A stretch of 64,000 nucleotides of DNA, taken from positions 1 to 64,000 of the forward strand of contig NZ_VFYP01000004.1 in assembly GCF_006443685.1 (NCBI RefSeq). The letters are read 5' to 3'. Position numbers and translations under genes: made by a program. The notes under the pieces were generated by a model. It saw only the letters and a program-made list of their open reading frames with translations, was not told the origin of the DNA and made no database searches. Shown in pieces: positions 1-64,000 of the stretch. How positions within the stretch are numbered: the first letter of the stretch is position 1; the number at the start of each line of letters is the position of its first letter. This DNA comes from Rhizobium glycinendophyticum (GTDB lineage: Bacteria > Pseudomonadota > Alphaproteobacteria > Rhizobiales > Rhizobiaceae).

Positions 1-128
1 TGGCGCAACCAGCCAGCCATCGTGATCAGAGCCGGAAAACTCTAATCACCGGCGGTCCAAAGCTTGGTCTCAGAGCATGATGGGCCGGACTCTAATCAAT
101 TCTGGAGAAAATTCGCAGTGGCAGGTCA
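1..128. mobile_element. Probable insertion-sequence terminus
   Basis: The marR reading frame loses all family resemblance at about position 128. There the minus strand begins TGACCTGCC, the style of end seen in IS3-type elements. The rest of the segment holds two copies of ACTCTAATCA (39-48 and 89-98), 50 bases apart, and no gene. The transposase would lie outside the window, so the family assignment is a guess. The interruption of marR is the main evidence. Confidence 0.35.
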
Positions 129-316
129 ATGGCCATGCTTTCCGCCAAAACTGATGGAGGCGTTGGTTCTAAGTCGTAGAGCGAACGCATGAATGACCAT
201 TCCGCTACAATGACATCTTCACCGGATACCTTGCGGGAAAACTCCTGCGACACGGCGTTTGATACCATTCGCATCCAGTAACCGGTGTGATCGGTCAATT
301 TCGGGACTGATGTCAT
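92..316 (-). pseudogene. Truncated MarR-family transcriptional regulator
   Basis: The N-terminal half of a MarR-type winged-helix repressor. The first about 60 residues (from MTSVPKLTD to PPSVLAES) match the dimerisation helix and the start of the DNA-binding domain. MarR proteins are normally about 140-150 residues; here the frame runs into foreign sequence at about 128 and stops at 92, so the recognition helix and wing are missing. The start at 316 is chosen over an upstream in-frame ATG because AAGGAGCT lies at the right distance and because the operator sits between the two ATGs. The product is almost certainly inactive. Confidence 0.7.
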
Positions 317-326
317 GAATAGCTCC

Positions 327-370
327 TTGTTGACTAGGAAACTAAAACGAGAAAGTTTCCTAGTCGACAA
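327..370. promoter_or_regulatory. MarR-type operator (inverted repeat)
   Basis: Two 16-base arms, TTGTTGACTAGGAAAC (327-342) and GTTTCCTAGTCGACAA (355-370), are reverse complements at 15 of 16 positions with a 12-base spacer. The repeat starts at the edge of the marR ribosome-binding site. That is the usual place for an autoregulatory MarR operator, and it has outlived the truncated gene. Confidence 0.65.
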
Positions 371-1049
371 GAATGATCGACCTACCAAATGAGCCGCAGG
401 TCTTTACGGTTCACAACGGCTGGAGTGCACACTTGTAGTTCGGACCTTCTAATCCAGAGCCAAAAAGGAACTAGAAGCGCCTATGTTCGCAGAGCTTTCC
501 CAGAACGGGCAGTCCCGTCCCGACTCGGTCAATGTGCGATGAAAATACCGATTACCATCTAAAGAAACTTGAGCTTTGTGAAGCGGACAGTAAACTCGAG
601 CCGCTGCCTCCGTACTACGTCCACTCAAAAGCGGAAATGCGGAAACAACTCTCGGAACGAGGCCGCGAGCGGACTGGCAGCTTGTGGGAGATTGAGCCTC
701 TACTCGGAATGACTGTAGTAGGGGCGCATAGCGGATATGATTTCCGCTGCGGAGCGGGCAGATTGCGACGTGACATGCGTCAGCTTTTACCTCCACCAGC
801 ATCTGACTGCCCTTCTGCTCAGCGAGCCTCTTACTTCCGATTCCCAATCGGATATTTCCAACTCCCAATCGGAGCCAGCGGCCCAACGGCGGTTGGAGCT
901 ACGAAACAACGCCGCATGAGGCGGTTGCAGCCAACCTCTACGGGCTCGCCTTCCACAGGTATAGAGGTCGATATCTAGACCAGCCCGCGATGGCTCGCCG
1001 TCACAGCGCATGAGAACATCTTTGCATCCGCGACGGGCGTACTGTTCCT
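371..1049. other. Gene-poor stretch with small palindromes
   Basis: No convincing gene was found. Open frames on both strands have no recognisable domain and poor start contexts. The only structure seen is a perfect palindrome TCCGATT-CCC-AATCGGA at 836-852, with its right half repeated (CTCCCAATCGGA) at 862-873. Confidence 0.5.
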
Positions 1050-1763
1050 CTATAGCGACGCCTTACCGATTGATGCCCCGCCATCGACTTGGAGCGTCTG
1101 CCCCGTGATGAAAGCTGCGTCATCGGACAGGAGGAAGTCTATTGCCGCTGCCAGTTCTTCAGGCTTCCCGAACCGGCCCATTGGAATGCCTGAGAGGTAG
1201 CGCGCCTCACCTTTGCTCCCGGCGGGATTGTTGGCGCGAAATAGCTCCGTCTCCGTCGGACCCGGCGATACGGCGTTGACCGTAATCCCGGTCGGAGCAA
1301 GCTCGAGCGCCCAGCTTCGCGTGAAGCTGACAAGGGCGGCCTTGGCGGCGGCGTAGCTCGTCCGCTCGACGCTTCCAAGGACCGTCAGGCTGGAAATATT
1401 GACCACGCGACCCCAGCCACGCGCCCGCATGGCGGGTAGTGCTGCCTGAACGGCGACCAGTGCAGGAAGGAGATTGACGCGCATCACCTCCTCAAGCGTT
1501 CCAACGGCGATATTGCCAAGCGGTGCGGCTCTCACAAGGCCGACATTGTTGATCACGCCATCGACGTTGCCGTCCCGGACGATCTTCACCAGTTCCTCGT
1601 TGGCCGTGCGGTCGGCGAGATCGAGCGGATGAAGCGTACCGGGAAAGCTCTCTACCGGATTGCGGGCAATGCCTATGACCTTATGGCCGCGAGCGGCGAG
1701 CCGTTGAGCAAGTGCCAGGCCGATACCCTTGCTGGCTCCAGTGATCAGGAATGTTCTCTTCAT
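1050..1763 (-). CDS. SDR-family NAD(P)-dependent oxidoreductase
   Basis: A classical short-chain dehydrogenase/reductase of 237 residues, the usual family length. It shows the TGASKGIG nucleotide-binding turn near the N-terminus, NNVG in the central fold, the catalytic serine in NISS, the YAAAK catalytic Tyr/Lys pair, and the SPGPTET loop. It is closest in style to FabG-like 3-oxoacyl reductases and sugar/alcohol dehydrogenases, but the substrate cannot be read from sequence. The start has GAGGGAG upstream. It is the last gene of a four-gene minus-strand set (GST, hydratase-like, peroxiredoxin-like, SDR) that diverges from a LysR regulator. The preceding peroxiredoxin-like gene ends 54 bases away. 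Confidence 0.9.
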   Translation of the reverse strand: MKRTFLITGASKGIGLALAQRLAARGHKVIGIARNPVESFPGTLHPLDLADRTANEELVKIVRDGNVDGVINNVGLVRAAPLGNIAVGTLEEVMRVNLLPALVAVQAALPAMRARGWGRVVNISSLTVLGSVERTSYAAAKAALVSFTRSWALELAPTGITVNAVSPGPTETELFRANNPAGSKGEARYLSGIPMGRFGKPEELAAAIDFLLSDDAAFITGQTLQVDGGASIGKASL

Positions 1764-1817
1764 GGAGTCTCCCTCTGGCCCTGCCTCATCGAAGCAGGGC
1801 CTTTCAATAGATGGGGA

Positions 1818-2498
1818 TCACGCGACGACGCGGCGGCTTGCGGACAGGCGAAGGGCCGGCAGCATGTCGTCGGGTTCCGGGCGGCGGGTGTAATCGGGGT
1901 TCACCTCCGCATAGAGAATGACGCCATCCTGTCCGACGACGTAGCGGGCAGGCATGGGCAGGGTCCAGCTCGCATCGCCGTTGAAGGCGGGGAGATCGTT
2001 CTTCAGCGATTTGTAGAGCTCGACCAGATAGTCCGGCATCGCGAATCGCAGCCCGAAGGCGGCTGCCACGTCGTTATGCGGGTCCGACAGGATCGGGAAG
2101 GTCAGGTTGTTCTTCGCGACCGACTTGCGGCTGTTAACTTGGTTTTGCGGCGAGATCGCAACGAGATTTGCGCCCAGTTCCTCGAATTCCGGCAGCGCCT
2201 CCTCGAGAGCCTGGAGCTCCATGTTGCAATAGGGGCACCACACACCGCGATAGAAGCTGATGACGAGCGGTCCGCGCGCCAGAAGATCGGTGGAGGAGAC
2301 CTTGTTGCCCTCTTGATCGGAGAGACTGAAGGCCGGCAGCACCTCGCCCGCTTTCCGGGCGCGAGCTGCCGCGCCCGAGGCAATCAGCTCGGCAGTCGCG
2401 CGGTGCATGGTCTCGATTACCCTGTATGGGACGTTGTACGGCGGCTTGCCGGCTTCAAAATCGGCCTTGAACGCATCGAGCTTGGATTGGAGTGTCAT
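1818..2498 (-). CDS. Peroxiredoxin-like (AhpC/TSA) family protein
   Basis: A 226-residue thioredoxin-fold protein with YRGVWCPYCN at the position of the peroxidatic cysteine. The CPYC motif marks the peroxiredoxin-like/AhpC-TSA subfamily with an N-terminal helical extension (about residues 1-60). It probably reduces peroxides or protein disulfides in the cytoplasm, since no signal peptide is seen. The start has AAGGAAC upstream. With a GST and an SDR in the same operon, a role in detoxifying reactive or electrophilic compounds is plausible but inferred. Confidence 0.88.
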   Translation of the reverse strand: MTLQSKLDAFKADFEAGKPPYNVPYRVIETMHRATAELIASGAAARARKAGEVLPAFSLSDQEGNKVSSTDLLARGPLVISFYRGVWCPYCNMELQALEEALPEFEELGANLVAISPQNQVNSRKSVAKNNLTFPILSDPHNDVAAAFGLRFAMPDYLVELYKSLKNDLPAFNGDASWTLPMPARYVVGQDGVILYAEVNPDYTRRPEPDDMLPALRLSASRRVVA

Positions 2499-2570
2499 GA
2501 TCTTGTTCCTTCAAGAGGTGAAGGCACTTCAGGGTGAAGCCGGAAGCGCGGTGATTGGGTAGGGGACGGT

Positions 2571-3341
2571 TCAGCCTTTGGCGGCCATGGATCGGGCGAC
2601 TTCGGCCGCGCTGATGCCTTCAAGCGCCAGGCCATAGCCAGCACCCTCGTCGATGATCCGGCGCAGCTTCTGCGTCAGCGCGATGCGGGTGTAGCGGCTG
2701 GTCAGCGGCGGAAGAGCGGCAATGCCCTCGGCGATCTCATGGGCGCGGGCAAGCAGCCGATCGGCCGGCACAATCTCGTTGACCACGCCCCACTCTTTTG
2801 CCGTCTGAGCATCCAACACCTGGCGAGTCAGGATAAAGTGGCGGCCGCGGATCGAGCCGATCACTTCCGGCCAGAGCAGGTTGACACCATCGCCCGGCAC
2901 GATGCCGAAGTCGAAATGCGGCTTGTCCTGGAAGACGGTTTCCGGCGTGGCCAGAATGATGTCGGTCAGCAGCGCATATTCCGAGTGCAGCAGCACCGGA
3001 CCGTTCAGCGCGGTGATTATCGGAACCTCGATGTCGAGGATATTCATGAGCACCTTCTTGCCCTCGCGCAGGATCTTGTCATAGCCGCGCGGCGAGAAGA
3101 AATCGAAGCCCTCGGGGCTGATTGCATCCATGAAGGCATCGCCGGAGCCGGTGAGGATCACGACGCGATTCTCGGAATCGGAACCAATCTGGTGGAAGAG
3201 CTCGACGAACTGTTCATGGGTATGGCCGTTGAACTGAAGCTTGCCGCCATTGGTGTGGAGCGCGACTTCGAGGACGCCGTTTGGCGAGCGGGTCAGGCGG
3301 GCATTCGGGAAGCTGTTCTTGTAAGTGTCGAAACGGGACAT
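2571..3341 (-). CDS. Enoyl-CoA hydratase/isomerase (crotonase) family protein
   Basis: 256 residues with the crotonase fold pattern. It has an N-terminal strand region (VLEVALHTNGG), an oxyanion-hole region around LTGSGDAF, a second one near ITALNGPVLLHSEYALLTDI, and FGIVPGDGVNLLWPE. The start at 3341 is chosen over a longer frame because TAGGAGGACCCTC precedes this ATG. The family covers hydratases, isomerases, dehalogenases and C-C lyases, and the usual Glu pair of hydratases is not clearly conserved, so the reaction is open. It lies between the GST and peroxiredoxin-like genes in one apparent operon. Confidence 0.85.
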   Translation of the reverse strand: MSRFDTYKNSFPNARLTRSPNGVLEVALHTNGGKLQFNGHTHEQFVELFHQIGSDSENRVVILTGSGDAFMDAISPEGFDFFSPRGYDKILREGKKVLMNILDIEVPIITALNGPVLLHSEYALLTDIILATPETVFQDKPHFDFGIVPGDGVNLLWPEVIGSIRGRHFILTRQVLDAQTAKEWGVVNEIVPADRLLARAHEIAEGIAALPPLTSRYTRIALTQKLRRIIDEGAGYGLALEGISAAEVARSMAAKG

Positions 3342-3390
3342 GAGGGTCCTCCTATGGGTTTGACGCATTTTGAGTGATTTGAGGGGAAAA

Positions 3391-4011
3391 TCAGGCAGCC
3401 GGCACGAGGGCTTCGATGCGGGCAATGGCGCGCTCTACGGCCGGGCGCGCAGCCACGGTCTCGTACCAGCGGGAAAGATTGGAGCGCTCGTCGAGCGTCA
3501 CGGCGGGAAACTGCCGACGCCAGAGCCAGCCGAAATGCGCAATGTCGGCAATGGTGAAGTCGTCGCCGGCCATGAAGGCCTGGTTGGCGAGTTTGTCTTC
3601 GAGAAGACCGAGGATACGGTCGGCCTCGCCCGAGAAACGGGCTTCGGCGATCGGCTGCGGCTCGGGCGAGGAGCGCTTGAAGAAGCCGGCATTGCCAAAA
3701 GCCGGGCTCAGGGCAGAGGCGTGAAAGAAGAGCTGCTCGAAGACGCGGGCGCGGCCTTCGCCATCACTCGGAAGAAGCTTGCCCGTCTTCTCGGCCAGGT
3801 AAACCAGGATGGCGGCGCTTTCCGTAAGCACCAGGGCGTCATCGACAAGCACCGGCACCTTGGCGTTGACGTTGAGCGCCACGAAAGCCGCATCCTTCTG
3901 CTCACCCTTGCGGACATTGACCGGCTTCAGGTCATAAGCGAGGCCCAGTTCCTCCAGCGCGATTGGCACCTTGACGCTGTTGGGGGTGGCAAAGGCGTAA
4001 ACGTCGATCAT
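3391..4011 (-). CDS. Glutathione S-transferase family protein
   Basis: A 206-residue cytosolic GST. The N-terminal thioredoxin-like domain (about 1-80) includes ATPNSVKVPIALEELG and NAKVPVLVDD followed by LTESAAILVYLAE, the glutathione gamma-Glu site. The C-terminal helical domain (about 90-200) has FMAGDDFTIADIAHFGWLWR, the N-capping box. The start at 4011 is preferred because GGAG lies six bases upstream; two earlier in-frame ATGs are possible. It is the first gene of the leftward operon and diverges from lysR. Confidence 0.88.
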   Translation of the reverse strand: MIDVYAFATPNSVKVPIALEELGLAYDLKPVNVRKGEQKDAAFVALNVNAKVPVLVDDALVLTESAAILVYLAEKTGKLLPSDGEGRARVFEQLFFHASALSPAFGNAGFFKRSSPEPQPIAEARFSGEADRILGLLEDKLANQAFMAGDDFTIADIAHFGWLWRRQFPAVTLDERSNLSRWYETVAARPAVERAIARIEALVPAA

Positions 4012-4096
4012 CTTCGTCTCCATCCGATCGTGTTCGTTGGAGAGCGTTATGACCATTCCTCGTCACTTGCTGCAGACGCCTTGTGGCGATAATGCT

Positions 4097-4113
4097 TATT
4101 CCGAAGAGGAATA
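4097..4113. promoter_or_regulatory. Inverted repeat at lysR translation start
   Basis: TATTCC-GAAGA-GGAATA is a perfect 6-base inverted repeat that overlaps the lysR ribosome-binding site. Its place in the divergent lysR-GST gap fits an autoregulatory LysR site. This is a positional inference only. Confidence 0.3.
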
Positions 4114-4117
4114 TGCA

Positions 4118-4993
4118 ATGGACAGACTGCAGGCGATGGCGTCATTCGTGCGGGTGGTGGAAACGGGGTCCTTCTCGCAGGCGGCCCGGCAGATCGGGGT
4201 TGGCCAGCCGGCGATCTCGAAGACGATCGCGCAACTGGAAGATCGTCTTCAGGTACGCCTTCTTATCCGCTCGACACATGGCTTGACGCCCACGGATGCA
4301 GGGATGCGCTTTTACGAAAGGGCCAAAGCCGCGATACATGAAGCGGACGAGGCCGAGCTTGAGGCAAAGGGTGCAGGATCAGGATTGTCGGGACGACTTC
4401 GCGTCTGCGCAGCAACTACCTTTGCGCGGCTGATGGTCATTCCGTACCTGCCGGAGTTTATGGAACGACATCCAGACCTGGACGTCGATATCGTCCTAGA
4501 CGACCGGGTGATCGATCTCGTCTCCGAAGGGATCGATATCGGCCTGCGAATGGGTGAGCTTACGGACTCCTCCGCCGTCGCACGCCGCCTTGCTACCGGT
4601 CGGCGTTCGGTCGTCGCGACGCACGCCTATCTGGAAAAGCACGGCGTTCCGAACGTGCCCGCCGATCTCGCCGCGCATGATGCAGTCGTCTACACCCAGC
4701 TTGGCAGAAGCTGGACCTTCTGCCGGAACGGCACCGAAGCGTCGGTCGCCGTCTCAGGCCGCGTGCAGTTCAGCGCTGCGGAGGGAATACGCGCGGCGGT
4801 AAAAGCTGACATGGGGCTCGCCGTCACCTCCGATTGGATGTTTTGGCCGGAGCTTCAAAGCGGCGAGGTTATCCGCATTCTCGAAGATTGGGAGCTGCCG
4901 CCCATCGATCTTTGGGCCGTGTTCCCGACCGGGCGGCTGGCTAGCGCCAAGGCGCGGGCGTTTGCGGAATTCGTTGAGCAGGTGCTTGCGTGA
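4118..4993 (+). CDS. LysR-family transcriptional regulator
   Basis: 291 residues. The N-terminal winged helix-turn-helix (about 1-60, FVRVVETGSFSQAARQIGVG and LEDRLQVRLLIRST) is followed by a periplasmic-binding-protein-like effector domain (about 90-290) of the DsdA/YafC-type subgroup. The start at 4118 is chosen because the domain begins MDRLQAMASF and AGAGGA lies just upstream; the longer frame adds 27 unrelated residues. It diverges from the GST operon, so control of that operon is likely. The inducer is unknown. Confidence 0.9.
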   Translation: MDRLQAMASFVRVVETGSFSQAARQIGVGQPAISKTIAQLEDRLQVRLLIRSTHGLTPTDAGMRFYERAKAAIHEADEAELEAKGAGSGLSGRLRVCAATTFARLMVIPYLPEFMERHPDLDVDIVLDDRVIDLVSEGIDIGLRMGELTDSSAVARRLATGRRSVVATHAYLEKHGVPNVPADLAAHDAVVYTQLGRSWTFCRNGTEASVAVSGRVQFSAAEGIRAAVKADMGLAVTSDWMFWPELQSGEVIRILEDWELPPIDLWAVFPTGRLASAKARAFAEFVEQVLA

Positions 4994-5027
4994 AATGCCC
5001 GGTCTGTGATCGAACGCAAGAAATTGA

Positions 5028-5336
5028 ACGCTGGCGCCTCACTCCCCGCTCGGTCCGATCGCACTTGCCGCTTGCCTGCAGGTCGATGCGATCAGCTACA
5101 ATGCCTTCATTCAAGAGCAGACACTCGGCATCCACTACAACCAGTCCAATGATGTTCTGGACTACATCGTCAACAGGGACGTCTTCCAATATCTCGAGGG
5201 CTATGCCGCCATCCCACGGGGACTTGGCCTCGGAATAGAGATCGATGAGGCCCATGTGATTGAGCGCGCCAAGGAGGGCCATCGCTGGCGCAACACGATC
5301 TGGCGGCATGCCGACGGCAGTTTCGCAGAGTGGTGA
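5028..5336 (+). pseudogene. C-terminal relic of a galactonate dehydratase-type enolase-superfamily gene
   Basis: An open stretch of about 102 codons with no start codon, preceded in frame by TGA at 5025-5027. It reads LAPHSPLGPIALAACLQVD, then SYNAFIQEQTLGIHYNQ, and ends WRHADGSFAEW. This is the C-terminal signature of D-galactonate dehydratase (DgoD-like) proteins, where the family ends WRH-x-D-x-S-x-AEW. About three quarters of the gene is missing upstream, where the lysR gene ends 35 bases away. The relic suggests a past deletion or rearrangement at this junction. The remaining codons look undecayed, so the event may be recent. Confidence 0.75.
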
Positions 5337-5616
5337 CACCGTCTTGCCGAGTATCCCGGCGCCTTGAAGAGGATCTTCTGTGTCCAGGGATCCCCATTTC
5401 CTTGCTCGCAAGAAGCGGTCAGCAGTGACAGCAAACGGTCTGGCACAGTTTGCGGGCAGTCGCGTGTTGGCTGAGGGGCATACATGCGCTTCGATTTTGA
5501 GGTTGGAGGCTACAGCCGGTCGGCCAGGGCTCCCCCCGGCGTCAAAATAAGTCGCAGCCTCTGGTTGACTTGAAGGAGAACTTCTCTTTCTGTGAGGTGA
5601 AACAAGGGGGATTTCA

Positions 5617-6102
5617 ATGACTTTAAAGCTCTTGGCCTTAGCCGTAGCTGCAGCCGCTATACTCACCGGCTGCCAGACGCAATATCAGGAGATGGGCGCC
5701 ACCGGTGGGGTTACCGCCGCTCCAATAACGAACGATACGTATCGCATCTCCTCGCGAGGAAACGGGTTTACCGACCCTACCACCATCCAGGACTATAGCC
5801 TGTTGAAAGCTGCCGAGGTGACTTTAGCGTCCGGGGGAACACACTTCCTTGTCGTCACCGCAAACGACGCAACAAATCGATCTATCGGCTCGACACCCGG
5901 TACCTTCCAGACCAACGTCTACGGTAATACGGCCTTCACCACATATAACCCTGGCGTGACCTACGACATTGTCAAACCCGGGCAAGACCTGATCGTGCAA
6001 GTCTTGAAACTTCCCGTCGGCACCGCATCACCATCCGGAGCGTTCGATGCGCAACAGGTCTATAACAACATCAGCCCGAGGGTAATCAGGCCCAAGAAAT
6101 AA
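5617..6102 (+). CDS. Lipoprotein of the CC0125/CC1285 type
   Basis: 161 residues with a lipoprotein signal peptide (charged start, hydrophobic stretch, LTGC lipobox with the acylated Cys at about residue 19). The mature part (TYRISSRGNGFTDPTT, then YSLLKAAEVTLASGGTHFLVV) resembles the small alphaproteobacterial lipoprotein family named after Caulobacter CC0125/CC1285, of unknown function. AAGGGGG precedes the ATG. It is expected to be anchored in the outer or inner membrane facing the periplasm. It stands alone, 30 bases before the next frame. Confidence 0.75.
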   Translation: MTLKLLALAVAAAAILTGCQTQYQEMGATGGVTAAPITNDTYRISSRGNGFTDPTTIQDYSLLKAAEVTLASGGTHFLVVTANDATNRSIGSTPGTFQTNVYGNTAFTTYNPGVTYDIVKPGQDLIVQVLKLPVGTASPSGAFDAQQVYNNISPRVIRPKK

Positions 6103-6131
6103 CGGGCCGCAGCGCGGCTGATGGTGATCCG

Positions 6132-6784
6132 GTGCGGAAGATCGCGGCTTGGGTTGGTGTGTTGCTCGTTGTGCTCGTCCTGTTAGGGCGGGAGGACAAC
6201 AAGTCCTCGCCTCCATTTTCTGCCCCACAGCCCGCAGCTGTTTCTGCTGAGCACCCCCCAAAGCCGGTCGCCCCAGAGCCCTCTGCTGTCACAAACCGGC
6301 CCGGGACTGCGGCCGCACGTGCGGAACCAATGTATGTGACTGGCAATGGAGTCGCCTTTCGCGCTGGTCCGAGCATCGAACAGCAGATCATCGATCGCTT
6401 TGACAAGGGACGTGAGGTGACGCCTGTGGGCACAAGTACCGACTGGACTGAGGTCCTCGATCACCTGACGCAACGAATGGGATGGATTGCGACACGCTTT
6501 CTGTCTAATAGCCCGCCAGAACAAGAGGTACCTCGACAGGCCCAGTTACCGCCACAGAAGCAGCCTCCTTCCGCGCCTGCGACTTCTGACGCGACCATCG
6601 TTCAGCGGATCATCGCTCAATCAATCGCAAACTATCCCGGCTCCGCCCATGCCCCTATAGCCGGGATCGTGGAGGCCGGAGATGCGGAAAGCGAAGTGCA
6701 TATTCCAAGCCTGGCGGCTATGCGCCCATCTGCTTTGCCGACGATGTGTCCAGAGATATGATTGGGGCGTTTCGCCAGCAGTGA
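6132..6784 (+). pseudogene. Frameshifted SH3-domain periplasmic/membrane-anchored protein
   Basis: Starts with a signal anchor (MRKIAAWVGVLLVVLVLLG), then a Pro/Ala-rich linker, a bacterial SH3 domain (about residues 68-125: YVTGNGVAFRAGPSIEQQII through GWIATRFLS) and a second linker. The family normally ends with a Cys-rich module. Here that module is present but in the next frame from about 6650: CPYSRDRGGRRCGKRSAYSK followed by PGGYAPICFADD and a stop at 6784. One missing T after 6644 (restoring GSCPCPY) would join the two parts. As read, the protein ends at 6761 with an unrelated tail. Either a real mutation or a sequencing deletion. Confidence 0.7.
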
Positions 6785-7179
6785 CGACTTGCGCCTACTG
6801 GCGAAAGTTTCGTTCTATTTTGCCAAGGGTCGAGACCGATCACTTGTCCGGAGTTGATTTTGCTGGCAAGCCCGCACCGTTTTCGTCGCCCGCTGGTCAT
6901 GCCGGCTCGCTGTCGCTGCCCCGCAGCGGACCCGGCCCACAGGGATCCGCCAATGTGCATAGAGGTTGTAGTCTTTGACCTTGCCCCGCTGAACTAATCC
7001 ATTTTGAAGTAAGCTCTGGCCTATTGAGGGGACCAGAGTATGAAGTGCAACCGTTTCACATATAGAGCCGATTTTCAGGATATCGAAGGTGCAAGATGCA
7101 GGCATGCACACCGGTCTCGGAGCGCTTTTTGGCGATGTTTTGCGCCGATGCTATTGCTTAATCTTCTGACACTCCCGGA
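6785..7179. other. Gene-poor stretch
   Basis: About 395 bases with no frame I can support. Short frames on both strands lack domains and ribosome-binding sites. No repeat or terminator stands out. Confidence 0.4.
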
Positions 7180-7443
7180 TCACTGGACGGAATGTTCTGC
7201 AGCCATAGATTTCGGCAATTCGCGATTTCCAATATCCTGAACAAGCGATGTCAAGGCCATTTCCAGGAGGTATGTCGACATACCCAGGTTCAATTGCTTC
7301 GCGCGTTGGCACACAAATGATACCATCCGACCCAGTGCGAGAACCTCGTCGGAATCGGATTCAGTTTGCGGAAATTCCGCCGTTTCAACCATTGCCATGA
7401 CCGCCCCCGGTTTGATCAGTTCGCCGTGCCAATTCTCTGGCAT
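7180..7443 (-). CDS. Small hypothetical protein downstream of XRE regulator
   Basis: 87 residues of unknown function. After an acidic, disordered-looking start (TESDSDEV) there is a predicted helical segment, MVSFVCQRAKQLNLGMSTYL followed by LEMALTSLVQDIG, with heptad-like hydrophobic spacing. It starts 46 bases after the XRE gene stop on the same strand, so the two are probably co-transcribed. Small helical proteins next to XRE repressors can act as partners or anti-repressors; that is only an analogy here. Confidence 0.5.
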   Translation of the reverse strand: MPENWHGELIKPGAVMAMVETAEFPQTESDSDEVLALGRMVSFVCQRAKQLNLGMSTYLLEMALTSLVQDIGNRELPKSMAAEHSVQ

Positions 7444-7489
7444 CCATCTACCTGACCAGACCCGCCGTTACACGAACGTCACAGCTGCG

Positions 7490-7918
7490 TTAAACCAGAG
7501 TGGGCGTGTCGTCAGTTTGGGTTTCTCCCGCCGTTGCAAGCGCACAAACGAGTGCAACAATACGCCTTCTTACATTTGCGCTCTTTATCTTTGTGAAAGC
7601 TTGGTTCAGCGCGAATCCTTCGGTTGACGCTGCAAAAGCTTCCAACTCACGACCCTCGCTGCCTCCTGAAGCCTCCTGGTCAGGGCCGAGCAAGCTGTTC
7701 GGGAACAGCGCATTCACCTTGATCCCGAGGATCGAAGCGATTCCCTGAATACGGGAGGCTCCAACGCGGTTGGTGCCCTTTTCATATTTCTGGACCTGCT
7801 GAAACGTTATCCCAAGCCTTTCAGCCAACGCGGTCTGGCTCATGCCAATCATTTTCCGATGTAGGCGAATCTGGGAGCCGACATGCATGTCTATTGGGCT
7901 TGGCGTTTTCGGCTGCAT
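7490..7918 (-). CDS. XRE-family helix-turn-helix regulator
   Basis: 142 residues. A Cro/CI-type helix-turn-helix occupies about residues 10-65 (VGSQIRLHRKMIGMSQTALA, then LGITFQQVQKYEKGTNRVGA), followed by an acidic linker and a C-terminal helical part (FALNQAFTKIKSANVRRRIV). This architecture is common for rhizobial phage-repressor-like regulators. The start at 7918 (MQPKTPSP) is chosen because the longer frame adds a Cys-rich tract unlike the family. The deiminase gene ends 125 bases upstream on the same strand; whether the RiPP-like operon reads into it is unknown. Confidence 0.82.
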   Translation of the reverse strand: MQPKTPSPIDMHVGSQIRLHRKMIGMSQTALAERLGITFQQVQKYEKGTNRVGASRIQGIASILGIKVNALFPNSLLGPDQEASGGSEGRELEAFAASTEGFALNQAFTKIKSANVRRRIVALVCALATAGETQTDDTPTLV

Positions 7919-8043
7919 AAGAAAATCTCCAGATAGTGGGGCACACGCAAAAGGATTGCTCACCCTTACGGTACACTTGAGCAGAACACACCTGCAATAC
8001 AATTTTGGAGAGTTGAAGAAGATCAACCAAGCTCAGCATTGGT

Positions 8044-9228
8044 TCAGCTTGCTTCCTGCTGCAACGGCTCATCACGACGAAGGACTCTCGTAACACAGCG
8101 GATCGCACCATTGCGGCTGGCAAGGCAACTCCATCCCGGAACCGGTATCGGATCAAATCCGAGCCGCCGCCATATGGCGAGGTTGCGGCTATCAAATTCC
8201 TCCAGTGGCTCCCTATCGCCAAACTGCGGCACCCAGACCTGAGGACGATTGCGTTGGGGACGCAGTGCATTTTCGAGGAGCACATTGTTGTAGAGACGCG
8301 GGAGACGCTTGCCCGTATCCGCCACGACTGCCAAGGGCACTGGGTTTCTTTGAACAGCGAAGCCCTGTTCCTCAAGCAAAAGTACCGAGGCATGCAGCTG
8401 CCTTTTCAGCATTTGACAGGCCCTCTCGCCGTCGGGGTCGAACGAGATCGGATCCGCGACCAGAAGCAGCGGACGATCATCGACAAACAGGCCTGTGGCG
8501 GAAACATATTGGTCGACGTGGAATCCGCACTGATGAATGCGATCCTCATGACGGTTGTGCCGCTTCGAAAAATTCGGCTGAAGATGAGACTGCGCACGCA
8601 CTCCCCGAGTGCCGCCTTCCTCACATTCGCGCCCCTGTCCCAAGTCCGCGATACGATAACCGAACAGGCTAGTATCGCGGCCGTCCATCTTCGAAATAGC
8701 CCGCCACAGGCCCCAAGCGTCGAGCGAGCGGTCTCGCCTAAAGCCAGGTGGAACCGTTTGAGAGTACCCGACGAGGCGGAAACCCTGGCCGACGAGCTGG
8801 TTTCCGCCCGGCACGAAGATACCCTCGGACGCGCGACCCATTGCGAGATGTGATGCAATCGCCGAGGCCAGAACATCGTTCGGGCGGGCAAGTACTTCGG
8901 TCCGTTCCCGGCCTTGCGCTCGTTCTGTCCGAATATGGATACGGTCTTGGATCCACGGGCTCCTGATCACACTGACGTCCGACCCCACAGGCACCAGGTT
9001 GGTCTGACAGATCGAGTTCAGTCCATCCAGCCACTGCCTCGCACCCTCGAATGCCATGCGATCGACGAAGATGTGGACGTGCAACTCCGCGGGCAAGGAT
9101 GACAGAAGATTTGAGATTGGGGCGATCAACCTCGCCCCTTCACCAACTGCGCCAATACCAGTCCCCGCGAGGAACACTGTTGGAAGGGCAAGGCCCAGGT
9201 CCGTGATCAGACCACCGCAATCGGCCAT
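8044..9228 (-). CDS. Agmatine deiminase/peptidyl-arginine deiminase-type enzyme (GME superfamily)
   Basis: About 394 residues from the ATG at 9228; the open frame extends farther upstream but overlaps tfuA. Motifs of the guanidino-group modifying superfamily are in order: WIQDR (about 90), GGNQLVG (about 141), HVDQYVSATG (about 236, the His-x-Asp pair), YNNVLLEN, VWVPQFG, and a C-terminal catalytic Cys in NGAIRCVTRV (about 378). The family hydrolyses or transfers guanidino groups through a Cys-amidino intermediate (arginine or agmatine to citrulline or carbamoylputrescine). The closest style is bacterial PAD/agmatine deiminase, but the spacing differs from housekeeping agmatine deiminase. It is the last gene of the YcaO-TfuA operon, 23 bases after tfuA, which suggests action on a peptide product rather than free agmatine (inference). 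Confidence 0.75.
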   Translation of the reverse strand: MADCGGLITDLGLALPTVFLAGTGIGAVGEGARLIAPISNLLSSLPAELHVHIFVDRMAFEGARQWLDGLNSICQTNLVPVGSDVSVIRSPWIQDRIHIRTERAQGRERTEVLARPNDVLASAIASHLAMGRASEGIFVPGGNQLVGQGFRLVGYSQTVPPGFRRDRSLDAWGLWRAISKMDGRDTSLFGYRIADLGQGRECEEGGTRGVRAQSHLQPNFSKRHNRHEDRIHQCGFHVDQYVSATGLFVDDRPLLLVADPISFDPDGERACQMLKRQLHASVLLLEEQGFAVQRNPVPLAVVADTGKRLPRLYNNVLLENALRPQRNRPQVWVPQFGDREPLEEFDSRNLAIWRRLGFDPIPVPGWSCLASRNGAIRCVTRVLRRDEPLQQEAS

Positions 9229-9251
9229 CAGTGTCCGTTCGCAGGCGGAAC

Positions 9252-9965
9252 TCAACGGTTTTCGTCCAGCGATGGCGATCGTTTCATAAGCGCCTGAAAG
9301 AATACTGTATTCTGGAAATTCCAGGCGCTCGGCGCCTGAGGTGTCAGTTCGCCGGTGGCCAAGACATTGAGCAGCTGTTCTGCATCCTGTCTTTTGACAG
9401 AAACGACATTCGACTTCAGGACGTGCAGATGGTCGGCGCCGAGCCCTGCCGATGACACGACGGACCGCCACATCCTTTGGCTGAAGTGAAAACGTCTAGC
9501 GGCATCCTGAAGAGCTGCAATCTCGTCGGCATGAAAGATGTTTGAGAGAGAGGCAAGGGTCGCTTGTGCATCGACCAGCGCGATCGACAAGGGACGGTAG
9601 TCTAGTTCGGCGGGTCCATGTGTCACGGCGACATCCGCATCGGAAAACCGCTCTCCATCGCGATATGCTTCGAATATGCGTCCCACACCGATCATTCCAA
9701 AGCTGACACATTCCGCCGCTCTCAATGCACCCATGCTGGCGCCACCCCAGACGCTCACCCCTTTTGACAAAGCATAGAGTATTTCCTTGTGCCAGACCGA
9801 GGCACAATCACCGTAAAGGCCATCAATGAGCCCAATGGCCGTGGCGCCGTGATGCACAGCTGCAATAAGATCGCCCGAACTCGCGGGCGGCCGAACGTCG
9901 AGATCAAGTCCCGACAGGTCCAAGCCGAAAATCGATGGGCCAGCGAAAACGACTGGCCTCATCAC
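9252..9965 (-). CDS. TfuA-like protein, YcaO partner
   Basis: 237 residues of the TfuA family: VVFAGPSIF, DVRPPASSGDLI, AIGLIDGLYGDCASVWHKEI, GGASMGALRAAE, IFEAYRDGERF and VTHGPAELDY are all hallmark segments. TfuA proteins work with a YcaO enzyme in peptide thioamidation, probably by supplying or delivering sulfur, and take their name from the trifolitoxin locus of Rhizobium. The start is GTG at 9965 or ATG at 9962; either overlaps the ycaO stop, so translation is coupled. Length and motifs are complete. Confidence 0.92.
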   Translation of the reverse strand: MMRPVVFAGPSIFGLDLSGLDLDVRPPASSGDLIAAVHHGATAIGLIDGLYGDCASVWHKEILYALSKGVSVWGGASMGALRAAECVSFGMIGVGRIFEAYRDGERFSDADVAVTHGPAELDYRPLSIALVDAQATLASLSNIFHADEIAALQDAARRFHFSQRMWRSVVSSAGLGADHLHVLKSNVVSVKRQDAEQLLNVLATGELTPQAPSAWNFQNTVFFQALMKRSPSLDENR

Positions 9966-11185
9966 GACAGGCGACCGGCCACCAGCCGCTCCAGCATTTG
10001 TGGCGTCATCTGCTGGATCCCACCACGTACCGCCTTAAGGCCACTAGCAAGCACCCGTACAACATGAAGGCCCTTGACGCCGGTCTCCAGCGAAAAGACA
10101 TATAGGTCCGCAACTCCAGCCTCAAACAGATGGTCCGCAAGCAGCACCCAATTCGGTTGACAGCCATCGGCGAGCAGATCGAGACTAAAGGCTTTGAGCT
10201 CGGCCTCACGACCCGTTCGCCGTATTGCAAAAGCCGCGTTGTCTCGCAGGAAGCGATGCGGCGAAAGATCATCCCGGGCACCACTGATGTCAGTCAATCG
10301 CGACTGAACGGCCTCAAGCAGGGCGGCGAGTGCTGCGTCATAGGTCGCCAGACGACATGCCACTCCAGCTGATCTGCGCATTGTCGGACCATCCGGTGTC
10401 ATGACTGGACGATCAAGGCTTGCCATCACCACCGGGACACCGAGGTCGGTCGTCAGATCCTGGAACTCGACCACAATTTTCCGATCAAGAAGATGCTCCA
10501 CCAGCGCGTCCAGTGATGGGTGCACACCATGTTTGAGCAAAACAGGCCGTGGTACGACTGTCCGTGTCTCGAAGGTATCAATCAGATAACAGGCATCGTT
10601 CTCGACAAGCTCGAGCAGCGCATGAAGAACGACCCGGTCACGATCGACACCCGCAGCCAGACCCTCCGAGCTCATATGAAACGTGCTCCGATCCCAAGGC
10701 ATGTCAGCGCGAAAATCCATGCCGATCAGTTCGAAAGGTGCGAAAACATCTGTGTTTGTCCGAATAGAAACACCCCTCACCCAAGCCCGTTCTCGGCCCG
10801 GATCAAGAGCGCCAATGTCAGTGCGACCGACAGAGGCAAACGGGACGAGGCGGTGGCCGAGCGCAAGCATCTGCTCGACCGACCCGAACGCGCAGACGTG
10901 TCTTTGGGTATCTTCGGCAACCGCACCTTCGATTGCCTCCATGATCGCTGAATTCCGAGCCTGATCAACCGTAACCCCCTTGCCCTGCGACACCGAGAGC
11001 CCGCGGGAATTTGGCCGAACAGCAAACCAGACCGGTATGCCGAGACAATCGAGATCAGTGATGTCGCCCACCCGCGTGATCCCGAACCGCCTGAGGAGTT
11101 CAAGATCACACGTAGTTTGCGGGTCGCGCAGACCTTCCAAGCCCGCTACGGATCGCGACGGGCACTCCGCCACCATACGTTTCAT
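9962..11185 (-). CDS. YcaO-type cyclodehydratase/thioamidation enzyme
   Basis: 407 residues of the TfuA-associated YcaO class. The ATP/Mg-binding residues are all visible: SAIMEAIEG (79-87, Glu83 and Glu86), LLELVEND (190-197, Glu192 and Glu195) and LEAVQSRLTDISGARDD (from about 290; Glu291, Gln294, Arg296). The enzyme phosphorylates a peptide amide oxygen so that a nucleophile (Cys/Ser/Thr side chain, or sulfide with TfuA) can attack, giving azolines or thioamides. The C-terminus lacks the PxPxP tail typical of azoline-forming YcaOs, which fits the thioamide branch. The upstream 143-residue gene stops three bases before this ATG. No E1-like or ocin-ThiF recognition domain is fused, so substrate recognition must come from elsewhere. 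Confidence 0.93.
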   Translation of the reverse strand: MKRMVAECPSRSVAGLEGLRDPQTTCDLELLRRFGITRVGDITDLDCLGIPVWFAVRPNSRGLSVSQGKGVTVDQARNSAIMEAIEGAVAEDTQRHVCAFGSVEQMLALGHRLVPFASVGRTDIGALDPGRERAWVRGVSIRTNTDVFAPFELIGMDFRADMPWDRSTFHMSSEGLAAGVDRDRVVLHALLELVENDACYLIDTFETRTVVPRPVLLKHGVHPSLDALVEHLLDRKIVVEFQDLTTDLGVPVVMASLDRPVMTPDGPTMRRSAGVACRLATYDAALAALLEAVQSRLTDISGARDDLSPHRFLRDNAAFAIRRTGREAELKAFSLDLLADGCQPNWVLLADHLFEAGVADLYVFSLETGVKGLHVVRVLASGLKAVRGGIQQMTPQMLERLVAGRLS

Positions 11186-11188
11186 CGG

Positions 11189-11620
11189 TCAGGGCGCTGT
11201 GTTCGGCGTATCGAACAGGATTGCTTCGAACAGTTCACCGGCTGAGGCTCCGGAGGGACCGACAGCCTGCAGGGCACCCTCAAGCGGTGACTGGGACTTG
11301 CGATTGAAGTCCCATCCGGCATCGGTGACCTCCCCGACGAAGGCAAAGTCCGCTTCGGAAACGACCGCGCGCCCGGCAATCAGCGCCTCGATGCCCTGGA
11401 TCTGAACCTCATCGAGCTCGCTATCGGGTTGACCGTCCTGACTGAGCAGCATCGATTTTGCCGCAGCAGCAACACGCGCATAACCATCAACGCCCGGATG
11501 TTCCGCCTCATAGGCCGTGATCGCCTTGTGCGAAACGCTTGCGACCCGTAGCGGTGTTGTTCTGACAAACAACACGCCGGAACCTCGTTTTCCAATAATG
11601 TAGAATGCTGAATTCGTCAT
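11189..11620 (-). CDS. 143-residue protein of unknown family; candidate substrate or partner of YcaO-TfuA
   Basis: No family recognised. It begins with a strand-rich part (SAFYIIGKRGSGVLFVRTTP), continues with a helix-prone acidic middle (about 45-95), and ends in a Gly/Ser/Ala-rich part (AVGPSGASAGELFEAILFD). It contains no cysteine, so if it is the substrate, modification would be backbone thioamidation or Ser/Thr cyclisation. It is wedged between the regulator (stop 9 bases upstream) and ycaO (ATG 3 bases downstream), with a GGGGA ribosome-binding site. That position is where precursor or leader-binding genes often lie. It is long for a precursor peptide, so it could instead be an adaptor. 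Confidence 0.6.
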   Translation of the reverse strand: MTNSAFYIIGKRGSGVLFVRTTPLRVASVSHKAITAYEAEHPGVDGYARVAAAAKSMLLSQDGQPDSELDEVQIQGIEALIAGRAVVSEADFAFVGEVTDAGWDFNRKSQSPLEGALQAVGPSGASAGELFEAILFDTPNTAP

Positions 11621-11629
11621 GGCTGTCCC

Positions 11630-13696
11630 CTACCTGATCCCTGCCAAGCGCAGTGCTTCGTAAAAATTTTCGTTTGCCGCGGGATCGCGATCCGGCGACA
11701 GGGCTGCAATCTCTCTGGCACTCATGCCAGGATAATTCTCCTGCAAGCGCCAGGCGCAAAGCCGTGCGCTTTCCAGATCGCCGTTGAGTGCGTGGCTCGC
11801 GGTCAGGACGCGCAGTGCCGGCTCATCGTCCTTCATGTGGCCGCAGAGCTCGACCGCGCCTGAATAGTCCTGACGATCGAAGGCGATACTGGCGCCTGCC
11901 CACCAATAGATATCCGGCGCCAGGGGGTTAAGATCGATCGCATGCTGGAACTTCAGCCACGCCGTCTCGCGATCCCCGAAATGCGCCAGTGCATCGGCAT
12001 GTTGGAGTAAAAGGTCCGCCGAGTGAGGCGCCAGCGCCTCTGCCTCAAAAAACGTTTGCGCAGATCGATCGAAATCGCGCTGGTAGAGGGCAACCACCGC
12101 AGTCATCCAGTGACCCGCAGCAAGGGCGGGATCGCTGTCGATGGCTGCCTCGGCCTCTGCCTTTGCCCGATGGAGCAGGTGAGGATCGTTCCCCCCGAGC
12201 ATCAACCATTCCAGGTGCAAAGTCTGGGCTATCCGGGCCCTGGCCACGGCCAGACCGTAATCGAGACCGATCGCCTTGCGGAACATGGAACGCGCGCGTC
12301 GAACGAGCGGCAGATCGCATTTGCCGCTTAAAAGTTGCTGTCCTTCCAGAAGGGCCCTGTAAGCGTGATCATCCAGATGTCGTCCGGGCTCGATCTGAAG
12401 ACGTTCAATCTCTCGCGCAAGTGCACTGGCAACCTGTTTTGACAGCAGACGGAATGCCGCATGAAGCTGGTCGTGGTGCAGCTCGACCTCTAGGGACCAT
12501 ACGATTTCGCCCACACCTTCCGCGATGAGAGAGACCGAGAGGCGCGTATTGTCGAGCACACGCGCCGCAACACAAAAGTCTGCCCTCAGAGCGGCAAATC
12601 GTTCATCGCGATCACCAGCGTTGATCGCAAAGGTGCTGTGAGTGGCCAGGACCGAGAAGGTACGGTAACGGACGAGGCTGTTTGCAACATCTTCGACGAA
12701 GGCGTTGAAAACAGCGGAGGCAGGGTTGCCATCGACACGCACGGGCCTGAGAAATGCAACCCTCTGCTTGCTGCGTTGCAGGGGCTCGGACACGAGATCA
12801 CGTGCTACTTTGCTGTCACCAATCTGCAGGCACGTAGTCTGAACTCTGCGTAAGAGTGCGACCGTCTCTTGGTCCGGCGCTCGCCTTTCGATACGGAGGT
12901 GAATTTGAAGTCCCTCGAAAAGCCGGTCGCATTCTTCAAGCGCCCCGATGCGTGCGTAAGCTGCTATGGCAGCCCTGTGGGTCTCTTCTCGTGAAGGATC
13001 AAGGCGCAGCGCGACCTCGGTCAGTTTTGCGATATCCGTGATACGGGCGCGACCGAAGCGGGTGAGTTCTTCGAGCACATGCACATAGGTGTGGAAGAAA
13101 AGATCTCTCATTCGCCGGCGTTCAGAAAGAAGCCAGAGATGAAACTGGTCGTGCCCAGTGTCCAGTCCTTGGAGCAGTTCGCCACTGACCGACAGCAGTG
13201 CTTGCACACGTTCGGTGACCGCCTCGGCGTTCAATCCCTCCAGGAAACGCCACAAATCGGAGCGCCTGGCCAGCGTACCGGCCCTCAGATAATGTCCGTC
13301 GCTGTCGATGAAACGGCCATCGTCTCTACACAGCTTCTGCAGCCGCAGCAGCAATTGACGCAGGTTCCCGAAGACGCGCTTGTCACCTCCACTCTCCCAC
13401 AGCAGAGACGCTGCGGCGTGACGGGTCAGGACCTGATGAGGCGCCAAGACGAGCGCTGTGACGAGGATAAATCCTTTTGCCGGAAGACGCTCATCATCCG
13501 CATTACCGCGTTGCGGTATGCCAAAGAGCCGGAGTTGTGTCTCGCTTGAGTCTTCGAACACGGAGTCGTCCCCATTTCTCCCATCTAACAATGAGAGGTT
13601 GAAAATTGGAAGACGTCTTAGCTGCCATTTGACGTTGGTGTGACGCAGAAAGCTGCAATGCATGATCGCATTCGCAATTCCACTGCAACGTAACAT
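11630..13696 (-). CDS. BTAD/TPR transcriptional regulator of the YcaO-TfuA operon
   Basis: Up to 688 residues. In order: a winged-helix segment (about 50-140, LRLFGIPQRGNADDERLP through LASSLLW-like and NLRQLLLRLQK), a bacterial transcriptional activation domain (about 150-285, ARITDIAKLTEVALRLDPSR), a TolB-like N-terminal-type domain (about 310-430, VAFLRPVRVDGNPASAVFNA), and a TPR region (about 450-680, AIDSDPALAAGHWMTAVVAL and AIDLNPLAPDIYWWAG). This is the SARP/CadC-like layout seen in alphaproteobacteria. The start is uncertain: 13696 or the ATG at 13663. It leads the five-gene unit and probably controls it. Confidence 0.8.
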   Translation of the reverse strand: MLRCSGIANAIMHCSFLRHTNVKWQLRRLPIFNLSLLDGRNGDDSVFEDSSETQLRLFGIPQRGNADDERLPAKGFILVTALVLAPHQVLTRHAAASLLWESGGDKRVFGNLRQLLLRLQKLCRDDGRFIDSDGHYLRAGTLARRSDLWRFLEGLNAEAVTERVQALLSVSGELLQGLDTGHDQFHLWLLSERRRMRDLFFHTYVHVLEELTRFGRARITDIAKLTEVALRLDPSREETHRAAIAAYARIGALEECDRLFEGLQIHLRIERRAPDQETVALLRRVQTTCLQIGDSKVARDLVSEPLQRSKQRVAFLRPVRVDGNPASAVFNAFVEDVANSLVRYRTFSVLATHSTFAINAGDRDERFAALRADFCVAARVLDNTRLSVSLIAEGVGEIVWSLEVELHHDQLHAAFRLLSKQVASALAREIERLQIEPGRHLDDHAYRALLEGQQLLSGKCDLPLVRRARSMFRKAIGLDYGLAVARARIAQTLHLEWLMLGGNDPHLLHRAKAEAEAAIDSDPALAAGHWMTAVVALYQRDFDRSAQTFFEAEALAPHSADLLLQHADALAHFGDRETAWLKFQHAIDLNPLAPDIYWWAGASIAFDRQDYSGAVELCGHMKDDEPALRVLTASHALNGDLESARLCAWRLQENYPGMSAREIAALSPDRDPAANENFYEALRLAGIR

Positions 13697-13720
13697 CGCT
13701 TGCGGCCGAGGAACTCTAGC

Positions 13721-14206
13721 ATGATTGCCTTTATGAGCCAGTATATGATGTTCGATGGCCGCATAGAGCCCTACCAGCGAGCCGATGACGTTGGCTATGC
13801 GATCAGCGAGTTTCTCTGGTTCGAGGAGCGACCTTTCTACCCGGCATCAGCGCTGGCGCAGGCCAAGGTTGCTCAGGTCAATCTGTGCTCCTTACAGGGC
13901 AGCGAAGACAATCAGGACAACTGCGACCTGGTCTTCCAGATGCCCAAGGCCGACGGAGGGCATTTCTACGAGATTGTCATGCGTTCGGATAATGGAACGG
14001 CCTATGGCGGCTGGGCATGGGGTGAAACGCTCGAATGCTTGGACCAAATTGCGAACGGGTATCGCGTACTTCGAACCCAAATACACGAGACCCAAGCGTC
14101 GTTCGAATATTCAAGCAAATCTCGGCGCTATGGGCCGACATCGAAGCTCCTCATGGACAAGAAAGCGCTTCGGCCCGGTTGGCAAAGTGCAATGATCAAA
14201 GGTTGA
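13721..14206 (+). CDS. Hypothetical protein
   Basis: 161 residues, no family recognised. It has mixed alpha/beta character with conserved-looking stretches such as YAISEFLWFEERPFYPASAL and GGWAWGETLECLDQIANGYR, and no signal peptide or membrane segment. The start at 13721 is chosen because GAGGAA lies eight bases upstream; a TTG at 13700 would add seven residues. It diverges from the BTAD regulator with only 25-60 bases between them, so their promoters must overlap. A link to the YcaO operon is possible but unsupported. Confidence 0.6.
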   Translation: MIAFMSQYMMFDGRIEPYQRADDVGYAISEFLWFEERPFYPASALAQAKVAQVNLCSLQGSEDNQDNCDLVFQMPKADGGHFYEIVMRSDNGTAYGGWAWGETLECLDQIANGYRVLRTQIHETQASFEYSSKSRRYGPTSKLLMDKKALRPGWQSAMIKG

Positions 14207-14309
14207 TCGCGCACCTCTTATCCTTGACACAATCTTGGGTAAGCCGCGGCCGTCAAACTCAGCGGCCGGACTTCGGCTTCTTCGTAGGCCAGTCTTATCA
14301 CGTGCGCTT

Positions 14310-14591
14310 TCAGCATGTCTCCCTATGGTAACCTAGCACGAAGGCGACGACTTTGTCTGAGGACATCTCGCATGGTTTGAGCGCTGTTCCGGAGATTTCC
14401 AAGCGATAGAGATTGAAGCTGACGATATCGGTTCCCGCCAGGTCTTCGGCGTAAAGCCAGATACGTTTGTGATCCGGCGATCGCTTGACGGTCACGCCCC
14501 AGCGGCTGCCATCGAACATCCCTTGTGAATAGCCGTCGGCAAAGTGCTCCAGAGCGCGCTCAAACGCTTCATGTGTTGAGCTATCTGTCAT
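14310..14591 (-). CDS. Small hypothetical protein
   Basis: 93 residues from MTDSSTHEAF. Segments ALEHFADGYSQGMFDGSRWG, RIWLYAEDLAGTDIVSFNLY and LKPCEMSSDKVVAFVLGY look like a compact, conserved rhizobial protein of unknown function rather than a random frame. No clear ribosome-binding site is seen. It lies downstream of dnaE2 on the same strand, facing the hypothetical gene ending at 14206. The intervening 100 bases hold nothing notable. Confidence 0.5.
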   Translation of the reverse strand: MTDSSTHEAFERALEHFADGYSQGMFDGSRWGVTVKRSPDHKRIWLYAEDLAGTDIVSFNLYRLEISGTALKPCEMSSDKVVAFVLGYHRETC

Positions 14592-14639
14592 AGATGGAAG
14601 GATAGAGTGCAGTCGGGCTAACGACAAGCGCGCACCAGG

Positions 14640-17600
14640 TCACTGGAAATTACGCGCTTTGATCTTGAGCCGGTCGATATGCAAGTCTCGGATAAAGATA
14701 TCGCGAGGTGCCGGCGGAGGCGCGCGCTCCCTCGTATCGCCTCCTCCGGCGGACCCATGGGCAAACTCGTCACCACGACCAGTTGTGAGCTTAAACTCCG
14801 TGTCTCTATCTGCAAGCCCTGAAAGGTCTGAGGACAAGTCGAAGAGTTGCTGTGCCACGAGATGCACGACATCACCTTCACGCTGGATGCGCCCGTTGAT
14901 GGCCATCAAGGATGCTCCCAGTACGACACGCCGCCGCTTCTCGAAGAGTTTCGGCCAGACGACAATGTTTGCCGGTCCGGTTTCGTCCTCAATGGTGATG
15001 AACATCACGCCTTTTGCAGAGCCCGGCTTTTGTCGAACGAGCACGAGGCCCGCGGTCATGAGCCAGCGACCATCTCGCGCCGTCATCGCCTCCTCGCAAG
15101 TGGCGATGCTGCGCTTGGCCAGGTCCGCTCGCAAAAAAGCGATCGGATGGTCCCGAAGCGTAAGGCCGGTATGACCATAATCTTCGACGACGTTGTGACC
15201 CTCGGTCATTTGCCGGAGCTCAACATCGGGTTCGACCTGCTCGGCAATCGTTCTCATCTCGCGCTCAGCTGCTGCCGCGAAGAGCGGCAAGGGCTCATCG
15301 CGCAAGGCCTTGATGGCCCAGAGCGCATCGCGTCGCTCAAGCCTCATTGACGGATGCAAAGCATCGGCCTCAGCAAGTTGGACCAGCGAAGCCGCAGGCA
15401 CCCCCGATCGTCGCCATATGTCATCCACGCTCGCGAAGGCCCCATCCATCCGGGCCGCGATAATCCGTGCTGCATCCGCAACCGCAAGGCCCTTTACCAG
15501 ACGCATGCCCAGCCGCACCGCATGCCGACCGTTGTCGCCGCTCTCCTCCAAAGTACAATCCCAACGGGATCGATTGATACAGACGGGCAACACCGCGACG
15601 CCATGCGCACGAGCATCACCAACGATCTGGGCGGGTGCGTAAAACCCCATGGGCTGACTGTTGAGAAGCGCTGCGCAAAACACATCCGGGAAATGGCACT
15701 TCACATAGTTGGAGGCATAGGCGATCAGCGCAAAGGAGGCAGCGTGGGATTCCGGGAAGCCATAGGACCCGAAACCTTCCAGCTGAGAGAAGGTCTTTTC
15801 GGCAAATTCAGACGTGTAGCCGTTCCTTACCATGCCGGAGACGAGCTTTTCCTTGAAGCGGCTGACGCCCCCGGTGAACTTGAAGGTCGCCATCGATTTG
15901 CGAAGCTGATCGGCCTCGCCGCCGGTAAAGCCGGCACAGACCATGGCAACGCGCATTGCCGATTCCTGAAACAGGGGAACGCCGAGGGTCTTGCCCAAAA
16001 CCGCCTCCAGCTCAGGTGTCGGATACTCGACCTTCTCCTTGCCCTCCCGCCTGCGCAGGTAAGGATGCACCATGTCGCCCTGGATTGGCCCCGGCCGCAC
16101 GATTGCCACCTGGACAACGAGGTCATAAAATGTCCGGGGCTTCAGGCGCGGCAACATCGCCATCTGTGCGCGGCTCTCGATCTGAAACGTCCCCAGTGTA
16201 TCGGCGCGACGGATCATCGCGTAGGTCGCCGGATCTTCTTGCGTGATCTTTGCCAGATCCAGATCATCATTCTTATGCGCGCGGATCAGGTCGAAAGCCT
16301 TGGACATGCATGTGAGCATGCCAAGTGCCAAGACGTCGACCTTCATGAATTTCAGCGCCTCGACGTCATCCTTGTCCCATTCGATGATCTGCCGATCCGC
16401 CATGGATGCCGGCTCGATGGGAACGAGGTCATCAAGGCGATCATGGGTGAGGACAAAGCCGCCCGGATGCTGGCCTAGATGGCGTGGTGCGCCCATCAGT
16501 TGTTGCGCAAGCTGCAGTGTTAGCACCAGGCGTCGATCATCGGGATTGAGATTGAGCTCTCGCACATTGCGGTCGCTCACGTCTTCCGACCAGGACCACA
16601 TGCCCGACGACAAGGCCTTGATCAGATCCTCCGGCAGACCGAGCGCCTTGCCGACATCGCGGATGGCGCCTTTCGCCCGGTAGCGCGTCACGGTCGCGCA
16701 AAGAGCCGCCTTGTCCTTTCCATAGGTCCGGTAGATCCACTGAATGACCTCCTCGCGCCGCTCGTGTTCGAAGTCGACGTCGATGTCGGGAGGTTCATCG
16801 CGTTCCTGGCTGACGAAACGCTCGAACAGCAGATCGTTGGTTTCGGGGTCGATGGAGGTGACGCCGAGGATGTAACAAACGGCGGAGTTCGCAGCCGATC
16901 CCCTCCCCTGACACAGAATGCCCTGGCTTCGCGCGAACCGCACAATCGAAAACACAGTCAGGAAGTAGGGTGCATATTTCATCTTCTCGATCAGCTCGAG
17001 TTCGTGCCTGATGATCTGCAGCGTTTTAGGCGGCAAGCCTTCGGGGTAGCGGTCGGGCACGCATTGCCAGACATAGTGCTCCAGGGATTGCTGGGCAGTC
17101 TTTCCCGGAACGATCGCCTCCTCGGGATACTGATAGGTGAGCTCCTCCAAGGAAAACTTGCAGCGATCGACAATCTCTATGGTTCGACGCAAGGCTTCCG
17201 GATATCGAGGAAAGAGGCGCTCCATTTCTTCCGGAGGCTTCAAATAACGATCTGCATGACGTTCGCGCTCGAAGCCGACGGTATCGATCGTCGTATTATG
17301 GCGGATGCAGGTGACAATATCCTGGAGCTGGCGCCTGGCTGGCTCATGAAACAGCACGTCATTGGTGACAACCGTCTTCACGTTGAAGAGGGTCGCCAGC
17401 TTCGACAATTCGTGCAGTCGCAGTTGATCATTGGGTCGGCGCCTGAGACATAGCGACACATAGGCCCGGTCGCCAAAGATTTCTGCCAGTTTTCGAAGCT
17501 GGACCGCGCAGGTGTCATCGGCAAGATCGGGGACGAGAATAGCAAGCAGGCCATCACAAGACTGCGCGACATCGGCAAGGGTCAGGATGCAGTTGTCCTT

Positions 17601-17900
17601 GCCCCCACGGCTTTTGCCTAGCGTGATCAGCCGGGTGAGCCTCGAATAGGCGGCCCGGTCCGTCGGATAGACAAGGATCGACATGCCGTCGACTAAGTCG
17701 AGACGACAGCCAACCACCAGACGAACCCCTGTGGAACGCGATGCCTCAAGCGCACGCACGATGCCGGCAAGCGAATTGCGATCCACGACACCGATAGCGT
17801 CGATGCCAAGATCGCGTGCGGTGGCAAACAGGTCCTCCGCTGATGATGCGCCGCGCAGGAACGAAAAGTGGGTGGTGACCTGAAGCTCGGCATATCTCAT
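14640..17900 (-). CDS. dnaE2: Error-prone DNA polymerase DnaE2 (ImuC)
   Basis: 1086 residues, the normal size. It has an N-terminal PHP domain ([20 protein letters not shown]), the C-family polymerase core with catalytic aspartates in [32 protein letters not shown], an HhH region and a C-terminal OB-fold region ([20 protein letters not shown]). It performs translesion synthesis in the ImuA-ImuB-DnaE2 mutasome and drives damage-induced mutagenesis. The start at 17900 is chosen over an upstream ATG because it overlaps the imuB stop as ATGA and the family begins (M)[18 protein letters not shown]. It is SOS-controlled through the LexA box upstream of imuA. Confidence 0.96.
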
Positions 17901-19408
17901 GCAAAGATCCCCTGGACAAACCACTTGTGCGAGCCGGTGACGCCATCGACCCCGTCACCGGCGCGAAAGATCCAGAGACGTTCGCCGCCCTCGTCCTCGA
18001 TGAGGAAGTAATCCCGAACGGCAGCCCATTCGGAGGTGCGCTGCCACCACTCGCCGAAAATCCGCTCGGGGCCGTCGGCGCGTCTCACTTTCCGGCGTTT
18101 TCCGCGCCACGTGACGGCAACTGGTGGATGGTCGGGCAAAAGCGCGATCACTTCGATCAATTCCGGATAGGCCAGCAGGCGGACCGGACGCGGCCAGTGA
18201 TGAGACCAGGAGACGGTGACGTCGTCTGCCACAGCCGCGATACGCTGGACGCTACGTTCCGGCACGTCAGAGGCGACGGGAGCCAGCCGGTAAACCCGTT
18301 GCCCTCGATTGCCGAAGATATCGATGAGCGGTGTGATGTCCGGGACCTGGTCGTCAACAAGATCAGACGATCTCTGCGCTTCATCCAGCGGTTCTGCGAG
18401 GATGGCGATGAGCGTCAGTTTTTCGATGCCAAAGCCCGGATCAATCTTTTCCGTCCGGTCCCGGAACAGCTTGGTCAACCACGCCACGTCACGCGCTGGC
18501 TTGGCGGTCCCCGCCCGGATAGCCTGGTGGGTATTGTCGACCCGGTCGACGATGAGATCGGCTCGGCGAACTCCCAACCCCTTTCTCTGCAACGCATCGC
18601 AGAGCTGCACGACCAGGCGGCCGACATATTTGTTGATGGTTTCAGCGGCCCCGATTGGTTCCTGGAATGTGCGACTAACCTCAATCCATTCCGGGCTGCG
18701 AACAGGTTCGATCGGCTCGCTGAGGCGCCCAAAGGTCTGGTCGAGGCGACGCGCGATTTCGGGGCCGAAGCGAAGCGTCAGCGGTGCCCGCGCCGTAGCT
18801 GACAACTCGCCGATGGTGCGAAAGCCAAGGGTTTGTAGATCCCTGACGGTATTTTGAGGCAGACGCAGCAAGGAAATCGGCAAGTTCTCGACCGCGCGCA
18901 CGGTTTCGCCAGCCGGCACGATGACAGTGGTCCGGTCGATCGCACGTGCACAGGCATGCGCGGCCCCCCAGGTATCTGCAATCGCGACACGCGCCGTCAG
19001 GCCCCTTGCAAGGAAGCGATTGGCGATGCCGGTCAGCATGAGACGTTCTCCGCCCCGAAGATGATCGGCACCATCCGTATCCATGACGATACCGTCAGAC
19101 CCATCGACAGCAACGATTGGCGAATACTGGGCTAGTGCCCACAAGCTGATGCGCTCAAGGGCGGCTGCGTCCGCGGCCGGATCGGCATCGATCATCATCA
19201 GCCCCTGAAACAGGGCCTGGGCCTTTGCCGCTGGCATGCCGACACGCACACCAACTGCCTTTGCAGCCGCATCCGCCGCCGACACCCAGCGCTTTGAGCC
19301 GCTCTTTGCGATCACGGCAATTGCCTGCTCAGCCGGAATGGCGGGATCGGTGCGACGAATGCGATCCGTCGAAAGATCTGGAAGGTAGATCGATACGACC
19401 CTGGTCAT
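17897..19408 (-). CDS. imuB: ImuB, Y-family polymerase-like mutasome scaffold
   Basis: 503 residues. A Y-family polymerase fold without the catalytic carboxylates ([14 protein letters not shown] in place of the first Asp motif), then [19 protein letters not shown], a HhH region near [20 protein letters not shown], a little-finger-like domain and a variable C-terminus ending [10 protein letters not shown]. ImuB does not polymerise; it binds the beta clamp and bridges ImuA and DnaE2. The start at 19408 ([12 protein letters not shown]) matches the family, and the coding region overlaps imuA by 80 bases, so translation is coupled. It also overlaps dnaE2 by four bases. Confidence 0.94.
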
Positions 19409-20081
19409 CACATGCTCCAACGATAAACTCAGCACACTCGCCCGCACGCGATCTCATCAACTCCAGCAACCAGGTTGCGCGCCCCACGCCGGGTACCGGC
19501 AGCGCCCGGGATGGTAAGGCGCTGACCCGCCATCTGGTTGTGGAGGCGGTCGGTTGGCCAAAGTCATTCGCCTCCGTCTGTCGGCGCCATCGGCGCACCA
19601 CAAGCGCCAGACTAGCCTTCTTCTCCGCGGCAAGCTGAAGCCGCCTGCTGGCCACCATTGGAAGGCGAACGAGTTCACCGACCACGGCACCCAGTCCGCC
19701 GTAGGAAAGCGCCTCCTCCATGGAGGCGAGCACGTCTTCTTCCCGATCGCCCTCGACGAAGATCACCCTGTTGGGATCAAGCCCTGCCTGCGCGAGTGCG
19801 GGGAAGAACAGATCCGGCCGTGTCAAACACCAGACGATCTTACCTTTGGTGCGGGCGGCAATACCCGCGACGAACAGGGCAGCCGCCGCACCATCAACTG
19901 TTCCGGCACCACCGCCGGCGAATTCATGCAATGCGCCGCGAGCAAGTCCACCACCTGGCAGCACCTGGTCGATCTCGGCGACGCCGAAAGGCAGACATGC
20001 GGACTGCTTCGTCCTCCCTCCCTCAAGACAGGTGATGCGATCACGTAAGTCCGCTATGACGTGCTCGCGCGCAGCCGCCAT
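19329..20081 (-). CDS. imuA: ImuA, RecA-like mutasome protein
   Basis: 250 residues. A RecA/SulA-like core: LPFGVAEIDQVLPGGGLARG, where a Walker A would lie but the Gly-Lys-Thr is absent, then IVWCLTRPDLFFPALAQAGL and DREEDVLASMEEALSYGGLG. The C-terminal arginine-rich tail resembles that of other ImuA proteins. ImuA helps recruit the mutasome to RecA filaments. It is the first gene of the cassette, with a perfect LexA box 68-82 bases upstream of the ATG. The 3' end runs past the imuB start by 80 bases. Confidence 0.93.
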   Translation of the reverse strand: MAAAREHVIADLRDRITCLEGGRTKQSACLPFGVAEIDQVLPGGGLARGALHEFAGGGAGTVDGAAAALFVAGIAARTKGKIVWCLTRPDLFFPALAQAGLDPNRVIFVEGDREEDVLASMEEALSYGGLGAVVGELVRLPMVASRRLQLAAEKKASLALVVRRWRRQTEANDFGQPTASTTRWRVSALPSRALPVPGVGRATWLLELMRSRAGECAEFIVGACDDQGRIDLPSRSFDGSHSSHRSRHSG

Positions 20082-20148
20082 CGTTCACGCAAATCCTCTC
20101 GGTTCGTGTTGAGCTAATGAACGGTATCATGCCGTTTTCTCTGATGAA

Positions 20149-20163
20149 GTTCACGTTCTGTTC
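20149..20163 (-). promoter_or_regulatory. LexA (SOS) box of imuA-imuB-dnaE2
   Basis: A perfect alphaproteobacterial LexA direct repeat, GTTC-N7-GTTC (GTTCACGTTCTGTTC), 68 bases upstream of the imuA start. imuA cassettes are classic LexA targets, so this is a confident call. Confidence 0.88.
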
Positions 20164-20268
20164 TGGCGAAGGGCGAGAGTCAAGCTCTTAAAAATGGGAA
20201 AATTCTCCTTCATTTTAGCAGAGAAAGAGATTCACGAGCCGAATCAGCGTGGTACGCTTCGCAGCGAA

Positions 20269-20314
20269 GTCGGTGCCACCAATGAAAATTATCGCTGAAA
20301 ATGGCGGCACCGAC
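20269..20314. repeat. Inverted repeat, possible insertion-sequence remnant
   Basis: GTCGGTGCCACC (20269-20280) and GGCGGCACCGAC (20303-20314) are reverse complements at 11 of 12 positions. A further GCGGCACCG copy lies at about 20322-20331. Repeated terminal motifs of this kind are found at the ends of IS21-like elements, but no transposase is present. It could also be a simple hairpin between the two divergent SOS units. Confidence 0.3.
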
Positions 20315-20414
20315 TGACAATCGCGGCACCGCTTGCTGAAGACACATCGGTTCGAGATGCTTCGGACGCGAATGTATGTCTTGCAGCCTGGACGTCAGAA
20401 ACGGAGGCTGGAAT

Positions 20415-20429
20415 GTTCATTATTTGTTC
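20415..20429 (+). promoter_or_regulatory. LexA (SOS) box of helicase-yedK unit
   Basis: A second perfect GTTC-N7-GTTC repeat (GTTCATTATTTGTTC), 126 bases upstream of the helicase ATG. The genes it precedes act in DNA repair, which supports the call. Confidence 0.75.
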
Positions 20430-20554
20430 TGGAGTCCTATGGTCAGTGCTGTTAAACTCACAGCAGGCGATATGGCTCGATGGAATGCAACAGGCCAAGC
20501 GGCCAGCTTCGCAACAAACGGAAAGACGGATAGGCACTTTTCAAGGATGACGGC

Positions 20555-22621
20555 ATGACTTTGGCCTATCTGGACAAACTCAACGAGCAGCAGCGGAGTG
20601 CCGTTGAACACGGTATTGGCCTTCCGGACGGAGAGACGGCAGCGCCACTGTTGATCATCGCCGGTGCCGGCTCTGGCAAGACCAACACACTGGCACACCG
20701 GGTGGCACATCTGATCGTCAATGGAGCGGATCCCAGGCGTATTCTTCTGATGACATTTTCGCGGCGTGCCGCATCCGAGATGTCGCGCCGTGTCGAGCGG
20801 ATCTGTAAACAGGTCCTCGGTGCCAATTCCGGTATCCTGACTGACGCACTATCCTGGTCCGGTACCTTCCATGGGATCGGCGCAAGGCTTTTGCGGATCT
20901 ACGCCGAGCAAATCGGGCTGAACGTCGATTTCACCATCCATGATCGCGAAGACAGTGCCGACCTGATGAACCTTGCCCGTCACGAGCTCGGATTTTCCAA
21001 GACGGAAAGCCGCTTTCCAACCAAGGGCACGTGTCTCTCGATCTATTCGCGTGCGGTCAATTCGCAGACGCCCCTCAATGAGATCCTGCGGCTGCATTAT
21101 CCATGGGTGGCGACTTGGGAAGAGCAGCTCAAACACTTGTTCGCGGCCTACGTCGAGGCCAAGCAGGCCCAGAACGTTCTCGATTACGATGATCTCCTGC
21201 TCTACTGGGCTCAGATGGTCAGCGATCCGGACCTCGCCGAAGATATCGGCAATCGCTTCGATCATGTGATGGTCGACGAATACCAGGACACCAACAGGCT
21301 ACAGGCCTCGGTGCTGATGGCGCTCAAACCCGGGGGGCGTGGGCTGACCGTGGTTGGCGACGATGCACAGTCGATCTATTCGTTTCGGGCAGCGACAATT
21401 CGCAACATCCTCGATTTCCCGGCCGCCTTCAGCCCGGCCGCCGACATCATAACGCTCGATCGCAACTACCGCTCGACCCAGCCAATCCTGGCTGCAGCGA
21501 ACGGCGTCATCGGTCTGGCGCGTGAGCGCTATACCAAGAACCTGTGGACCGACCGGCAATCGCTGGAGCGTCCTAAACTCGTCACCGTCAAGGACGAGAC
21601 CGAACAGGCCAACTTCATCGTCGACCAGGTGCTTGCCAATCGCGAGACCGGGATGATGCTCAAGAACCAAGCCGTCCTGTTTCGTACGTCCAGCCACAGC
21701 GGTTCGCTTGAAGTCGAGCTTACCCGGCGCAACATCCCCTTCGTCAAATTCGGCGGCCTCAAATTCCTGGACAGCGCCCATGTGAAGGACATGCTGGCCG
21801 TCTTGCGCTTCGCCCAGAACCCGCGCGACCGTGTGGCCGGCTTTCGGCTGCTACAGATGCTGCCGGGTATCGGGCCCAAGACGGCCGGCCACATCCTCGA
21901 GACCATCGCAACCGACCCCGAGCCGCTGCTGGCGCTCGCAGAAGTGCCAGCCCCGCCTAAGACCGGCGAAGACTGGACATCCTTCGTTCAGTTGCTGACG
22001 AACCTTCGCAAGACGGACGCGGATTGGCCTGCGGATATCGGGCAGGCACGCCTCTGGTATGAGCCGCATGTTGACCGCATCCATGAAGATGCCGAGACCC
22101 GCAAGGCGGACCTGCTTCAGCTCGAGCAGATCGCCAGCGGCTACCCCTCGCGCGAGCGCTTCCTGACCGAACTGACGCTCGATCCACCTGATGCAACAAG
22201 CGACCAGGCCGGAGTACCCTTGCTCGACGAAGACTATCTGATCCTGTCGACCATTCATTCGGCCAAGGGCCAGGAATGGCGCGCAGTGTTCGTGCTGAAC
22301 GTTGTGGATGGCTGCATTCCCTCCGATCTTGGGACTGGCACAACGGAGGAACTCGAAGAGGAGCGCAGGCTGCTTTACGTTGCCATGACGCGTGCCCGAG
22401 ATCATCTGGCGCTGGTCACACCGCAACGCTTCTTCACCCATGGGCAGAACCCGCAAGGGGACCGGCACGTTTATGCAGCCCGAACGCGGTTCATCCCGGC
22501 AATGCTGCTGCAATTCTTCGAGGCGACGACCTGGCCGATGGTTTCGGCTGCAAAGTCCGAGCGAAGCGCCCAGCAGATCCGCGTGGATGTGGCCGAGCGC
22601 ATGCGCGCCATGTGGAAATAG
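20555..22621 (+). CDS. UvrD/PcrA-like ATP-dependent DNA helicase
   Basis: 688 residues, superfamily 1A. Motifs in order: Q-motif and Walker A (LNEQQRSAVEH and IIAGAGSGKTNTLAHR, about 10-45), motif Ia (LLMTFSRRAASEM), motif II DEYQDTNR, motif III VVGDDAQSIYSFRAA, motif IV LDRNYRSTQPIL, motif V STIHSAKGQEWRAVFV and motif VI EEERRLLYVAMTRARDHL. It is an ATP-driven 3'-5' helicase probably used in repair, shorter at the C-terminus than housekeeping UvrD. It begins a two-gene unit with yedK (10-base gap) and has a LexA box upstream. Confidence 0.92.
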   Translation: MTLAYLDKLNEQQRSAVEHGIGLPDGETAAPLLIIAGAGSGKTNTLAHRVAHLIVNGADPRRILLMTFSRRAASEMSRRVERICKQVLGANSGILTDALSWSGTFHGIGARLLRIYAEQIGLNVDFTIHDREDSADLMNLARHELGFSKTESRFPTKGTCLSIYSRAVNSQTPLNEILRLHYPWVATWEEQLKHLFAAYVEAKQAQNVLDYDDLLLYWAQMVSDPDLAEDIGNRFDHVMVDEYQDTNRLQASVLMALKPGGRGLTVVGDDAQSIYSFRAATIRNILDFPAAFSPAADIITLDRNYRSTQPILAAANGVIGLARERYTKNLWTDRQSLERPKLVTVKDETEQANFIVDQVLANRETGMMLKNQAVLFRTSSHSGSLEVELTRRNIPFVKFGGLKFLDSAHVKDMLAVLRFAQNPRDRVAGFRLLQMLPGIGPKTAGHILETIATDPEPLLALAEVPAPPKTGEDWTSFVQLLTNLRKTDADWPADIGQARLWYEPHVDRIHEDAETRKADLLQLEQIASGYPSRERFLTELTLDPPDATSDQAGVPLLDEDYLILSTIHSAKGQEWRAVFVLNVVDGCIPSDLGTGTTEELEEERRLLYVAMTRARDHLALVTPQRFFTHGQNPQGDRHVYAARTRFIPAMLLQFFEATTWPMVSAAKSERSAQQIRVDVAERMRAMWK

Positions 22622-22631
22622 GAGGGGATCG

Positions 22632-23309
22632 ATGTGCAATCTTTACAATGTCACTACGACGCGTGAAGCAGTCCTTCAGTTTACCAAAGCCATCCGCGAT
22701 CAGGCGGGCTGGAACGAACCAAGCTTCGATGTCTATCCCGGCTATCAAGCGCCTGTGGTCCGGGTGGGAGCCGACGGCGCCAGAGAGGTCGCGCGAGCGA
22801 CCTGGGGCATGCCATCACCACCTGCCTACGTGAAGAATTATGATCCGGGTGTCACCAATATCCGCAACGCGGGTTCCCCGCATTGGCGCCGTTGGCTCGG
22901 CGCTGCCAGCCGATGCGTTGTCCCCTTCACATCCTTTGCCGAGCCTGATCCCGCCAGCAAAGTTGAAGGTGGGCGCGTGCCCAATGCCTGGTTTGCGGGA
23001 GGCGATGACCGGCCGCTGATGTTTTTTGCAGGGCTCTGGACACCATGGACGGGCGTGCGGAAAGTGAGAGACGGCGCACAGGACTATGAACTCTTCGGCT
23101 TTCTCACGACCTCGCCAAACGAGATCGTCTCTCCAATCCACGAAAAGGCCATGCCGGCCATTCTGACCACAGCGGAAGAGGTCGATGTCTGGCTGACGGC
23201 ACCATGGGACGAGGCACGACATCTGCAACGCCCACTACCTTCCAGCATGCTGATGATCGTGCCCCCTCAACCCAAGCCCATTTTGGGCAATCAAGATGTT
23301 TTGCTGTGA
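22632..23309 (+). CDS. YedK/HMCES, abasic-site DNA-protein crosslink protein
   Basis: 225 residues of the SOS response-associated peptidase family. After Met removal the N-terminus is Cys2 (MCNLYNVTTT), which forms a thiazolidine crosslink with abasic sites in single-stranded DNA. Other family residues are visible: Asn in GVTNIRNAGSP, Glu in PFTSFAEPD and His in SPIHEKAMP. The start at 22632 is fixed by the catalytic Cys2 and by AGGAGGGG upstream; the longer frame would bury the cysteine. Placement behind a helicase and a LexA box fits the damage-response role. Confidence 0.92.
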   Translation: MCNLYNVTTTREAVLQFTKAIRDQAGWNEPSFDVYPGYQAPVVRVGADGAREVARATWGMPSPPAYVKNYDPGVTNIRNAGSPHWRRWLGAASRCVVPFTSFAEPDPASKVEGGRVPNAWFAGGDDRPLMFFAGLWTPWTGVRKVRDGAQDYELFGFLTTSPNEIVSPIHEKAMPAILTTAEEVDVWLTAPWDEARHLQRPLPSSMLMIVPPQPKPILGNQDVLL

Positions 23310-23454
23310 TCATGGCGTGCCATAACCGATATGTGCTGGCCGGGTGGATGAGCCTGCGAACTCGCAGACGTCACTGGTCCAGTGTCCCCGCCAGACAAAG
23401 CTGGACAAACCGGGTGAATGAAAATATTTATTTATTCCGATATCTTCATTCGTA

Positions 23455-23676
23455 GTGGTGGTCGCCGTGAGCTTTCCAGCCAGCATCAGCGAGCAGCTTG
23501 CGCTTCTCCTTGACGACTTTCAGGTCGACAGCAAAGAAGCTGCAGTGCTGAAACTTGTGATTGCAAACCGAGGCAATATCGATGATCTCAGCCACGATGA
23601 CATGTTCGTATGGAAACGCAAAATCGAGCCGCTCTGGCTCTATCAACTCCGTAGAATGCAGGATGGTCCGTTCTGA
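23455..23676 (+). CDS. Small hypothetical protein
   Basis: 73 residues or fewer, beginning at a GTG (23455 or 23467). Helix-rich, soluble, with ISEQLALLLDDFQVDSKEAA and VIANRGNIDDLSHDDMFVWK. No family recognised and no strong ribosome-binding site, so it may not be expressed. Confidence 0.35.
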   Translation: MVVAVSFPASISEQLALLLDDFQVDSKEAAVLKLVIANRGNIDDLSHDDMFVWKRKIEPLWLYQLRRMQDGPF

Positions 23677-23703
23677 AGCGAGACGAAAAACCTGGCAATA
23701 ACG

Positions 23704-23937
23704 TCAAAGACCATCGACGGTTGCCAGCCACACAGTGGCGATAAGCTGTCCTTCCGCATCCAGCACCTCGACCCGTGCACGGTCAATACATTGCTTCTCC
23801 ACCCGAGCCTCTTGCGCGCGCTGCCGCGCCTGCCGAATGGCCTGGACGTGCGCTGAATCATGGCTGTTGAACCAACCTGATTGCTGATGGCTGATGTCTC
23901 CCGTACCGGAGCGGTGGTAGAATTTGTAATGTGGCAT
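23704..23937 (-). CDS. Small protein resembling DUF6894
   Basis: 77 residues from MPHYKFYHRSG. It has the layout of DUF6894-type proteins: an opening MPxYxFxxxxG strand, a central Ala/Gln/Arg-rich helix (SAHVQAIRQARQRAQEARVE) and a final beta hairpin with VEVLDAEGQLIATVWLATV. These small proteins are abundant in Rhizobiales and have no known function. The frame is open farther upstream, but the family starts at this Met. Confidence 0.5.
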   Translation of the reverse strand: MPHYKFYHRSGTGDISHQQSGWFNSHDSAHVQAIRQARQRAQEARVEKQCIDRARVEVLDAEGQLIATVWLATVDGL

Positions 23938-24231
23938 GGCGTGATGAACTGCACCGGGAGCAGTACGTTCCTGTTCCGATTGCAGAATTTGCTCAAAGAT
24001 CGCGATCCGCGTCCACCTGCTGTCAAACATCCCTCGTCAGGCCTATCCAACCCCAACCATTTGGGCAGGATTTTGGGGTTGATCGAATTTCCAGTATCTG
24101 TTTCTCCTGCCATGCGGGCGCGACATGATGTTGGGCATCCCGGCCGCCGCTAGCCCCCAGCCAGCGGTCGCCCGCCACCTCGACATCGAGGCAGGACCAC
24201 CTATTTCCCTTGTCCGGAGGGCGCGAATGCG

Positions 24232-24315
24232 ATGCGCTATGAACTTGTCTTGATGGCCGTCCTCATCGTCATAACTATCACTGCGATTATTGGACACGGC
24301 TGGGAACTGCTCTAA
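24232..24315 (+). CDS. Possible 27-residue single-pass membrane peptide
   Basis: Reads MRYELVLMAVLIVITITAII followed by GHGWELL and a TAA. It is one continuous hydrophobic helix with a charged start, the form of many bacterial membrane microproteins. GGAGG lies 11 bases upstream, a little far. A competing 8-codon frame begins at 24227. Support is compositional only. Confidence 0.3.
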   Translation: MRYELVLMAVLIVITITAIIGHGWELL

Positions 24316-24718
24316 GACCGCATGTCCAACTGTCTGGCTTGATCGACCACAAGGTGCCGCTGCCTAGGGTCTTGAGCCTACGATCGCCCTCCAGAAACAA
24401 GATCACCCGCTGGACCGCGTCGGCAAAGATGATTGCCGATGCCGCGGCACCGACCCCATGATATCGAGCGAGGTCACGCCCATGATCTTCAAGCGTTTCA
24501 CTTCATTGGCAATAGCCTCAACGGCAACCTGTCGATTGGCATCCGTCTTACTTATGCGTTTATCTCGGGGAAAGCCCGTGCCCACTCACTGCAAGAGCGC
24601 TGACGCCCGAATGCGAACGCAAGAAACCAGTGATTAAACCACCGGGACACCATAGCCACTTTGGTGTGGAAGGCCTGCCCGGCCATGGCCCCGGCACGTA
24701 TAATGCTCGTTCTGGATA
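24316..24718. other. Gene-poor stretch with a possible gene fragment
   Basis: About 400 bases without a supported gene. On the minus strand (24403-24585) a short frame contains a plausible helical segment, ANEVKRLKIMGVTSLDIMG, ending in low-complexity Arg/Ser. This recalls the region before the GSxxR motif of MNT-type nucleotidyltransferases, but the rest of the domain is not found in any frame. Confidence 0.3.
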
Positions 24719-25600
24719 TCATTCTTTCGGTTCCATGGCGTCGCGCAAGCCGTCACCAAGGAAATTGACGGCTAAAACTGTGCCAAAAATCATCAGGCCG
24801 GGGGGGATTGCAAGCCAAGGGGCAACGCTGAGCCACGGAGACGCACTGTTCAGCAGGTTTCCCCAAGTTGGCACCGGCGGCTGGATACCGAACCCCAGAA
24901 ACGATAGCGCCGATTCCAGCATGATGGCGCTACCGACGGCAAGGGTCGCCGCCACCGTGATGGGACCGATTGCATTAGGCAGGATGTGGCGGAACATCAG
25001 GCGCGCGCCCCCGGCTCCCAGTGCGCGAGCCGCTTCGACGAATTCACGTTCGCGCAATGCTAGGAACTGACTGCGGACCAGCCTTGCGGTCCCCATCCAG
25101 ATCAGCATGCCGACGATGGCAACCAGCAGGGGGGGGCTGGGTCGAAACAGACCGGAGAGCAAAAGGACGAGCGGTAGCGTCGGGATGGAAAGCATAACAT
25201 CTGTGAACCGCATCAGCAGGATGTCGGTCCAGCCGCGATAGAAACCCGACAGGGCGCCAACCAGCGTCCCAGCGATGGTCGCAATAATCGCGCCGGCTAG
25301 ACCGACGGCCAGAGAGACACGACCGCCATAAATCAGGCGGGTCAGCACGTCCCGGCCGAGCTCGTCTGTTCCAAGCCAATGTTGGGCATTCATCGGACCA
25401 GGTGAGCCGATCAGGGTGAAATCCTGGCCGTCAAACGTATAAGGGGACACAAATGGCCCGATGATGATAACCACCGCCATCAAAAACAGAAAAGCGAGGC
25501 TCGCGACCGCCAGCTTGTGCTTGAGAAATCGCCTGAGAACACGACGGCCATAGCTCTGCGGCGGCGCCAGATGAGCCAGTTTGATCGTTGCATCAATCAT
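24719..25600 (-). CDS. Oligopeptide/dipeptide ABC transporter permease (DppC/OppC type)
   Basis: 293 residues with about six membrane helices. The N-terminal helix (VASLAFLFLMAVVIIIGPFV) and the extracytoplasmic segment with GTDELGRDVLTRLIYGGRVS are hallmarks of the OppC family, as is the cytoplasmic EAA-type loop with EAARALGAGGARLMFRHILP. The start at 25600 is chosen because the core begins there and it overlaps the end of the dppB-like gene; AAGGA precedes it. Last gene of its unit. Confidence 0.92.
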   Translation of the reverse strand: MIDATIKLAHLAPPQSYGRRVLRRFLKHKLAVASLAFLFLMAVVIIIGPFVSPYTFDGQDFTLIGSPGPMNAQHWLGTDELGRDVLTRLIYGGRVSLAVGLAGAIIATIAGTLVGALSGFYRGWTDILLMRFTDVMLSIPTLPLVLLLSGLFRPSPPLLVAIVGMLIWMGTARLVRSQFLALREREFVEAARALGAGGARLMFRHILPNAIGPITVAATLAVGSAIMLESALSFLGFGIQPPVPTWGNLLNSASPWLSVAPWLAIPPGLMIFGTVLAVNFLGDGLRDAMEPKE

Positions 25601-26546
25601 AGCGAATCCTTGGATCGAGAGCGACATAGGCCAGATCAGCGATGATATTGGCGAGGACAATGCCCACGGATCCCATCATCATAAGCCCCATCAACATTGG
25701 GTAATCGCGCCCGTCCATGCTTTCCATGAAAAGACGCCCGATGCCGGGCCAGGCAAAGACCGTTTCTGTGATTACGGCTCCGGAAATGACGCTCGCGAAA
25801 TCCACCGCCATGACGGTCACGGCCGGGATCATTGCATTTCGCAATGCATGGAGAAAAATCACACCGCGCGCGGAGCGCCCCTTGGCATAGGCCGTTCGAA
25901 TATAATCCTGATTGAGCACATCGATCATGCCGGAGCGAATGAAACGACTCCAGCTCGCGACGGTCGCAAGCGACAATACGGCCGCCGGCATGACGATATG
26001 CGCTAGGCGGTCCAGGAAAGAGCCATCGCCGATTGATTTGTAACCGGCAGATGGGAGCCAGCCGAGCTGCACAGAAAACAAAAGCTGGAGCAACAACGCC
26101 AGCCAGAAAACAGGGGTGGAAATGCCGGCAAACGACACCATCGTGAGCCCGCTGTCGAGTTTCGAGCCCCGCCTGGCAGCGCTGATGATGCCGAGCGGCA
26201 CCGCCAGAAAAAGTGAGATCAGAAGCGCGAGTCCACCGAGTTCGAGTGTCGGCCCCAGCCGCAGGACGATCTCGCCGAAGACTGGGCGGCCAGTTCGGAT
26301 GGAATATCCCCAGTCCCCCAACAGCATCGATCTCAGCCACATCAGATACTGTACCGGGACCGGCTTATCGAGCCCATAAGCAACAGCGATCTGCTGCAGC
26401 GCTTCCTTACTGACCGCCGGATTTTCGGCATACATGTCGAGCGGACCGCCAGGGGCCAGATGCACGATGGTAAAGAGAATAAGCGAAATGCCAAGCAGGA
26501 GTGGTATCGCTCCCAGCAGACGGCGAAAAACATAACCGAAACTCAT
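25593..26546 (-). CDS. Oligopeptide/dipeptide ABC transporter permease (DppB/OppB type)
   Basis: 317 residues. The N-terminal helix (YVFRRLLGAIPLLLGISLIL), the large extracytoplasmic loop with YGLDKPVPVQYLMWLRSMLL and GDWGYSIRTGRPV, and the cytoplasmic loop DYIRTAYAKGRSARGVIFLH are all typical of DppB/OppB. Six membrane helices are expected. It forms the transmembrane channel with the DppC-type protein encoded next, whose start lies inside this gene. Confidence 0.93.
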   Translation of the reverse strand: MSFGYVFRRLLGAIPLLLGISLILFTIVHLAPGGPLDMYAENPAVSKEALQQIAVAYGLDKPVPVQYLMWLRSMLLGDWGYSIRTGRPVFGEIVLRLGPTLELGGLALLISLFLAVPLGIISAARRGSKLDSGLTMVSFAGISTPVFWLALLLQLLFSVQLGWLPSAGYKSIGDGSFLDRLAHIVMPAAVLSLATVASWSRFIRSGMIDVLNQDYIRTAYAKGRSARGVIFLHALRNAMIPAVTVMAVDFASVISGAVITETVFAWPGIGRLFMESMDGRDYPMLMGLMMMGSVGIVLANIIADLAYVALDPRIRYD

Positions 26547-26607
26547 GCCGGCTCCCCGTCGAATGTGAACTGGCGTCCGACACCTGATGCCGAACGCCAG
26601 ACAGATA

Positions 26608-28218
26608 TCAATCCATGTACCAGTCGGCAGTATGCACGAAATTGGTCATGTTGGTCGGGTTCGGCACAAAGTTCTTTAGCGCCACAGTCTTCGCAATAAG
26701 AGCAACATTGGTCGTCAACGGGATCGACGGAAGATCCTCTGCCAGGATCTTCTGAAACTCAGCAGCAGCCGTTTTGCGCGCTGCCGGATCGAGGGTAGTT
26801 TCGAACTTCGACAGGGCCGCATCCAGAGCCGGGTTCGAATAGGACTGGCCATTGTTGGCCCCGCCAGTACCCCAGAACACAGAGTAGACTGGGTCGGCCG
26901 AGGTAATCCAACGACCGTAGATCAGATCGTAGCCGCCCTTGTAGCGTGCTTCACGATAGGCGACACCGGTCTGGTTGTTGGCAACCGCTTCAATGCCGAT
27001 CGCCTTCAGCTGGGCAATAATCACCTGCTGGGCCAGTTCATCGTCCGCACGGCCGGCCTGCACCATGAAGGCATAGGAAAGACGCTCGCCATTCTTTTCG
27101 CGGATTCCGTCAGAGCCCGGCAGGTAGCCTGCCTCGTCAAGGATTTTGTTGGCGGTGGTGACATCATAGGCGATCGTCGGCGTATTCGGGTCATAGAACT
27201 CGAACACTGGCACGACCGGAGAATTGATTGGCTCGGGGAAGCCGCCCTGCGCCTTGCTCAGCACCGTGCGGTCGACCGCTGCCGCAATGGCTTTGCGCAC
27301 ATTGATATCAGCGAGAGATGGGCGTTTGAAGTTAAAATCGAGATGCTGCCAGGAGAGCAACGGGCCCTTTACCAATTCGATGCCGGAGATCCCTTCGACC
27401 TGCTTTGCCTGGCTGTAGGGCGTGGAGACCACGAGGTTCACTTCGCCAGATTTCAGCTGGGTAATTAGCGTGTTGGTATCGGGGATCATCTTGAAGATGA
27501 TCTTGTCAAGATACGGCAAGGCATCCCCTTGCGCGGTCTTGGCCCAATAGCCTTCGAAACGCTCAGTCACGACATATTGCCCTCTAACGAATTCGGTCAC
27601 CTTGAACGGGCCAGTACCGACAGGGGTTTCGTTGTAGGAGGAGGTGTTGAGATCGGTGCCTTCCAGGAGGTGTTTCGGGAATATCCCGAAGGTGAACAGA
27701 GTGGAGGCGAAGGTGGGCAGAATGGAGCTGTAATGCACCACCACAGTCAGATCATCCGGCGTTTCAATGCTGGCCACCTCAGCAGATCCATCCTTAGATT
27801 CGGCGGTGAAAGCCGGATCCTTGACCGCTTCCCAGGTGAATTTCACGTCAGCGGCGGTGAAAGGTTTGCCGTCGTGCCACTTTACGTCCGGGCGTAGCTT
27901 ATACTTGACCGTCATTGTCTTGCCGTCTTCGGAGACGACGATGCCGCCGTTTTCGATGGTAGGTACTTCGGTTGCGAGAACAGGCACGTATTTGGCGTGC
28001 TCGTCTGGGGCTAGAAGCCCCTCAACCACCGCCGCCTGTGCATCCCCGAGGAAGCCAGTGGAATAAACGTTCATTGTGTCGATTTCGTAGGTGAGGCCCA
28101 CGATGAGCGTGCCGCCTTTCTGCTGCGCGAAAGCGGGAAAGGCACTAATCGTGGCCAGGGTCGCTGTGCCGGCAAGCATGGCCTGAAGGGCTGCGCGACG
28201 GGTGAGTTCAAAGGTCAT
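26608..28218 (-). CDS. Oligopeptide-type ABC transporter substrate-binding protein (SBP_bac_5)
   Basis: 536 residues of the DppA/OppA family. The N-terminus has a twin-arginine-like signal (LTRRAALQAMLAGTATLA) with probable cleavage after AFA, so export may be by Tat. The mature domain shows MTVKYKLRPDVKWHDGKPFT followed by ADVKFTWEAVKDP, the usual cluster-5 signature, and ends in YMD. It captures the substrate in the periplasm. GAGAGGAAG precedes the start. It follows the ghrA-like gene, and the permeases follow it. Confidence 0.93.
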   Translation of the reverse strand: MTFELTRRAALQAMLAGTATLATISAFPAFAQQKGGTLIVGLTYEIDTMNVYSTGFLGDAQAAVVEGLLAPDEHAKYVPVLATEVPTIENGGIVVSEDGKTMTVKYKLRPDVKWHDGKPFTAADVKFTWEAVKDPAFTAESKDGSAEVASIETPDDLTVVVHYSSILPTFASTLFTFGIFPKHLLEGTDLNTSSYNETPVGTGPFKVTEFVRGQYVVTERFEGYWAKTAQGDALPYLDKIIFKMIPDTNTLITQLKSGEVNLVVSTPYSQAKQVEGISGIELVKGPLLSWQHLDFNFKRPSLADINVRKAIAAAVDRTVLSKAQGGFPEPINSPVVPVFEFYDPNTPTIAYDVTTANKILDEAGYLPGSDGIREKNGERLSYAFMVQAGRADDELAQQVIIAQLKAIGIEAVANNQTGVAYREARYKGGYDLIYGRWITSADPVYSVFWGTGGANNGQSYSNPALDAALSKFETTLDPAARKTAAAEFQKILAEDLPSIPLTTNVALIAKTVALKNFVPNPTNMTNFVHTADWYMD

Positions 28219-28295
28219 GGTCTCTTCCTCTCGTTTGCCCCTAAGGGCGTTCCCTGCTCGCCGGCTTTGTTGTGGGTTGGCCGGTCTATGCGTTT

Positions 28296-29225
28296 TCAGT
28301 AGCCCAGTGAGCGATCGACTAGGTGAGGCAGCTTCTCCCCGCGTTCAAACCGCCTGATGTTCTCGGCCATCTCGAGGACGGCCGCGTGGGCGTGCGTGGG
28401 GGCTGCGACATGCGGTGAGACCAGCACTTTCGGGTGCTTCCAAAGCGGATCCGCCGCAGGGAGCGGCTCGATACGGAATACATCCAGAGCGGCATAGCTG
28501 AGATGGCCATCATCAAGCGCCGCGATAAGGTCGGCATCGACGACATGGCCGCCACGCGCGCCATTGATGAAGAATGCGCCCCTGGCCAGACGCCGCAGAA
28601 CCGTCGCATCGACAACATCGGCTGTCTCTAGCGTCATGGGCAGAAGATTGACGAGAATATCTGCCCCATCAACCGCATCCAGGAGCTGTTCGCGACCCGC
28701 AAAACTCTGAGCTCCCTCGATTAGTCGACCAGAGCGGCTCCAACTACGGGTCTTGAAACCAAAATTCACGAAGTGTTGGGTGACCGCTCCGCCAAGAGCG
28801 CCCGCTCCCAAGATCGTTACCCTGCGTTCGCGAGCGAGTTTTTCAGGCTGCGGCGCCCATTCGCCCCGGGCCTGCAGGCCCTGGTAGACTGTAAGGTTGC
28901 GGTGCCAGGACAGTGCCTGTGCCAGCACCCATTCGGACATACCTTCGGCCAGGCCGTCATCGACCAGTCGAACGATTGGCAGATGATCAGGAACCTCACC
29001 GCTCGCTAACAAGTGCTCGATCCCAGCATTGAGGCTCAACACCAACTCAAGGCCCGGTACGGCTGCAATGACGCCAGGCAGAGGGCGTCCTACGACGATA
29101 TAGGGCACCGGACCTTCGCCCTTCTTGGGTTGCTCGGTAATGACGTCATGGTTCGGAAGCTCTTCCCGAAACAGGCATGCCATGTGTTCTGGGTTGCCGC
29201 GTGAGGCGATAAATATCCTTTTCAT
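28296..29225 (-). CDS. GhrA-like D-2-hydroxyacid dehydrogenase
   Basis: 309 residues. The NAD(P)-binding Rossmann motif VTILGAGALGGAVTQHF lies near the middle, followed by LLPMTLETADVVDA, FINGARGGHVVDADLIAALD, the catalytic Glu in DVFRIEPLPAADPLW and the His in VSPHVAAPTHAHA. The pattern matches glyoxylate/hydroxypyruvate reductase A, which reduces 2-oxoacids with NADPH in the cytoplasm. The start at 29225 (MKRIFIASRG) fits the family. It begins the unit containing the binding protein and permeases, just after a terminator. Confidence 0.88.
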   Translation of the reverse strand: MKRIFIASRGNPEHMACLFREELPNHDVITEQPKKGEGPVPYIVVGRPLPGVIAAVPGLELVLSLNAGIEHLLASGEVPDHLPIVRLVDDGLAEGMSEWVLAQALSWHRNLTVYQGLQARGEWAPQPEKLARERRVTILGAGALGGAVTQHFVNFGFKTRSWSRSGRLIEGAQSFAGREQLLDAVDGADILVNLLPMTLETADVVDATVLRRLARGAFFINGARGGHVVDADLIAALDDGHLSYAALDVFRIEPLPAADPLWKHPKVLVSPHVAAPTHAHAAVLEMAENIRRFERGEKLPHLVDRSLGY

Positions 29226-29323
29226 AAGCGCAGCATGGTGCGTGAACCTCATCTCGTGCAATGCTCAAAAAAATCCAGTTTGCACGCATTTCAACTCATG
29301 CATAAGTTCTGGATCTACCAGAA

Positions 29324-29367
29324 CAAAAAAAGCCTCGTAATGCCAATTTCTTGAGCAATTACGAGGC
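29324..29367 (-). terminator. Rho-independent terminator after the dppF-type gene
   Basis: A perfect 10-bp stem (GCCTCGTAAT/ATTACGAGGC, 29332-29341 and 29358-29367) with a run of eight T on the minus strand after it. It lies 50 bases beyond the ATPase stop codon and separates the upstream operon from the ghrA-like gene, which must then have its own promoter in 29226-29323. Confidence 0.85.
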
Positions 29368-29417
29368 AATCAGGTCAAAAACTAGCCTGGGGACAGCGAT
29401 AAAATGCGAAAGCCGAT

Positions 29418-30401
29418 CTATTCTCTCAGGTTAAGTTCGTCCGCCCTCAGGCAGGCTACGGAATGACGGTCGCCGCGGGCTAGAAGCGCCGGGATCGCCT
29501 CAGCACACTTTTCGATCGCATAGGGGCAGCGCGTCCGAAAAACGCAGCCCGAAGGAGGGTTTATTGGACTGGGAAGGTCGCCTTTGAGGGTGATGCGGCT
29601 TCGGCGTATGCGCGGGTCTGGAACAGGTGCGGCATCTAGCAAGGCGCGCGTATAAGGGTGAAGTGGCTTCGAGTAGAGATCCGCTGCCGGTGCGCATTCC
29701 ATGATCTTGCCGAGATACATGACGATGACGCGGTCGCAGAGGAACTCGATGACCGACAAATCATGACCGATGAACAAGATCGACAATCCAAGCTCTTGCC
29801 GCAGATCCTGCAACAGGTTGATGATCTGCGCCTGGATAGACACATCCAGCGCCGAGACTGGTTCGTCGGCGACGATGAACTGTGGATTGACCGCGAGAGC
29901 GCGGGCAATCCCAACCCTCTGGCGTTGCCCTCCGGAGAATTCATGGGGGAACCTTGCGGCGGCCGAGCGCGGCAGGCCTACCTTTTCCAGGAGATCACCA
30001 ACCCGCTCTGCGCGATCCTTGTGAGTCCCGATTTTGTGCAACAGCAGCGCCTCGCCAAGGGTCTGACCAACGCTCATTCGGGGGTTCAGGCTGGCATAGG
30101 GGTCTTGGAAGATGATCTGCATCTGGCTGCGCAGCGCCTTGAGTTGCGCAGGCTCGAGACCCGTAACATTGCCCCCATTGAAAATCACCGAACCGTCCGT
30201 CGGCTCGACCAGCCGCAGGATCGAGCGTCCGAGTGTCGTCTTTCCCGAACCGGACTCTCCGACCAGGCCAACGACCTCTCCCCTGGCGACCTCGAAGCTG
30301 ACCCCGTCCACGGCGCGGATGGCGACACCCGGCTTGAACATTGATTTACCGACTTTGTAATGGACTTTCAGATCCACGACCTGGAGCAGGGCTTCAGCCA
30401 T
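29418..30401 (-). CDS. Oligopeptide ABC transporter ATPase (DppF/OppF type)
   Basis: 327 residues with Walker A GESGSGKTT, Q-loop region IIFQDPYASLNPRMSVGQTL, signature FSGGQRQRVGIARAL, Walker B FIVADEPVSALD, and the C-terminal oligopeptide-transporter extension (INPPSGCVFRTRCPYAIEKC) with its cysteine cluster, which in relatives binds an Fe-S centre. It energises import with the DppD-type partner encoded just upstream (8-base overlap). It is the last gene before the terminator. Confidence 0.94.
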   Translation of the reverse strand: MAEALLQVVDLKVHYKVGKSMFKPGVAIRAVDGVSFEVARGEVVGLVGESGSGKTTLGRSILRLVEPTDGSVIFNGGNVTGLEPAQLKALRSQMQIIFQDPYASLNPRMSVGQTLGEALLLHKIGTHKDRAERVGDLLEKVGLPRSAAARFPHEFSGGQRQRVGIARALAVNPQFIVADEPVSALDVSIQAQIINLLQDLRQELGLSILFIGHDLSVIEFLCDRVIVMYLGKIMECAPAADLYSKPLHPYTRALLDAAPVPDPRIRRSRITLKGDLPSPINPPSGCVFRTRCPYAIEKCAEAIPALLARGDRHSVACLRADELNLRE

Positions 30402-31410
30402 TCATCTCGCTCCATCGCAGGCAGCGTGCGCCGTGATCGGGGCTCACTGTGAAAACCGGCGGGACTGCCGCCTGGCAGGTATCGAGCGCCCACTGACATC
30501 TTGGGCTGAAATCGCAGCCGGCAGGTGGATTGCGAGGATCGACAACGCTGCCAGGAATAGCCTGCAGCCTCACGTGCTGGCCTGCTGCGCGTGCTGCGTG
30601 ATCGACCTGCGGCATGCTGGACAGCAACCCTTTGGTGTAAGGATGGCTCGGCCGGTCGAACAGTTGATGGACGTCAGCGCTCTCGACGATGCGGCCACCA
30701 TACATGACAGCAACGCGATCAGCGATTTCCGCAACAACACCGAGATTATGGGTGATGAACAGGATCCCCATGCCGATCTCGCGCTGAAGTCGACGCATCA
30801 ATTCGAGAATCTGCAGCTGAACTGTTACATCCAGTGCGGTGGTCGGCTCATCCGCGATCAAGAGCGCTGGATTGCAGGCAAGGGCCATGGCGATCATCAC
30901 GCGCTGACGCATACCACCGGACATCTGGTGCGGATAAATCTCGGCACGACGGGCAGGTTCCGGTATTTCAACCAGCGCCAGCATCTCGATGGCGTGGCTC
31001 CATGCCTGGGAGCGGGTCATCCCTTGATGCAGGAGGGCCGCTTCGGCGATCTGCGCGCCTACCTTTTGCGTCGGGTTCAGACTGGTCATCGGCTCCTGGA
31101 AGATCATTGAGATTTCATTGCCGCGCAGACCCCGCATGGCCTTTTCAGGCAATCGGGCGAGATCGAGCACAACGCCACCCTTCCCGCGAAACAGGATCTC
31201 GCCGGACGCGATGCCGCCGATGGCTGAGGGGATCAGACGCATAACGGACAGGCTGGTCACGGATTTCCCCGAGCCACTTTCACCAACGAGCGCAACAGTC
31301 TGCCCTTGTTCGATCGTCAGATCGACGCCCTTGACCGCCCGCACTAGGCCGCTCTCCGTGCGAAACTCGGTCACCAGGTTGCGGATCTCCAGCAGGGGGG
31401 CAGCCATCAC
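30394..31410 (-). CDS. Oligopeptide ABC transporter ATPase (DppD/OppD type)
   Basis: 338 residues. Walker A GESGSGKSVT, IFQEPMTSLNPTQKVGAQIA, signature MSGGMRQRVMIAMAL, Walker B LLIADEPTTALDV, and the C-terminal NPPAGCDFSPRCQWALDTC cysteine motif of the family. It pairs with the DppF-type ATPase. The start overlaps the end of the DUF885 gene by four bases, so transporter ATPases and the putative peptidase are translated from one message. Confidence 0.94.
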   Translation of the reverse strand: MMAAPLLEIRNLVTEFRTESGLVRAVKGVDLTIEQGQTVALVGESGSGKSVTSLSVMRLIPSAIGGIASGEILFRGKGGVVLDLARLPEKAMRGLRGNEISMIFQEPMTSLNPTQKVGAQIAEAALLHQGMTRSQAWSHAIEMLALVEIPEPARRAEIYPHQMSGGMRQRVMIAMALACNPALLIADEPTTALDVTVQLQILELMRRLQREIGMGILFITHNLGVVAEIADRVAVMYGGRIVESADVHQLFDRPSHPYTKGLLSSMPQVDHAARAAGQHVRLQAIPGSVVDPRNPPAGCDFSPRCQWALDTCQAAVPPVFTVSPDHGARCLRWSEMNG

Positions 31411-33029
31411 TTCAGTTGTCCTGCGCGTTGCATTTCCTCGCCGATCCAGGCAAGCGGCATATGGCCATAGCTGAGAAGCGTATCATGAAATCCGAGGGTG
31501 TCCCCCTTCCAGCGACGGCGCAGGTCTTTGATGCCTTCGACACCAATCCAGTACATCAACCGGGAGCCGGGGAGCATCGAATTTCGCACGACTTCCGACT
31601 CGACTCGTTGAGCTGCAAATCCGGCTTCGTCGCGATAGAACGCCATGGCTTCCTTGATCGTCCAGTCGCCGAGATGCAACTTGACGTCAACAAGGACGCT
31701 TGCCGCGTTTCGACGCTCATACTGCTTGAGCAAAAGGATTTCAGTCGGATCATAAAAGCCTGGCGCCTCCATTAAGAGATCCTCGACATAGCAGGCCCAA
31801 CCTTCGATCATCGTACCGGATCCGAGAAAAGCCAGTCCGAGCGCACAGTCGGTGCCGGCAATCCGGGCAAGGCGCGACGAAGCGGCGCGGGCGCGGGCGT
31901 TCTGCGTGTGGTGACCAACGCCCCCATGGTGCACGGAGTGGATGGTCTTCACCGTGGCCGTATTGTTGCCCCGTAGAAAAGCGCTTTTGTCATCACCCGG
32001 TGGCGTCACCCAATAAACACTGCCTTCACCTGGATTGAGGCCAGGCGGTGACCGGTAGAACAGAAAATAGAGTGACTGGCTGATCTTCCGAAAACAGGGC
32101 GACATCCAGCGATAGTCGAGCCCGTAGTCCTCCGCCGACGTCACCAGCATCGCACCATCACGCCGCGCGACTAAATCGTGATCCCTATAACTTTGGATCA
32201 CAGACTGTTGGTCGACCGGATGCCTGTCAACGAGACCGGCGATTAGTTCCTGCCAGCTTTTGGCCGGATCGATGCGCCGCGCCATCTCGACAAGTTCGTC
32301 GCCCATGCGATCAAAGGCTTCCTGCGCTCGCTCGACCGCCTTACGAGGGCCGAAATCGAGGCCGTGAACTGTCTTCATCACCAGCGTCAGGTGTTCTTCA
32401 CCACAGGCCGGGTCTGCATCGGCAAACCCTGAAAGCCCCGATGCAAAGGCGTCGAATGCTTCGGCCGCCATTGTGGCAGGCAACGTCCATTCGTCGGCAA
32501 ATTCGTCGTGCAGACGAATATCGCTGCGCAGAAACTCCGCCATCGCCCACGCCTCGCGCCGAGCACGCGCAGTCCAGCTCTCCGGTATCGCCTGTCCGTT
32601 CAGTCGGTCGAGTGCTGACTGGAGAAAGGTCGGCAGTGCGTTGAGCCGCGCAATGAGGCCACCCCGACGAACAGGCGCAGACTGAGGAAGCAGCAGCGAG
32701 ATGATCGCGAAAGCCGCTTCACCGGAGTACCAGGCGGGATTGGCAAGACGCGGACGCCCTTCGGCCGCAGCCTTCTGGAAGGCAAGTTCGCCCAACATCA
32801 TCCGGCGGTCGAGGCGATCCCCCGGCGCTTCGGGTTCCAGGGTGTCGGCAAGCTGCCCCTCAAGAGCTGCGATGCCGGCCAACTCCTCCGCCAGGGTCTC
32901 CGGCCCGCAAGGCGGCAGGAGGGCGTCATGGGTCTTGTCGCCCATGAAGGTCGCGTCAACCGGGCGAAAGGTCCAGTGATGCTTCAGAAAGGCGTCGACC
33001 AGCGAGGGATCGTAGCGGCGCTCCGTCAT
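31407..33029 (-). CDS. DUF885 family protein, putative metallopeptidase
   Basis: 540 residues of the DUF885 family, cytoplasmic (no signal peptide). The family's zinc-site-like motif HExxPGHH appears here as HHGGVGHHTQN at about residues 360-372: the second His pair is kept but the glutamate position is His/Gly. The later EGWACYVEDLLME (about 410) is the usual second motif. With a peptide-type transporter in the operon, hydrolysis of an imported peptide or amide is likely. The altered first motif raises the possibility of a changed reaction. The neighbours overlap at both ends. Confidence 0.8.
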   Translation of the reverse strand: MTERRYDPSLVDAFLKHHWTFRPVDATFMGDKTHDALLPPCGPETLAEELAGIAALEGQLADTLEPEAPGDRLDRRMMLGELAFQKAAAEGRPRLANPAWYSGEAAFAIISLLLPQSAPVRRGGLIARLNALPTFLQSALDRLNGQAIPESWTARARREAWAMAEFLRSDIRLHDEFADEWTLPATMAAEAFDAFASGLSGFADADPACGEEHLTLVMKTVHGLDFGPRKAVERAQEAFDRMGDELVEMARRIDPAKSWQELIAGLVDRHPVDQQSVIQSYRDHDLVARRDGAMLVTSAEDYGLDYRWMSPCFRKISQSLYFLFYRSPPGLNPGEGSVYWVTPPGDDKSAFLRGNNTATVKTIHSVHHGGVGHHTQNARARAASSRLARIAGTDCALGLAFLGSGTMIEGWACYVEDLLMEAPGFYDPTEILLLKQYERRNAASVLVDVKLHLGDWTIKEAMAFYRDEAGFAAQRVESEVVRNSMLPGSRLMYWIGVEGIKDLRRRWKGDTLGFHDTLLSYGHMPLAWIGEEMQRAGQLK

Positions 33030-34141
33030 GCGCCTTTACCCGGCAGATCGACCCAGCGCCGTTCAAAATGCGCCTGGATGATCGCGTCAACGATTTCCTG
33101 GCTCTTGGCGCCGTCGAAAAATGTGCATTCCCGCGGCCTGTCATCGAGAATTTCGTCAACGAAGAAGCGGACCAGATTGCGATAGTAGAGTTCGGGCCAC
33201 GGTGTATTGAGCGTAGTACCGGGCGGCAGGGCCGACGCGCCGACGTCATACGGTATGAACTCTACGGCTTCGGCCTTCGCAATTTTCAACGTCTCTGCCG
33301 TGCCGAATTCCGAAATCAACCGAGCAACCGCGGCCCCCTTGGAACCATAAACCCGCAATTCGACGCCTGGGTAATTTCCCACCGCCACATAACTTGTCTG
33401 CAAAAGACCTTGGGCGCCGCTTGCATATTCCACCAGTGCGACAGCACCATCTTCGACCTTGATCTTCTGCAACCCCTCTTCGTCCCGCACGATCCGTTCG
33501 GGGATAAAGTTCTTCATGGTGGAGGCGACCGAGCCGAACTCACCTCCGAGCCACCGCATAAGGTCGATCAGATGGGAGCCATAACCTACGATCGAAGACG
33601 GAATGAGGGAACTGCGATCGACGCCGGGCGTGATCTGGCGCAGCGGTTCCTGCGGATCCAGCCATTGGCTGTTCTGCTCAAAGCCGTGGATGTGGAAAAT
33701 TTCCCCTAAAGTGCCGTCGTCGATCCACGCCTTGATCTGCCTGATTGCCGGGGAATAGCGAAAGGTGAAGCCGAGCTTAGTGCGCACCCCAGCGGCATCG
33801 GCCCTGGCCGCGGCCTCAAAGGCAGGTGCTGCGAGCGTATGCAGCGGCTTTTCCGATAGCACATGTTTGCCGCCGGCAATCGCGGCAAGGCTGAGCGGCA
33901 GATGCGTATGTGTCGGCGTGCAGACATCGACCATCTGCACATCAGGATCCGCGATCAACTTGTCCGGGTCGGTATAGACTTTTCTGGCGCCATATTTTTC
34001 GGCCATGGCCCTGGCGCGATCACCATCAACATCGCACACCGCAATGAGGTCGACGCGCTGATGCGCCCTGTAGCCCGGGAGGTGCGCCTTGTCTGCCCAG
34101 GTGTGTGCGCCGATCAGTCCGACGCCGAGTTTGCTGGTCAT
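33026..34141 (-). CDS. Gfo/Idh/MocA family oxidoreductase
   Basis: 371 residues. The N-terminal Rossmann fold has GVGLIGAHTWADKAHLPGYR, VDVCTPTHTHLPLSLAAIAG and KHVLSEKPLHTLA (the EKP motif); the C-terminal alpha/beta domain includes GFTFRYSPAIRQIKAWIDDG. These enzymes oxidise or reduce sugars, inositols and related polyols with NAD(P). The substrate is unknown. It overlaps the genes on both sides by four bases. Confidence 0.9.
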   Translation of the reverse strand: MTSKLGVGLIGAHTWADKAHLPGYRAHQRVDLIAVCDVDGDRARAMAEKYGARKVYTDPDKLIADPDVQMVDVCTPTHTHLPLSLAAIAGGKHVLSEKPLHTLAAPAFEAAARADAAGVRTKLGFTFRYSPAIRQIKAWIDDGTLGEIFHIHGFEQNSQWLDPQEPLRQITPGVDRSSLIPSSIVGYGSHLIDLMRWLGGEFGSVASTMKNFIPERIVRDEEGLQKIKVEDGAVALVEYASGAQGLLQTSYVAVGNYPGVELRVYGSKGAAVARLISEFGTAETLKIAKAEAVEFIPYDVGASALPPGTTLNTPWPELYYRNLVRFFVDEILDDRPRECTFFDGAKSQEIVDAIIQAHFERRWVDLPGKGA

Positions 34142-35220
34142 GGGAGGGTCTTTCCGATTGAAGCGACATAGGCTTCGAGTTCATCGAAGTTATGGAAGCC
34201 GAGATCGCGCTTGCCGTCCTCGATTTCGTAGATCATGGAAAACAGCTTTTCGTTGAGCCTCGTGTCGGCTCCTGCCTTCCGGCCGTAGTCAATGAGCTTG
34301 CCACTGGACGAGCGGGTTTCCGAGGGACGCTTGCGATAGACAATGTCCCACCAGATGCCAGAACCCTTCTTCTTGAAGTTGTGCGTGGGCTTGGTGTCCT
34401 GATCCTTTTTCAGCAGCCAGATGGCGTGGTTGATATTGGCCAGAAGCTTCTGGCTGTCCGCAGCCGTTTTCACACGGTAGTTCGCTGGGTCAAAGAAATC
34501 GAAGGCCTGCACATCGATGCCGTTGGCATCGGCAACCTCCAGGGCTTCCTTGACGATAGCGCCGGCAATGCGCGCGTAACGCTCGACGCCCAGCGTGTCA
34601 CGGATCTTGGCATCGGCAAGTGCCGAGAACACCACCTGCGACGCGTAAACTTCCTTAGCCCAGATCTGACCCCAGATGTGGTTGGAATATTGCACCTCAG
34701 TTAATGCGCTCAAGGCTTCCCCCAGTTCCTGAAGGCGCGGCGTCATCTCGCCGTTGAGTTCGCCAAGCTGGATCGGCCCCTCATGGACGAATTCCACATA
34801 GCCCGGATCCACGAGTGCCCCGCCGTAATTCGGGATCGATCCCATCACGATCCGCTCACCAGGCAATCCCGCCGCGTCGAGCGCGGCGATCATGTCTGGC
34901 TCGTTGAAGCCGTTCTGGTAGGAGACGACGCAGCTGTCTGGGGTCAGCAGCGGAATAACCTGCCTCAGTGCCTCGACCGCATGCTGCGACTTGGTGGCGA
35001 TCAAGACCGTCCCAAGTGACCCGGTCAATTGGTCTGGTGTTAGCGCCCTGACCGAAACGGTCATTTCACCGCGAACCCCGTCGATGAACAGGCCCTTTTC
35101 GTTGAGAGCGGCAACGTGTTCGCTCCAACGATCGACCAAAAGCACATCGTGGCCGGCCTCTGTCATATAGGCGCCGGCAAGCCCGCCGATTGCGCCGGCC
35201 CCGAGAATGGTGATCTTCAT
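34138..35220 (-). CDS. Ketopantoate reductase (PanE/ApbA) family protein
   Basis: 360 residues, longer than the usual 300. The N-terminus has the NADP-binding motif ITILGAGAIGGLAGAYM and the following VLLVDRWSEHVAALNEKG; VLIATKSQHAVEALRQV and SYQNGFNEPDMIA match the ApbA fold. The C-terminal domain holds IWAKEVYASQVVFSALADA. In a catabolic cluster it is more likely a 2-oxoacid or opine-like reductase/dehydrogenase than the housekeeping PanE. It starts three bases after the stop of the second DUF885-like gene. Confidence 0.85.
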   Translation of the reverse strand: MKITILGAGAIGGLAGAYMTEAGHDVLLVDRWSEHVAALNEKGLFIDGVRGEMTVSVRALTPDQLTGSLGTVLIATKSQHAVEALRQVIPLLTPDSCVVSYQNGFNEPDMIAALDAAGLPGERIVMGSIPNYGGALVDPGYVEFVHEGPIQLGELNGEMTPRLQELGEALSALTEVQYSNHIWGQIWAKEVYASQVVFSALADAKIRDTLGVERYARIAGAIVKEALEVADANGIDVQAFDFFDPANYRVKTAADSQKLLANINHAIWLLKKDQDTKPTHNFKKKGSGIWWDIVYRKRPSETRSSSGKLIDYGRKAGADTRLNEKLFSMIYEIEDGKRDLGFHNFDELEAYVASIGKTLP

Positions 35221-35223
35221 GGA

Positions 35224-36417
35224 TCAGGCCTTTTCGATAACTGTTTGCGGAAACATTTCGAGGCTCTGCGGGCTGTTGGCATGGCTGTAGAGCGCCTCCA
35301 GGAATATCGGCCACTCATCCTTCGTGACGCGTTCGCGGACCCGCCTGACGCTTTCATTGCCAGCCCAATAGGAAGAAATGAAGGGTCCACGAAACGGGTG
35401 TGCCGCCATACGCAACCGACCCTGCACCCATGCTTCCTGTCCCATGGCGGTGTTGCGCAGATAATCGGCCACCTCTTCGCGCGCGACACCTTCGACCATC
35501 AACATCCAGGCAGCACTTGTCTGAGAAGCGGAGCGGACGCGACGAAGCTCCATGTGGATCTCGTCGTCCGCATCCTCGATGAAATCGATAAGGTGGACGC
35601 CTTGATCACCGATGCCTTCCTGGACACAGCCGGTGATCGCATCGGTAGTGATGAGAAGCGCATCTGCGGGCGCCCTTCCGGCCTCCACCGCGGCCTTGGT
35701 CGACAGCAATTGTGTCGAATGCCCAGGATAGACCTCGTGACAGACAAGATGCTTCAATGCAGCGCGGGTGAAGCTCAAATCGAGATTGAGATCCATCTTA
35801 CCGTCTTTGAACGAGCAGCGCGCGGTATAGAACATGCCGCGCACGGGATTGAGCACCATATCATAATCGCCAGTGTCGAAGATCAGCGCGTCCGTACGCG
35901 ACTTGGCCTCGGCCATCAGCTCCCGAAACACCGTATCAATCCGATCAGTCGGCACTGTGCGGTCTTCTTCCCAGGACTGAACCCTCTGGGCGAGTGAACC
36001 CCGCACAAATCCCGACTTTCTCAACAAGGCATCAACCTTGGCGCGGGCATCCTCTATCAAGGCCGCATCCTCGCGTCCGGCAGGCGCACCGACGAGATCG
36101 GTGACTTTCTCCTCGAATGACGGGCTTGCGCCCGACAACATCTTGACCGCGACCCGCACGGACTTGATCATGCCGTGCAAAAACACACGGCGGGGGCCGG
36201 CGGTCAGGCCAGCAACCTGCGCCTCGAGCTCGGTCAAGTCCGCACGAATACGGTCGCGGTCGTCGTAGCGTCGGGCATCGACAAGGCCGTCGCCCAGGTA
36301 GATCGGCACGAGGCCCTCACCGCCCAGCAGACTGCCTTGCGCCGGCATACTGCGCTCAAGTGCGTCTATGCCCATAGTGATTGCGGTCAATTGTCTGCCG
36401 ATTTCAAAGGAATTCAT
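35224..36417 (-). CDS. Short DUF885-like putative metallopeptidase
   Basis: 397 residues, clearly shorter than the about 540-600 of the full family. The motif HLVCHEVYPGHSTQ (about 225-238) is the canonical HExxPGH zinc-binding pattern, and ITGCVQEGIGDQG matches the second glutamate region. The N-terminal part of the usual fold is reduced. It probably hydrolyses a peptide or amide in the cytoplasm. Together with the other DUF885 gene four positions downstream in the same operon it makes an unusual pair in which this copy keeps the canonical motif. Confidence 0.78.
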   Translation of the reverse strand: MNSFEIGRQLTAITMGIDALERSMPAQGSLLGGEGLVPIYLGDGLVDARRYDDRDRIRADLTELEAQVAGLTAGPRRVFLHGMIKSVRVAVKMLSGASPSFEEKVTDLVGAPAGREDAALIEDARAKVDALLRKSGFVRGSLAQRVQSWEEDRTVPTDRIDTVFRELMAEAKSRTDALIFDTGDYDMVLNPVRGMFYTARCSFKDGKMDLNLDLSFTRAALKHLVCHEVYPGHSTQLLSTKAAVEAGRAPADALLITTDAITGCVQEGIGDQGVHLIDFIEDADDEIHMELRRVRSASQTSAAWMLMVEGVAREEVADYLRNTAMGQEAWVQGRLRMAAHPFRGPFISSYWAGNESVRRVRERVTKDEWPIFLEALYSHANSPQSLEMFPQTVIEKA

Positions 36418-36459
36418 CTGTCGTTAATCCCAGTCATAAGGGGTCAGAACCCGAAGGTC

Positions 36460-36870
36460 TCAGTGTTCGAAGATGCCTTCGGGGTTCTTGAAGGACTTAA
36501 ATTCCAGCGCATTGCCGGCAGGATCCTTCAGGAAGAAGGTTCCCTGTTCGCCAGGTTCGTCCTTGAAGCGCACCTTGGGCTCCATGACAAAGGGATACCC
36601 TACCTTGCGCAGCCGTTCGATTAAGCCATTCCAGGCGTCCCAGGGCAAAACCGCGCCGAAGTGATGCAACGGAACCAAATCCGTTCCAACCTTGGAGGTC
36701 GCCGTGGATTTGGCGTCCATGTTGAGATGGGCGGATATCTGGTGGCCGAAGAAATCGAAGTCGATCCAGTTGTCGGCTTCTCGGCCGACCTTGCAGCCGA
36801 TGATTTCGCCATAAAAATGACGAGCGGTTTCCTTGTCGTCGATGGCGAACGCCATATGGAAAGGGATCAT
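36460..36870 (-). CDS. VOC family protein (glyoxalase/dioxygenase-like)
   Basis: 136 residues with two beta-alpha-beta-beta-beta modules. PFHMAFAIDDKETARHFYGE carries the first metal-ligand His region, LHHFGAVLPWDAWNGLIERL the middle, and GTFFLKDPAGNALEFKSFKN the closing Glu. The family includes metal-dependent lyases, isomerases and dioxygenases. It is the first gene of the leftward operon and diverges from a LysR gene 136 bases away, suggesting LysR control. Confidence 0.85.
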   Translation of the reverse strand: MIPFHMAFAIDDKETARHFYGEIIGCKVGREADNWIDFDFFGHQISAHLNMDAKSTATSKVGTDLVPLHHFGAVLPWDAWNGLIERLRKVGYPFVMEPKVRFKDEPGEQGTFFLKDPAGNALEFKSFKNPEGIFEH

Positions 36871-37006
36871 TCTGAACGCCTTTTGCGTGATTGGCCTTAA
36901 GGGTGCCAGCGCCTAGCCTGCGACCCGTGGGAAAAGCTATCGTCTTGACGCTACTCCGCAAGGCGCATAAAGATCGGTTTTCCATGATGTGAAGGAATGA
37001 AAACAC

Positions 37007-37897
37007 GTGCGTGGGCGCCTCTTGCCTTCACTCAATGCGATAAGAACCTTCGAAGCTGTCGCCAGGCACAACAGCTTTACGCGAGCTGCGGAAGAGCTGA
37101 ATGTGACTCAAAGCGCGGCGAGCCGTCTGGTGCGAAGCCTTGAGGAATACCTGCAGGTGTCGCTGTTCACCCGCCAGAGCCGACGGATTGAGCTCACAGA
37201 TCAGGGTCGATTTTACAACGCGCTGTTGCGTGACGCTCTCGATCTGATCGAGGCAGGCACGGTGGAGCTGATCTCATCCAAAGCGGGCAAAGGGACCTTG
37301 TCAATTGGCATGCTGCCGACATTCGGCACGCGATGGCTGCTACCGCGGCTGCCGGCATTTCAGGAGCAGCACCCGGAGATCGCGCTCAATATCGTTTCTA
37401 GCGACGGTGAACTTGATTTCACGAAAGAGCGGATCGATGTCGCCATCCGCTTCGGCCATGGAAATTGGACAGATGCAATTGTCGATCCATTGATGAGCGA
37501 GGAGATCCAGGTTGTCTGTAGCCCGCGGCTCATGAATGGCGAGCATCCCATCACAAGCTATGAGTCGTTGCGCCACCATCGGCTGATCCGCCACTCAACT
37601 CGACCACACAGCTGGGAACACTGGTTTCGCTCCGTCGGCGTGCATCCTGAGGATCTCCAATGGGGTCCTAGCCTCGAGCACTTTTTCATGATCATTCAGG
37701 GTGCTGTTGCTGGGCTTGGCGTCGCCTTGCTCCCGACATTCCTGATCGAGGAGGATATCCGCAACGGCAATCTGATCACGCCGTTTACCGATCGCATCGC
37801 TGGCCCAGGCGCCTACTACCTCGTCACGTCAGCGGCAAAGAGTGAACTCCCGCGGGTAAAGATCTTTCGAAGTTGGCTTCTCGGGCAGCTAGCGTGA
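37007..37897 (+). CDS. LysR-family regulator, GcvA type
   Basis: 296 residues. The winged helix-turn-helix (about 8-65, LNAIRTFEAVARHNSFTRAA, LNVTQSAASRLVRSLEEYLQ) is followed by a GcvA-like effector domain with ERIDVAIRFGHGNW and GAVAGLGVALLPTFL. The start is a GTG with AAGGA upstream at the far end of the acceptable range, so the exact first residue is uncertain. It diverges from the VOC/DUF885/ABC operon and is its likely regulator. Confidence 0.88.
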   Translation: MRGRLLPSLNAIRTFEAVARHNSFTRAAEELNVTQSAASRLVRSLEEYLQVSLFTRQSRRIELTDQGRFYNALLRDALDLIEAGTVELISSKAGKGTLSIGMLPTFGTRWLLPRLPAFQEQHPEIALNIVSSDGELDFTKERIDVAIRFGHGNWTDAIVDPLMSEEIQVVCSPRLMNGEHPITSYESLRHHRLIRHSTRPHSWEHWFRSVGVHPEDLQWGPSLEHFFMIIQGAVAGLGVALLPTFLIEEDIRNGNLITPFTDRIAGPGAYYLVTSAAKSELPRVKIFRSWLLGQLA

Positions 37898-38003
37898 CGC
37901 CTGGCTTGATCCAAGTCAGGGAAGCTGTTCTACCTCGAAAGATAAGGCAGACACTGCCTCCAGTCCAAAGCCCATGGCCAAGGCTTCGTGACACGGGCCA
38001 GCG

Positions 38004-38035
38004 CGAGAACCCCTTGGGCGGCTGATATTCTCGCA
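38004..38035. terminator. Hairpin between convergent genes
   Basis: A 7-bp stem GCGAGAA/TTCTCGC with an 18-base loop, lying between the convergent lysR and allophanate-hydrolase genes. No T run follows on either strand, so termination is only suggested by position. Confidence 0.3.
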
Positions 38036-38081
38036 CTTAAGCCAGGGCCGGGTGCGGGAAGCCCCCTTCCCCTACCCCCCA

Positions 38082-39884
38082 TCACCCCTTACGCGACGCG
38101 ATATAGGCTCGCCAGCCGCCAAGCTCAGTCACCTCCTGCGCGCCCTTGACCGCATAGGGTTCGCACAGAAACCCGGACACTTGGCTGCCGTCATCGAGCA
38201 TGACTTTGCCGATGCCAAGCGGGGCTGGGATGTTCTGGACGAAACGGCCGAACGCTTGAGGTGTCACCTTCCAAACCTCGACCTCCAACCCCTTGCCCTC
38301 AAAGCCAGGCTCACGGATCAGGCCGGGCTTCGGAGGCGTGGTATTGGGCAGAACGTAGAGCCGGTACTCGCCGGCAGTGCGGCAGGTCTTCACCAGTTTT
38401 CCGCCGGGACCAGTCAGTTCGTGGTTGAGCGGCATGCCGGTCAGATGCGCGCCGACCACCATGATGGTGACGAGTCCGTCATCCGGTTCTGCGACCTTGG
38501 ATGCTTCAGGCAGACTTACCGCCTTGTCCTTGCCCATGCCCGAAGCGGCTGCTCGATGCATCGCATCGGCGAAGGGGGCCAGCGCATCATCCGAGAAGGA
38601 AGGCCCGAACAGGGTGACCCCGCTCGGCAGGCCGTCGGTACCAAATCCGCCGGGAACGGCGATTGCCGCATAGCCGAAGAGATTGGCGAAATTGGTGTAA
38701 CGGCCGAAATGGCTGTTCTTGACGATCGGGTCGGCGAGCATCGCATCCACCGTATAGGTGGTCGGCGAGGTTGGCAGCATCAAAATGTCGAGCTTTTCCC
38801 ACTCGGCTAGTGCCTTCTGGCGCAGATGGCCAAGCTTATACTGCCCTTCGAAAGCATCGACCGCGTCATAGGCTCCCGCACCCTCGATGATCTTGCGCAC
38901 GGTCGGGTCAAAATCATCGGCATTGGTGGCGATAAAATCCTTGACCGCCGCCAGACGCTCGGCAACCCAAGGGCCGTTGTAGAGCAGTTCGGCGGCCTGC
39001 CGGAATGGAGCATAGTCGAAGGGCACGATGGTGGCCCCTAGCGATTTCGCCCGCTCGATGGCAGCATCATAAAGAGCCTCAACGGCGGCATTGCCAAAGA
39101 ACTCCCGCTCTGCTCCGTCGAGTACGCCGATGCGAAGGCTGCTTGCCGGAAGTGCGGCAGGCACGGCCTTCCGCGAATAGGGATCAGCTGTATCGAGACC
39201 ATCCATGATCTTGCGGATCGCAACGCCATCACCGACGGTTGCGGCAAAGACCGTCACCACGTCGACGCTGCGGCAAGCCGGCACGACGCCGACATTCGGC
39301 ACCAGACCCGGCGTCGGTTTGATCCCGACGAGGTTGTTGAAGGCGGCCGGTACCCGGCCGGAACCGGCCGTGTCGGTGCCGAGCGAAAAGCTTGCAAGAC
39401 CTGATGCAACAGTCACCGCCGAACCTGACGAGGACCCGCCAGAGACATAGTCCTTGTTGAACACGGAACGAGGGGCGCCATAGGGCGAGCGTGTGCCGTT
39501 CAAGCCAGTTGCGAACTGATCGAGATTGGTCTTGCCGATCACCAAAGCACCGGCGGCTTTCAGGCGAGCAACGACGGTTGCGTCCCGGTCCGGAGAGTAA
39601 GCAAAGGCCGGGCAGGCGGCTGTCGTCGGCAGGCCCGCGACGTCGATATTGTCCTTGACCGCAAAGGGAATGCCCCAGAGCGGCAGGCTGTTGGGTTGAG
39701 GGGCGTTTGCCACCAGCGCATTGGCCGCTGCCCGCAGATCGTCATCCGGCGTTTGCGTGATGAAAATCGCCGGATCATCCGAAGCTTTGCGGCGGGCGAT
39801 GACCTCTTCCACGAGATCGAGCGGCGAAAGACCTCCGGCATACAGTGCCTTCAGCGAGGCGAGATCGAGAATGGCAGGGATCAT
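38082..39884 (-). CDS. atzF: Allophanate hydrolase (AtzF type)
   Basis: 600 residues. An amidase-signature domain (about 1-440) with the Ser-cisSer-Lys triad read as Lys77 (FAVKDNID), Ser151 ([11 protein letters not shown]) and Ser175 ([11 protein letters not shown]); the spacing equals that known for AtzF. The C-terminal domain (about 450-600) hydrolyses the intermediate further. It converts allophanate to ammonia and CO2, the last step of guanidine (or urea) breakdown through the carboxylase. It overlaps the carboxylase gene by four bases and is the last gene of the riboswitch-controlled operon. Confidence 0.95.
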
Positions 39885-42800
39885 GCGGCTTCCTCCAGAA
39901 CAACCAGCACATCGCCGGCCTTGACGTTGCGCCCCGGTCCGGCACGAACATCGCGCACAGTACCCGCGGCATGAGCGGTTACGTTGATTTCCATCTTCAT
40001 GGACTCGATGATGGCGAGTGTGTCGCCCGCCTTCACCGTCTGGCCCTCTTCGACGAGCAATTTCCAGACATTGCCGGGCACAGCACTTTCCACGCCGAAG
40101 CAGCCTTCGGGAATATCTCCGCCAAGGCCAGGTCCTGCCCCTTCGTCCGTGACGAAGCTGTCGAGACCTTCTTCCTTCCAGCGACGGCGTTCTGCCTCAA
40201 AGGCTGCCTGCTGCCCCTGCTTGAAGGCCTTTATGCTATCAGCATTACGAGCAAGCTCCGCTTCGTAGTCGGCGTAGGAAAAAGTGCCCTCTTCAATGCG
40301 GATCGGATAGCCGCCATGCGGGAAGGCCGCACGCGCCTCCATCAGCTCCTCGTGAGAAACGGGGAAGAAGCGAATCTGATCGAAGAAATCGAGCAGCCAT
40401 GGCTTCCCCTCGGCAAAGACATCGGTTTTTCGCCAGGTGTTCCACACCTGGATGGTGCGGCCGAACAGTTGGTAACCGCCCGGCCCTTCCATGCCGTAGA
40501 TGCACATATAGGCGCCGCCAATGCCGACGGCATTTTCCGGCGTCCAGGTGCGGGCCGGGTTGTATTTGGTTGTCACCAGCCGATGGCGAGGATCAAGCGG
40601 GGTCGCCACTGGCGCGCCGAGATAGACGTCGCCCAGCCCCATGACCAGATAAGAAGCGTTGAAGATCGTGTCTTTCACCGCCTGCTCATCGGCAAGCCCG
40701 TTGATGCGGCGGATAAACTCGATATTCGACGGGCACCAGGGGGCATTCGGGCGCACCAGCTCCTGATACTTGCGCATGGCAAGTTCAGCTTCAGGGTCGT
40801 TCCAAGAGAGCGGAAGCCAGACGGTGCGGCTCGGCACCTTGACTTCGGAGACCGGTGGCAGGCTCTTTTCGATTTCCATCAACTGGCCAAGCAACTTTGC
40901 CCGCGACAGGGTCGTGCCATCGTAATGGATCTGCAGCGAACGAATGCCAGGCGTGAGATCGATCAACCCGGGAAACCGTGCCGCCCGAACGGCCTGCATC
41001 AGAAGATGAACCCGCATGCGGATGGCGATATCGAGCTGCATCTCGCCATATTCGACCAGGAGATTATCATCGCCCTGGCGGCGGTAGACAACTTGGACCG
41101 GGACGTCGGTGAGTGAGGCGAGGACCGGAGAGCCGGCTTCGACGTCCAGGCGGGACAGACTCGGCGTCACGACAGGCAAATCGGCATCCCGCGAAACCGC
41201 ATGAAACCGGATCGTATCTCCCGGCTTGAACTGCCCCATCTTCCACTGTTCGTCGCGCACAATCACCGCCGGGCAGACGAAGCCGCCAAGGCTTGGACCA
41301 TCCGGCCCCAGAATGATCGGCATGTCGCCGGTAAAATCGATCGCACCGATGGCATAGGCGTTGTCGTGCAGGTTGGAGGGATGTAGCCCTGCCTCGCCAC
41401 CATCCTGACGCGCCCATTTGGGTGCCGGGCCGATCAGGCGCACACCGGTGCGGGCGGAATTGAAGTGCACCTCATAAGGCGTTGAGAACAACGTCTCGAT
41501 GTCTTCACGCAGGAAGAAATCTGGTGCGCCGTGGGGACCATAGATGACGCCGACGGACCATTCACGGGTGAGCGCAGCCGGCTCGGCAGCGGGCTTCACA
41601 TCTGTCTGCTCGACGCGCGCCAGGCGCAACACATGGCCGGCGCGAAGCGTGCCCGTGGCATTGCCGCCAAACTGGCCGAGGCCAAATGTTGCGCGCGAGC
41701 CCATGACAACCGGCGCATCAAAGCCTCCGGCAACAGCGAGATAGGCGCGCTGGCCGGCGCCTGAAATGCTGCCGATCGTCAGCGTCTGGCCAGCTTTGAC
41801 CTCTACCGCCCTGTCATGCGCCACTGGCTGACCATCCACCGCCATTGGCATTAGGGCACCGGCAAGCGCCACCACCGTATCGGAGAAGAACTTCAACACC
41901 GGCCCGGAGACAGTGAGCTCCAGGGCAGCCGTATAATCGTGGTTGCCGACCAGCCGGTTGGCATGGCGGAAGGAGCGCTCGTCCATGGGACCGGAGGGTG
42001 GCACACCAACATGCCAAAGCCCGATCCGGCCTGGCAATTCCTGCAGAGATGATTGCGCGCCGGGTGCGATAACCTCGACGACATCAGGCACGAAGTCGAA
42101 GTCCTTGAGTGCGGTTGTCGCGACATCGCCGCTGAGAAAGAGTTCTGAGGCCGCGATCGCTTTCAGGTAGCCGAGATTGGTCTCGATGCCGCAAAGCGAT
42201 GTCTTGTCGAGTGCCTTGGACAAAGCTGCAATAGCGGCATCACGATCGGCACCCGAAACGATGACCTTGGCCAGCATCGGATCATAGAAGGGCGTCACCT
42301 CGGTCCCGGTTTCCACCCATCCGTCGACCCGGACATCTTCGGGGAACTTCACCTCCGTCAGCAGTCCGGCACTCGGACGAAAACCCGCATGGGGCATCTC
42401 GGCATAGACACGCGCCTCGATAGCCGCACCCTTCGGCTTCAGGTCTTCCTTGCCGCTCAGCACATCCTCGCCGGCCGCCTGCCGGATCATCCATTCGACC
42501 AGATCGATGCCGAAGACCGCTTCGGTGACGGGGTGTTCGACCTGCAGACGGGTGTTTACTTCCAGAAAATAGAATTCCTCGTGTGCCGGGTCATAGATGA
42601 ACTCGACCGTGCCGGCAGAGGCGTAGTTCACCTGCCGACCGAGTGCCACGGCCGCCTTATGCAGCTTTGAGCGAACCTGATCCGAAAGGCCTGGCGCCGG
42701 CGTTTCCTCGATCACCTTCTGGTTTCGCCGTTGCAGCGAGCAGTCGCGCTCACCGAGCGCAATGACGCGACCCTTGCCATCGCCAAATATCTGCACCTCC

Positions 42801-43423
42801 ACATGGCGCGCCTTGGACACAAACCGCTCCAGATAGACGCGGCCATCGCCAAAGCTGGACTTGGCGGTGCGCTGCACGCTGTCGAAGGCAGCGGCCAGAG
42901 CCTCCGCTGTGTCGCAAAGCTGCATGCCGATCCCGCCACCGCCGGCAGTGGATTTCAGCATCACCGGATAGCCGATTTTTTCTGCGGCAGTCACTGCTGC
43001 CTCACGATCCACAAGCAGGTCGGAGCCAGGCAGCAGAGGGACGCCGCTTTCTTTCGCCAATTCGCGCGCTGTGTGCTTCAGGCCGAAATCAGCAATATTC
43101 TGCGGACTGGGGCCAATAAAGGCGATGCCTTCAGCCTTCAGCCGCTCGGCAAAACCGATGTTTTCCGACAGGAACCCATAGCCGGGATGCACCGCTTGCG
43201 CGCCTGTCTGCAGGCAGGCCGCAATGACTGCATCAACGTTCAGGTAGCTTTCAGAAGCGGGTGCCGGACCGAGGCGCACGGCCTCGTCGGCCAGGAGCAC
43301 GGCTTTGGAAAACCGGTCGGCATCGGAATAGACGGCGACCGATGCGATGCCCATGTGCTTCAGCGTGCGGATGACCCGCACGGCGATCTCGCCGCGGTTG
43401 GCGATCAGGACTTTTTCAAACAT
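39881..43423 (-). CDS. Biotin-dependent guanidine carboxylase (urea carboxylase family)
   Basis: 1180 residues with the full domain order. Biotin carboxylase (about 1-450: [51 protein letters not shown]), a KipA/KipI-like carboxyltransferase half pair (about 480-1090: [37 protein letters not shown]), and a C-terminal biotinyl domain with the biotin Lys1143 in IESMKMEI. Such proteins are often annotated as urea carboxylase. Members downstream of guanidine-I riboswitches with DUF1989 neighbours carboxylate guanidine, giving carboxyguanidine, which is known from work on Pseudomonas and others. Both the riboswitch and the DUF1989 pair are present here, so guanidine is the expected substrate. Confidence 0.9.
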
Positions 43424-44076
43424 CAGGCGTCCTCACCCTCCCAGACGAGCACCCGTACCGGCGTCGGGTCGAAACCGTTGCAGGGATTGTTGATCTGTGG
43501 GCAGTTGGAAATGACCAGCAGCAGGTCCATCTCCGCCTTCAACTCCACGTAATCGCCAGGCGCCGAAATGCCGTCGACGATGGTCATTTCACCCGAAGGT
43601 TCGATCGGCACGTTCATGAAGAAGTTGATGTTAGGCACGACGTCCCGCTTGCTCATGCCGTGCTTGGAAACCTCCAGCACGAAATTGTCGCGGCAGGCAT
43701 GCAGGTATTTCGTGTAATGGCCGAAACGGACCGTGTTGCTCTCGCAGGAGCAGGCACCGGCGGATGTGTCGTGCCGCCCGCAAGTGTCTGCGGTCATCAC
43801 CGCCATCACTCGGCCTTCCGAGGAGATGATCTTCGTGCCGGTCGAGATATAGGCCGCACCCTGCTCGCGCATCGTGTCCTGGCTGGAATAGCGCTCGGAA
43901 AAATCTTGAGCGTTGTAGAACAGGGTGTCTATGGCCTGCTGGCCGTAACTGTCCTCGATGCGTAGGATCTGGCCCTTCTTGACCACGGTGGAAAAAGGGG
44001 CTTCGGCGGGAATGTAGTGGTCCTGCACGGCATTGGTCAGCGTGCGGGCGGAAGAGGTCTGGACGAACTGGGTCAT
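43423..44076 (-). CDS. DUF1989 protein, carboxyguanidine deiminase subunit (UAAP2 type)
   Basis: 217 residues from MTQFVQTSS. It has the DUF1989 metal-site motif [18 protein letters not shown] and the C-terminal [20 protein letters not shown] and [14 protein letters not shown]. Known first as urea amidolyase-associated protein 2, it is now understood as one subunit of the carboxyguanidine deiminase CgdAB, which releases ammonia from carboxyguanidine to give allophanate. The start at 44076 is chosen over a longer frame that adds an Arg-rich, non-homologous tail. It ends at the first base of the carboxylase gene. Confidence 0.9.
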
Positions 44077-44089
44077 GGTTTCTCTCCGC

Positions 44090-44923
44090 TCACAGGGCCG
44101 CGAATGCGTTGTTCTCAAAGCCGCGTACGGCTTCGGGCGTCGCCGTGCGGCAGAGATCGTCGGCGCTCGGCGCGCTGGCCTCAATGCGGGTGACCGTGAC
44201 CGGGTTTGGGGCATAAACGGGATTCGGATCGAGCGGATGTGGGCAGTTGGAAAAGCCGACGATCATGTCCATGTCTGCGCGCAAATCGACATAATCGCCT
44301 TGCTGCACCAGTTCCGGCTTCCAATGGAACTTGCCGTCTGCATCAACACGAACCGGGGCAAACAAGGCGAGCGCCGCCGGAATATCCCGCTTGTCGAGAC
44401 CGGCTTTGGTGGCGAGCAGCACGAAATTGTCGCGCGTGTTGCGAAGGGCCGGACCATTGGCACCGGCATACTTCTTTGCGTTCGAGGAGGCCGTTGAGCC
44501 ACCCACCAGCACGTCATGGGCACCGCAGCTGTCTTCCACGATCGAAAACATCACGCGGCCCATGTCGGAAAAGATCACCCGGCCCTTGGCCAATCCGGTG
44601 GTCCACTGCACCTTCACCGTATCCGGCAGGTTCAGCCGTTCCGTGGTATCGGCAGCATTCCAGGCGATCAGCGACAGCGTCGACAAACCCTGATCGAGTG
44701 AGATGCGCAGCACCTCGTTTGCCTTGACGCGGGTCGACCAATACCAGCCTCCGGGGATGATTTCGCGGTGGATGATGCGGTCCTCGGCTATTGAGGCAGC
44801 GGGCTTGTCACTTTTGCCCGGCAGCGCCTTAGGCGTCGCATTCAGCCCCTGACGCTGATGTTCTTCGTAGCGCGCCCTATTGGCGGCGATTTCGTCATGA
44901 GAACGGCGGATGTGCATATTCAT
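44090..44923 (-). CDS. DUF1989 protein, carboxyguanidine deiminase subunit (UAAP1 type)
   Basis: 277 residues, longer than its partner because of an N-terminal extension (about 1-50). The core shows IIPGGWYWSTRVKANEVLRI, EDSCGAHDVLVGGSTASSN and DYVDLRADMDMIVGFSNCPH. It matches urea amidolyase-associated protein 1, the partner subunit in CgdAB. The DxCGxHD core is kept, but the cysteines that follow in the partner (GACSCES) are GGSTASS here, so the metal site may lie mainly in the other subunit (inference). Thirteen bases separate the two genes. Confidence 0.9.
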   Translation of the reverse strand: MNMHIRRSHDEIAANRARYEEHQRQGLNATPKALPGKSDKPAASIAEDRIIHREIIPGGWYWSTRVKANEVLRISLDQGLSTLSLIAWNAADTTERLNLPDTVKVQWTTGLAKGRVIFSDMGRVMFSIVEDSCGAHDVLVGGSTASSNAKKYAGANGPALRNTRDNFVLLATKAGLDKRDIPAALALFAPVRVDADGKFHWKPELVQQGDYVDLRADMDMIVGFSNCPHPLDPNPVYAPNPVTVTRIEASAPSADDLCRTATPEAVRGFENNAFAAL

Positions 44924-44953
44924 CTCCAGTGGATGTCGGCTGGGTCGTCCCGG

Positions 44954-45742
44954 CTATTGCCCCTGTGAGGCGACCGGGCCGTCCCGGTCTGGGCGAAAGA
45001 TGGATGCCTGACCTGCCTGTCTCGGTGGCCAGATGGTGATGTCGCGGGTGATGGTTGCGCCGTAGCGCAGCCTTTCCTCCGGCCGGTCGCGGGGACGCTC
45101 GAACGCCACGACGCGGGTGGCGAGCGTAAACGCCTCGCGCATATCATGGGTGACCATGACGACGGTCATCGGCGCCTCGTGCCAGAGCTTTTTCATCAGC
45201 ACATGGATTTCAGTGCGGATGCCGGGATCGAGCGCGCCGAAGGGCTCATCGAGCAGCAGAACCTTGGGCCGCATGATCAACGCCTGTGCCAGCGCCAGCC
45301 GCTGCTGCATGCCGCCGGAAAGCTGTGCCGGATATTTGGCTTCAGAACCGGAAAGCCCGACTGCTGCGATCATCGCGCGCGCCTCCTCCTCCACCGTATG
45401 GCGAGCCGCGCCGAACAGGCGCGCCGCGCGGCGAGAGCCCTGCAATTCCTTGCCGAACATGACATTGCCGAGAACCGTCAGATGCGGAAACACCGAATAG
45501 CGCTGGAAAACGACGCCGCGATCCGGTCCCGGCTCTCTCGGCAGAGGCACCCCATCAAGCAGGATTTCGCCGCGGGTCTGACCTTCCTGTCCGAGCAACA
45601 AACGCAGGAACGTGGATTTGCCGCAGCCCGACGGGCCGACCAAGGCGACGAAGGCTCTGGATTCGATCTCGATCGAAACGTTTTCCAGCACGATCTGGTC
45701 GCCATATTCCTTCCAGAGGTTCCTGATCGACAGCGCGCTCAC
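44954..45742 (-). CDS. ABC transporter ATPase (nitrate/taurine type), guanidine uptake
   Basis: 262 residues. Walker A VGPSGCGKSTFLRLLLGQEG, signature LSGGMQQRLALAQAL, Walker B VLLLDEPFGALD, His-loop VMVTHDMREAFTLATR. It belongs to the SsuB/TauB/NrtD-like importer class. It overlaps the permease gene by four bases, and the two deiminase genes follow. As part of a riboswitch-controlled guanidine operon it probably powers uptake of guanidine. Earlier annotations of such transporters call them urea transporters. Confidence 0.9.
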   Translation of the reverse strand: MSALSIRNLWKEYGDQIVLENVSIEIESRAFVALVGPSGCGKSTFLRLLLGQEGQTRGEILLDGVPLPREPGPDRGVVFQRYSVFPHLTVLGNVMFGKELQGSRRAARLFGAARHTVEEEARAMIAAVGLSGSEAKYPAQLSGGMQQRLALAQALIMRPKVLLLDEPFGALDPGIRTEIHVLMKKLWHEAPMTVVMVTHDMREAFTLATRVVAFERPRDRPEERLRYGATITRDITIWPPRQAGQASIFRPDRDGPVASQGQ

Positions 45743-46556
45743 TTGCCCTTCTCCAGGTCCGACCAGGGGAAGACGGCGATGCGCAGGCGATCGAGGAGGA
45801 TATCGGTCGCGACGGCGAGAAGCGTGATCCAGACGACATAGGGGAAGATCACATCCATCGAGAGATAGCGGCGCACCAGGAAGATGCGGTAGCCGAGGCC
45901 GCTGTCAGACGAGATTGCTTCCGCCGCAATGAGGAAGAGCCAGGCTGGGCCGAGCTGCAGGCGAAGCGTGGTGATGAGACGTGGCAGGATCTGTGGCAGG
46001 ACCACACGCAGCGCTATCTGCCAGGAGGAGGCCGACAAGGTCTCGGCTTTGACGATCATTTCGCGCGGCAGGGACAGTGCCGTCAGCGCCAGATCGCGCA
46101 CCATGATCGGGGCAACACCGATGACGATCAGGGCAATCTTGGAGGCTTCACCAAGCCCCATGACGATGAACAGGATCGGCAGGAGCGCCAGCGGCGGCAC
46201 CATGGAAATGGCGCCGATGAAGGGAGAAAGCAACGCCCTTGCATAGGGTAGGATGCCGATGATCAATCCGAGCAGCAACGCAATTGCCGTGGAAATACCG
46301 AGACCGACACCAAGCTTATCAGACTGGCAGCCGTATCCGACCACAGGAGAAAATCTCCCGTGCGCGGATCCGCGACGAAAGCCATGCGGTTGATGGTTTC
46401 GGCCAAGACAGACAGTCCGGGCAGCAGCTTGTCATTGGCATTGTCGGCCAGCCGCTCGGCCGAACCAATCATGTAGACGGCCAGCACGAGAACGAAAGGC
46501 AGCAGTGCCAGCGACAGGCGGGCGCCATTGCTCGGGCGTGCATTGATCCAGCGCAT
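45739..46556 (-). pseudogene. Frameshifted ABC transporter permease (guanidine uptake)
   Basis: Two overlapping frames make one permease. The first 79 codons from the ATG at 46556 (AAGGAG upstream) give MRWINARPSNGARLSLALLP through FLLWSDTAASL. From about 46317 the homologous sequence continues in another frame: LGVGLGISTAIALLLGLIIG, then ALTALSLPREMIVKAETLSA, ending at 45739. One missing G within AAG(G)CTT at 46312-46317 would restore SLIRLGVG. As read, the first frame stops at 46263 and the protein is truncated to 97 residues. A sequencing deletion or a true loss of uptake cannot be told apart here. Confidence 0.8.
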
Positions 46557-46615
46557 CGGCTTTCTCCTTCTGACACGGCGTTCGCGGCCGGCCTCAAAGG
46601 ACCGGCCGAAGCGGT

Positions 46616-47689
46616 TCAGAGCGCACCCTTTGCGGCAGCGTCCATGTAAGCTGTGGTGAAGCGAAGCTTCACATTGGCCTTGTCGCCGAGCACGGAACCA
46701 TCTGGCATCTCGATGCCGATGACATCAGCCGACGGCGCACCATTGCCAAGCAGGCCCTTGTCGAACAGGAAGGTGCGGACGAGATCCATGGTCTTGGGTA
46801 GATCGGGCGAAGCGGTGAAGGTGACGGCATCAGCCGGCTTGTCGAAGAGCTTCGTCGCCGCCATCTGCGCCTCAAAGCCGGCAAGGTCCGTGCCGGAGGC
46901 CGAGCCCATGGCAGTCCGGGCCGCCTTGCCTTCGTCGGTCGCTGCCGTCATCACGGCCAGGGTGTCGTACCAGATACCGGCGAGCGCCTTGCCGAAATCA
47001 GGATTGTCCTTCAGGACGTCGGAATTGGCGACCATCAGGTCGATGATCTCGCCCGGGATCTGCGAACTGTCGAAGACCTTCTTCGCCGACCTGTCCTCGA
47101 GAATGCTGGCGACCAGCGGGTTCCAGGTGACGACGGCCGAGACTTCCGGCGTCTGATAGGCGGCAACCATATCGGCGTCGGAGGTATTGACCACCTTCAC
47201 ATCCCGTTCGGACGAACCGATGCTTTCGAGCGCGCGCGCCAGCAGGTAGTGGGAAACGGAGAATTCGACGAGGTTGACGTTCTGGCCCTTCACATCCTCG
47301 AGCGTGTCCTTACCCTTCAGGATCACCGCATCATTGCCGTTGGAAAAGTCACCGACGATGACGGCGGTTGTGTCGACGCCGCCGGCGGCGGGGATAGACA
47401 AGCCGTCCATATTGGTGAGCGTCACCGCATCGAAGGCACCGGCGGTGTACTGGTTCATCGATTCCACATAGTCGTTGAACTGGGTGACCTCGATATTGAT
47501 GCCATACTTGTCGGCCCATTTCTTGACGATGCCATGGTCTGCCGCATAGCCCCACGGCATCCAGCCGACATAGATCGACCAGGCAACCTTGAAGTCCTTC
47601 TTCGGCGCAGCCTCTGCAGAAGTGAGGCTGGCCAGGGCCAAGGCGGCCGAAAGCGCAGTCATCGAAAGAAGCTTTGAAAACGTCTGCAT
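46616..47689 (-). CDS. ABC transporter substrate-binding protein (putative guanidine/urea type)
   Basis: 357 residues. The signal peptide ends at about SAEA-APKK. The mature domain (WSIYVGWMPWGYAADHGIVK, INIEVTQFNDYVESMNQYTA, DAVTLTNMDGLSIPAAGGVD) matches the NMT1/taurine-like binding proteins once called urea ABC transporter binding proteins. The start at 47689 gives AGGGGA a proper distance; an ATG six bases earlier is also possible. First gene after the guanidine-I riboswitch, so it would be translated only when guanidine is present. Confidence 0.9.
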   Translation of the reverse strand: MQTFSKLLSMTALSAALALASLTSAEAAPKKDFKVAWSIYVGWMPWGYAADHGIVKKWADKYGINIEVTQFNDYVESMNQYTAGAFDAVTLTNMDGLSIPAAGGVDTTAVIVGDFSNGNDAVILKGKDTLEDVKGQNVNLVEFSVSHYLLARALESIGSSERDVKVVNTSDADMVAAYQTPEVSAVVTWNPLVASILEDRSAKKVFDSSQIPGEIIDLMVANSDVLKDNPDFGKALAGIWYDTLAVMTAATDEGKAARTAMGSASGTDLAGFEAQMAATKLFDKPADAVTFTASPDLPKTMDLVRTFLFDKGLLGNGAPSADVIGIEMPDGSVLGDKANVKLRFTTAYMDAAAKGAL

Positions 47690-47761
47690 GTGCATTCCCC
47701 TTTTGGCTCATCTCAAAAAGGGATCGGCATGGACCATCGCGCCGCCAATCCCTTGGCTTAC

Positions 47762-47870
47762 GAGGTCTCCCGGGCTTTTGTCCCGCCGTGCACCCGTCGG
47801 GATGTCTCCCCGCCGGTAGCCGCTCTCGGACCAGTCGCGCTTCTCAAACGAAGCGCCGGAACCCTAGCGG
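47762..47870 (-). ncRNA. Guanidine-I (ykkC-yxkD) riboswitch
   Basis: The minus strand carries the ykkC consensus in order: CTAGGGTTCCGG at the 5' side (47856-47867), GGTCCGAGAG in the middle, and ACGGCGGGACAAAAGCCCGG followed by GAGA at the 3' side. Pairings around GGGACAAAAGCCC are kept. This class switches genes on when it binds guanidinium. It sits about 75-80 bases upstream of the binding-protein ATG and commands the whole operon down to atzF. Confidence 0.93.
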
Positions 47871-47891
47871 CCAACTCTGATATCGCTTCAT

Positions 47892-47906
47892 GCAAACACC
47901 GTGCCA
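47892..47906 (-). promoter_or_regulatory. Sigma-54 promoter of the guanidine operon
   Basis: The minus strand reads TGGCACGGTGTTTGC, an exact TGGCAC-N5-TTGC sigma-54 (RpoN) core with GG and GC at the right spacing. The start of transcription would be near 47880, about ten bases before the riboswitch. This implies nitrogen-status control, normally through NtrC. No clear NtrC site was identified upstream. Confidence 0.82.
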
Positions 47907-48105
47907 AGGCTGAGCGAGCCCTGAATCAAAGCCCTACTCCTGTCGCGGGGCAAAAAGTGCATACATTTTTGACAAAGGCTGGTCACAAACTATGCAATCA
48001 GATGGGAGTGAGGTTTGAGAATGTGTTCGCTTAATCGATATCTAGCAGGCATTGGGCGCTCGACACCGCGACCTGAGACGCCTCCAGCCTAGCGAGATGT
48101 GACCG

Positions 48106-49035
48106 TTATCCATAATCGACGTCGAGCAGTTCAAAGCGCTCAATGCGGTTACGGTTTTGAGCCAGGAAATTTGACTGTATGACGAATTTGTCTTTCAGAA
48201 GTCTCTCAGGCATGCCGAGACCAGGCCCCTGGCCGATCGCATCGTTCCAGCCGACATAAAGATAAGCGCTTTGGCTAGTCGCACGGCATAAGCTATGAAC
48301 GAGGTGGCGGATAGATCGTGAGGATCCAACACGCGCGGGTGCAAAGGTCGCGCATATCAGCAATAGCGGGACGGAGCGAATGATGCGTGGAGACGCGAGA
48401 ATAGCAACTTCCCCGTCGGTGGCGCAAAGATAGCGGTAAACCGGGGAGCTAATGCGACGTTTCATTTGCTCAAGACTAAGACGTATTCCCGAAGCTTCGG
48501 GGGAAGCACACTGAATACATGCTTGTGCAACGCCCTCAATGTCGTTGCGGACGCTCACAAGCCGACCAGGGCGGAGAAAGCTTAAGGGAGGCGCAAGCCC
48601 GAGGCGTACCGGGAGCGATGTCGCCTCGTCCATACGAAAGTGCCGCCTGTTGAGAACGGAAGCGCCAGCGTTTGCGTAAGCGAAGATGAGCTGCGCATCT
48701 TTCTGGGCGACGATCGTTTTCATCTCTTTGTAGAGAAGACTGGCGACTTTGGTCGATCGATAGTCCGGGGAAACGAACAAATCGACCAACTCGGCAGCGG
48801 TACATTCGCGATCATTCAGCACGAATGTCTTGAACAGGCAGCCCAGTTGGCCGATTTTGGAGCCATCGGAAAATGCGGATACAACCTTCACGTCGTCGTA
48901 TCCGCGCGTGTAGGTCCACGCAAATCTCTGCGCCGACAACGCTGGACCATCTTTTTGAAATGCCAACGAAGCCAGGTTCGATGTGAGTTCCGCGTTCAGC
49001 GCCAGTGGTTCTTCGACGTGTATCTTTAGAGTCAT
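48106..49035 (-). CDS. GNAT-family N-acetyltransferase-like protein
   Basis: 309 residues. The central segment AELVDLFVSPDYRSTKVASL followed by LYKEMKTIVAQKDAQLIFAY has the beta4-alpha3 acetyl-CoA-binding pattern of GNAT enzymes (R-S-x-x-x-A/S-x-x-L). The rest resembles the longer bacterial acyltransferases that act on polysaccharides or lipids. No signal peptide. The start at 49035 is chosen as the first Met before MTLKIHVEEP. It stands between the guanidine operon and the binding-protein gene, with no operon partner. Confidence 0.7.
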   Translation of the reverse strand: MTLKIHVEEPLALNAELTSNLASLAFQKDGPALSAQRFAWTYTRGYDDVKVVSAFSDGSKIGQLGCLFKTFVLNDRECTAAELVDLFVSPDYRSTKVASLLYKEMKTIVAQKDAQLIFAYANAGASVLNRRHFRMDEATSLPVRLGLAPPLSFLRPGRLVSVRNDIEGVAQACIQCASPEASGIRLSLEQMKRRISSPVYRYLCATDGEVAILASPRIIRSVPLLLICATFAPARVGSSRSIRHLVHSLCRATSQSAYLYVGWNDAIGQGPGLGMPERLLKDKFVIQSNFLAQNRNRIERFELLDVDYG

Positions 49036-49184
49036 AAAAGCCGCTCTCCGCACCAGCGCTTTCGTCACCCCGGCGCTCTAGGCCACCAGGGGTCTACCCG
49101 TCCGCCAATACCAGCTTCCACGCCAGGTGACCATTTTAAGAGGCTCGGCGCTCGGCATCGCATTGCGAAGGGAGCGAACTGGCT

Positions 49185-49979
49185 TCACTGAATGCTAAAC
49201 GGAAAATACTTTGCATTGATTTCGTCGTATTTACCGTTCGCCTTGATTTCATCCAGAGCTGTATCGAGGATCTGCAGGAGCTGGGTATCGTCCAGGCGAA
49301 CGGCGATACCTGCTCCCTCCCCAAAAAACTCGTCGTTTTTGATGTCCGAACCCGTGAACTCGCAACAGGCTCCCGCTCGTGTGTTCGCCAGCCAGTCATA
49401 GATGGCGAGCTTGTCTTCTAAAATAACATCGACTGTCCCATCGGCGAGCCCTTTATAGAGGTCCGGAGATGCATGGAACACGGTGGTCTCGACACCGGAG
49501 AGAAACCGCTTGGCATACTCCTCCTGCGAGGTGGCGGCCGTTACGCCGAGCTTCAAACCGGCCAGGTCTTTAAGATCTGCCGATAGTGCCTGAACATCCT
49601 TGCGCTTAACCAGGATTGAGGGGCTATCATAATAGCGACGAGTGAATGCCACCTTTGCGCGTCTTTCTGCGCTCATCGACATTGAGGAGACGATTGCGTC
49701 ATACCTCTTCTTGATGAGATCCGGGATCATTGCCGTCCACTCCTGGATCACAAACTCGCAATCCAGCTTCCCCGCGTCGCAAAGGGCCTTTGCCAGTTCA
49801 ACGTCAAACCCCTGCAATTCTCGATTTGCATCGAGGAAGTTGAAAGGTGGGAAAGCGCCTTCAACCGCAATTCGTATGTTTTGCCTCTGCTGGGAAAAAC
49901 TCGGAGCTTGAAATGAAAGCAAAAGCAAGACGGCCCCAGCCACAGGCAAGACCTTCTTGGAAAACAGTGTGATAGACAT
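49185..49979 (-). CDS. Polar amino-acid ABC transporter substrate-binding protein (orphan)
   Basis: 264 residues with a cleavable signal peptide (about 1-30) and a SBP_bac_3 domain: NIRIAVEGAFPPFNFLDANR, ELQGFDVELAKALCDAG, DAIVSSMSMSAERRAKVAFT and DVILEDKLAIYDWL. Members bind lysine, arginine, histidine or opines in the periplasm. GGGAGG upstream supports the start at 49979. No permease or ATPase lies nearby. Instead, a membrane GGDEF-EAL gene diverges 161 bases away, so the protein may act as a sensor rather than in transport (inference). Confidence 0.88.
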   Translation of the reverse strand: MSITLFSKKVLPVAGAVLLLLSFQAPSFSQQRQNIRIAVEGAFPPFNFLDANRELQGFDVELAKALCDAGKLDCEFVIQEWTAMIPDLIKKRYDAIVSSMSMSAERRAKVAFTRRYYDSPSILVKRKDVQALSADLKDLAGLKLGVTAATSQEEYAKRFLSGVETTVFHASPDLYKGLADGTVDVILEDKLAIYDWLANTRAGACCEFTGSDIKNDEFFGEGAGIAVRLDDTQLLQILDTALDEIKANGKYDEINAKYFPFSIQ

Positions 49980-50140
49980 TGCAAGCCTCCCTCTGCTGTC
50001 ACGCTTCAAGGACCGTTCATCCTTCAACCTAAGCACGTAAGTCTTAAAGAGGTCGCTCCGGAATTGGCTAAGTTTGCCTCTTCTTGAAAAGCATTTGGTA
50101 ATTCGTGTCGTTCATAACGATGTAGGGCGGGAGGAGATCT

Positions 50141-52450
50141 GTGAGCGTACACTTGTCAATTGCGTCTTCGAACCGACCATCGCGCTGGGCAACCTACAAG
50201 ATTACGCTCATCCTCCTGACATTGAGCGGTCTTGCCGTGCTTGGGCTTGTCTTTCTGGCGGCGTTTTGGGCTGCAACAGAAAGCGACGCTGTCGCACAAG
50301 AACGCCAGCGACGCCTGGTGAATGACCGCCTGCAGGCCCAGATGGATCAGGCGGCTCATGAAATCGAATTGATGTCCGTCGGCTTTTCTTCATTTTTGAA
50401 CAGCGGTCCCGGGCAGAAAGCCCCGCTGGATCTTGCGCGCGCGACGTGGTCGGCAGCAACATTTGGACGAATTGCAACATCGGTGTTTCGCTATGACGCC
50501 GCTTTCGTGGTCAACGCGAATGGTGAGCTTGTTGTGCCAAGAGACGCCGACAACGACAAACGCTATCGTTGGCTTAAACCTTTGCTAATGCCTTTGCTTC
50601 GTAGGGAGACGGCCCTACCGGATTCCCTCTCCCTCTTTGTCAGGAATGGAAAACCTTCGGCAAAGATCGGGCTGATGAAGCTAGAAGGGAGACCCTCTAT
50701 TGCGGGCGCAATTCCGATATCCATGGTGGAGCATAAGGACATTGCCCAACGTCCAGGGGAGAGTGGTCTCTATCTGGTCGCATTCCGGTTCCTGGATGGA
50801 GCTGCACTCCAGGAGCTGAGCAAGGAGCAAGGACTTGCGGGCGCGCGCTATTCGCGAGCATCGGATCAGGATCCAAACGAAATCGCGTTTCAGATCAACG
50901 CGACGGCGACGGATGACCCTATCGGTTTTATAATATGGGCACCTGAACTACCGGGTTCTCGAGTTGTCGGTAGGTTGATCCCGGTACTTTCTGGCTGCGG
51001 GCTGATCATCGCGGCTCTCTTCCTCGCGCTGATGTTTCGTCTGCGTTCGAGCCTGCGAAGACTCAGCGAGAGTGAGGAAACAGCCCGACATCTCTCACTT
51101 CATGACGCGCTCACGGACCTTCCCAACCGTGCCTTTTTCAATGCACGGCTTGAGGATTGTCGCCAGCAGGTTACCAGCTCTGACAAGGGGCAGGCCCTGG
51201 CGCTTCTCGATCTCGATCATTTCAAAGAAGTGAACGACACTTTCGGTCATGCTGTCGGCGATCAGCTTTTGCAAGCGGCCGTGACACGAATGAAGATAGC
51301 AATAGGCTCCTCGCATTTTCTTGCCCGCATCGGAGGCGACGAATTCGCTCTCTTGATCGAAAGAGGAACTTCAATCGAAGATGCGATAAGCCTTTGCGTC
51401 CATATTGTCGAACTGATCGGGGCTCCCTACAACTTGGGCAATAGCTCGATCGCAGTACGTATCGGATGTTCGGCGGGACTGGCCATCCTCGATGGACAGA
51501 CTGTAAACATCTCGGAATGGCTGCGCAGGGCAGATGTCGCGCTATACGTTGCCAAAGGCGCGGGGAAAAACCGCGCTGTTCTCTATGATGGTGCCTTTGA
51601 TGAGGGGGCAATTGAGCGAGAAAGACTAAAAGCTGATCTGAACCGGATCTTCCAGGAGCACGAGATAGTGCACGATCTGCATGGCACGCCGGGTCTTGGT
51701 CACGAGCTCGAGGAATTAGAGGTTTTCTTCCAGAGTATCCACGGTGGGGATCGAACCGAAGATCTGGCGGGTGCGGAAGCTTTGGTCAGATGGCGCCATC
51801 CTCAACGGGGCTTATTGTCGCCAGACGTTTTCATACCCCTCCTTGAAGAACTTGGGCTGATGGACAGGCTGGGTCGCTTTGTTCTCAGTCGCGCTCTTCG
51901 CGCAGCAATGACTTGGCCAGACACCATGACCATCTCGGTCAACGTCTCGCCGTCGCAACTTAAAAATCCCCATTTTGCGCAGGACGTGCTGTCCATCTTG
52001 GAGACCCATCGGCTGAACCCAGCCCGCCTTGAGCTTGAACTCACGGAAGCAGCTCTATTCAAAGCAGATAGAGCAATGAAGAAGTCACTAAAGCGCCTTC
52101 GCTCTGTGGGTGTTCGCATTGCCCTGGATGATTTCGGCACCGGTTATTCGTCTCTAAGCCACCTTGTCCAGTTCAACATTGACCGCATAAAAATCGACAA
52201 GTCATTTGTCAAACTCCTCGGCACCAAAGCGGAAGGAGCAGCAATTGTGTCCGCTGTGCTATCGTTAAGCCGTAGCCTTGGAACATCGACGACAGCCGAG
52301 GGAGTGGAGACATTCGGACAGCGCGATTTCCTACGCGTGGCAGGATGCACACACCTTCAAGGCTATCTTTATTCCAAGCCTATGACTGAGCATGATTTCC
52401 GCGCCTTCATCCGATCTTCCAACGGAAGTGAGAGACTGCGTAAGGTTTGA
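50141..52450 (+). CDS. Membrane GGDEF-EAL cyclic-di-GMP protein
   Basis: 769 residues from a GTG with GGGAGGAG upstream. Two membrane helices (about 21-44 and 277-300) flank a periplasmic sensor of about 230 residues, CHASE4-like or unclassified. The GGDEF domain has the intact site RIGGDEFALL (about 398). The EAL domain keeps AEALVRWRHP (about 545), ISVNVSPSQL, ELTEAAL, LDDFGTGYSS, IKIDKSFVK and AEGVET, so both diguanylate cyclase and phosphodiesterase activity are possible. The periplasmic sensor faces the same compartment as the divergently encoded binding protein. Confidence 0.9.
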   Translation: MSVHLSIASSNRPSRWATYKITLILLTLSGLAVLGLVFLAAFWAATESDAVAQERQRRLVNDRLQAQMDQAAHEIELMSVGFSSFLNSGPGQKAPLDLARATWSAATFGRIATSVFRYDAAFVVNANGELVVPRDADNDKRYRWLKPLLMPLLRRETALPDSLSLFVRNGKPSAKIGLMKLEGRPSIAGAIPISMVEHKDIAQRPGESGLYLVAFRFLDGAALQELSKEQGLAGARYSRASDQDPNEIAFQINATATDDPIGFIIWAPELPGSRVVGRLIPVLSGCGLIIAALFLALMFRLRSSLRRLSESEETARHLSLHDALTDLPNRAFFNARLEDCRQQVTSSDKGQALALLDLDHFKEVNDTFGHAVGDQLLQAAVTRMKIAIGSSHFLARIGGDEFALLIERGTSIEDAISLCVHIVELIGAPYNLGNSSIAVRIGCSAGLAILDGQTVNISEWLRRADVALYVAKGAGKNRAVLYDGAFDEGAIERERLKADLNRIFQEHEIVHDLHGTPGLGHELEELEVFFQSIHGGDRTEDLAGAEALVRWRHPQRGLLSPDVFIPLLEELGLMDRLGRFVLSRALRAAMTWPDTMTISVNVSPSQLKNPHFAQDVLSILETHRLNPARLELELTEAALFKADRAMKKSLKRLRSVGVRIALDDFGTGYSSLSHLVQFNIDRIKIDKSFVKLLGTKAEGAAIVSAVLSLSRSLGTSTTAEGVETFGQRDFLRVAGCTHLQGYLYSKPMTEHDFRAFIRSSNGSERLRKV

Positions 52451-52672
52451 GCAAGTGGCAAAACCTCACCTTCAACGATCTATCAGGTAGCACCGCTACC
52501 CGCCCTACCGAATTCCGGTCCTCGCCGTAACACCAATAGCCACTTAGTTCATAGCTGCCCAAGGACTAACTTGCCAGGCCTGATCTTGACGGCTGAGCCA
52601 AAAAAGATGCGCCGAGATCTCTCCCACATCATCTTTGACTCCCGTTGACAATCTACATTCCTGCTGATTGAT

Positions 52673-53404
52673 ATGATGTCAGACCAATTTGAGACGATGA
52701 TGAAGTCGACCCTTACTCCCCTCCCCCCTGCAGATCGTGGCCGACAGGTGACGGATTCGCTGGCGGACTACATCCAGCAGTCGGCGCTCGTGGCCGGAGA
52801 CCGGTTGCCGGCCGAGCGAGAGTTGATGGCGGCGCTCGGCGTCGGACGCTCGACGATCCGCGAGGTCATCCGCCAGTTCCAGGCGCTCGGCGTCATGGAA
52901 ACGCGCAAGGGCAGCGGCACCTATCTCTTGAAGCCAATCACTTCGGCCACGATCCATATGCCGCTCTCCGTCAACATGGGCAGCCTCAGAGATGCCCTGT
53001 TGCAGACGCTCGAGGTTCGTCGCGGCATCGAATGCGAAGCCTGCATGGCTGCCGCCCGCCGTCGCACCAAGGAAGACCTTCGCCATATCAGCGAGGCGCT
53101 GGATGAGATGGAACGGGTCCATCTGGAAAAAGGAACGGCCGGCAAGGAAGACCTCGTCTTCCACCTCGCCATCTACGACGCCACGCACAATCCGCTCTTC
53201 CGCCAGCTTCTCGAACAGATGCGCGAGGCATTCGAGAGCTTCTGGGACACGCCCTTTGACCGGCCGGACTTCGCCCGTCGGTCCTTTCCCTATCACCGCA
53301 CCCTGTTCAACGCGATCGTGGCCCAGGACACCGAGGCAGCGCGGCGCGAGACCATCAAGATCCTCGACATCGTTGAGGAAGACATCAAGGAAATGTCCAA
53401 ATGA
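52673..53404 (+). CDS. GntR-family (FadR type) regulator
   Basis: 243 residues. The N-terminal winged helix (about 25-90) has AGDRLPAERELMAALGVGRS followed by TIREVIRQFQALGV; the C-terminal all-helical FCD domain has LEVRRGIECEACMAAARRRT and FHLAIYDATHNPLFRQLLEQ, with metal-ligand His residues. The start may be lower, at an ATG at about 52697-52700, since TTGACA at 52646 and a GTCAGAC core overlap the first codons. It overlaps the PLP-enzyme gene by four bases and probably represses its own operon. Confidence 0.88.
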   Translation: MMSDQFETMMKSTLTPLPPADRGRQVTDSLADYIQQSALVAGDRLPAERELMAALGVGRSTIREVIRQFQALGVMETRKGSGTYLLKPITSATIHMPLSVNMGSLRDALLQTLEVRRGIECEACMAAARRRTKEDLRHISEALDEMERVHLEKGTAGKEDLVFHLAIYDATHNPLFRQLLEQMREAFESFWDTPFDRPDFARRSFPYHRTLFNAIVAQDTEAARRETIKILDIVEEDIKEMSK

Positions 53405-54573
53405 TCAACGGCTCTGATCCGTTCGAGCTCGCCTCTCTCATCGTTGCCCATGACGAGACCAATGCGTTCGAGGCAGTCGTGCCGCCGATCGTGCAGACCT
53501 CGCTCTTCACGTTCGAGACCTACGACGAAATGGTCGCCACCTATCGTGGCGAGCGCAATCGTCCCGTCTATTCGCGCGGCCTTAATCCGACGGTCCGCCA
53601 TTTTGAAGAAATGCTGGCCAAGCTCGAAGGCGGCGAGGATGCACTTGGTTTCGGCAGCGGGATGGCTGCGATCTCCTCCACGGTCATCACCTTTGTCGAA
53701 CCTGGCGATCGTATCGTCGCGGTCCGCCATCTCTATCCCGATGCCTTCCGTCTGTTCGGCACGCTGTTGAAGCGGATGAAGGTCGACGTGACCTATGTCG
53801 ACGGCACCGATCTCGATGCGGTGGACGCGGCCATGGCCGGCGCCAAGCTGCTTTATCTGGAAAGCCCGACCAGCTGGATCATGGAGCCGCACGACGTGGC
53901 TGCCCTTGCGGCCATCGCCAGGAAACACGGCGCGGTCAGCGTGATCGACAACAGCTGGGCAAGCCCGATCTTCCAGCAGCCTCTGGCACTCGGAGTCGAT
54001 ATCGTCCTGCATTCGGCCTCGAAATATCTCGGCGGCCACAGCGATGTCGTCGCTGGCGTCGTCACCGGATCGAAGACGCTGATCGATCGCATCCGCGGCG
54101 AGGCCTCGCCTTATCTCGGCGGCAAGATGTCGCCATTCGATGCCTGGCTTTTGATCCGGGGGTTGCGCACGCTTCCGATGCGTATGAAGGCGCATGAGGC
54201 CTCGGCTCTCGACATTGCTCGGCGGCTGAAGGCGCTCGACGTGGTCGAGCAAGTCAACCATCCAGGGCTCGCCAACCAATTGCCCCCGGGCCTTTCCGGC
54301 ACATCTGGCCTCTTCTCCTTCGTCTTCCGCGGAGGTGTCGATATCAGGGTCTTCTGCGACAAGCTGCAGCTTTTCAAGCTCGGCGTCAGCTGGGGTGGCC
54401 ACGAAAGTCTCGTGGTGCCGGGCGAGGTCGTGCTGCAGCAGAAAGCCCAACCGAATTCCGCGCATGCCTTCGGCATGAACCCGCGGTCCGTGCGCCTCCA
54501 TGTCGGCCTCGAGGGAACCGAGGTCTTGTGGAGGGATCTGGAGACGGCCATCGCCGCCGCCAAACAGCCCTGA
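53401..54573 (+). CDS. PLP-dependent enzyme of the Cys/Met metabolism family
   Basis: 390 residues of the cystathionine beta-lyase/gamma-synthase fold type I. YSRGLNPTVRHFEEMLAKLE, the PLP-phosphate site GFGSGMAAIS, DNSWASPIFQQPLALG, and the Schiff-base Lys in HSASKYLGGHSDVVAG. It can break or form C-S bonds in amino acids. Start by ATGA overlap with gntR; the binding-protein gene follows 42 bases later. A C-S lyase between a regulator and a carbohydrate-type importer is unusual, hinting that the imported compound carries sulfur or that an amino-acid derivative is the substrate (inference). Confidence 0.88.
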   Translation: MINGSDPFELASLIVAHDETNAFEAVVPPIVQTSLFTFETYDEMVATYRGERNRPVYSRGLNPTVRHFEEMLAKLEGGEDALGFGSGMAAISSTVITFVEPGDRIVAVRHLYPDAFRLFGTLLKRMKVDVTYVDGTDLDAVDAAMAGAKLLYLESPTSWIMEPHDVAALAAIARKHGAVSVIDNSWASPIFQQPLALGVDIVLHSASKYLGGHSDVVAGVVTGSKTLIDRIRGEASPYLGGKMSPFDAWLLIRGLRTLPMRMKAHEASALDIARRLKALDVVEQVNHPGLANQLPPGLSGTSGLFSFVFRGGVDIRVFCDKLQLFKLGVSWGGHESLVVPGEVVLQQKAQPNSAHAFGMNPRSVRLHVGLEGTEVLWRDLETAIAAAKQP

Positions 54574-54615
54574 GCCCTGTCGAACCAATCCAAAAAACAG
54601 TGGAGGAACTGTATA

Positions 54616-55875
54616 ATGAAAACCCTTTTGACAGCAGCCTTGATGAGCGCCCTGATGGCGGGGACGGCCCTGGCCGACACCACGCTCAAGCTCGTGGAAG
54701 TGATCACGAGCCCCGAACGCACCGAAACCCTGAAGTCGATCGTCTCGAAATTCGAGACGGAAAACCCCGGCACCAAGGTCGAGATCATCTCGTTGCCCTG
54801 GGGCGAGGCCTTCCAGAAATTCGCCACCATGGTCTCGGCCGGCGAAATTCCCGACGTCATGGAAATGCCCGATACCTGGCTGTCGCTCTATGCCAACAAT
54901 GGCATCGTCGAGAACCTCGAGCCCTATCTGAAGACCTGGGACCAGACGGCTGATCTTTCCGACCGCGCGCTCGAGCTCGGCCGCGACGTCAAGGACACGG
55001 CCTATATGCTGCCTTACGGCTTCTATCTCCGGGCCATGTTCTACAACAAGAAGCTGCTCGCCGAAGCCGGCGTCTCCGAACCGCCGAAGACGATGGAAGA
55101 CTTCGCTGAAGCCTCCAAGAAGGTTTCGGCTCTGCCCGGCAAATATGGCTACTGCCTGCGTGGCGGCCCGGGCGGCCTGAACGGCTGGGTCATGTTCGGC
55201 GCCTCTATGGCCGGCTCGAACGCCTTCTTCACCGAAGACGGCACCTCGACCTTCAACTCCGAAGGCTGGGTCAAGGGCCTCACCTGGCTGATCGACCTCT
55301 ACAAGAACGGTTACGCCCCGAAAGATTCGGTCAACTGGGGCTTCAACGAGATCGTTGCCGGCTTCTACAGCGGCACCTGCGCCTTCCTCGACCAGGATCC
55401 GGATGCCCTCATCGCGATTGCCGAACACATGGGCGAAGACGACTATGGCGTCATGACCATGCCGAAGGGTCCCGACGGCAAGACCTTCCCGACCATTGGT
55501 TACGCCGGCTGGTCGATGATGTCGGCCAGTGCCAACAAGGATTTGTCCTGGAAGCTGATCGCAACGCTTGAAGGCAAGGAAGGCAATATTGCGTGGAACA
55601 AGCGAACCGGTGCGCTTCCCGCACTCAAGTCCGCCGAGAACGACCCTTTCTATGCGAGCCCGCAGTTCAAGGGCTGGTTTGAGGAACTTTCCGACAAGGA
55701 TGCCGTCCCGACCGTGATGCCGACGCATCTGGAAGAGTTTGCCTTCTTCAAGGATTCGCTCGTGATCAAGACCTCGCAGCAGGCGCTGCTCGGCGACATC
55801 ACCCCGCAGGAACTGGCCGACCAGTGGGCGGAGTACCTGACCAAGGCTCAGCAGAAGCACCTGGCCAAGAAGTGA
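54616..55875 (+). CDS. Carbohydrate-type ABC transporter substrate-binding protein
   Basis: 419 residues. The signal peptide (LTAALMSALMAGTALA-D) is cleaved at about residue 20; the mature SBP_bac_1 domain includes LVEVITSPERTETLKSIVSK, YMLPYGFYLRAMFYNKKLLA and NGWVMFGASMAG. It collects substrate in the periplasm for the two permeases and ATPase that follow. GGAGG precedes the start. A strong hairpin after the stop separates it from the permeases. Confidence 0.92.
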   Translation: MKTLLTAALMSALMAGTALADTTLKLVEVITSPERTETLKSIVSKFETENPGTKVEIISLPWGEAFQKFATMVSAGEIPDVMEMPDTWLSLYANNGIVENLEPYLKTWDQTADLSDRALELGRDVKDTAYMLPYGFYLRAMFYNKKLLAEAGVSEPPKTMEDFAEASKKVSALPGKYGYCLRGGPGGLNGWVMFGASMAGSNAFFTEDGTSTFNSEGWVKGLTWLIDLYKNGYAPKDSVNWGFNEIVAGFYSGTCAFLDQDPDALIAIAEHMGEDDYGVMTMPKGPDGKTFPTIGYAGWSMMSASANKDLSWKLIATLEGKEGNIAWNKRTGALPALKSAENDPFYASPQFKGWFEELSDKDAVPTVMPTHLEEFAFFKDSLVIKTSQQALLGDITPQELADQWAEYLTKAQQKHLAKK

Positions 55876-55882
55876 GCTGAAC

Positions 55883-55914
55883 GACCGGGCGGAGCCTCGG
55901 CGCTTCGCCCGGTC
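55883..55914 (+). promoter_or_regulatory. Intercistronic hairpin after the binding-protein gene
   Basis: A perfect 9-bp stem, GACCGGGCG and CGCCCGGTC, with a 14-base loop and no T run. Hairpins at this place usually protect the binding-protein message from decay or partly stop transcription, giving more binding protein than permease. Confidence 0.6.
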
Positions 55915-55945
55915 GGTCAAGCACAAACAGATGAAAGCCTGAACG

Positions 55946-56869
55946 ATGACATCGACCCTTCACCGGGGTGATCGGCGCACGCTCATCAAGCGCATGGCCG
56001 ATGCGTCGGATCCTTATCTCTACAGTGCCCCGGCGCTGATCCTGATCGTTGCGGTCATGCTGGTGCCGCTGGTGCTCGGCATTTCCTATGCCTTCCGCGA
56101 TATCCAGCTTCTCAATCCCTTTTCCGGCGGCTTCATCGGTCTCGACCATTTCCGCGCCCTCGGCAAGGATGCCGATTTTTACCGGGCGCTGAAGAACACG
56201 CTCTGGTGGACCGGCGCATCCGTTTTGCTGCAATTCACATTCGGCCTGATCCTCGCCCTGCTGCTCGACAAGCCATTTTACGGCCGAGGCCTTGCCCAGG
56301 CACTGGTCTTCCTGCCCTGGGCCGTACCGAGTTTCCTCGCGGGCCTCAACTGGGCCTGGCTGTTCAATCCCGTCATAGGCCCCCTGCCCCACTGGCTTTT
56401 CGCCATGGGTATCCTGAGCGAACCGAACAACATCCTGTCCGACCCAAACCTCGCCATGTGGGGACCGATCGTTGCCAATGTCTGGTGGGGTATTCCCTTC
56501 TTCGCCATCACGCTGCTTGCAGCACTCCAGGCCATTCCACGTGATCTCTATGAAGCAGCCTCCATCGATGGCGCCGGCCCAGTCCAGCGCTTCTGGTCGA
56601 TCACGCTGCCATTCCTCGCCCCGACCATTGCAATCACCGTTCTGCTGCGCACCGTCTGGATCTCCAACTTCGCTGACCTCATCATCGTCATGACCAATGG
56701 CGGCCCCGCAGACCGCACCCAGATCGTCGCCTCCTACATCTTCACCCAGGCCTTCAAGCGGCTGGATTTCGGCTATGCCTCGGCGATTGCGCTGGTGCTG
56801 CTCGTCCTGCTGCTCGCCTATTCCATGCTGATCGTGCTGCTTCGGCAGACGCTGTTGAACAAGGATTGA
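55946..56869 (+). CDS. Carbohydrate ABC transporter permease (MalF type)
   Basis: 307 residues, six membrane helices expected (first: APALILIVAVMLVPLVLGIS). The cytoplasmic EAA loop DLYEAASIDGAGPVQRFWSI followed by TLPFLAPTI is the MalF-type coupling motif. Forms the channel with the protein encoded four bases downstream. Confidence 0.92.
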   Translation: MTSTLHRGDRRTLIKRMADASDPYLYSAPALILIVAVMLVPLVLGISYAFRDIQLLNPFSGGFIGLDHFRALGKDADFYRALKNTLWWTGASVLLQFTFGLILALLLDKPFYGRGLAQALVFLPWAVPSFLAGLNWAWLFNPVIGPLPHWLFAMGILSEPNNILSDPNLAMWGPIVANVWWGIPFFAITLLAALQAIPRDLYEAASIDGAGPVQRFWSITLPFLAPTIAITVLLRTVWISNFADLIIVMTNGGPADRTQIVASYIFTQAFKRLDFGYASAIALVLLVLLLAYSMLIVLLRQTLLNKD

Positions 56870-56873
56870 GCGC

Positions 56874-57707
56874 ATGAGGCCCTCCCGCATCGCCCTGACC
56901 GCCGCGCACCGACTGGCGATCCTCGCCTACATCGTCGTCGCCCTCTTCCCGCTCTACTGGCTGCTGAAAGTCGCGGTCACACCCAACGACCTCCTCTACA
57001 GCGAAGGTGTGCGGATGTGGCCCTCGCGCACGACCTTCGAGCATTTCAGTTACGTGATTTCACACAGCGCTTTCCCGACCTTCTTCAAGAACAGCCTTGT
57101 CGTTGCCGGGTCTACCGCCTTCGTCGTCACGATCATCGCCTCGCTCTCCGGTTACGCTCTGTCCCGCTTCAATTTCCGCGCCAAATACTGGATCGTGGCG
57201 CTGATGCTTTTGACCCAGATGTTTCCGCTGGTCATGCTGGTAGCGCCGATCTTCAAGATCCTTTCGCCGCTTGGCCTGACGAACAGCCTGACCGGCCTCG
57301 TCGTCGTCTATTCCGCCTTCAACGTGCCCTTCGCCACCTTCCTGATGCAGTCCTTCTTCGACGGCATCCCGAAGGATCTCGAGGAGGCGGCGATGATCGA
57401 CGGGGCAACCCAGTTCGTCGCATTCCGGCAGATCATCCTGCCGCTGACGCTGCCCGGCATCGCCGCGACGCTCGGCTTCGTCTTTACCGCCGCCTGGTCG
57501 GAGCTGCTCTTCGCCCTGATGCTGATTTCGGGCAATGACGCCGCCACCTTCCCAGTCGGCCTGTTGTCTTTCGTGTCGAAATTCTCGGTCAATTTCGGGC
57601 AGATGATGGCGGCCGGCGTGCTGGCCCTCATCCCGGCCTGCCTCTTCTTCCTCCTCATCCAGCGCTATCTCGTGCAGGGCCTGACGGCCGGCGCGGTCAA
57701 AGGCTGA
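56874..57707 (+). CDS. Carbohydrate ABC transporter permease (MalG type)
   Basis: 277 residues. An N-terminal helix (RLAILAYIVVALFPLYWLLK), SGYALSRFNFRAKYWIVALM and the EAA motif DLEEAAMIDGATQFVAFRQI followed by ILPLTLPGI mark a MalG-type permease. It partners the MalF-type protein just upstream; the ATPase gene starts 15 bases downstream. Confidence 0.92.
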   Translation: MRPSRIALTAAHRLAILAYIVVALFPLYWLLKVAVTPNDLLYSEGVRMWPSRTTFEHFSYVISHSAFPTFFKNSLVVAGSTAFVVTIIASLSGYALSRFNFRAKYWIVALMLLTQMFPLVMLVAPIFKILSPLGLTNSLTGLVVVYSAFNVPFATFLMQSFFDGIPKDLEEAAMIDGATQFVAFRQIILPLTLPGIAATLGFVFTAAWSELLFALMLISGNDAATFPVGLLSFVSKFSVNFGQMMAAGVLALIPACLFFLLIQRYLVQGLTAGAVKG

Positions 57708-57721
57708 AAGGTATCAACCCC

Positions 57722-58789
57722 ATGGCTTCCATCGATATCTCCGCCATCCGCAAGAGCTACGGCCATTTCCCGGTGCTGCATGGCGTCAACCTCACCATTC
57801 GCGACGGCGAGTTTATTGTCCTGGTCGGCCCCTCCGGCTGCGGCAAGTCGACCCTTTTGCGCATGATTGCCGGCCTCGAAGACGTGACATCGGGCGAGAT
57901 ATCCATCGAGGGCAGACGGGTGAACGACCTGCCGCCAAAGGATCGCGACATTGCCATGGTCTTCCAATCCTATGCGCTCTATCCGCATATGACGGTCGCC
58001 GACAACATGAGCTACAGCCTGAGGCTCAGGAAGACGAAAAAGGAGAGGATCGGGGAGATCGTCGCCGGCGCCTCTTCCAAGCTCGGCCTCGACGCGCTTT
58101 TGCAACGCCGCCCCAAGGCTCTTTCCGGCGGCCAGCGCCAGCGCGTCGCCATGGGCCGCGCGATCGTCCGCCAGCCCAAGGCCTTCCTTTTTGACGAGCC
58201 GTTGTCCAACCTGGACGCGCGCCTACGCGAACAGATGCGGGCGGAGATCAAGAAGCTGCACAAGGAGCTGGGCGCGACTTCGATCTACGTCACCCACGAC
58301 CAGATCGAGGCCATGACACTTGCCGACCGGATCGTTGCCATGCATGGCGGCGTGGTTCAGCAGGTTGGTGCACCACTCGACCTTTACGACCGTCCAGCCA
58401 ATCTCTTTGTCGCAGGCTTTATCGGCTCGCCGGGGATGAACTTCCTTGAAGGCACCTATGTGGTGGAGAAGGAAAGCACCTCCGTCCGCTTTGCCAATGG
58501 AACAGCCGTTTCAGTCGAGCCGCGCAATACCCTTGCAAACCAGAGCAAGGTGACGCTCGGCATTCGTCCCGAACATGTCGTGATTTCGCCGACCGGTGCC
58601 ATTGAAGCCGGCGTGGAACTGGTCGAGCCGACGGGCTTCGGCATCATCCTGCATCTCTCTGTTCATGGCCTGCCATTCAAGATTTTTACCCTCGATCGGA
58701 GCGTGCTGAACGTCAGCACGACGATCCGCGTCGATTTTCCAAAGGAGCGGCTTCACCTCTTTGACAGCGAGGGGCGAAGGGTCGACTGA
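57722..58789 (+). CDS. Carbohydrate ABC transporter ATPase (UgpC/MsmK type)
   Basis: 355 residues. Walker A VGPSGCGKSTLLRMIAGLED, signature LSGGQRQRVAMGRAIV, Walker B AFLFDEPLSNLDA, His-loop YVTHDQIEAM, then a C-terminal MalK-like regulatory OB domain (about 235-355: GSPGMNFLEGTYVV, LGIRPEHVVI). It completes the importer begun by the binding protein at 54616. The stop lies 15 bases from the convergent lacI stop. Confidence 0.94.
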   Translation: MASIDISAIRKSYGHFPVLHGVNLTIRDGEFIVLVGPSGCGKSTLLRMIAGLEDVTSGEISIEGRRVNDLPPKDRDIAMVFQSYALYPHMTVADNMSYSLRLRKTKKERIGEIVAGASSKLGLDALLQRRPKALSGGQRQRVAMGRAIVRQPKAFLFDEPLSNLDARLREQMRAEIKKLHKELGATSIYVTHDQIEAMTLADRIVAMHGGVVQQVGAPLDLYDRPANLFVAGFIGSPGMNFLEGTYVVEKESTSVRFANGTAVSVEPRNTLANQSKVTLGIRPEHVVISPTGAIEAGVELVEPTGFGIILHLSVHGLPFKIFTLDRSVLNVSTTIRVDFPKERLHLFDSEGRRVD

Positions 58790-58804
58790 CGGTCGCCACG
58801 GCGC

Positions 58805-59827
58805 TCAAAGATTTTCCTTGAGCAGGATCTCGATGCGGATCTTCTCCTGGGCGGCGAGCGGTTCGCGGGCGTCCGAGCGCGCACGCATGATGCGAATTGC
58901 GCTGCGCACCGCATGGCCCGGATCCTGGGCAATCACGGCATCGATCAGGTCGTCGCGCAGCGCCTGTTCGGTAAAGGGCGTTCGCTCATGCACGACCACG
59001 GCGATACCTCCCAATTCCACGTTTTCGGCCGCAGCAAGCATCGGCGTGCGCGCCTCCGCACTCAGCACATAGATCCCTGAAACGTCGCGATTGCCGGCGA
59101 GCACGCGGGCCACCACCTGACGCGTGCGCGCCTCATCGGCATGGGTTTCAATCGACGGCAGACAGCTCAGATGCGGGAAGGAACGGTTGATCACTTGATC
59201 GAAACCCAGACGACGCTGAATGCTGTCGAGCGACTGCATCGTCTCTGCAATGACCATGACCTTTCCCGGCTGGGGTCCCGCAAGCATCCCCATCAACTTG
59301 CCTGCGGTCTGACCGGCCGCAAAGTTGTCGACGCCGACAAAGTCGGCCTCGGGCAGCTTCTCTTGGCCGGACAGGAATTGAACCACCTTGATGTTGCGCT
59401 GAAGAAGTCGGGCCATGGCGTCGCGCACCTGGGGCGATTCAGGCGCCATCACGGCAACGCCGTCGACCGTCTCCTTGTCGAGGCCCGATAGAAGTTTTGC
59501 GAGCCCATGCGCATCATCGGTCTTGATCTGGCGGCATGAGATCTCGGTCAAGTCGCCCTTGAGCGCACGCGTCAATTCCTCCACGTGGCGCAGCAATTCC
59601 CTGAGGTAAAGGTCACCACTGTCCGGGAGCAGGAAGAGGAAGCGGTAGACCTTATTCCGCGCAAGGCTGACGGCGGCAGGATTGCGAACGAAGCCGATCC
59701 GCTCGATCGCGTCATTCACCAGCCGGGCAGCCTTCGGGCTGACGTTCGGCCGATCGTTCAAGACACGATCGACGGTTGCGAGGCTGACACCTGCTGCCTC
59801 GGCCAGATCTTTCGCGGTGGGACGCAT
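58805..59827 (-). CDS. LacI-family transcriptional regulator
   Basis: 340 residues. The N-terminal LacI helix-turn-helix and hinge (TAKDLAEAAGVSLATVDRVL through RNPAAVSLARN, about 1-60) precede a periplasmic-binding-like effector domain (about 62-335). It diverges from the second sugar-type ABC operon; the intervening 257 bases hold two LacI operators. It should therefore repress that operon, and probably itself, until the transported sugar or polyol binds. Confidence 0.92.
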   Translation of the reverse strand: MRPTAKDLAEAAGVSLATVDRVLNDRPNVSPKAARLVNDAIERIGFVRNPAAVSLARNKVYRFLFLLPDSGDLYLRELLRHVEELTRALKGDLTEISCRQIKTDDAHGLAKLLSGLDKETVDGVAVMAPESPQVRDAMARLLQRNIKVVQFLSGQEKLPEADFVGVDNFAAGQTAGKLMGMLAGPQPGKVMVIAETMQSLDSIQRRLGFDQVINRSFPHLSCLPSIETHADEARTRQVVARVLAGNRDVSGIYVLSAEARTPMLAAAENVELGGIAVVVHERTPFTEQALRDDLIDAVIAQDPGHAVRSAIRIMRARSDAREPLAAQEKIRIEILLKENL

Positions 59828-59888
59828 GAAGGCTTCCTGATCATTTCAGTCTTACAGACCTTTCCTTCAAAACGAGGTAAAACGCAAG

Positions 59889-59940
59889 AATTGATGTGCG
59901 CACCTCAAAAACTGCTTGCATTGAGGTGCGCACATCAATT
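59889..59940. promoter_or_regulatory. Paired LacI-type operators in a perfect inverted repeat
   Basis: Two 20-base arms (59889-59908 and 59921-59940) are exact reverse complements separated by 12 bases. Each arm holds a LacI-type operator, TGATGTGCGCACCTCA, with the central TGCGCA palindrome. The operator centres are 32 bases apart, three helical turns, so two dimers or one tetramer could bind on one face. They lie between lacI and its divergent target. Confidence 0.88.
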
Positions 59941-60084
59941 AGCCTCCATCTCGGTTCGGGAGATGTGTTAACGTATCCCGTTCCGCTGGAGGAGGCCGGC
60001 CAGGGATGAGGGTCCGGAGCCGGCATGGAGCCCGTCAGGGCGTTTCGCCATCCGTTGGAGACCGGACGGCGCTGGGAGGATGAC

Positions 60085-61428
60085 ATGATGAAATCGCTTT
60101 GCGTGAAAGGCCTGCTTGCTGCCGGAACGATCGCCTGTTCGATGGGGCTCGGCACGATGATGGCTCATGCCGATGACAAGGAACTGACGCTCTGCTGGGC
60201 CGCCTGGGATCCGGCAAACGCGCTGGTCGAACTGAGCAAGGACTTTGAGGCTTCGTCCGGCATCAAGATGAAATTCGAATTCGTGCCGTGGCCGAACTTC
60301 GCCGACCGCATGCTCAATGAACTCAATTCAGGCGGCAAGCTTTGCGACCTGATGATCGGCGACAGCCAGTGGATCGGCGGCGCGGCCGAGAACGGCTGGT
60401 ATGTGAAGCTCAACGACTTCTTCGACAAGGAAGGCATCACGATGGATGCCTTCGTACCGGCGACCGTCACGGGCTATTCGGAATGGCCGAAGAACACCCC
60501 GAACTACTGGTCTCTTCCGGCTTTCGGCGACGTTGTCGGCTGGACCTACCGCAAGGACTGGTTCGAACGCCCGGAAATCCAGACCGCCTTCAAGGAAAAG
60601 TACGGTCGCGACCTGACGCCGCCGGCGACCTTCGACGAGTTGAAGCAGGTTGCCGAATTCTTCCAGGGCCGCGAGATCGACGGCAAGACCGTCTACGGCG
60701 CCTCGATCTATACCGAGCGCGGCTCGGAAGGCATCACCATGGGCGTGATGGACGTGCTCTACAGCTACGGCTTCAAGTACGACAACCCGGACAAACCCTA
60801 CGAGATGGAAGGCTTCGTCAATTCGGAGGGCGCCGTGAAGGGCCTCGAATTCTACAAGGCGCTCTATGATTGCTGCGTCGCTCCGGGCACCTCCAACACC
60901 TATATGGGCGAAGGCATCGACGCCTATAAGTCGGGCCAGGTCGCCCTGCAGATGAACTTCGCCTTCACCTGGCCGGGCTTCGAGGCGGATCCGAATGTCG
61001 GCGGCGGCAAGACCGGCTACCTCGTCAATCCCGCAGGCCCCGGCGGCGAAAAGTTCGCCCAGCTCGGCGGTCAAGGTATTTCAGTCGTCGCCAATACCGA
61101 CAACATGGACGGCGCACTGGCCTACATCAAATGGTTTGCCCAGAAGGATGTACAGGACAAGTGGTGGTCGAAGGGCGGCTTCTCCTGCCTTCGCGCCGTG
61201 GTCGAAGACCCGAACTTCGCCAAAAGCCAGCCCTATGCGCAAACCTTCCTCGACAGCATGGCGATCGTGAAGGACTTCTGGGCCGAGCCGTCCTATGCGA
61301 CGCTCCTCCAGGCCTCGCAGAAGCGGTTCCACGACTATGTCGTCGCTGGCAATGGCACCGCGAAGGAAGCGCTGGACGGCCTGATTTCCGACTGGACGGA
61401 AACCTTCGAGGACGAAGGCAAGCTCTGA
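60085..61428 (+). CDS. Carbohydrate-type ABC transporter substrate-binding protein
   Basis: 447 residues. The signal peptide is cleaved at about MMAHA-DDKE; the mature SBP_bac_1 domain includes LCWAAWDPANALVELSKDFE, LCDLMIGDSQWIGGAAENGW and NEALQMNFAFTWPG-like QVALQMNFAFTWPGFEADPN. GGGAGGA supports the start at 60085; an earlier in-frame ATG lacks a site. It is the first gene of the LacI-controlled operon. The substrate, likely a sugar or polyol, cannot be named. Confidence 0.92.
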   Translation: MMKSLCVKGLLAAGTIACSMGLGTMMAHADDKELTLCWAAWDPANALVELSKDFEASSGIKMKFEFVPWPNFADRMLNELNSGGKLCDLMIGDSQWIGGAAENGWYVKLNDFFDKEGITMDAFVPATVTGYSEWPKNTPNYWSLPAFGDVVGWTYRKDWFERPEIQTAFKEKYGRDLTPPATFDELKQVAEFFQGREIDGKTVYGASIYTERGSEGITMGVMDVLYSYGFKYDNPDKPYEMEGFVNSEGAVKGLEFYKALYDCCVAPGTSNTYMGEGIDAYKSGQVALQMNFAFTWPGFEADPNVGGGKTGYLVNPAGPGGEKFAQLGGQGISVVANTDNMDGALAYIKWFAQKDVQDKWWSKGGFSCLRAVVEDPNFAKSQPYAQTFLDSMAIVKDFWAEPSYATLLQASQKRFHDYVVAGNGTAKEALDGLISDWTETFEDEGKL

Positions 61429-61481
61429 CACGCGAAGTGCAAGGCTCCCGGACCTGGAGTTTGGAGGCCATTCCCTCAATC

Positions 61482-61506
61482 GCTCTCCCGGCAAGTCCGG
61501 GAGAGC
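61482..61506 (+). promoter_or_regulatory. Intercistronic hairpin after the binding-protein gene
   Basis: A perfect 10-bp stem, GCTCTCCCGG and CCGGGAGAGC, with a 5-base loop and no T run, 54 bases after the binding-protein stop. It corresponds in position to the hairpin at 55883 in the other sugar-type operon. Confidence 0.65.
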
Positions 61507-61638
61507 CCCCAAAGCCAGCCTCGCCGCCGGCACATATCGTTGACAACATATGCCGGCACAACCCGAACCCTGCCTCGTTGCCTTAAGGCAAGGCACAGTG
61601 TGCGGCTGCCCTTTAAAAACGCCACACGGATCCGGACG

Positions 61639-62586
61639 ATGACCGATACCCCTGCAGACCGCCTCGCCCGCGCGACGCCACAACCGGTTGCGAAACGCAT
61701 CCGTGGATTGAGCGACCGAGCCATTGCCTGGATCTTTGTTGCCCCGACGATCTTCCTGCTGCTCTCGGTCAACATTTTCCCGTTGATCTGGACGATCCGG
61801 CTGTCGTTTACGAACTTCGCCGCGAACAAGCCCAACGCCGAGGTCAAATGGGTCGGCTTGCGCAACTATGAGCGCATCCTGACTGACGCGGATACCTGGG
61901 CGAACATGCAGACGACTGCCCATTTCCTCATCTGGACGATCATCTTTCAGGTGCTGATCGGCTTCACCCTGGCATGGCTGATCAACCGCAAGTTCAAGGG
62001 CAACGATCTGGTGACGACGCTGATCGTCATCCCGATGATGCTCTCGCCCGCCGTCGTCGGCAATTTCTGGACCTTCCTCTATCAGCCGCAGATCGGCCTG
62101 GTGAACTATGCCGTCGAATTCCTGACCGGCATTCCCGCCGACAGCTTCTCGATGCTCGGCCCGGGCGGCTGGGCACGCTGGGCGATCGTCATCGTCGACA
62201 CCTGGATGTGGACGCCCTTCGTCATGCTAATCTGCCTGGCCGGCCTGCGCTCCATTCCCGACTACATCTATGAGGCAGCGGAAGTCGACCGCGCATCGAA
62301 GTGGCGGCAGTTCTGGACGATCACGCTCCCGATGGCGCTGCCGTTCCTGATGCTCGCGGTCCTTTTTCGCGGCATCGAGAACTTCCGCATGTTCGACCTC
62401 GTGGTCCTTCTGACCGGCGGCGGGCCGGGGGACGAAACGCTGCTCGCCTCGATCGACCTCAAGCGTGAGGCCTTTGAAAAATGGCGCACCGGCTATTCCA
62501 GTGCCTACGCGATCGTCCTCTTCGTCACGGTCTTCGGTCTCGCCTCCATCTATGTGAAGGCCCTGAACAAGGTGAAAGAACGATGA
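61639..62586 (+). CDS. Carbohydrate ABC transporter permease (MalF type)
   Basis: 315 residues. Membrane helices begin at AWIFVAPTIFLLLSVNIFPL; the EAA loop is YIYEAAEVDRASKWRQFWTI followed by TLPMALPFL. The start at 61639 is the Met before TDTPADR; a longer frame adds 33 unlikely residues. The ribosome-binding site is weak. It overlaps the next permease by four bases. Confidence 0.9.
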   Translation: MTDTPADRLARATPQPVAKRIRGLSDRAIAWIFVAPTIFLLLSVNIFPLIWTIRLSFTNFAANKPNAEVKWVGLRNYERILTDADTWANMQTTAHFLIWTIIFQVLIGFTLAWLINRKFKGNDLVTTLIVIPMMLSPAVVGNFWTFLYQPQIGLVNYAVEFLTGIPADSFSMLGPGGWARWAIVIVDTWMWTPFVMLICLAGLRSIPDYIYEAAEVDRASKWRQFWTITLPMALPFLMLAVLFRGIENFRMFDLVVLLTGGGPGDETLLASIDLKREAFEKWRTGYSSAYAIVLFVTVFGLASIYVKALNKVKER

Positions 62587-63527
62587 GCGCCCATTCCGTC
62601 ACCGAACCGTCGACCGCCTCCAAGTGGTTGGCCGGCATCCTCGTCGGACTTTACGCGGTGATCACGCTGATCCCGCTGCTGTGGATCATTTCGACGAGCT
62701 TCAAATCCGGCCCGGACTCGATCAGCTATCCGCCGAAGGTCGTCTTTCAGCCGACACTCGAAGGCTATGTCAACCTCTTCACGACGCAGTCGCGCCCCTC
62801 GGCGGCAGACCTCGCCAAGCTGCCGCCACCGACCACCTGGTATGACAAGATCACCCGCGAAAGAGGCATGATCATCTCGGGTCCGTCGCGCTTTGGGCAA
62901 CGCTTCCTGAACTCGGTCATCATAGGCTTCGGCTCGACATTCTTGTCGATCTTCCTCGGAACGCTCGCCGCATATGCTTTCAGCCGCTTCAGGGTGCCGC
63001 TCAAGGACGACCTCCTGTTCTTCATCCTCTCGACCCGCATGATGCCGCCGATCGCGGTTGCCATCCCGATCTACCTGATGTTCCGCCAGCTCGGTCTCTC
63101 GGACACCCATCTCGGCATGATCCTGCTTTATACGGCGGTCAACCTGTCGCTGTCGGTCTGGCTGCTCAAGGGCTTCATCGACGAAATCCCGCGCGAATAT
63201 GAGGAGGCGGCACTCATCGACGGCTACACCCGCTTCCAGGCGTTCTACAAAGTGGTGCTGCCGCAGGCGGCAACGGGCATCGCCTCGACCGCGATCTTCT
63301 GCCTGATCTTTGCCTGGAACGAATATGCCTTCGCGGTCCTGCTGACGAGCGGCAATGCCCAGACGGCGCCGCCCTTCATCCCGACCATCCTGTCTGTCGG
63401 CGGCGGCATCGACTGGCCGGCCGTGGCGGCGGCTGCGACCCTGTTCCTCTTGCCCGTCGTCATCTTCACCGTGCTGTTGCGCAAGCATCTGCTGCGCGGC
63501 ATCACCTTCGGAGCCGTGCGCAAATGA
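62583..63527 (+). CDS. Carbohydrate ABC transporter permease (MalG type)
   Basis: 314 residues. First helix WLAGILVGLYAVITLIPLLW; a long extracytoplasmic segment after it (about 45-105) is larger than in typical MalG permeases. The EAA motif is EYEEAALIDGYTRFQAFYKV followed by VLPQAATGI. Starts by ATGA overlap with the upstream permease and overlaps the following small gene by four bases. Confidence 0.91.
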   Translation: MSAHSVTEPSTASKWLAGILVGLYAVITLIPLLWIISTSFKSGPDSISYPPKVVFQPTLEGYVNLFTTQSRPSAADLAKLPPPTTWYDKITRERGMIISGPSRFGQRFLNSVIIGFGSTFLSIFLGTLAAYAFSRFRVPLKDDLLFFILSTRMMPPIAVAIPIYLMFRQLGLSDTHLGMILLYTAVNLSLSVWLLKGFIDEIPREYEEAALIDGYTRFQAFYKVVLPQAATGIASTAIFCLIFAWNEYAFAVLLTSGNAQTAPPFIPTILSVGGGIDWPAVAAAATLFLLPVVIFTVLLRKHLLRGITFGAVRK

Positions 63528-63712
63528 TGAACTTTCTTGCCCGCCTCAGCCGGTTCCGCCGGTCCGAATGGGAGCTGCTCGCTTCGGCGTTCATTGCACT
63601 TGGTGTTGTCATGCTGATGCAGCCATTGTCGCTGACGCTCTTTACCCTCTCCTTTCCGGTGACGCTGATCGGAACCGTCATGTTCATCGTCGTCAGTCAT
63701 TTTCCGGAGTAA
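63524..63712 (+). CDS. 62-residue two-helix membrane protein in ABC operon
   Basis: A short protein with two predicted membrane helices: ELLASAFIALGVVMLMQPL and FTLSFPVTLIGTVMFIVVS. It starts by ATGA overlap with the permease and ends three bases before the next gene's start, so it is clearly translated as part of the transporter operon. No known family. It could be an accessory subunit of the permease complex, comparable in position to the small membrane proteins of glycerol-type importers. Confidence 0.75.
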   Translation: MMNFLARLSRFRRSEWELLASAFIALGVVMLMQPLSLTLFTLSFPVTLIGTVMFIVVSHFPE

Positions 63713-63715
63713 GTG

Positions 63716-64000
63716 ATGGCTCAGATTCGCGTTCAAAACCTGCGCAAGGACTTCGGAGCCTTCAATGCGGTGAAGTCCTCCACCTTCACCGTCGAGGACG
63801 GTGAGTTCTTCATGCTGCTTGGGCCCTCCGGCTGCGGCAAGACGACGACGCTGCGCATGATGGCAGGCCTCGAACTGCCGACAAGTGGCGAGATCTATAT
63901 CGGCGGCGAAGAGGTGGGCATGAAGCGCGCAAGCGAGCGCGACATTGCCTTCGTCTTCCAGATGTTTGCGCTCTATCCGCACATGAACGTGCGAAAGAAC
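63716..64000 (+). CDS. Carbohydrate ABC transporter ATPase (partial, cut by window end)
   Basis: The first 95 codons of a UgpC/MalK-type ATPase: IRVQNLRKDFGAFNAVKSST, Walker A LGPSGCGKTTTLRMMAGLEL and the Q-loop region DIAFVFQMFALYPHMNVRKN. The rest lies beyond the window. It completes the importer begun at 60085. The start at 63716 follows the small membrane protein stop by three bases. Confidence 0.92.
   Translation, partial: MAQIRVQNLRKDFGAFNAVKSSTFTVEDGEFFMLLGPSGCGKTTTLRMMAGLELPTSGEIYIGGEEVGMKRASERDIAFVFQMFALYPHMNVRKN

What the first reader, a model, noticed from the sequence alone, without database searches (positions are those of the whole stretch)
8044..13696. TfuA-YcaO operon with a guanidino-modifying enzyme: candidate new RiPP or protein-thioamidation system
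Seen: five minus-strand genes with gaps of 23 bases or less or overlaps: BTAD/TPR regulator, 143-residue unknown, YcaO with all ATP-site residues, TfuA, and a PAD/agmatine-deiminase-type enzyme. Known: TfuA with YcaO installs backbone thioamides (McrA thioglycine, thioamide RiPPs), and trifolitoxin is a rhizobial case. Inference: the product could combine a thioamide or azoline with a deiminated (citrulline-like) arginine. I know of no described system with this set. No McbC-type dehydrogenase, transporter or protease is present, so the product may stay in the cell or be a protein modification.
Basis: partly seen in the sequence, partly recalled or inferred. Interest (0 to 1): 0.87.

Follow-up and report, generated by a model that had tools for sequence, protein, structure and literature searches.

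The report
Thioamide peptide operon with arginine-modifying enzyme
A conserved bacterial gene set appears to make a small protein-derived compound by adding sulfur to its backbone and altering one fixed arginine, and the overlooked 143-residue gene in it looks like the raw material.

The parts
8044..9255 (-). GME (agmatine-deiminase/PAD-fold enzyme), 403 aa, TTG start overlapping the TfuA stop; catalytic D104, H246, D248, C387 (protein numbering)
9252..9965 (-). TfuA (sulfur-transfer partner of YcaO), 237 aa
   Evidence: PF07812 134 bits; only solved match 6xp8, TfuA domain-containing protein, E 2e-29; only TfuA match in the genome
9962..11185 (-). YcaO (ATP-dependent backbone-activating enzyme), 407 aa, no PxPxP-type C terminus
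   Evidence: PF02624 170 bits; solved matches MJ1094 6pe3 and YcaO 6ci7; only YcaO match in the genome; C terminus read
11189..11620 (-). U143, proposed precursor (or small protein substrate), 143 aa: moderately structured N-terminal part, disordered C-terminal part
11270..11353 (-). core block of U143, residues 90-117 (ADFAFVGEVTDAGWDFNRKSQSPLEGAL); the unit that is tandemly repeated in some relatives
11300..11317 (-). core motif GWDFNR (residues 102-107); Arg107 codon at 11300-11302
   Evidence: Arg in 74 of 74 distinct units; coordinates
11630..13696 (-). BTAD/TPR transcriptional regulator, 688 aa; first gene of the operon
   Evidence: PF03704; upstream of U143 in 30 of 31 loci of named records, the other (L021) cut by its contig end
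13700..14206 (+). U168, divergently transcribed conserved gene of unknown family
   Evidence: in 30 of 32 loci compared (29 of 31 named-record loci plus the window); no Pfam, NCBIfam or PADLOC family
7490..8026 (-). XRE-type HTH regulator downstream of the GME (ATG of the conserved part about 7918)
   Evidence: PF01381; in 24 of 32 loci compared and in L099-L101
7180..7443 (-). small conserved ORF (87 aa) after the HTH gene; possible last gene of the conserved block
   Evidence: in 22 of 32 loci compared

Best explanation
The operon makes a RiPP (or a modified small protein) from U143. Shown by comparison: U143, TfuA and the GME go together wherever the U143 profile hit, and its C-terminal block is a unit that some relatives repeat 2, 4 or 5 times. 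Inferred: the N-terminal ~88 residues act as leader and docking domain. YcaO with ATP activates a backbone amide in the W-x2-N-R-x4-P core, and TfuA supplies sulfide from a thiocarboxylated ThiS-like carrier, giving a thioamide (perhaps at or near Asn-Arg). The GME then acts on the invariant Arg through Cys387, most likely hydrolysing the guanidine to citrulline. No dedicated protease or exporter is conserved, so leader removal and export, if any, use host enzymes. BTAD/TPR and XRE proteins control expression. Likelihoods: U143 is the YcaO-TfuA substrate 0.85; the GME acts on the core Arg 0.7; the product is citrulline 0.5.
Confidence: 0.62

Rival explanations
1. U143 is not the precursor but an accessory or adaptor protein, and YcaO-TfuA-GME modify another cellular protein (as in McrA or uL16 thioamidation).
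For: No conserved protease or exporter; U143 conserved over its whole length; protein thioamidation by YcaO is known (PMC5589413, start of abstract in the listing; PMC13063428, passages).
Against: Tandem core units with copy-number variation, tandem U143 paralogues in L023, L026 and L032, and a disordered C-terminal part are what a substrate, not an adaptor, would show; the scattered distribution (6 of 247 genomes) does not fit modification of a core protein.
Confidence: 0.13
2. The GME acts on a small guanidine metabolite (free Arg or agmatine) or transfers an amidino group rather than modifying the U143 Arg; the peptide is only thioamidated.
For: The same superfamily includes agmatine deiminases and amidinotransferases; the thiovarsolin amidinotransferase VarS was dispensable for thiovarsolins (PMC6511847, section 19).
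Confidence: 0.22
3. YcaO makes an azoline or other backbone change instead of a thioamide.
For: YcaO enzymes also make azolines and amidines (recalled).
Against: TfuA is directly coupled in 31 of 31 loci; the best NCBIfam match of YcaO is the McrA-glycine thioamidation model, below its cut-off; no dehydrogenase among the 8 proteins scanned; no Cys, Ser or Thr is invariant in the 22-residue core unit.
Confidence: 0.07

Closest known systems
Thiovarsolin cluster, var (PMC6511847)
   Same: Precursor with none to five imperfect core repeats, YcaO (VarY), TfuA (VarT), a guanidine-superfamily enzyme (amidinotransferase VarS) in some clusters, Arg in the core; transporter VarP not needed (passages and section 19 read)
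   Different: Actinobacteria; APR/GPR core; heme-oxygenase-like VarO and ATP-grasp VarL; VarS dispensable and called an amidinotransferase, here an agmatine-deiminase-like enzyme beside every U143 hit
std cluster of Streptomyces thermodiastaticus (PMC13174530)
   Same: YcaO-TfuA thioamidates Asn of a conserved SNKEWQE core; the next residue (Lys) is then converted to homocitrulline; similar 'thioamide then urea side chain' logic (passages)
   Different: Carbamoyltransferase/peptidase and MNIO instead of a GME; MFS permease; Lys not Arg
Citrulassin lasso peptides with peptidylarginine deiminase (PMC12971885)
   Same: Arg of a RiPP core deiminated to citrulline (passages)
   Different: Lasso peptides; PAD encoded outside the cluster; sequence relation of that PAD to this GME not tested
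McrA thioglycine YcaO-TfuA (PMC5589413, start of abstract only; TIGR03266, NF033432)
   Same: Best NCBIfam matches of the two proteins (146.6 and 156.5 bits)
   Different: Below both curated cut-offs (365 and 235.2); target there is an archaeal enzyme, not a co-encoded precursor
Agmatine deiminase / Porphyromonas-type PAD fold (PF04371; PDB 1xkn, 6nib, 5ak7)
   Same: Fold and catalytic Asp, His-x-Asp, Cys
   Different: 12-19% identity in the best structural alignments, no Pfam match, W-x-Q-D instead of W-x-R-D, RC instead of HC

Membership tests
YcaO-TfuA (thioamidated) RiPP cluster | adjacent YcaO and TfuA genes over family cut-offs | tested here: met
   170.5 vs 25.7 and 134.3 vs 30 bits
YcaO-TfuA (thioamidated) RiPP cluster | co-encoded precursor gene with leader and core | tested here: met
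   U143 in 31 of 31 loci of named records; core units 1, 2, 4 or 5 per protein. By anatomy only; not biochemically shown
YcaO-TfuA (thioamidated) RiPP cluster | thioamide on the product | not testable with these tools
   needs mass spectrometry
Agmatine deiminase / PAD_porph (PF04371) | match over the Pfam gathering score | tested here: not met
   no match for the window protein; 1 of 28 relatives at E 0.2
Guanidino-group modifying enzyme (GME) superfamily | fold of the deiminases | tested here: met
Guanidino-group modifying enzyme (GME) superfamily | catalytic Asp, His-x-Asp, Cys | tested here: met
   D104, H246, D248, C387 invariant in 15 diverse members and aligned to WCRD/HID/HC of PF04371 proteins; their catalytic role is recalled
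Guanidino-group modifying enzyme (GME) superfamily | activity on a guanidine, product citrulline | not testable with these tools
   enzyme assay needed
Thiovarsolin family | APR/GPR core repeats | tested here: not met
   core is W-x2-N-R-x4-P; APR/GPR is from PMC6511847
Thiovarsolin family | heme-oxygenase-like gene in the cluster | tested here: not met
   none of the 8 proteins scanned (operon and three flanking genes) matches one in Pfam
McrA-glycine thioamidation proteins | scores over TIGR03266 and NF033432 cut-offs | tested here: not met
Citrulassin-type peptidylarginine deiminase | homology to the citrulassin PAD | not tested
   that sequence was not fetched

The most novel reading that the evidence does not exclude
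A new RiPP family of Alphaproteobacteria in which one operon installs a backbone thioamide and converts the nearby invariant core Arg to citrulline (or another Arg-derived residue), from a protein-sized precursor whose core number evolves by repeat expansion, with the product retained in the cell as a regulatory ligand for the linked BTAD/TPR and XRE regulators.
Probability: 0.35. Interest if true: 0.87.

Novelty: new variant of a known kind. Interest (0 to 1): 0.74.

Why it matters
It names a precursor, a core motif and the residue to look at for a gene-cluster family of Agrobacterium, Rhizobium and relatives with no product known to me; a 2021 survey counts Rhizobium and Agrobacterium among the dominant proteobacterial YcaO-TfuA cluster families (PMC8120280, section 11), and these loci may be among them. 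If right, it would be the first YcaO-TfuA pathway I know of with an in-cluster arginine deiminase, would join thioamide and citrulline chemistry in one peptide, and gives a ready three-enzyme test. It also suggests that a YcaO-TfuA substrate may be a protein-sized precursor that RiPP finders tuned to short peptides could miss.

Tried and rejected
Rejected: (1) GME as the housekeeping agmatine deiminase: a separate protein of that family is on contig C8. (2) Operon peculiar to this genome: contradicted. (3) Defence system: no PADLOC model for the GME, TfuA, YcaO, U143, BTAD or U168 (the HTH protein matches several models, over what looks like their HTH part). (4) Conserved exporter or protease: among ORF clusters present in 19 or more of 32 loci only the genes named in 'parts' remain; the other large clusters lie over these genes on the other strand or frame (judged by position). 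That test used ORFs of 80 aa or more within about 10 kb, so small or fast-evolving genes can be missed. An ABC ATP-binding cluster appears in 18 loci but mixes unrelated transporters (by eye). (5) U143 fold: best Foldseek E is 1.4; one chance-level PDB sequence match, E 0.43. (6) TRF sees the L026 array (111-base unit) but not the L023 array. (7) A first regex for core units had wrong spacing and found one unit; the corrected one is. (8) The GME profile finds no PDB sequence at E <= 10.

Dropped before the counts and limits: 102 hits became 96 after removing start variants of the same ORF; 4 of the 96 gave no unit: P0096 (one residue shorter, still GWDFNR), P0124 and P0125 (short at the N terminus, motif present but before the position cut), P0128 (C terminus different, motif lost). 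The regex demanded W, Y or L at motif position 13 but not Arg or Pro. Four later units (L087, L099-L101, read by eye) also have W, R and P but are not in the 74. The TfuA tree used 30 of 87 TfuA places, those given loci by the tool (the best-scoring), so it is not an even sample. In G097 and G113 the YcaO between TfuA and U143 was not checked separately. The E-value is for one comparison of two profiles.

Full report
OBSERVATION. The window holds five minus-strand genes, 13696 to 8044: BTAD/TPR regulator (688 aa), U143 (143 aa), YcaO (407 aa), TfuA (237 aa) and a GME-type protein. Junctions are 9 and 3 bases apart, then 4-base overlaps, with a TTG start of the GME at 9255. Pfam confirms BTAD, YcaO and TfuA over cut-off; U143 and the GME match no Pfam or NCBIfam family. 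YcaO and TfuA are the only matches to their families in this 4.84-Mb genome. The solved-structure matches are two YcaOs, MJ1094 (6pe3) and 6ci7, and a TfuA-domain protein (6xp8, E 2e-29).

THE OPERON IS A CONSERVED UNIT. The search for related loci with the GME alignment gave 31 loci in named records (137 stretches matched a pattern, 34 encode a relative); such a scan finds close relatives only. All 31 have U143, YcaO, TfuA and GME in that order on one strand (U143 of L032 at 30% identity). With the window included (32 loci), ORF clustering found BTAD in 31 (L021 is cut by its contig end), U168 in 30, the XRE regulator in 24 and a small ORF in 22, and no conserved transporter or protease. In an even draw of 247 genomes of the family the GME profile hits 6, the precursor profile hits the same 6, and TfuA has 87 places in 70 genomes; all 6 GMEs lie beside TfuA, and the other 81 TfuA places have none beside them. 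In 397 genomes of the order 7 have a GME match. Of these, G000, G599, G487 and G256 have BTAD-YcaO-TfuA-GME; G615 has a BTAD end, YcaO and TfuA with a GME end in opposite orientation at a contig end; G408 has no YcaO in 19 kb; G271 is a GME fragment at a contig end. In 385 genomes of the class the precursor profile hits 4: this genome and three of one genus outside the order, and those three carry the full BTAD-U143-YcaO-TfuA-GME-XRE set. 35 of 37 GME-linked TfuAs form one clade (100/99), apart from 30 other same-family TfuAs; L088 and L091 fall outside it, in an unresolved part, so the tree as drawn needs 3 label changes and a single origin of the link is neither shown nor ruled out. The operon is accessory: the two other same-genus genomes drawn lack it. 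YcaO, TfuA and GME with the gene before and after them lie on a 256-kb plasmid typed conjugative in Rhizobium daejeonense, and the GME lies on a 448-kb plasmid in Neorhizobium sp. NCHU2750.

THE 143-RESIDUE GENE IS PROBABLY THE PRECURSOR. In Rhizobium straminoryzae (L023) and Rhizobium sp. CSW-27 (L026) a second U143 copy has a homologous N-terminal part followed by 5 and 4 units of the type DIAMVGGVxxxGWDxNRxIxTPxxDVMxAL, spaced 47 and then 37 residues. Database relatives with near-identical leaders have 5, 4, 4 (the L026 protein) and 2 units. Twenty thousand shuffles of the tail of P0130 never gave more than one GWDxNR, against 5 observed. Mesorhizobium albiziae (L032) has two tandem single-core copies. 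In AlphaFold2 the first 50 residues are modelled moderately (block means 75-83), while residues 104-143 are below 50; the whole model is weak (58). A leader with a variable-number core is the anatomy of multi-core RiPP precursors, and the thiovarsolin precursors are a YcaO-TfuA example, varying from no repeat to five (PMC6511847, section 19 and passages).

CORE. Over 96 distinct precursor proteins, 107 units and 74 distinct unit sequences, Arg at motif position 17 is present in 74 of 74, Pro at 22 in 73, Trp at 13 in 62 (Tyr 10, Leu 2) and Asn at 16 in 60. No Cys, Ser or Thr is invariant, which speaks against azolines. Against a universal motif: the U143-like ORFs of L088 and L091 (both family f11) have a leader-like start but lack it (by eye).

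MECHANISM. Inferred from the enzyme families: YcaO activates a backbone amide with ATP; TfuA releases sulfide from a thiocarboxylated ThiS-like carrier (two ThiS-family genes are in the genome; the carrier role is stated in PMC13063428, passage); the result is a thioamide in or next to the W-x2-N-R core. The GME then hydrolyses the guanidine of the invariant Arg. The std pathway gives a parallel: YcaO-TfuA thioamidates Asn and the next residue, Lys, becomes homocitrulline (PMC13174530, passages). Independent context for GME relatives in peptide maturation: in G271 the gene beside the GME fragment is an NHLM HlyD protein (257 vs cut-off 156), followed by a C39-peptidase ABC exporter (917 vs 853) and a second ABC subunit (690, just below 709). 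What the product does is open; the linked BTAD and XRE regulators fit a regulated or signalling product, but that is a guess.

NOVELTY. Literature searches with YcaO/TfuA/thioamide, YcaO/TfuA/deiminase (one paper, the std cluster), RiPP/citrulline/arginine deiminase/precursor peptide, YcaO/Agrobacterium/precursor peptide/TfuA, YcaO/amidinotransferase/TfuA and thioamid/RiPP/Rhizobi/YcaO from 2019 listed, by titles and abstract starts, no described system with this set. The 2021 survey PMC8120280 (sections 11-13 and passages read) counts Rhizobium and Agrobacterium clusters among its dominant proteobacterial families; its main text has no word beginning with deiminase, amidinotransferase or agmatine. 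Its supplementary figures were not open to me and may show these loci. Work outside the open-licence library was not searched. Because YcaO-TfuA RiPPs, repeat precursors and a guanidine-superfamily enzyme in one cluster are already known from thiovarsolin, I call this a new variant of a known kind.

Noticed in passing
13700-14206 (+): U168, a divergently transcribed gene next to BTAD, conserved in 30 of 32 loci, with no known family; possibly an immunity, sensor or target protein of the system.
   Followed up: partly
7490-8026 and 7180-7443 (-): XRE regulator and a small 87-aa ORF follow the GME in 24 and 22 of 32 loci; the XRE gene also follows it outside the order (L099-L101).
   Followed up: partly
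14640-20081 (-): ORFs that look like a DnaE2-ImuB-ImuA mutagenesis cassette lie next to the operon (names recalled from sequence, no family search run).
   Followed up: no
L090 (G271), 124-7109: A GME relative cut by the contig end sits beside an NHLM bacteriocin export set (HlyD and C39 ABC over cut-off, second ABC and cyclic-nucleotide-binding protein below): a possible second kind of RiPP cluster with this enzyme.
   Followed up: partly
L033 (Paenibacillus polymyxa M1 plasmid pPPM1a), 8758-11896: A distant GME relative (23% identity; PAD_porph E 0.0014, below cut-off) is followed by a DNA/RNA non-specific endonuclease gene, with no YcaO annotated in the 19-kb stretch; a different use of the same enzyme family.
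   Followed up: no
L089 (G408), 8136-10095: GME relative (501-aa ORF) followed by a 133-aa ORF without known family, no YcaO profile match in 19 kb.
   Followed up: no
L088 12161-12589 (-), L091 293-589 (+): In family f11 the U143 position holds ORFs with a similar start and a shared GVSLAxxAxxL stretch instead of the W-x2-N-R-x4-P core (by eye): a likely second core type.
   Followed up: partly
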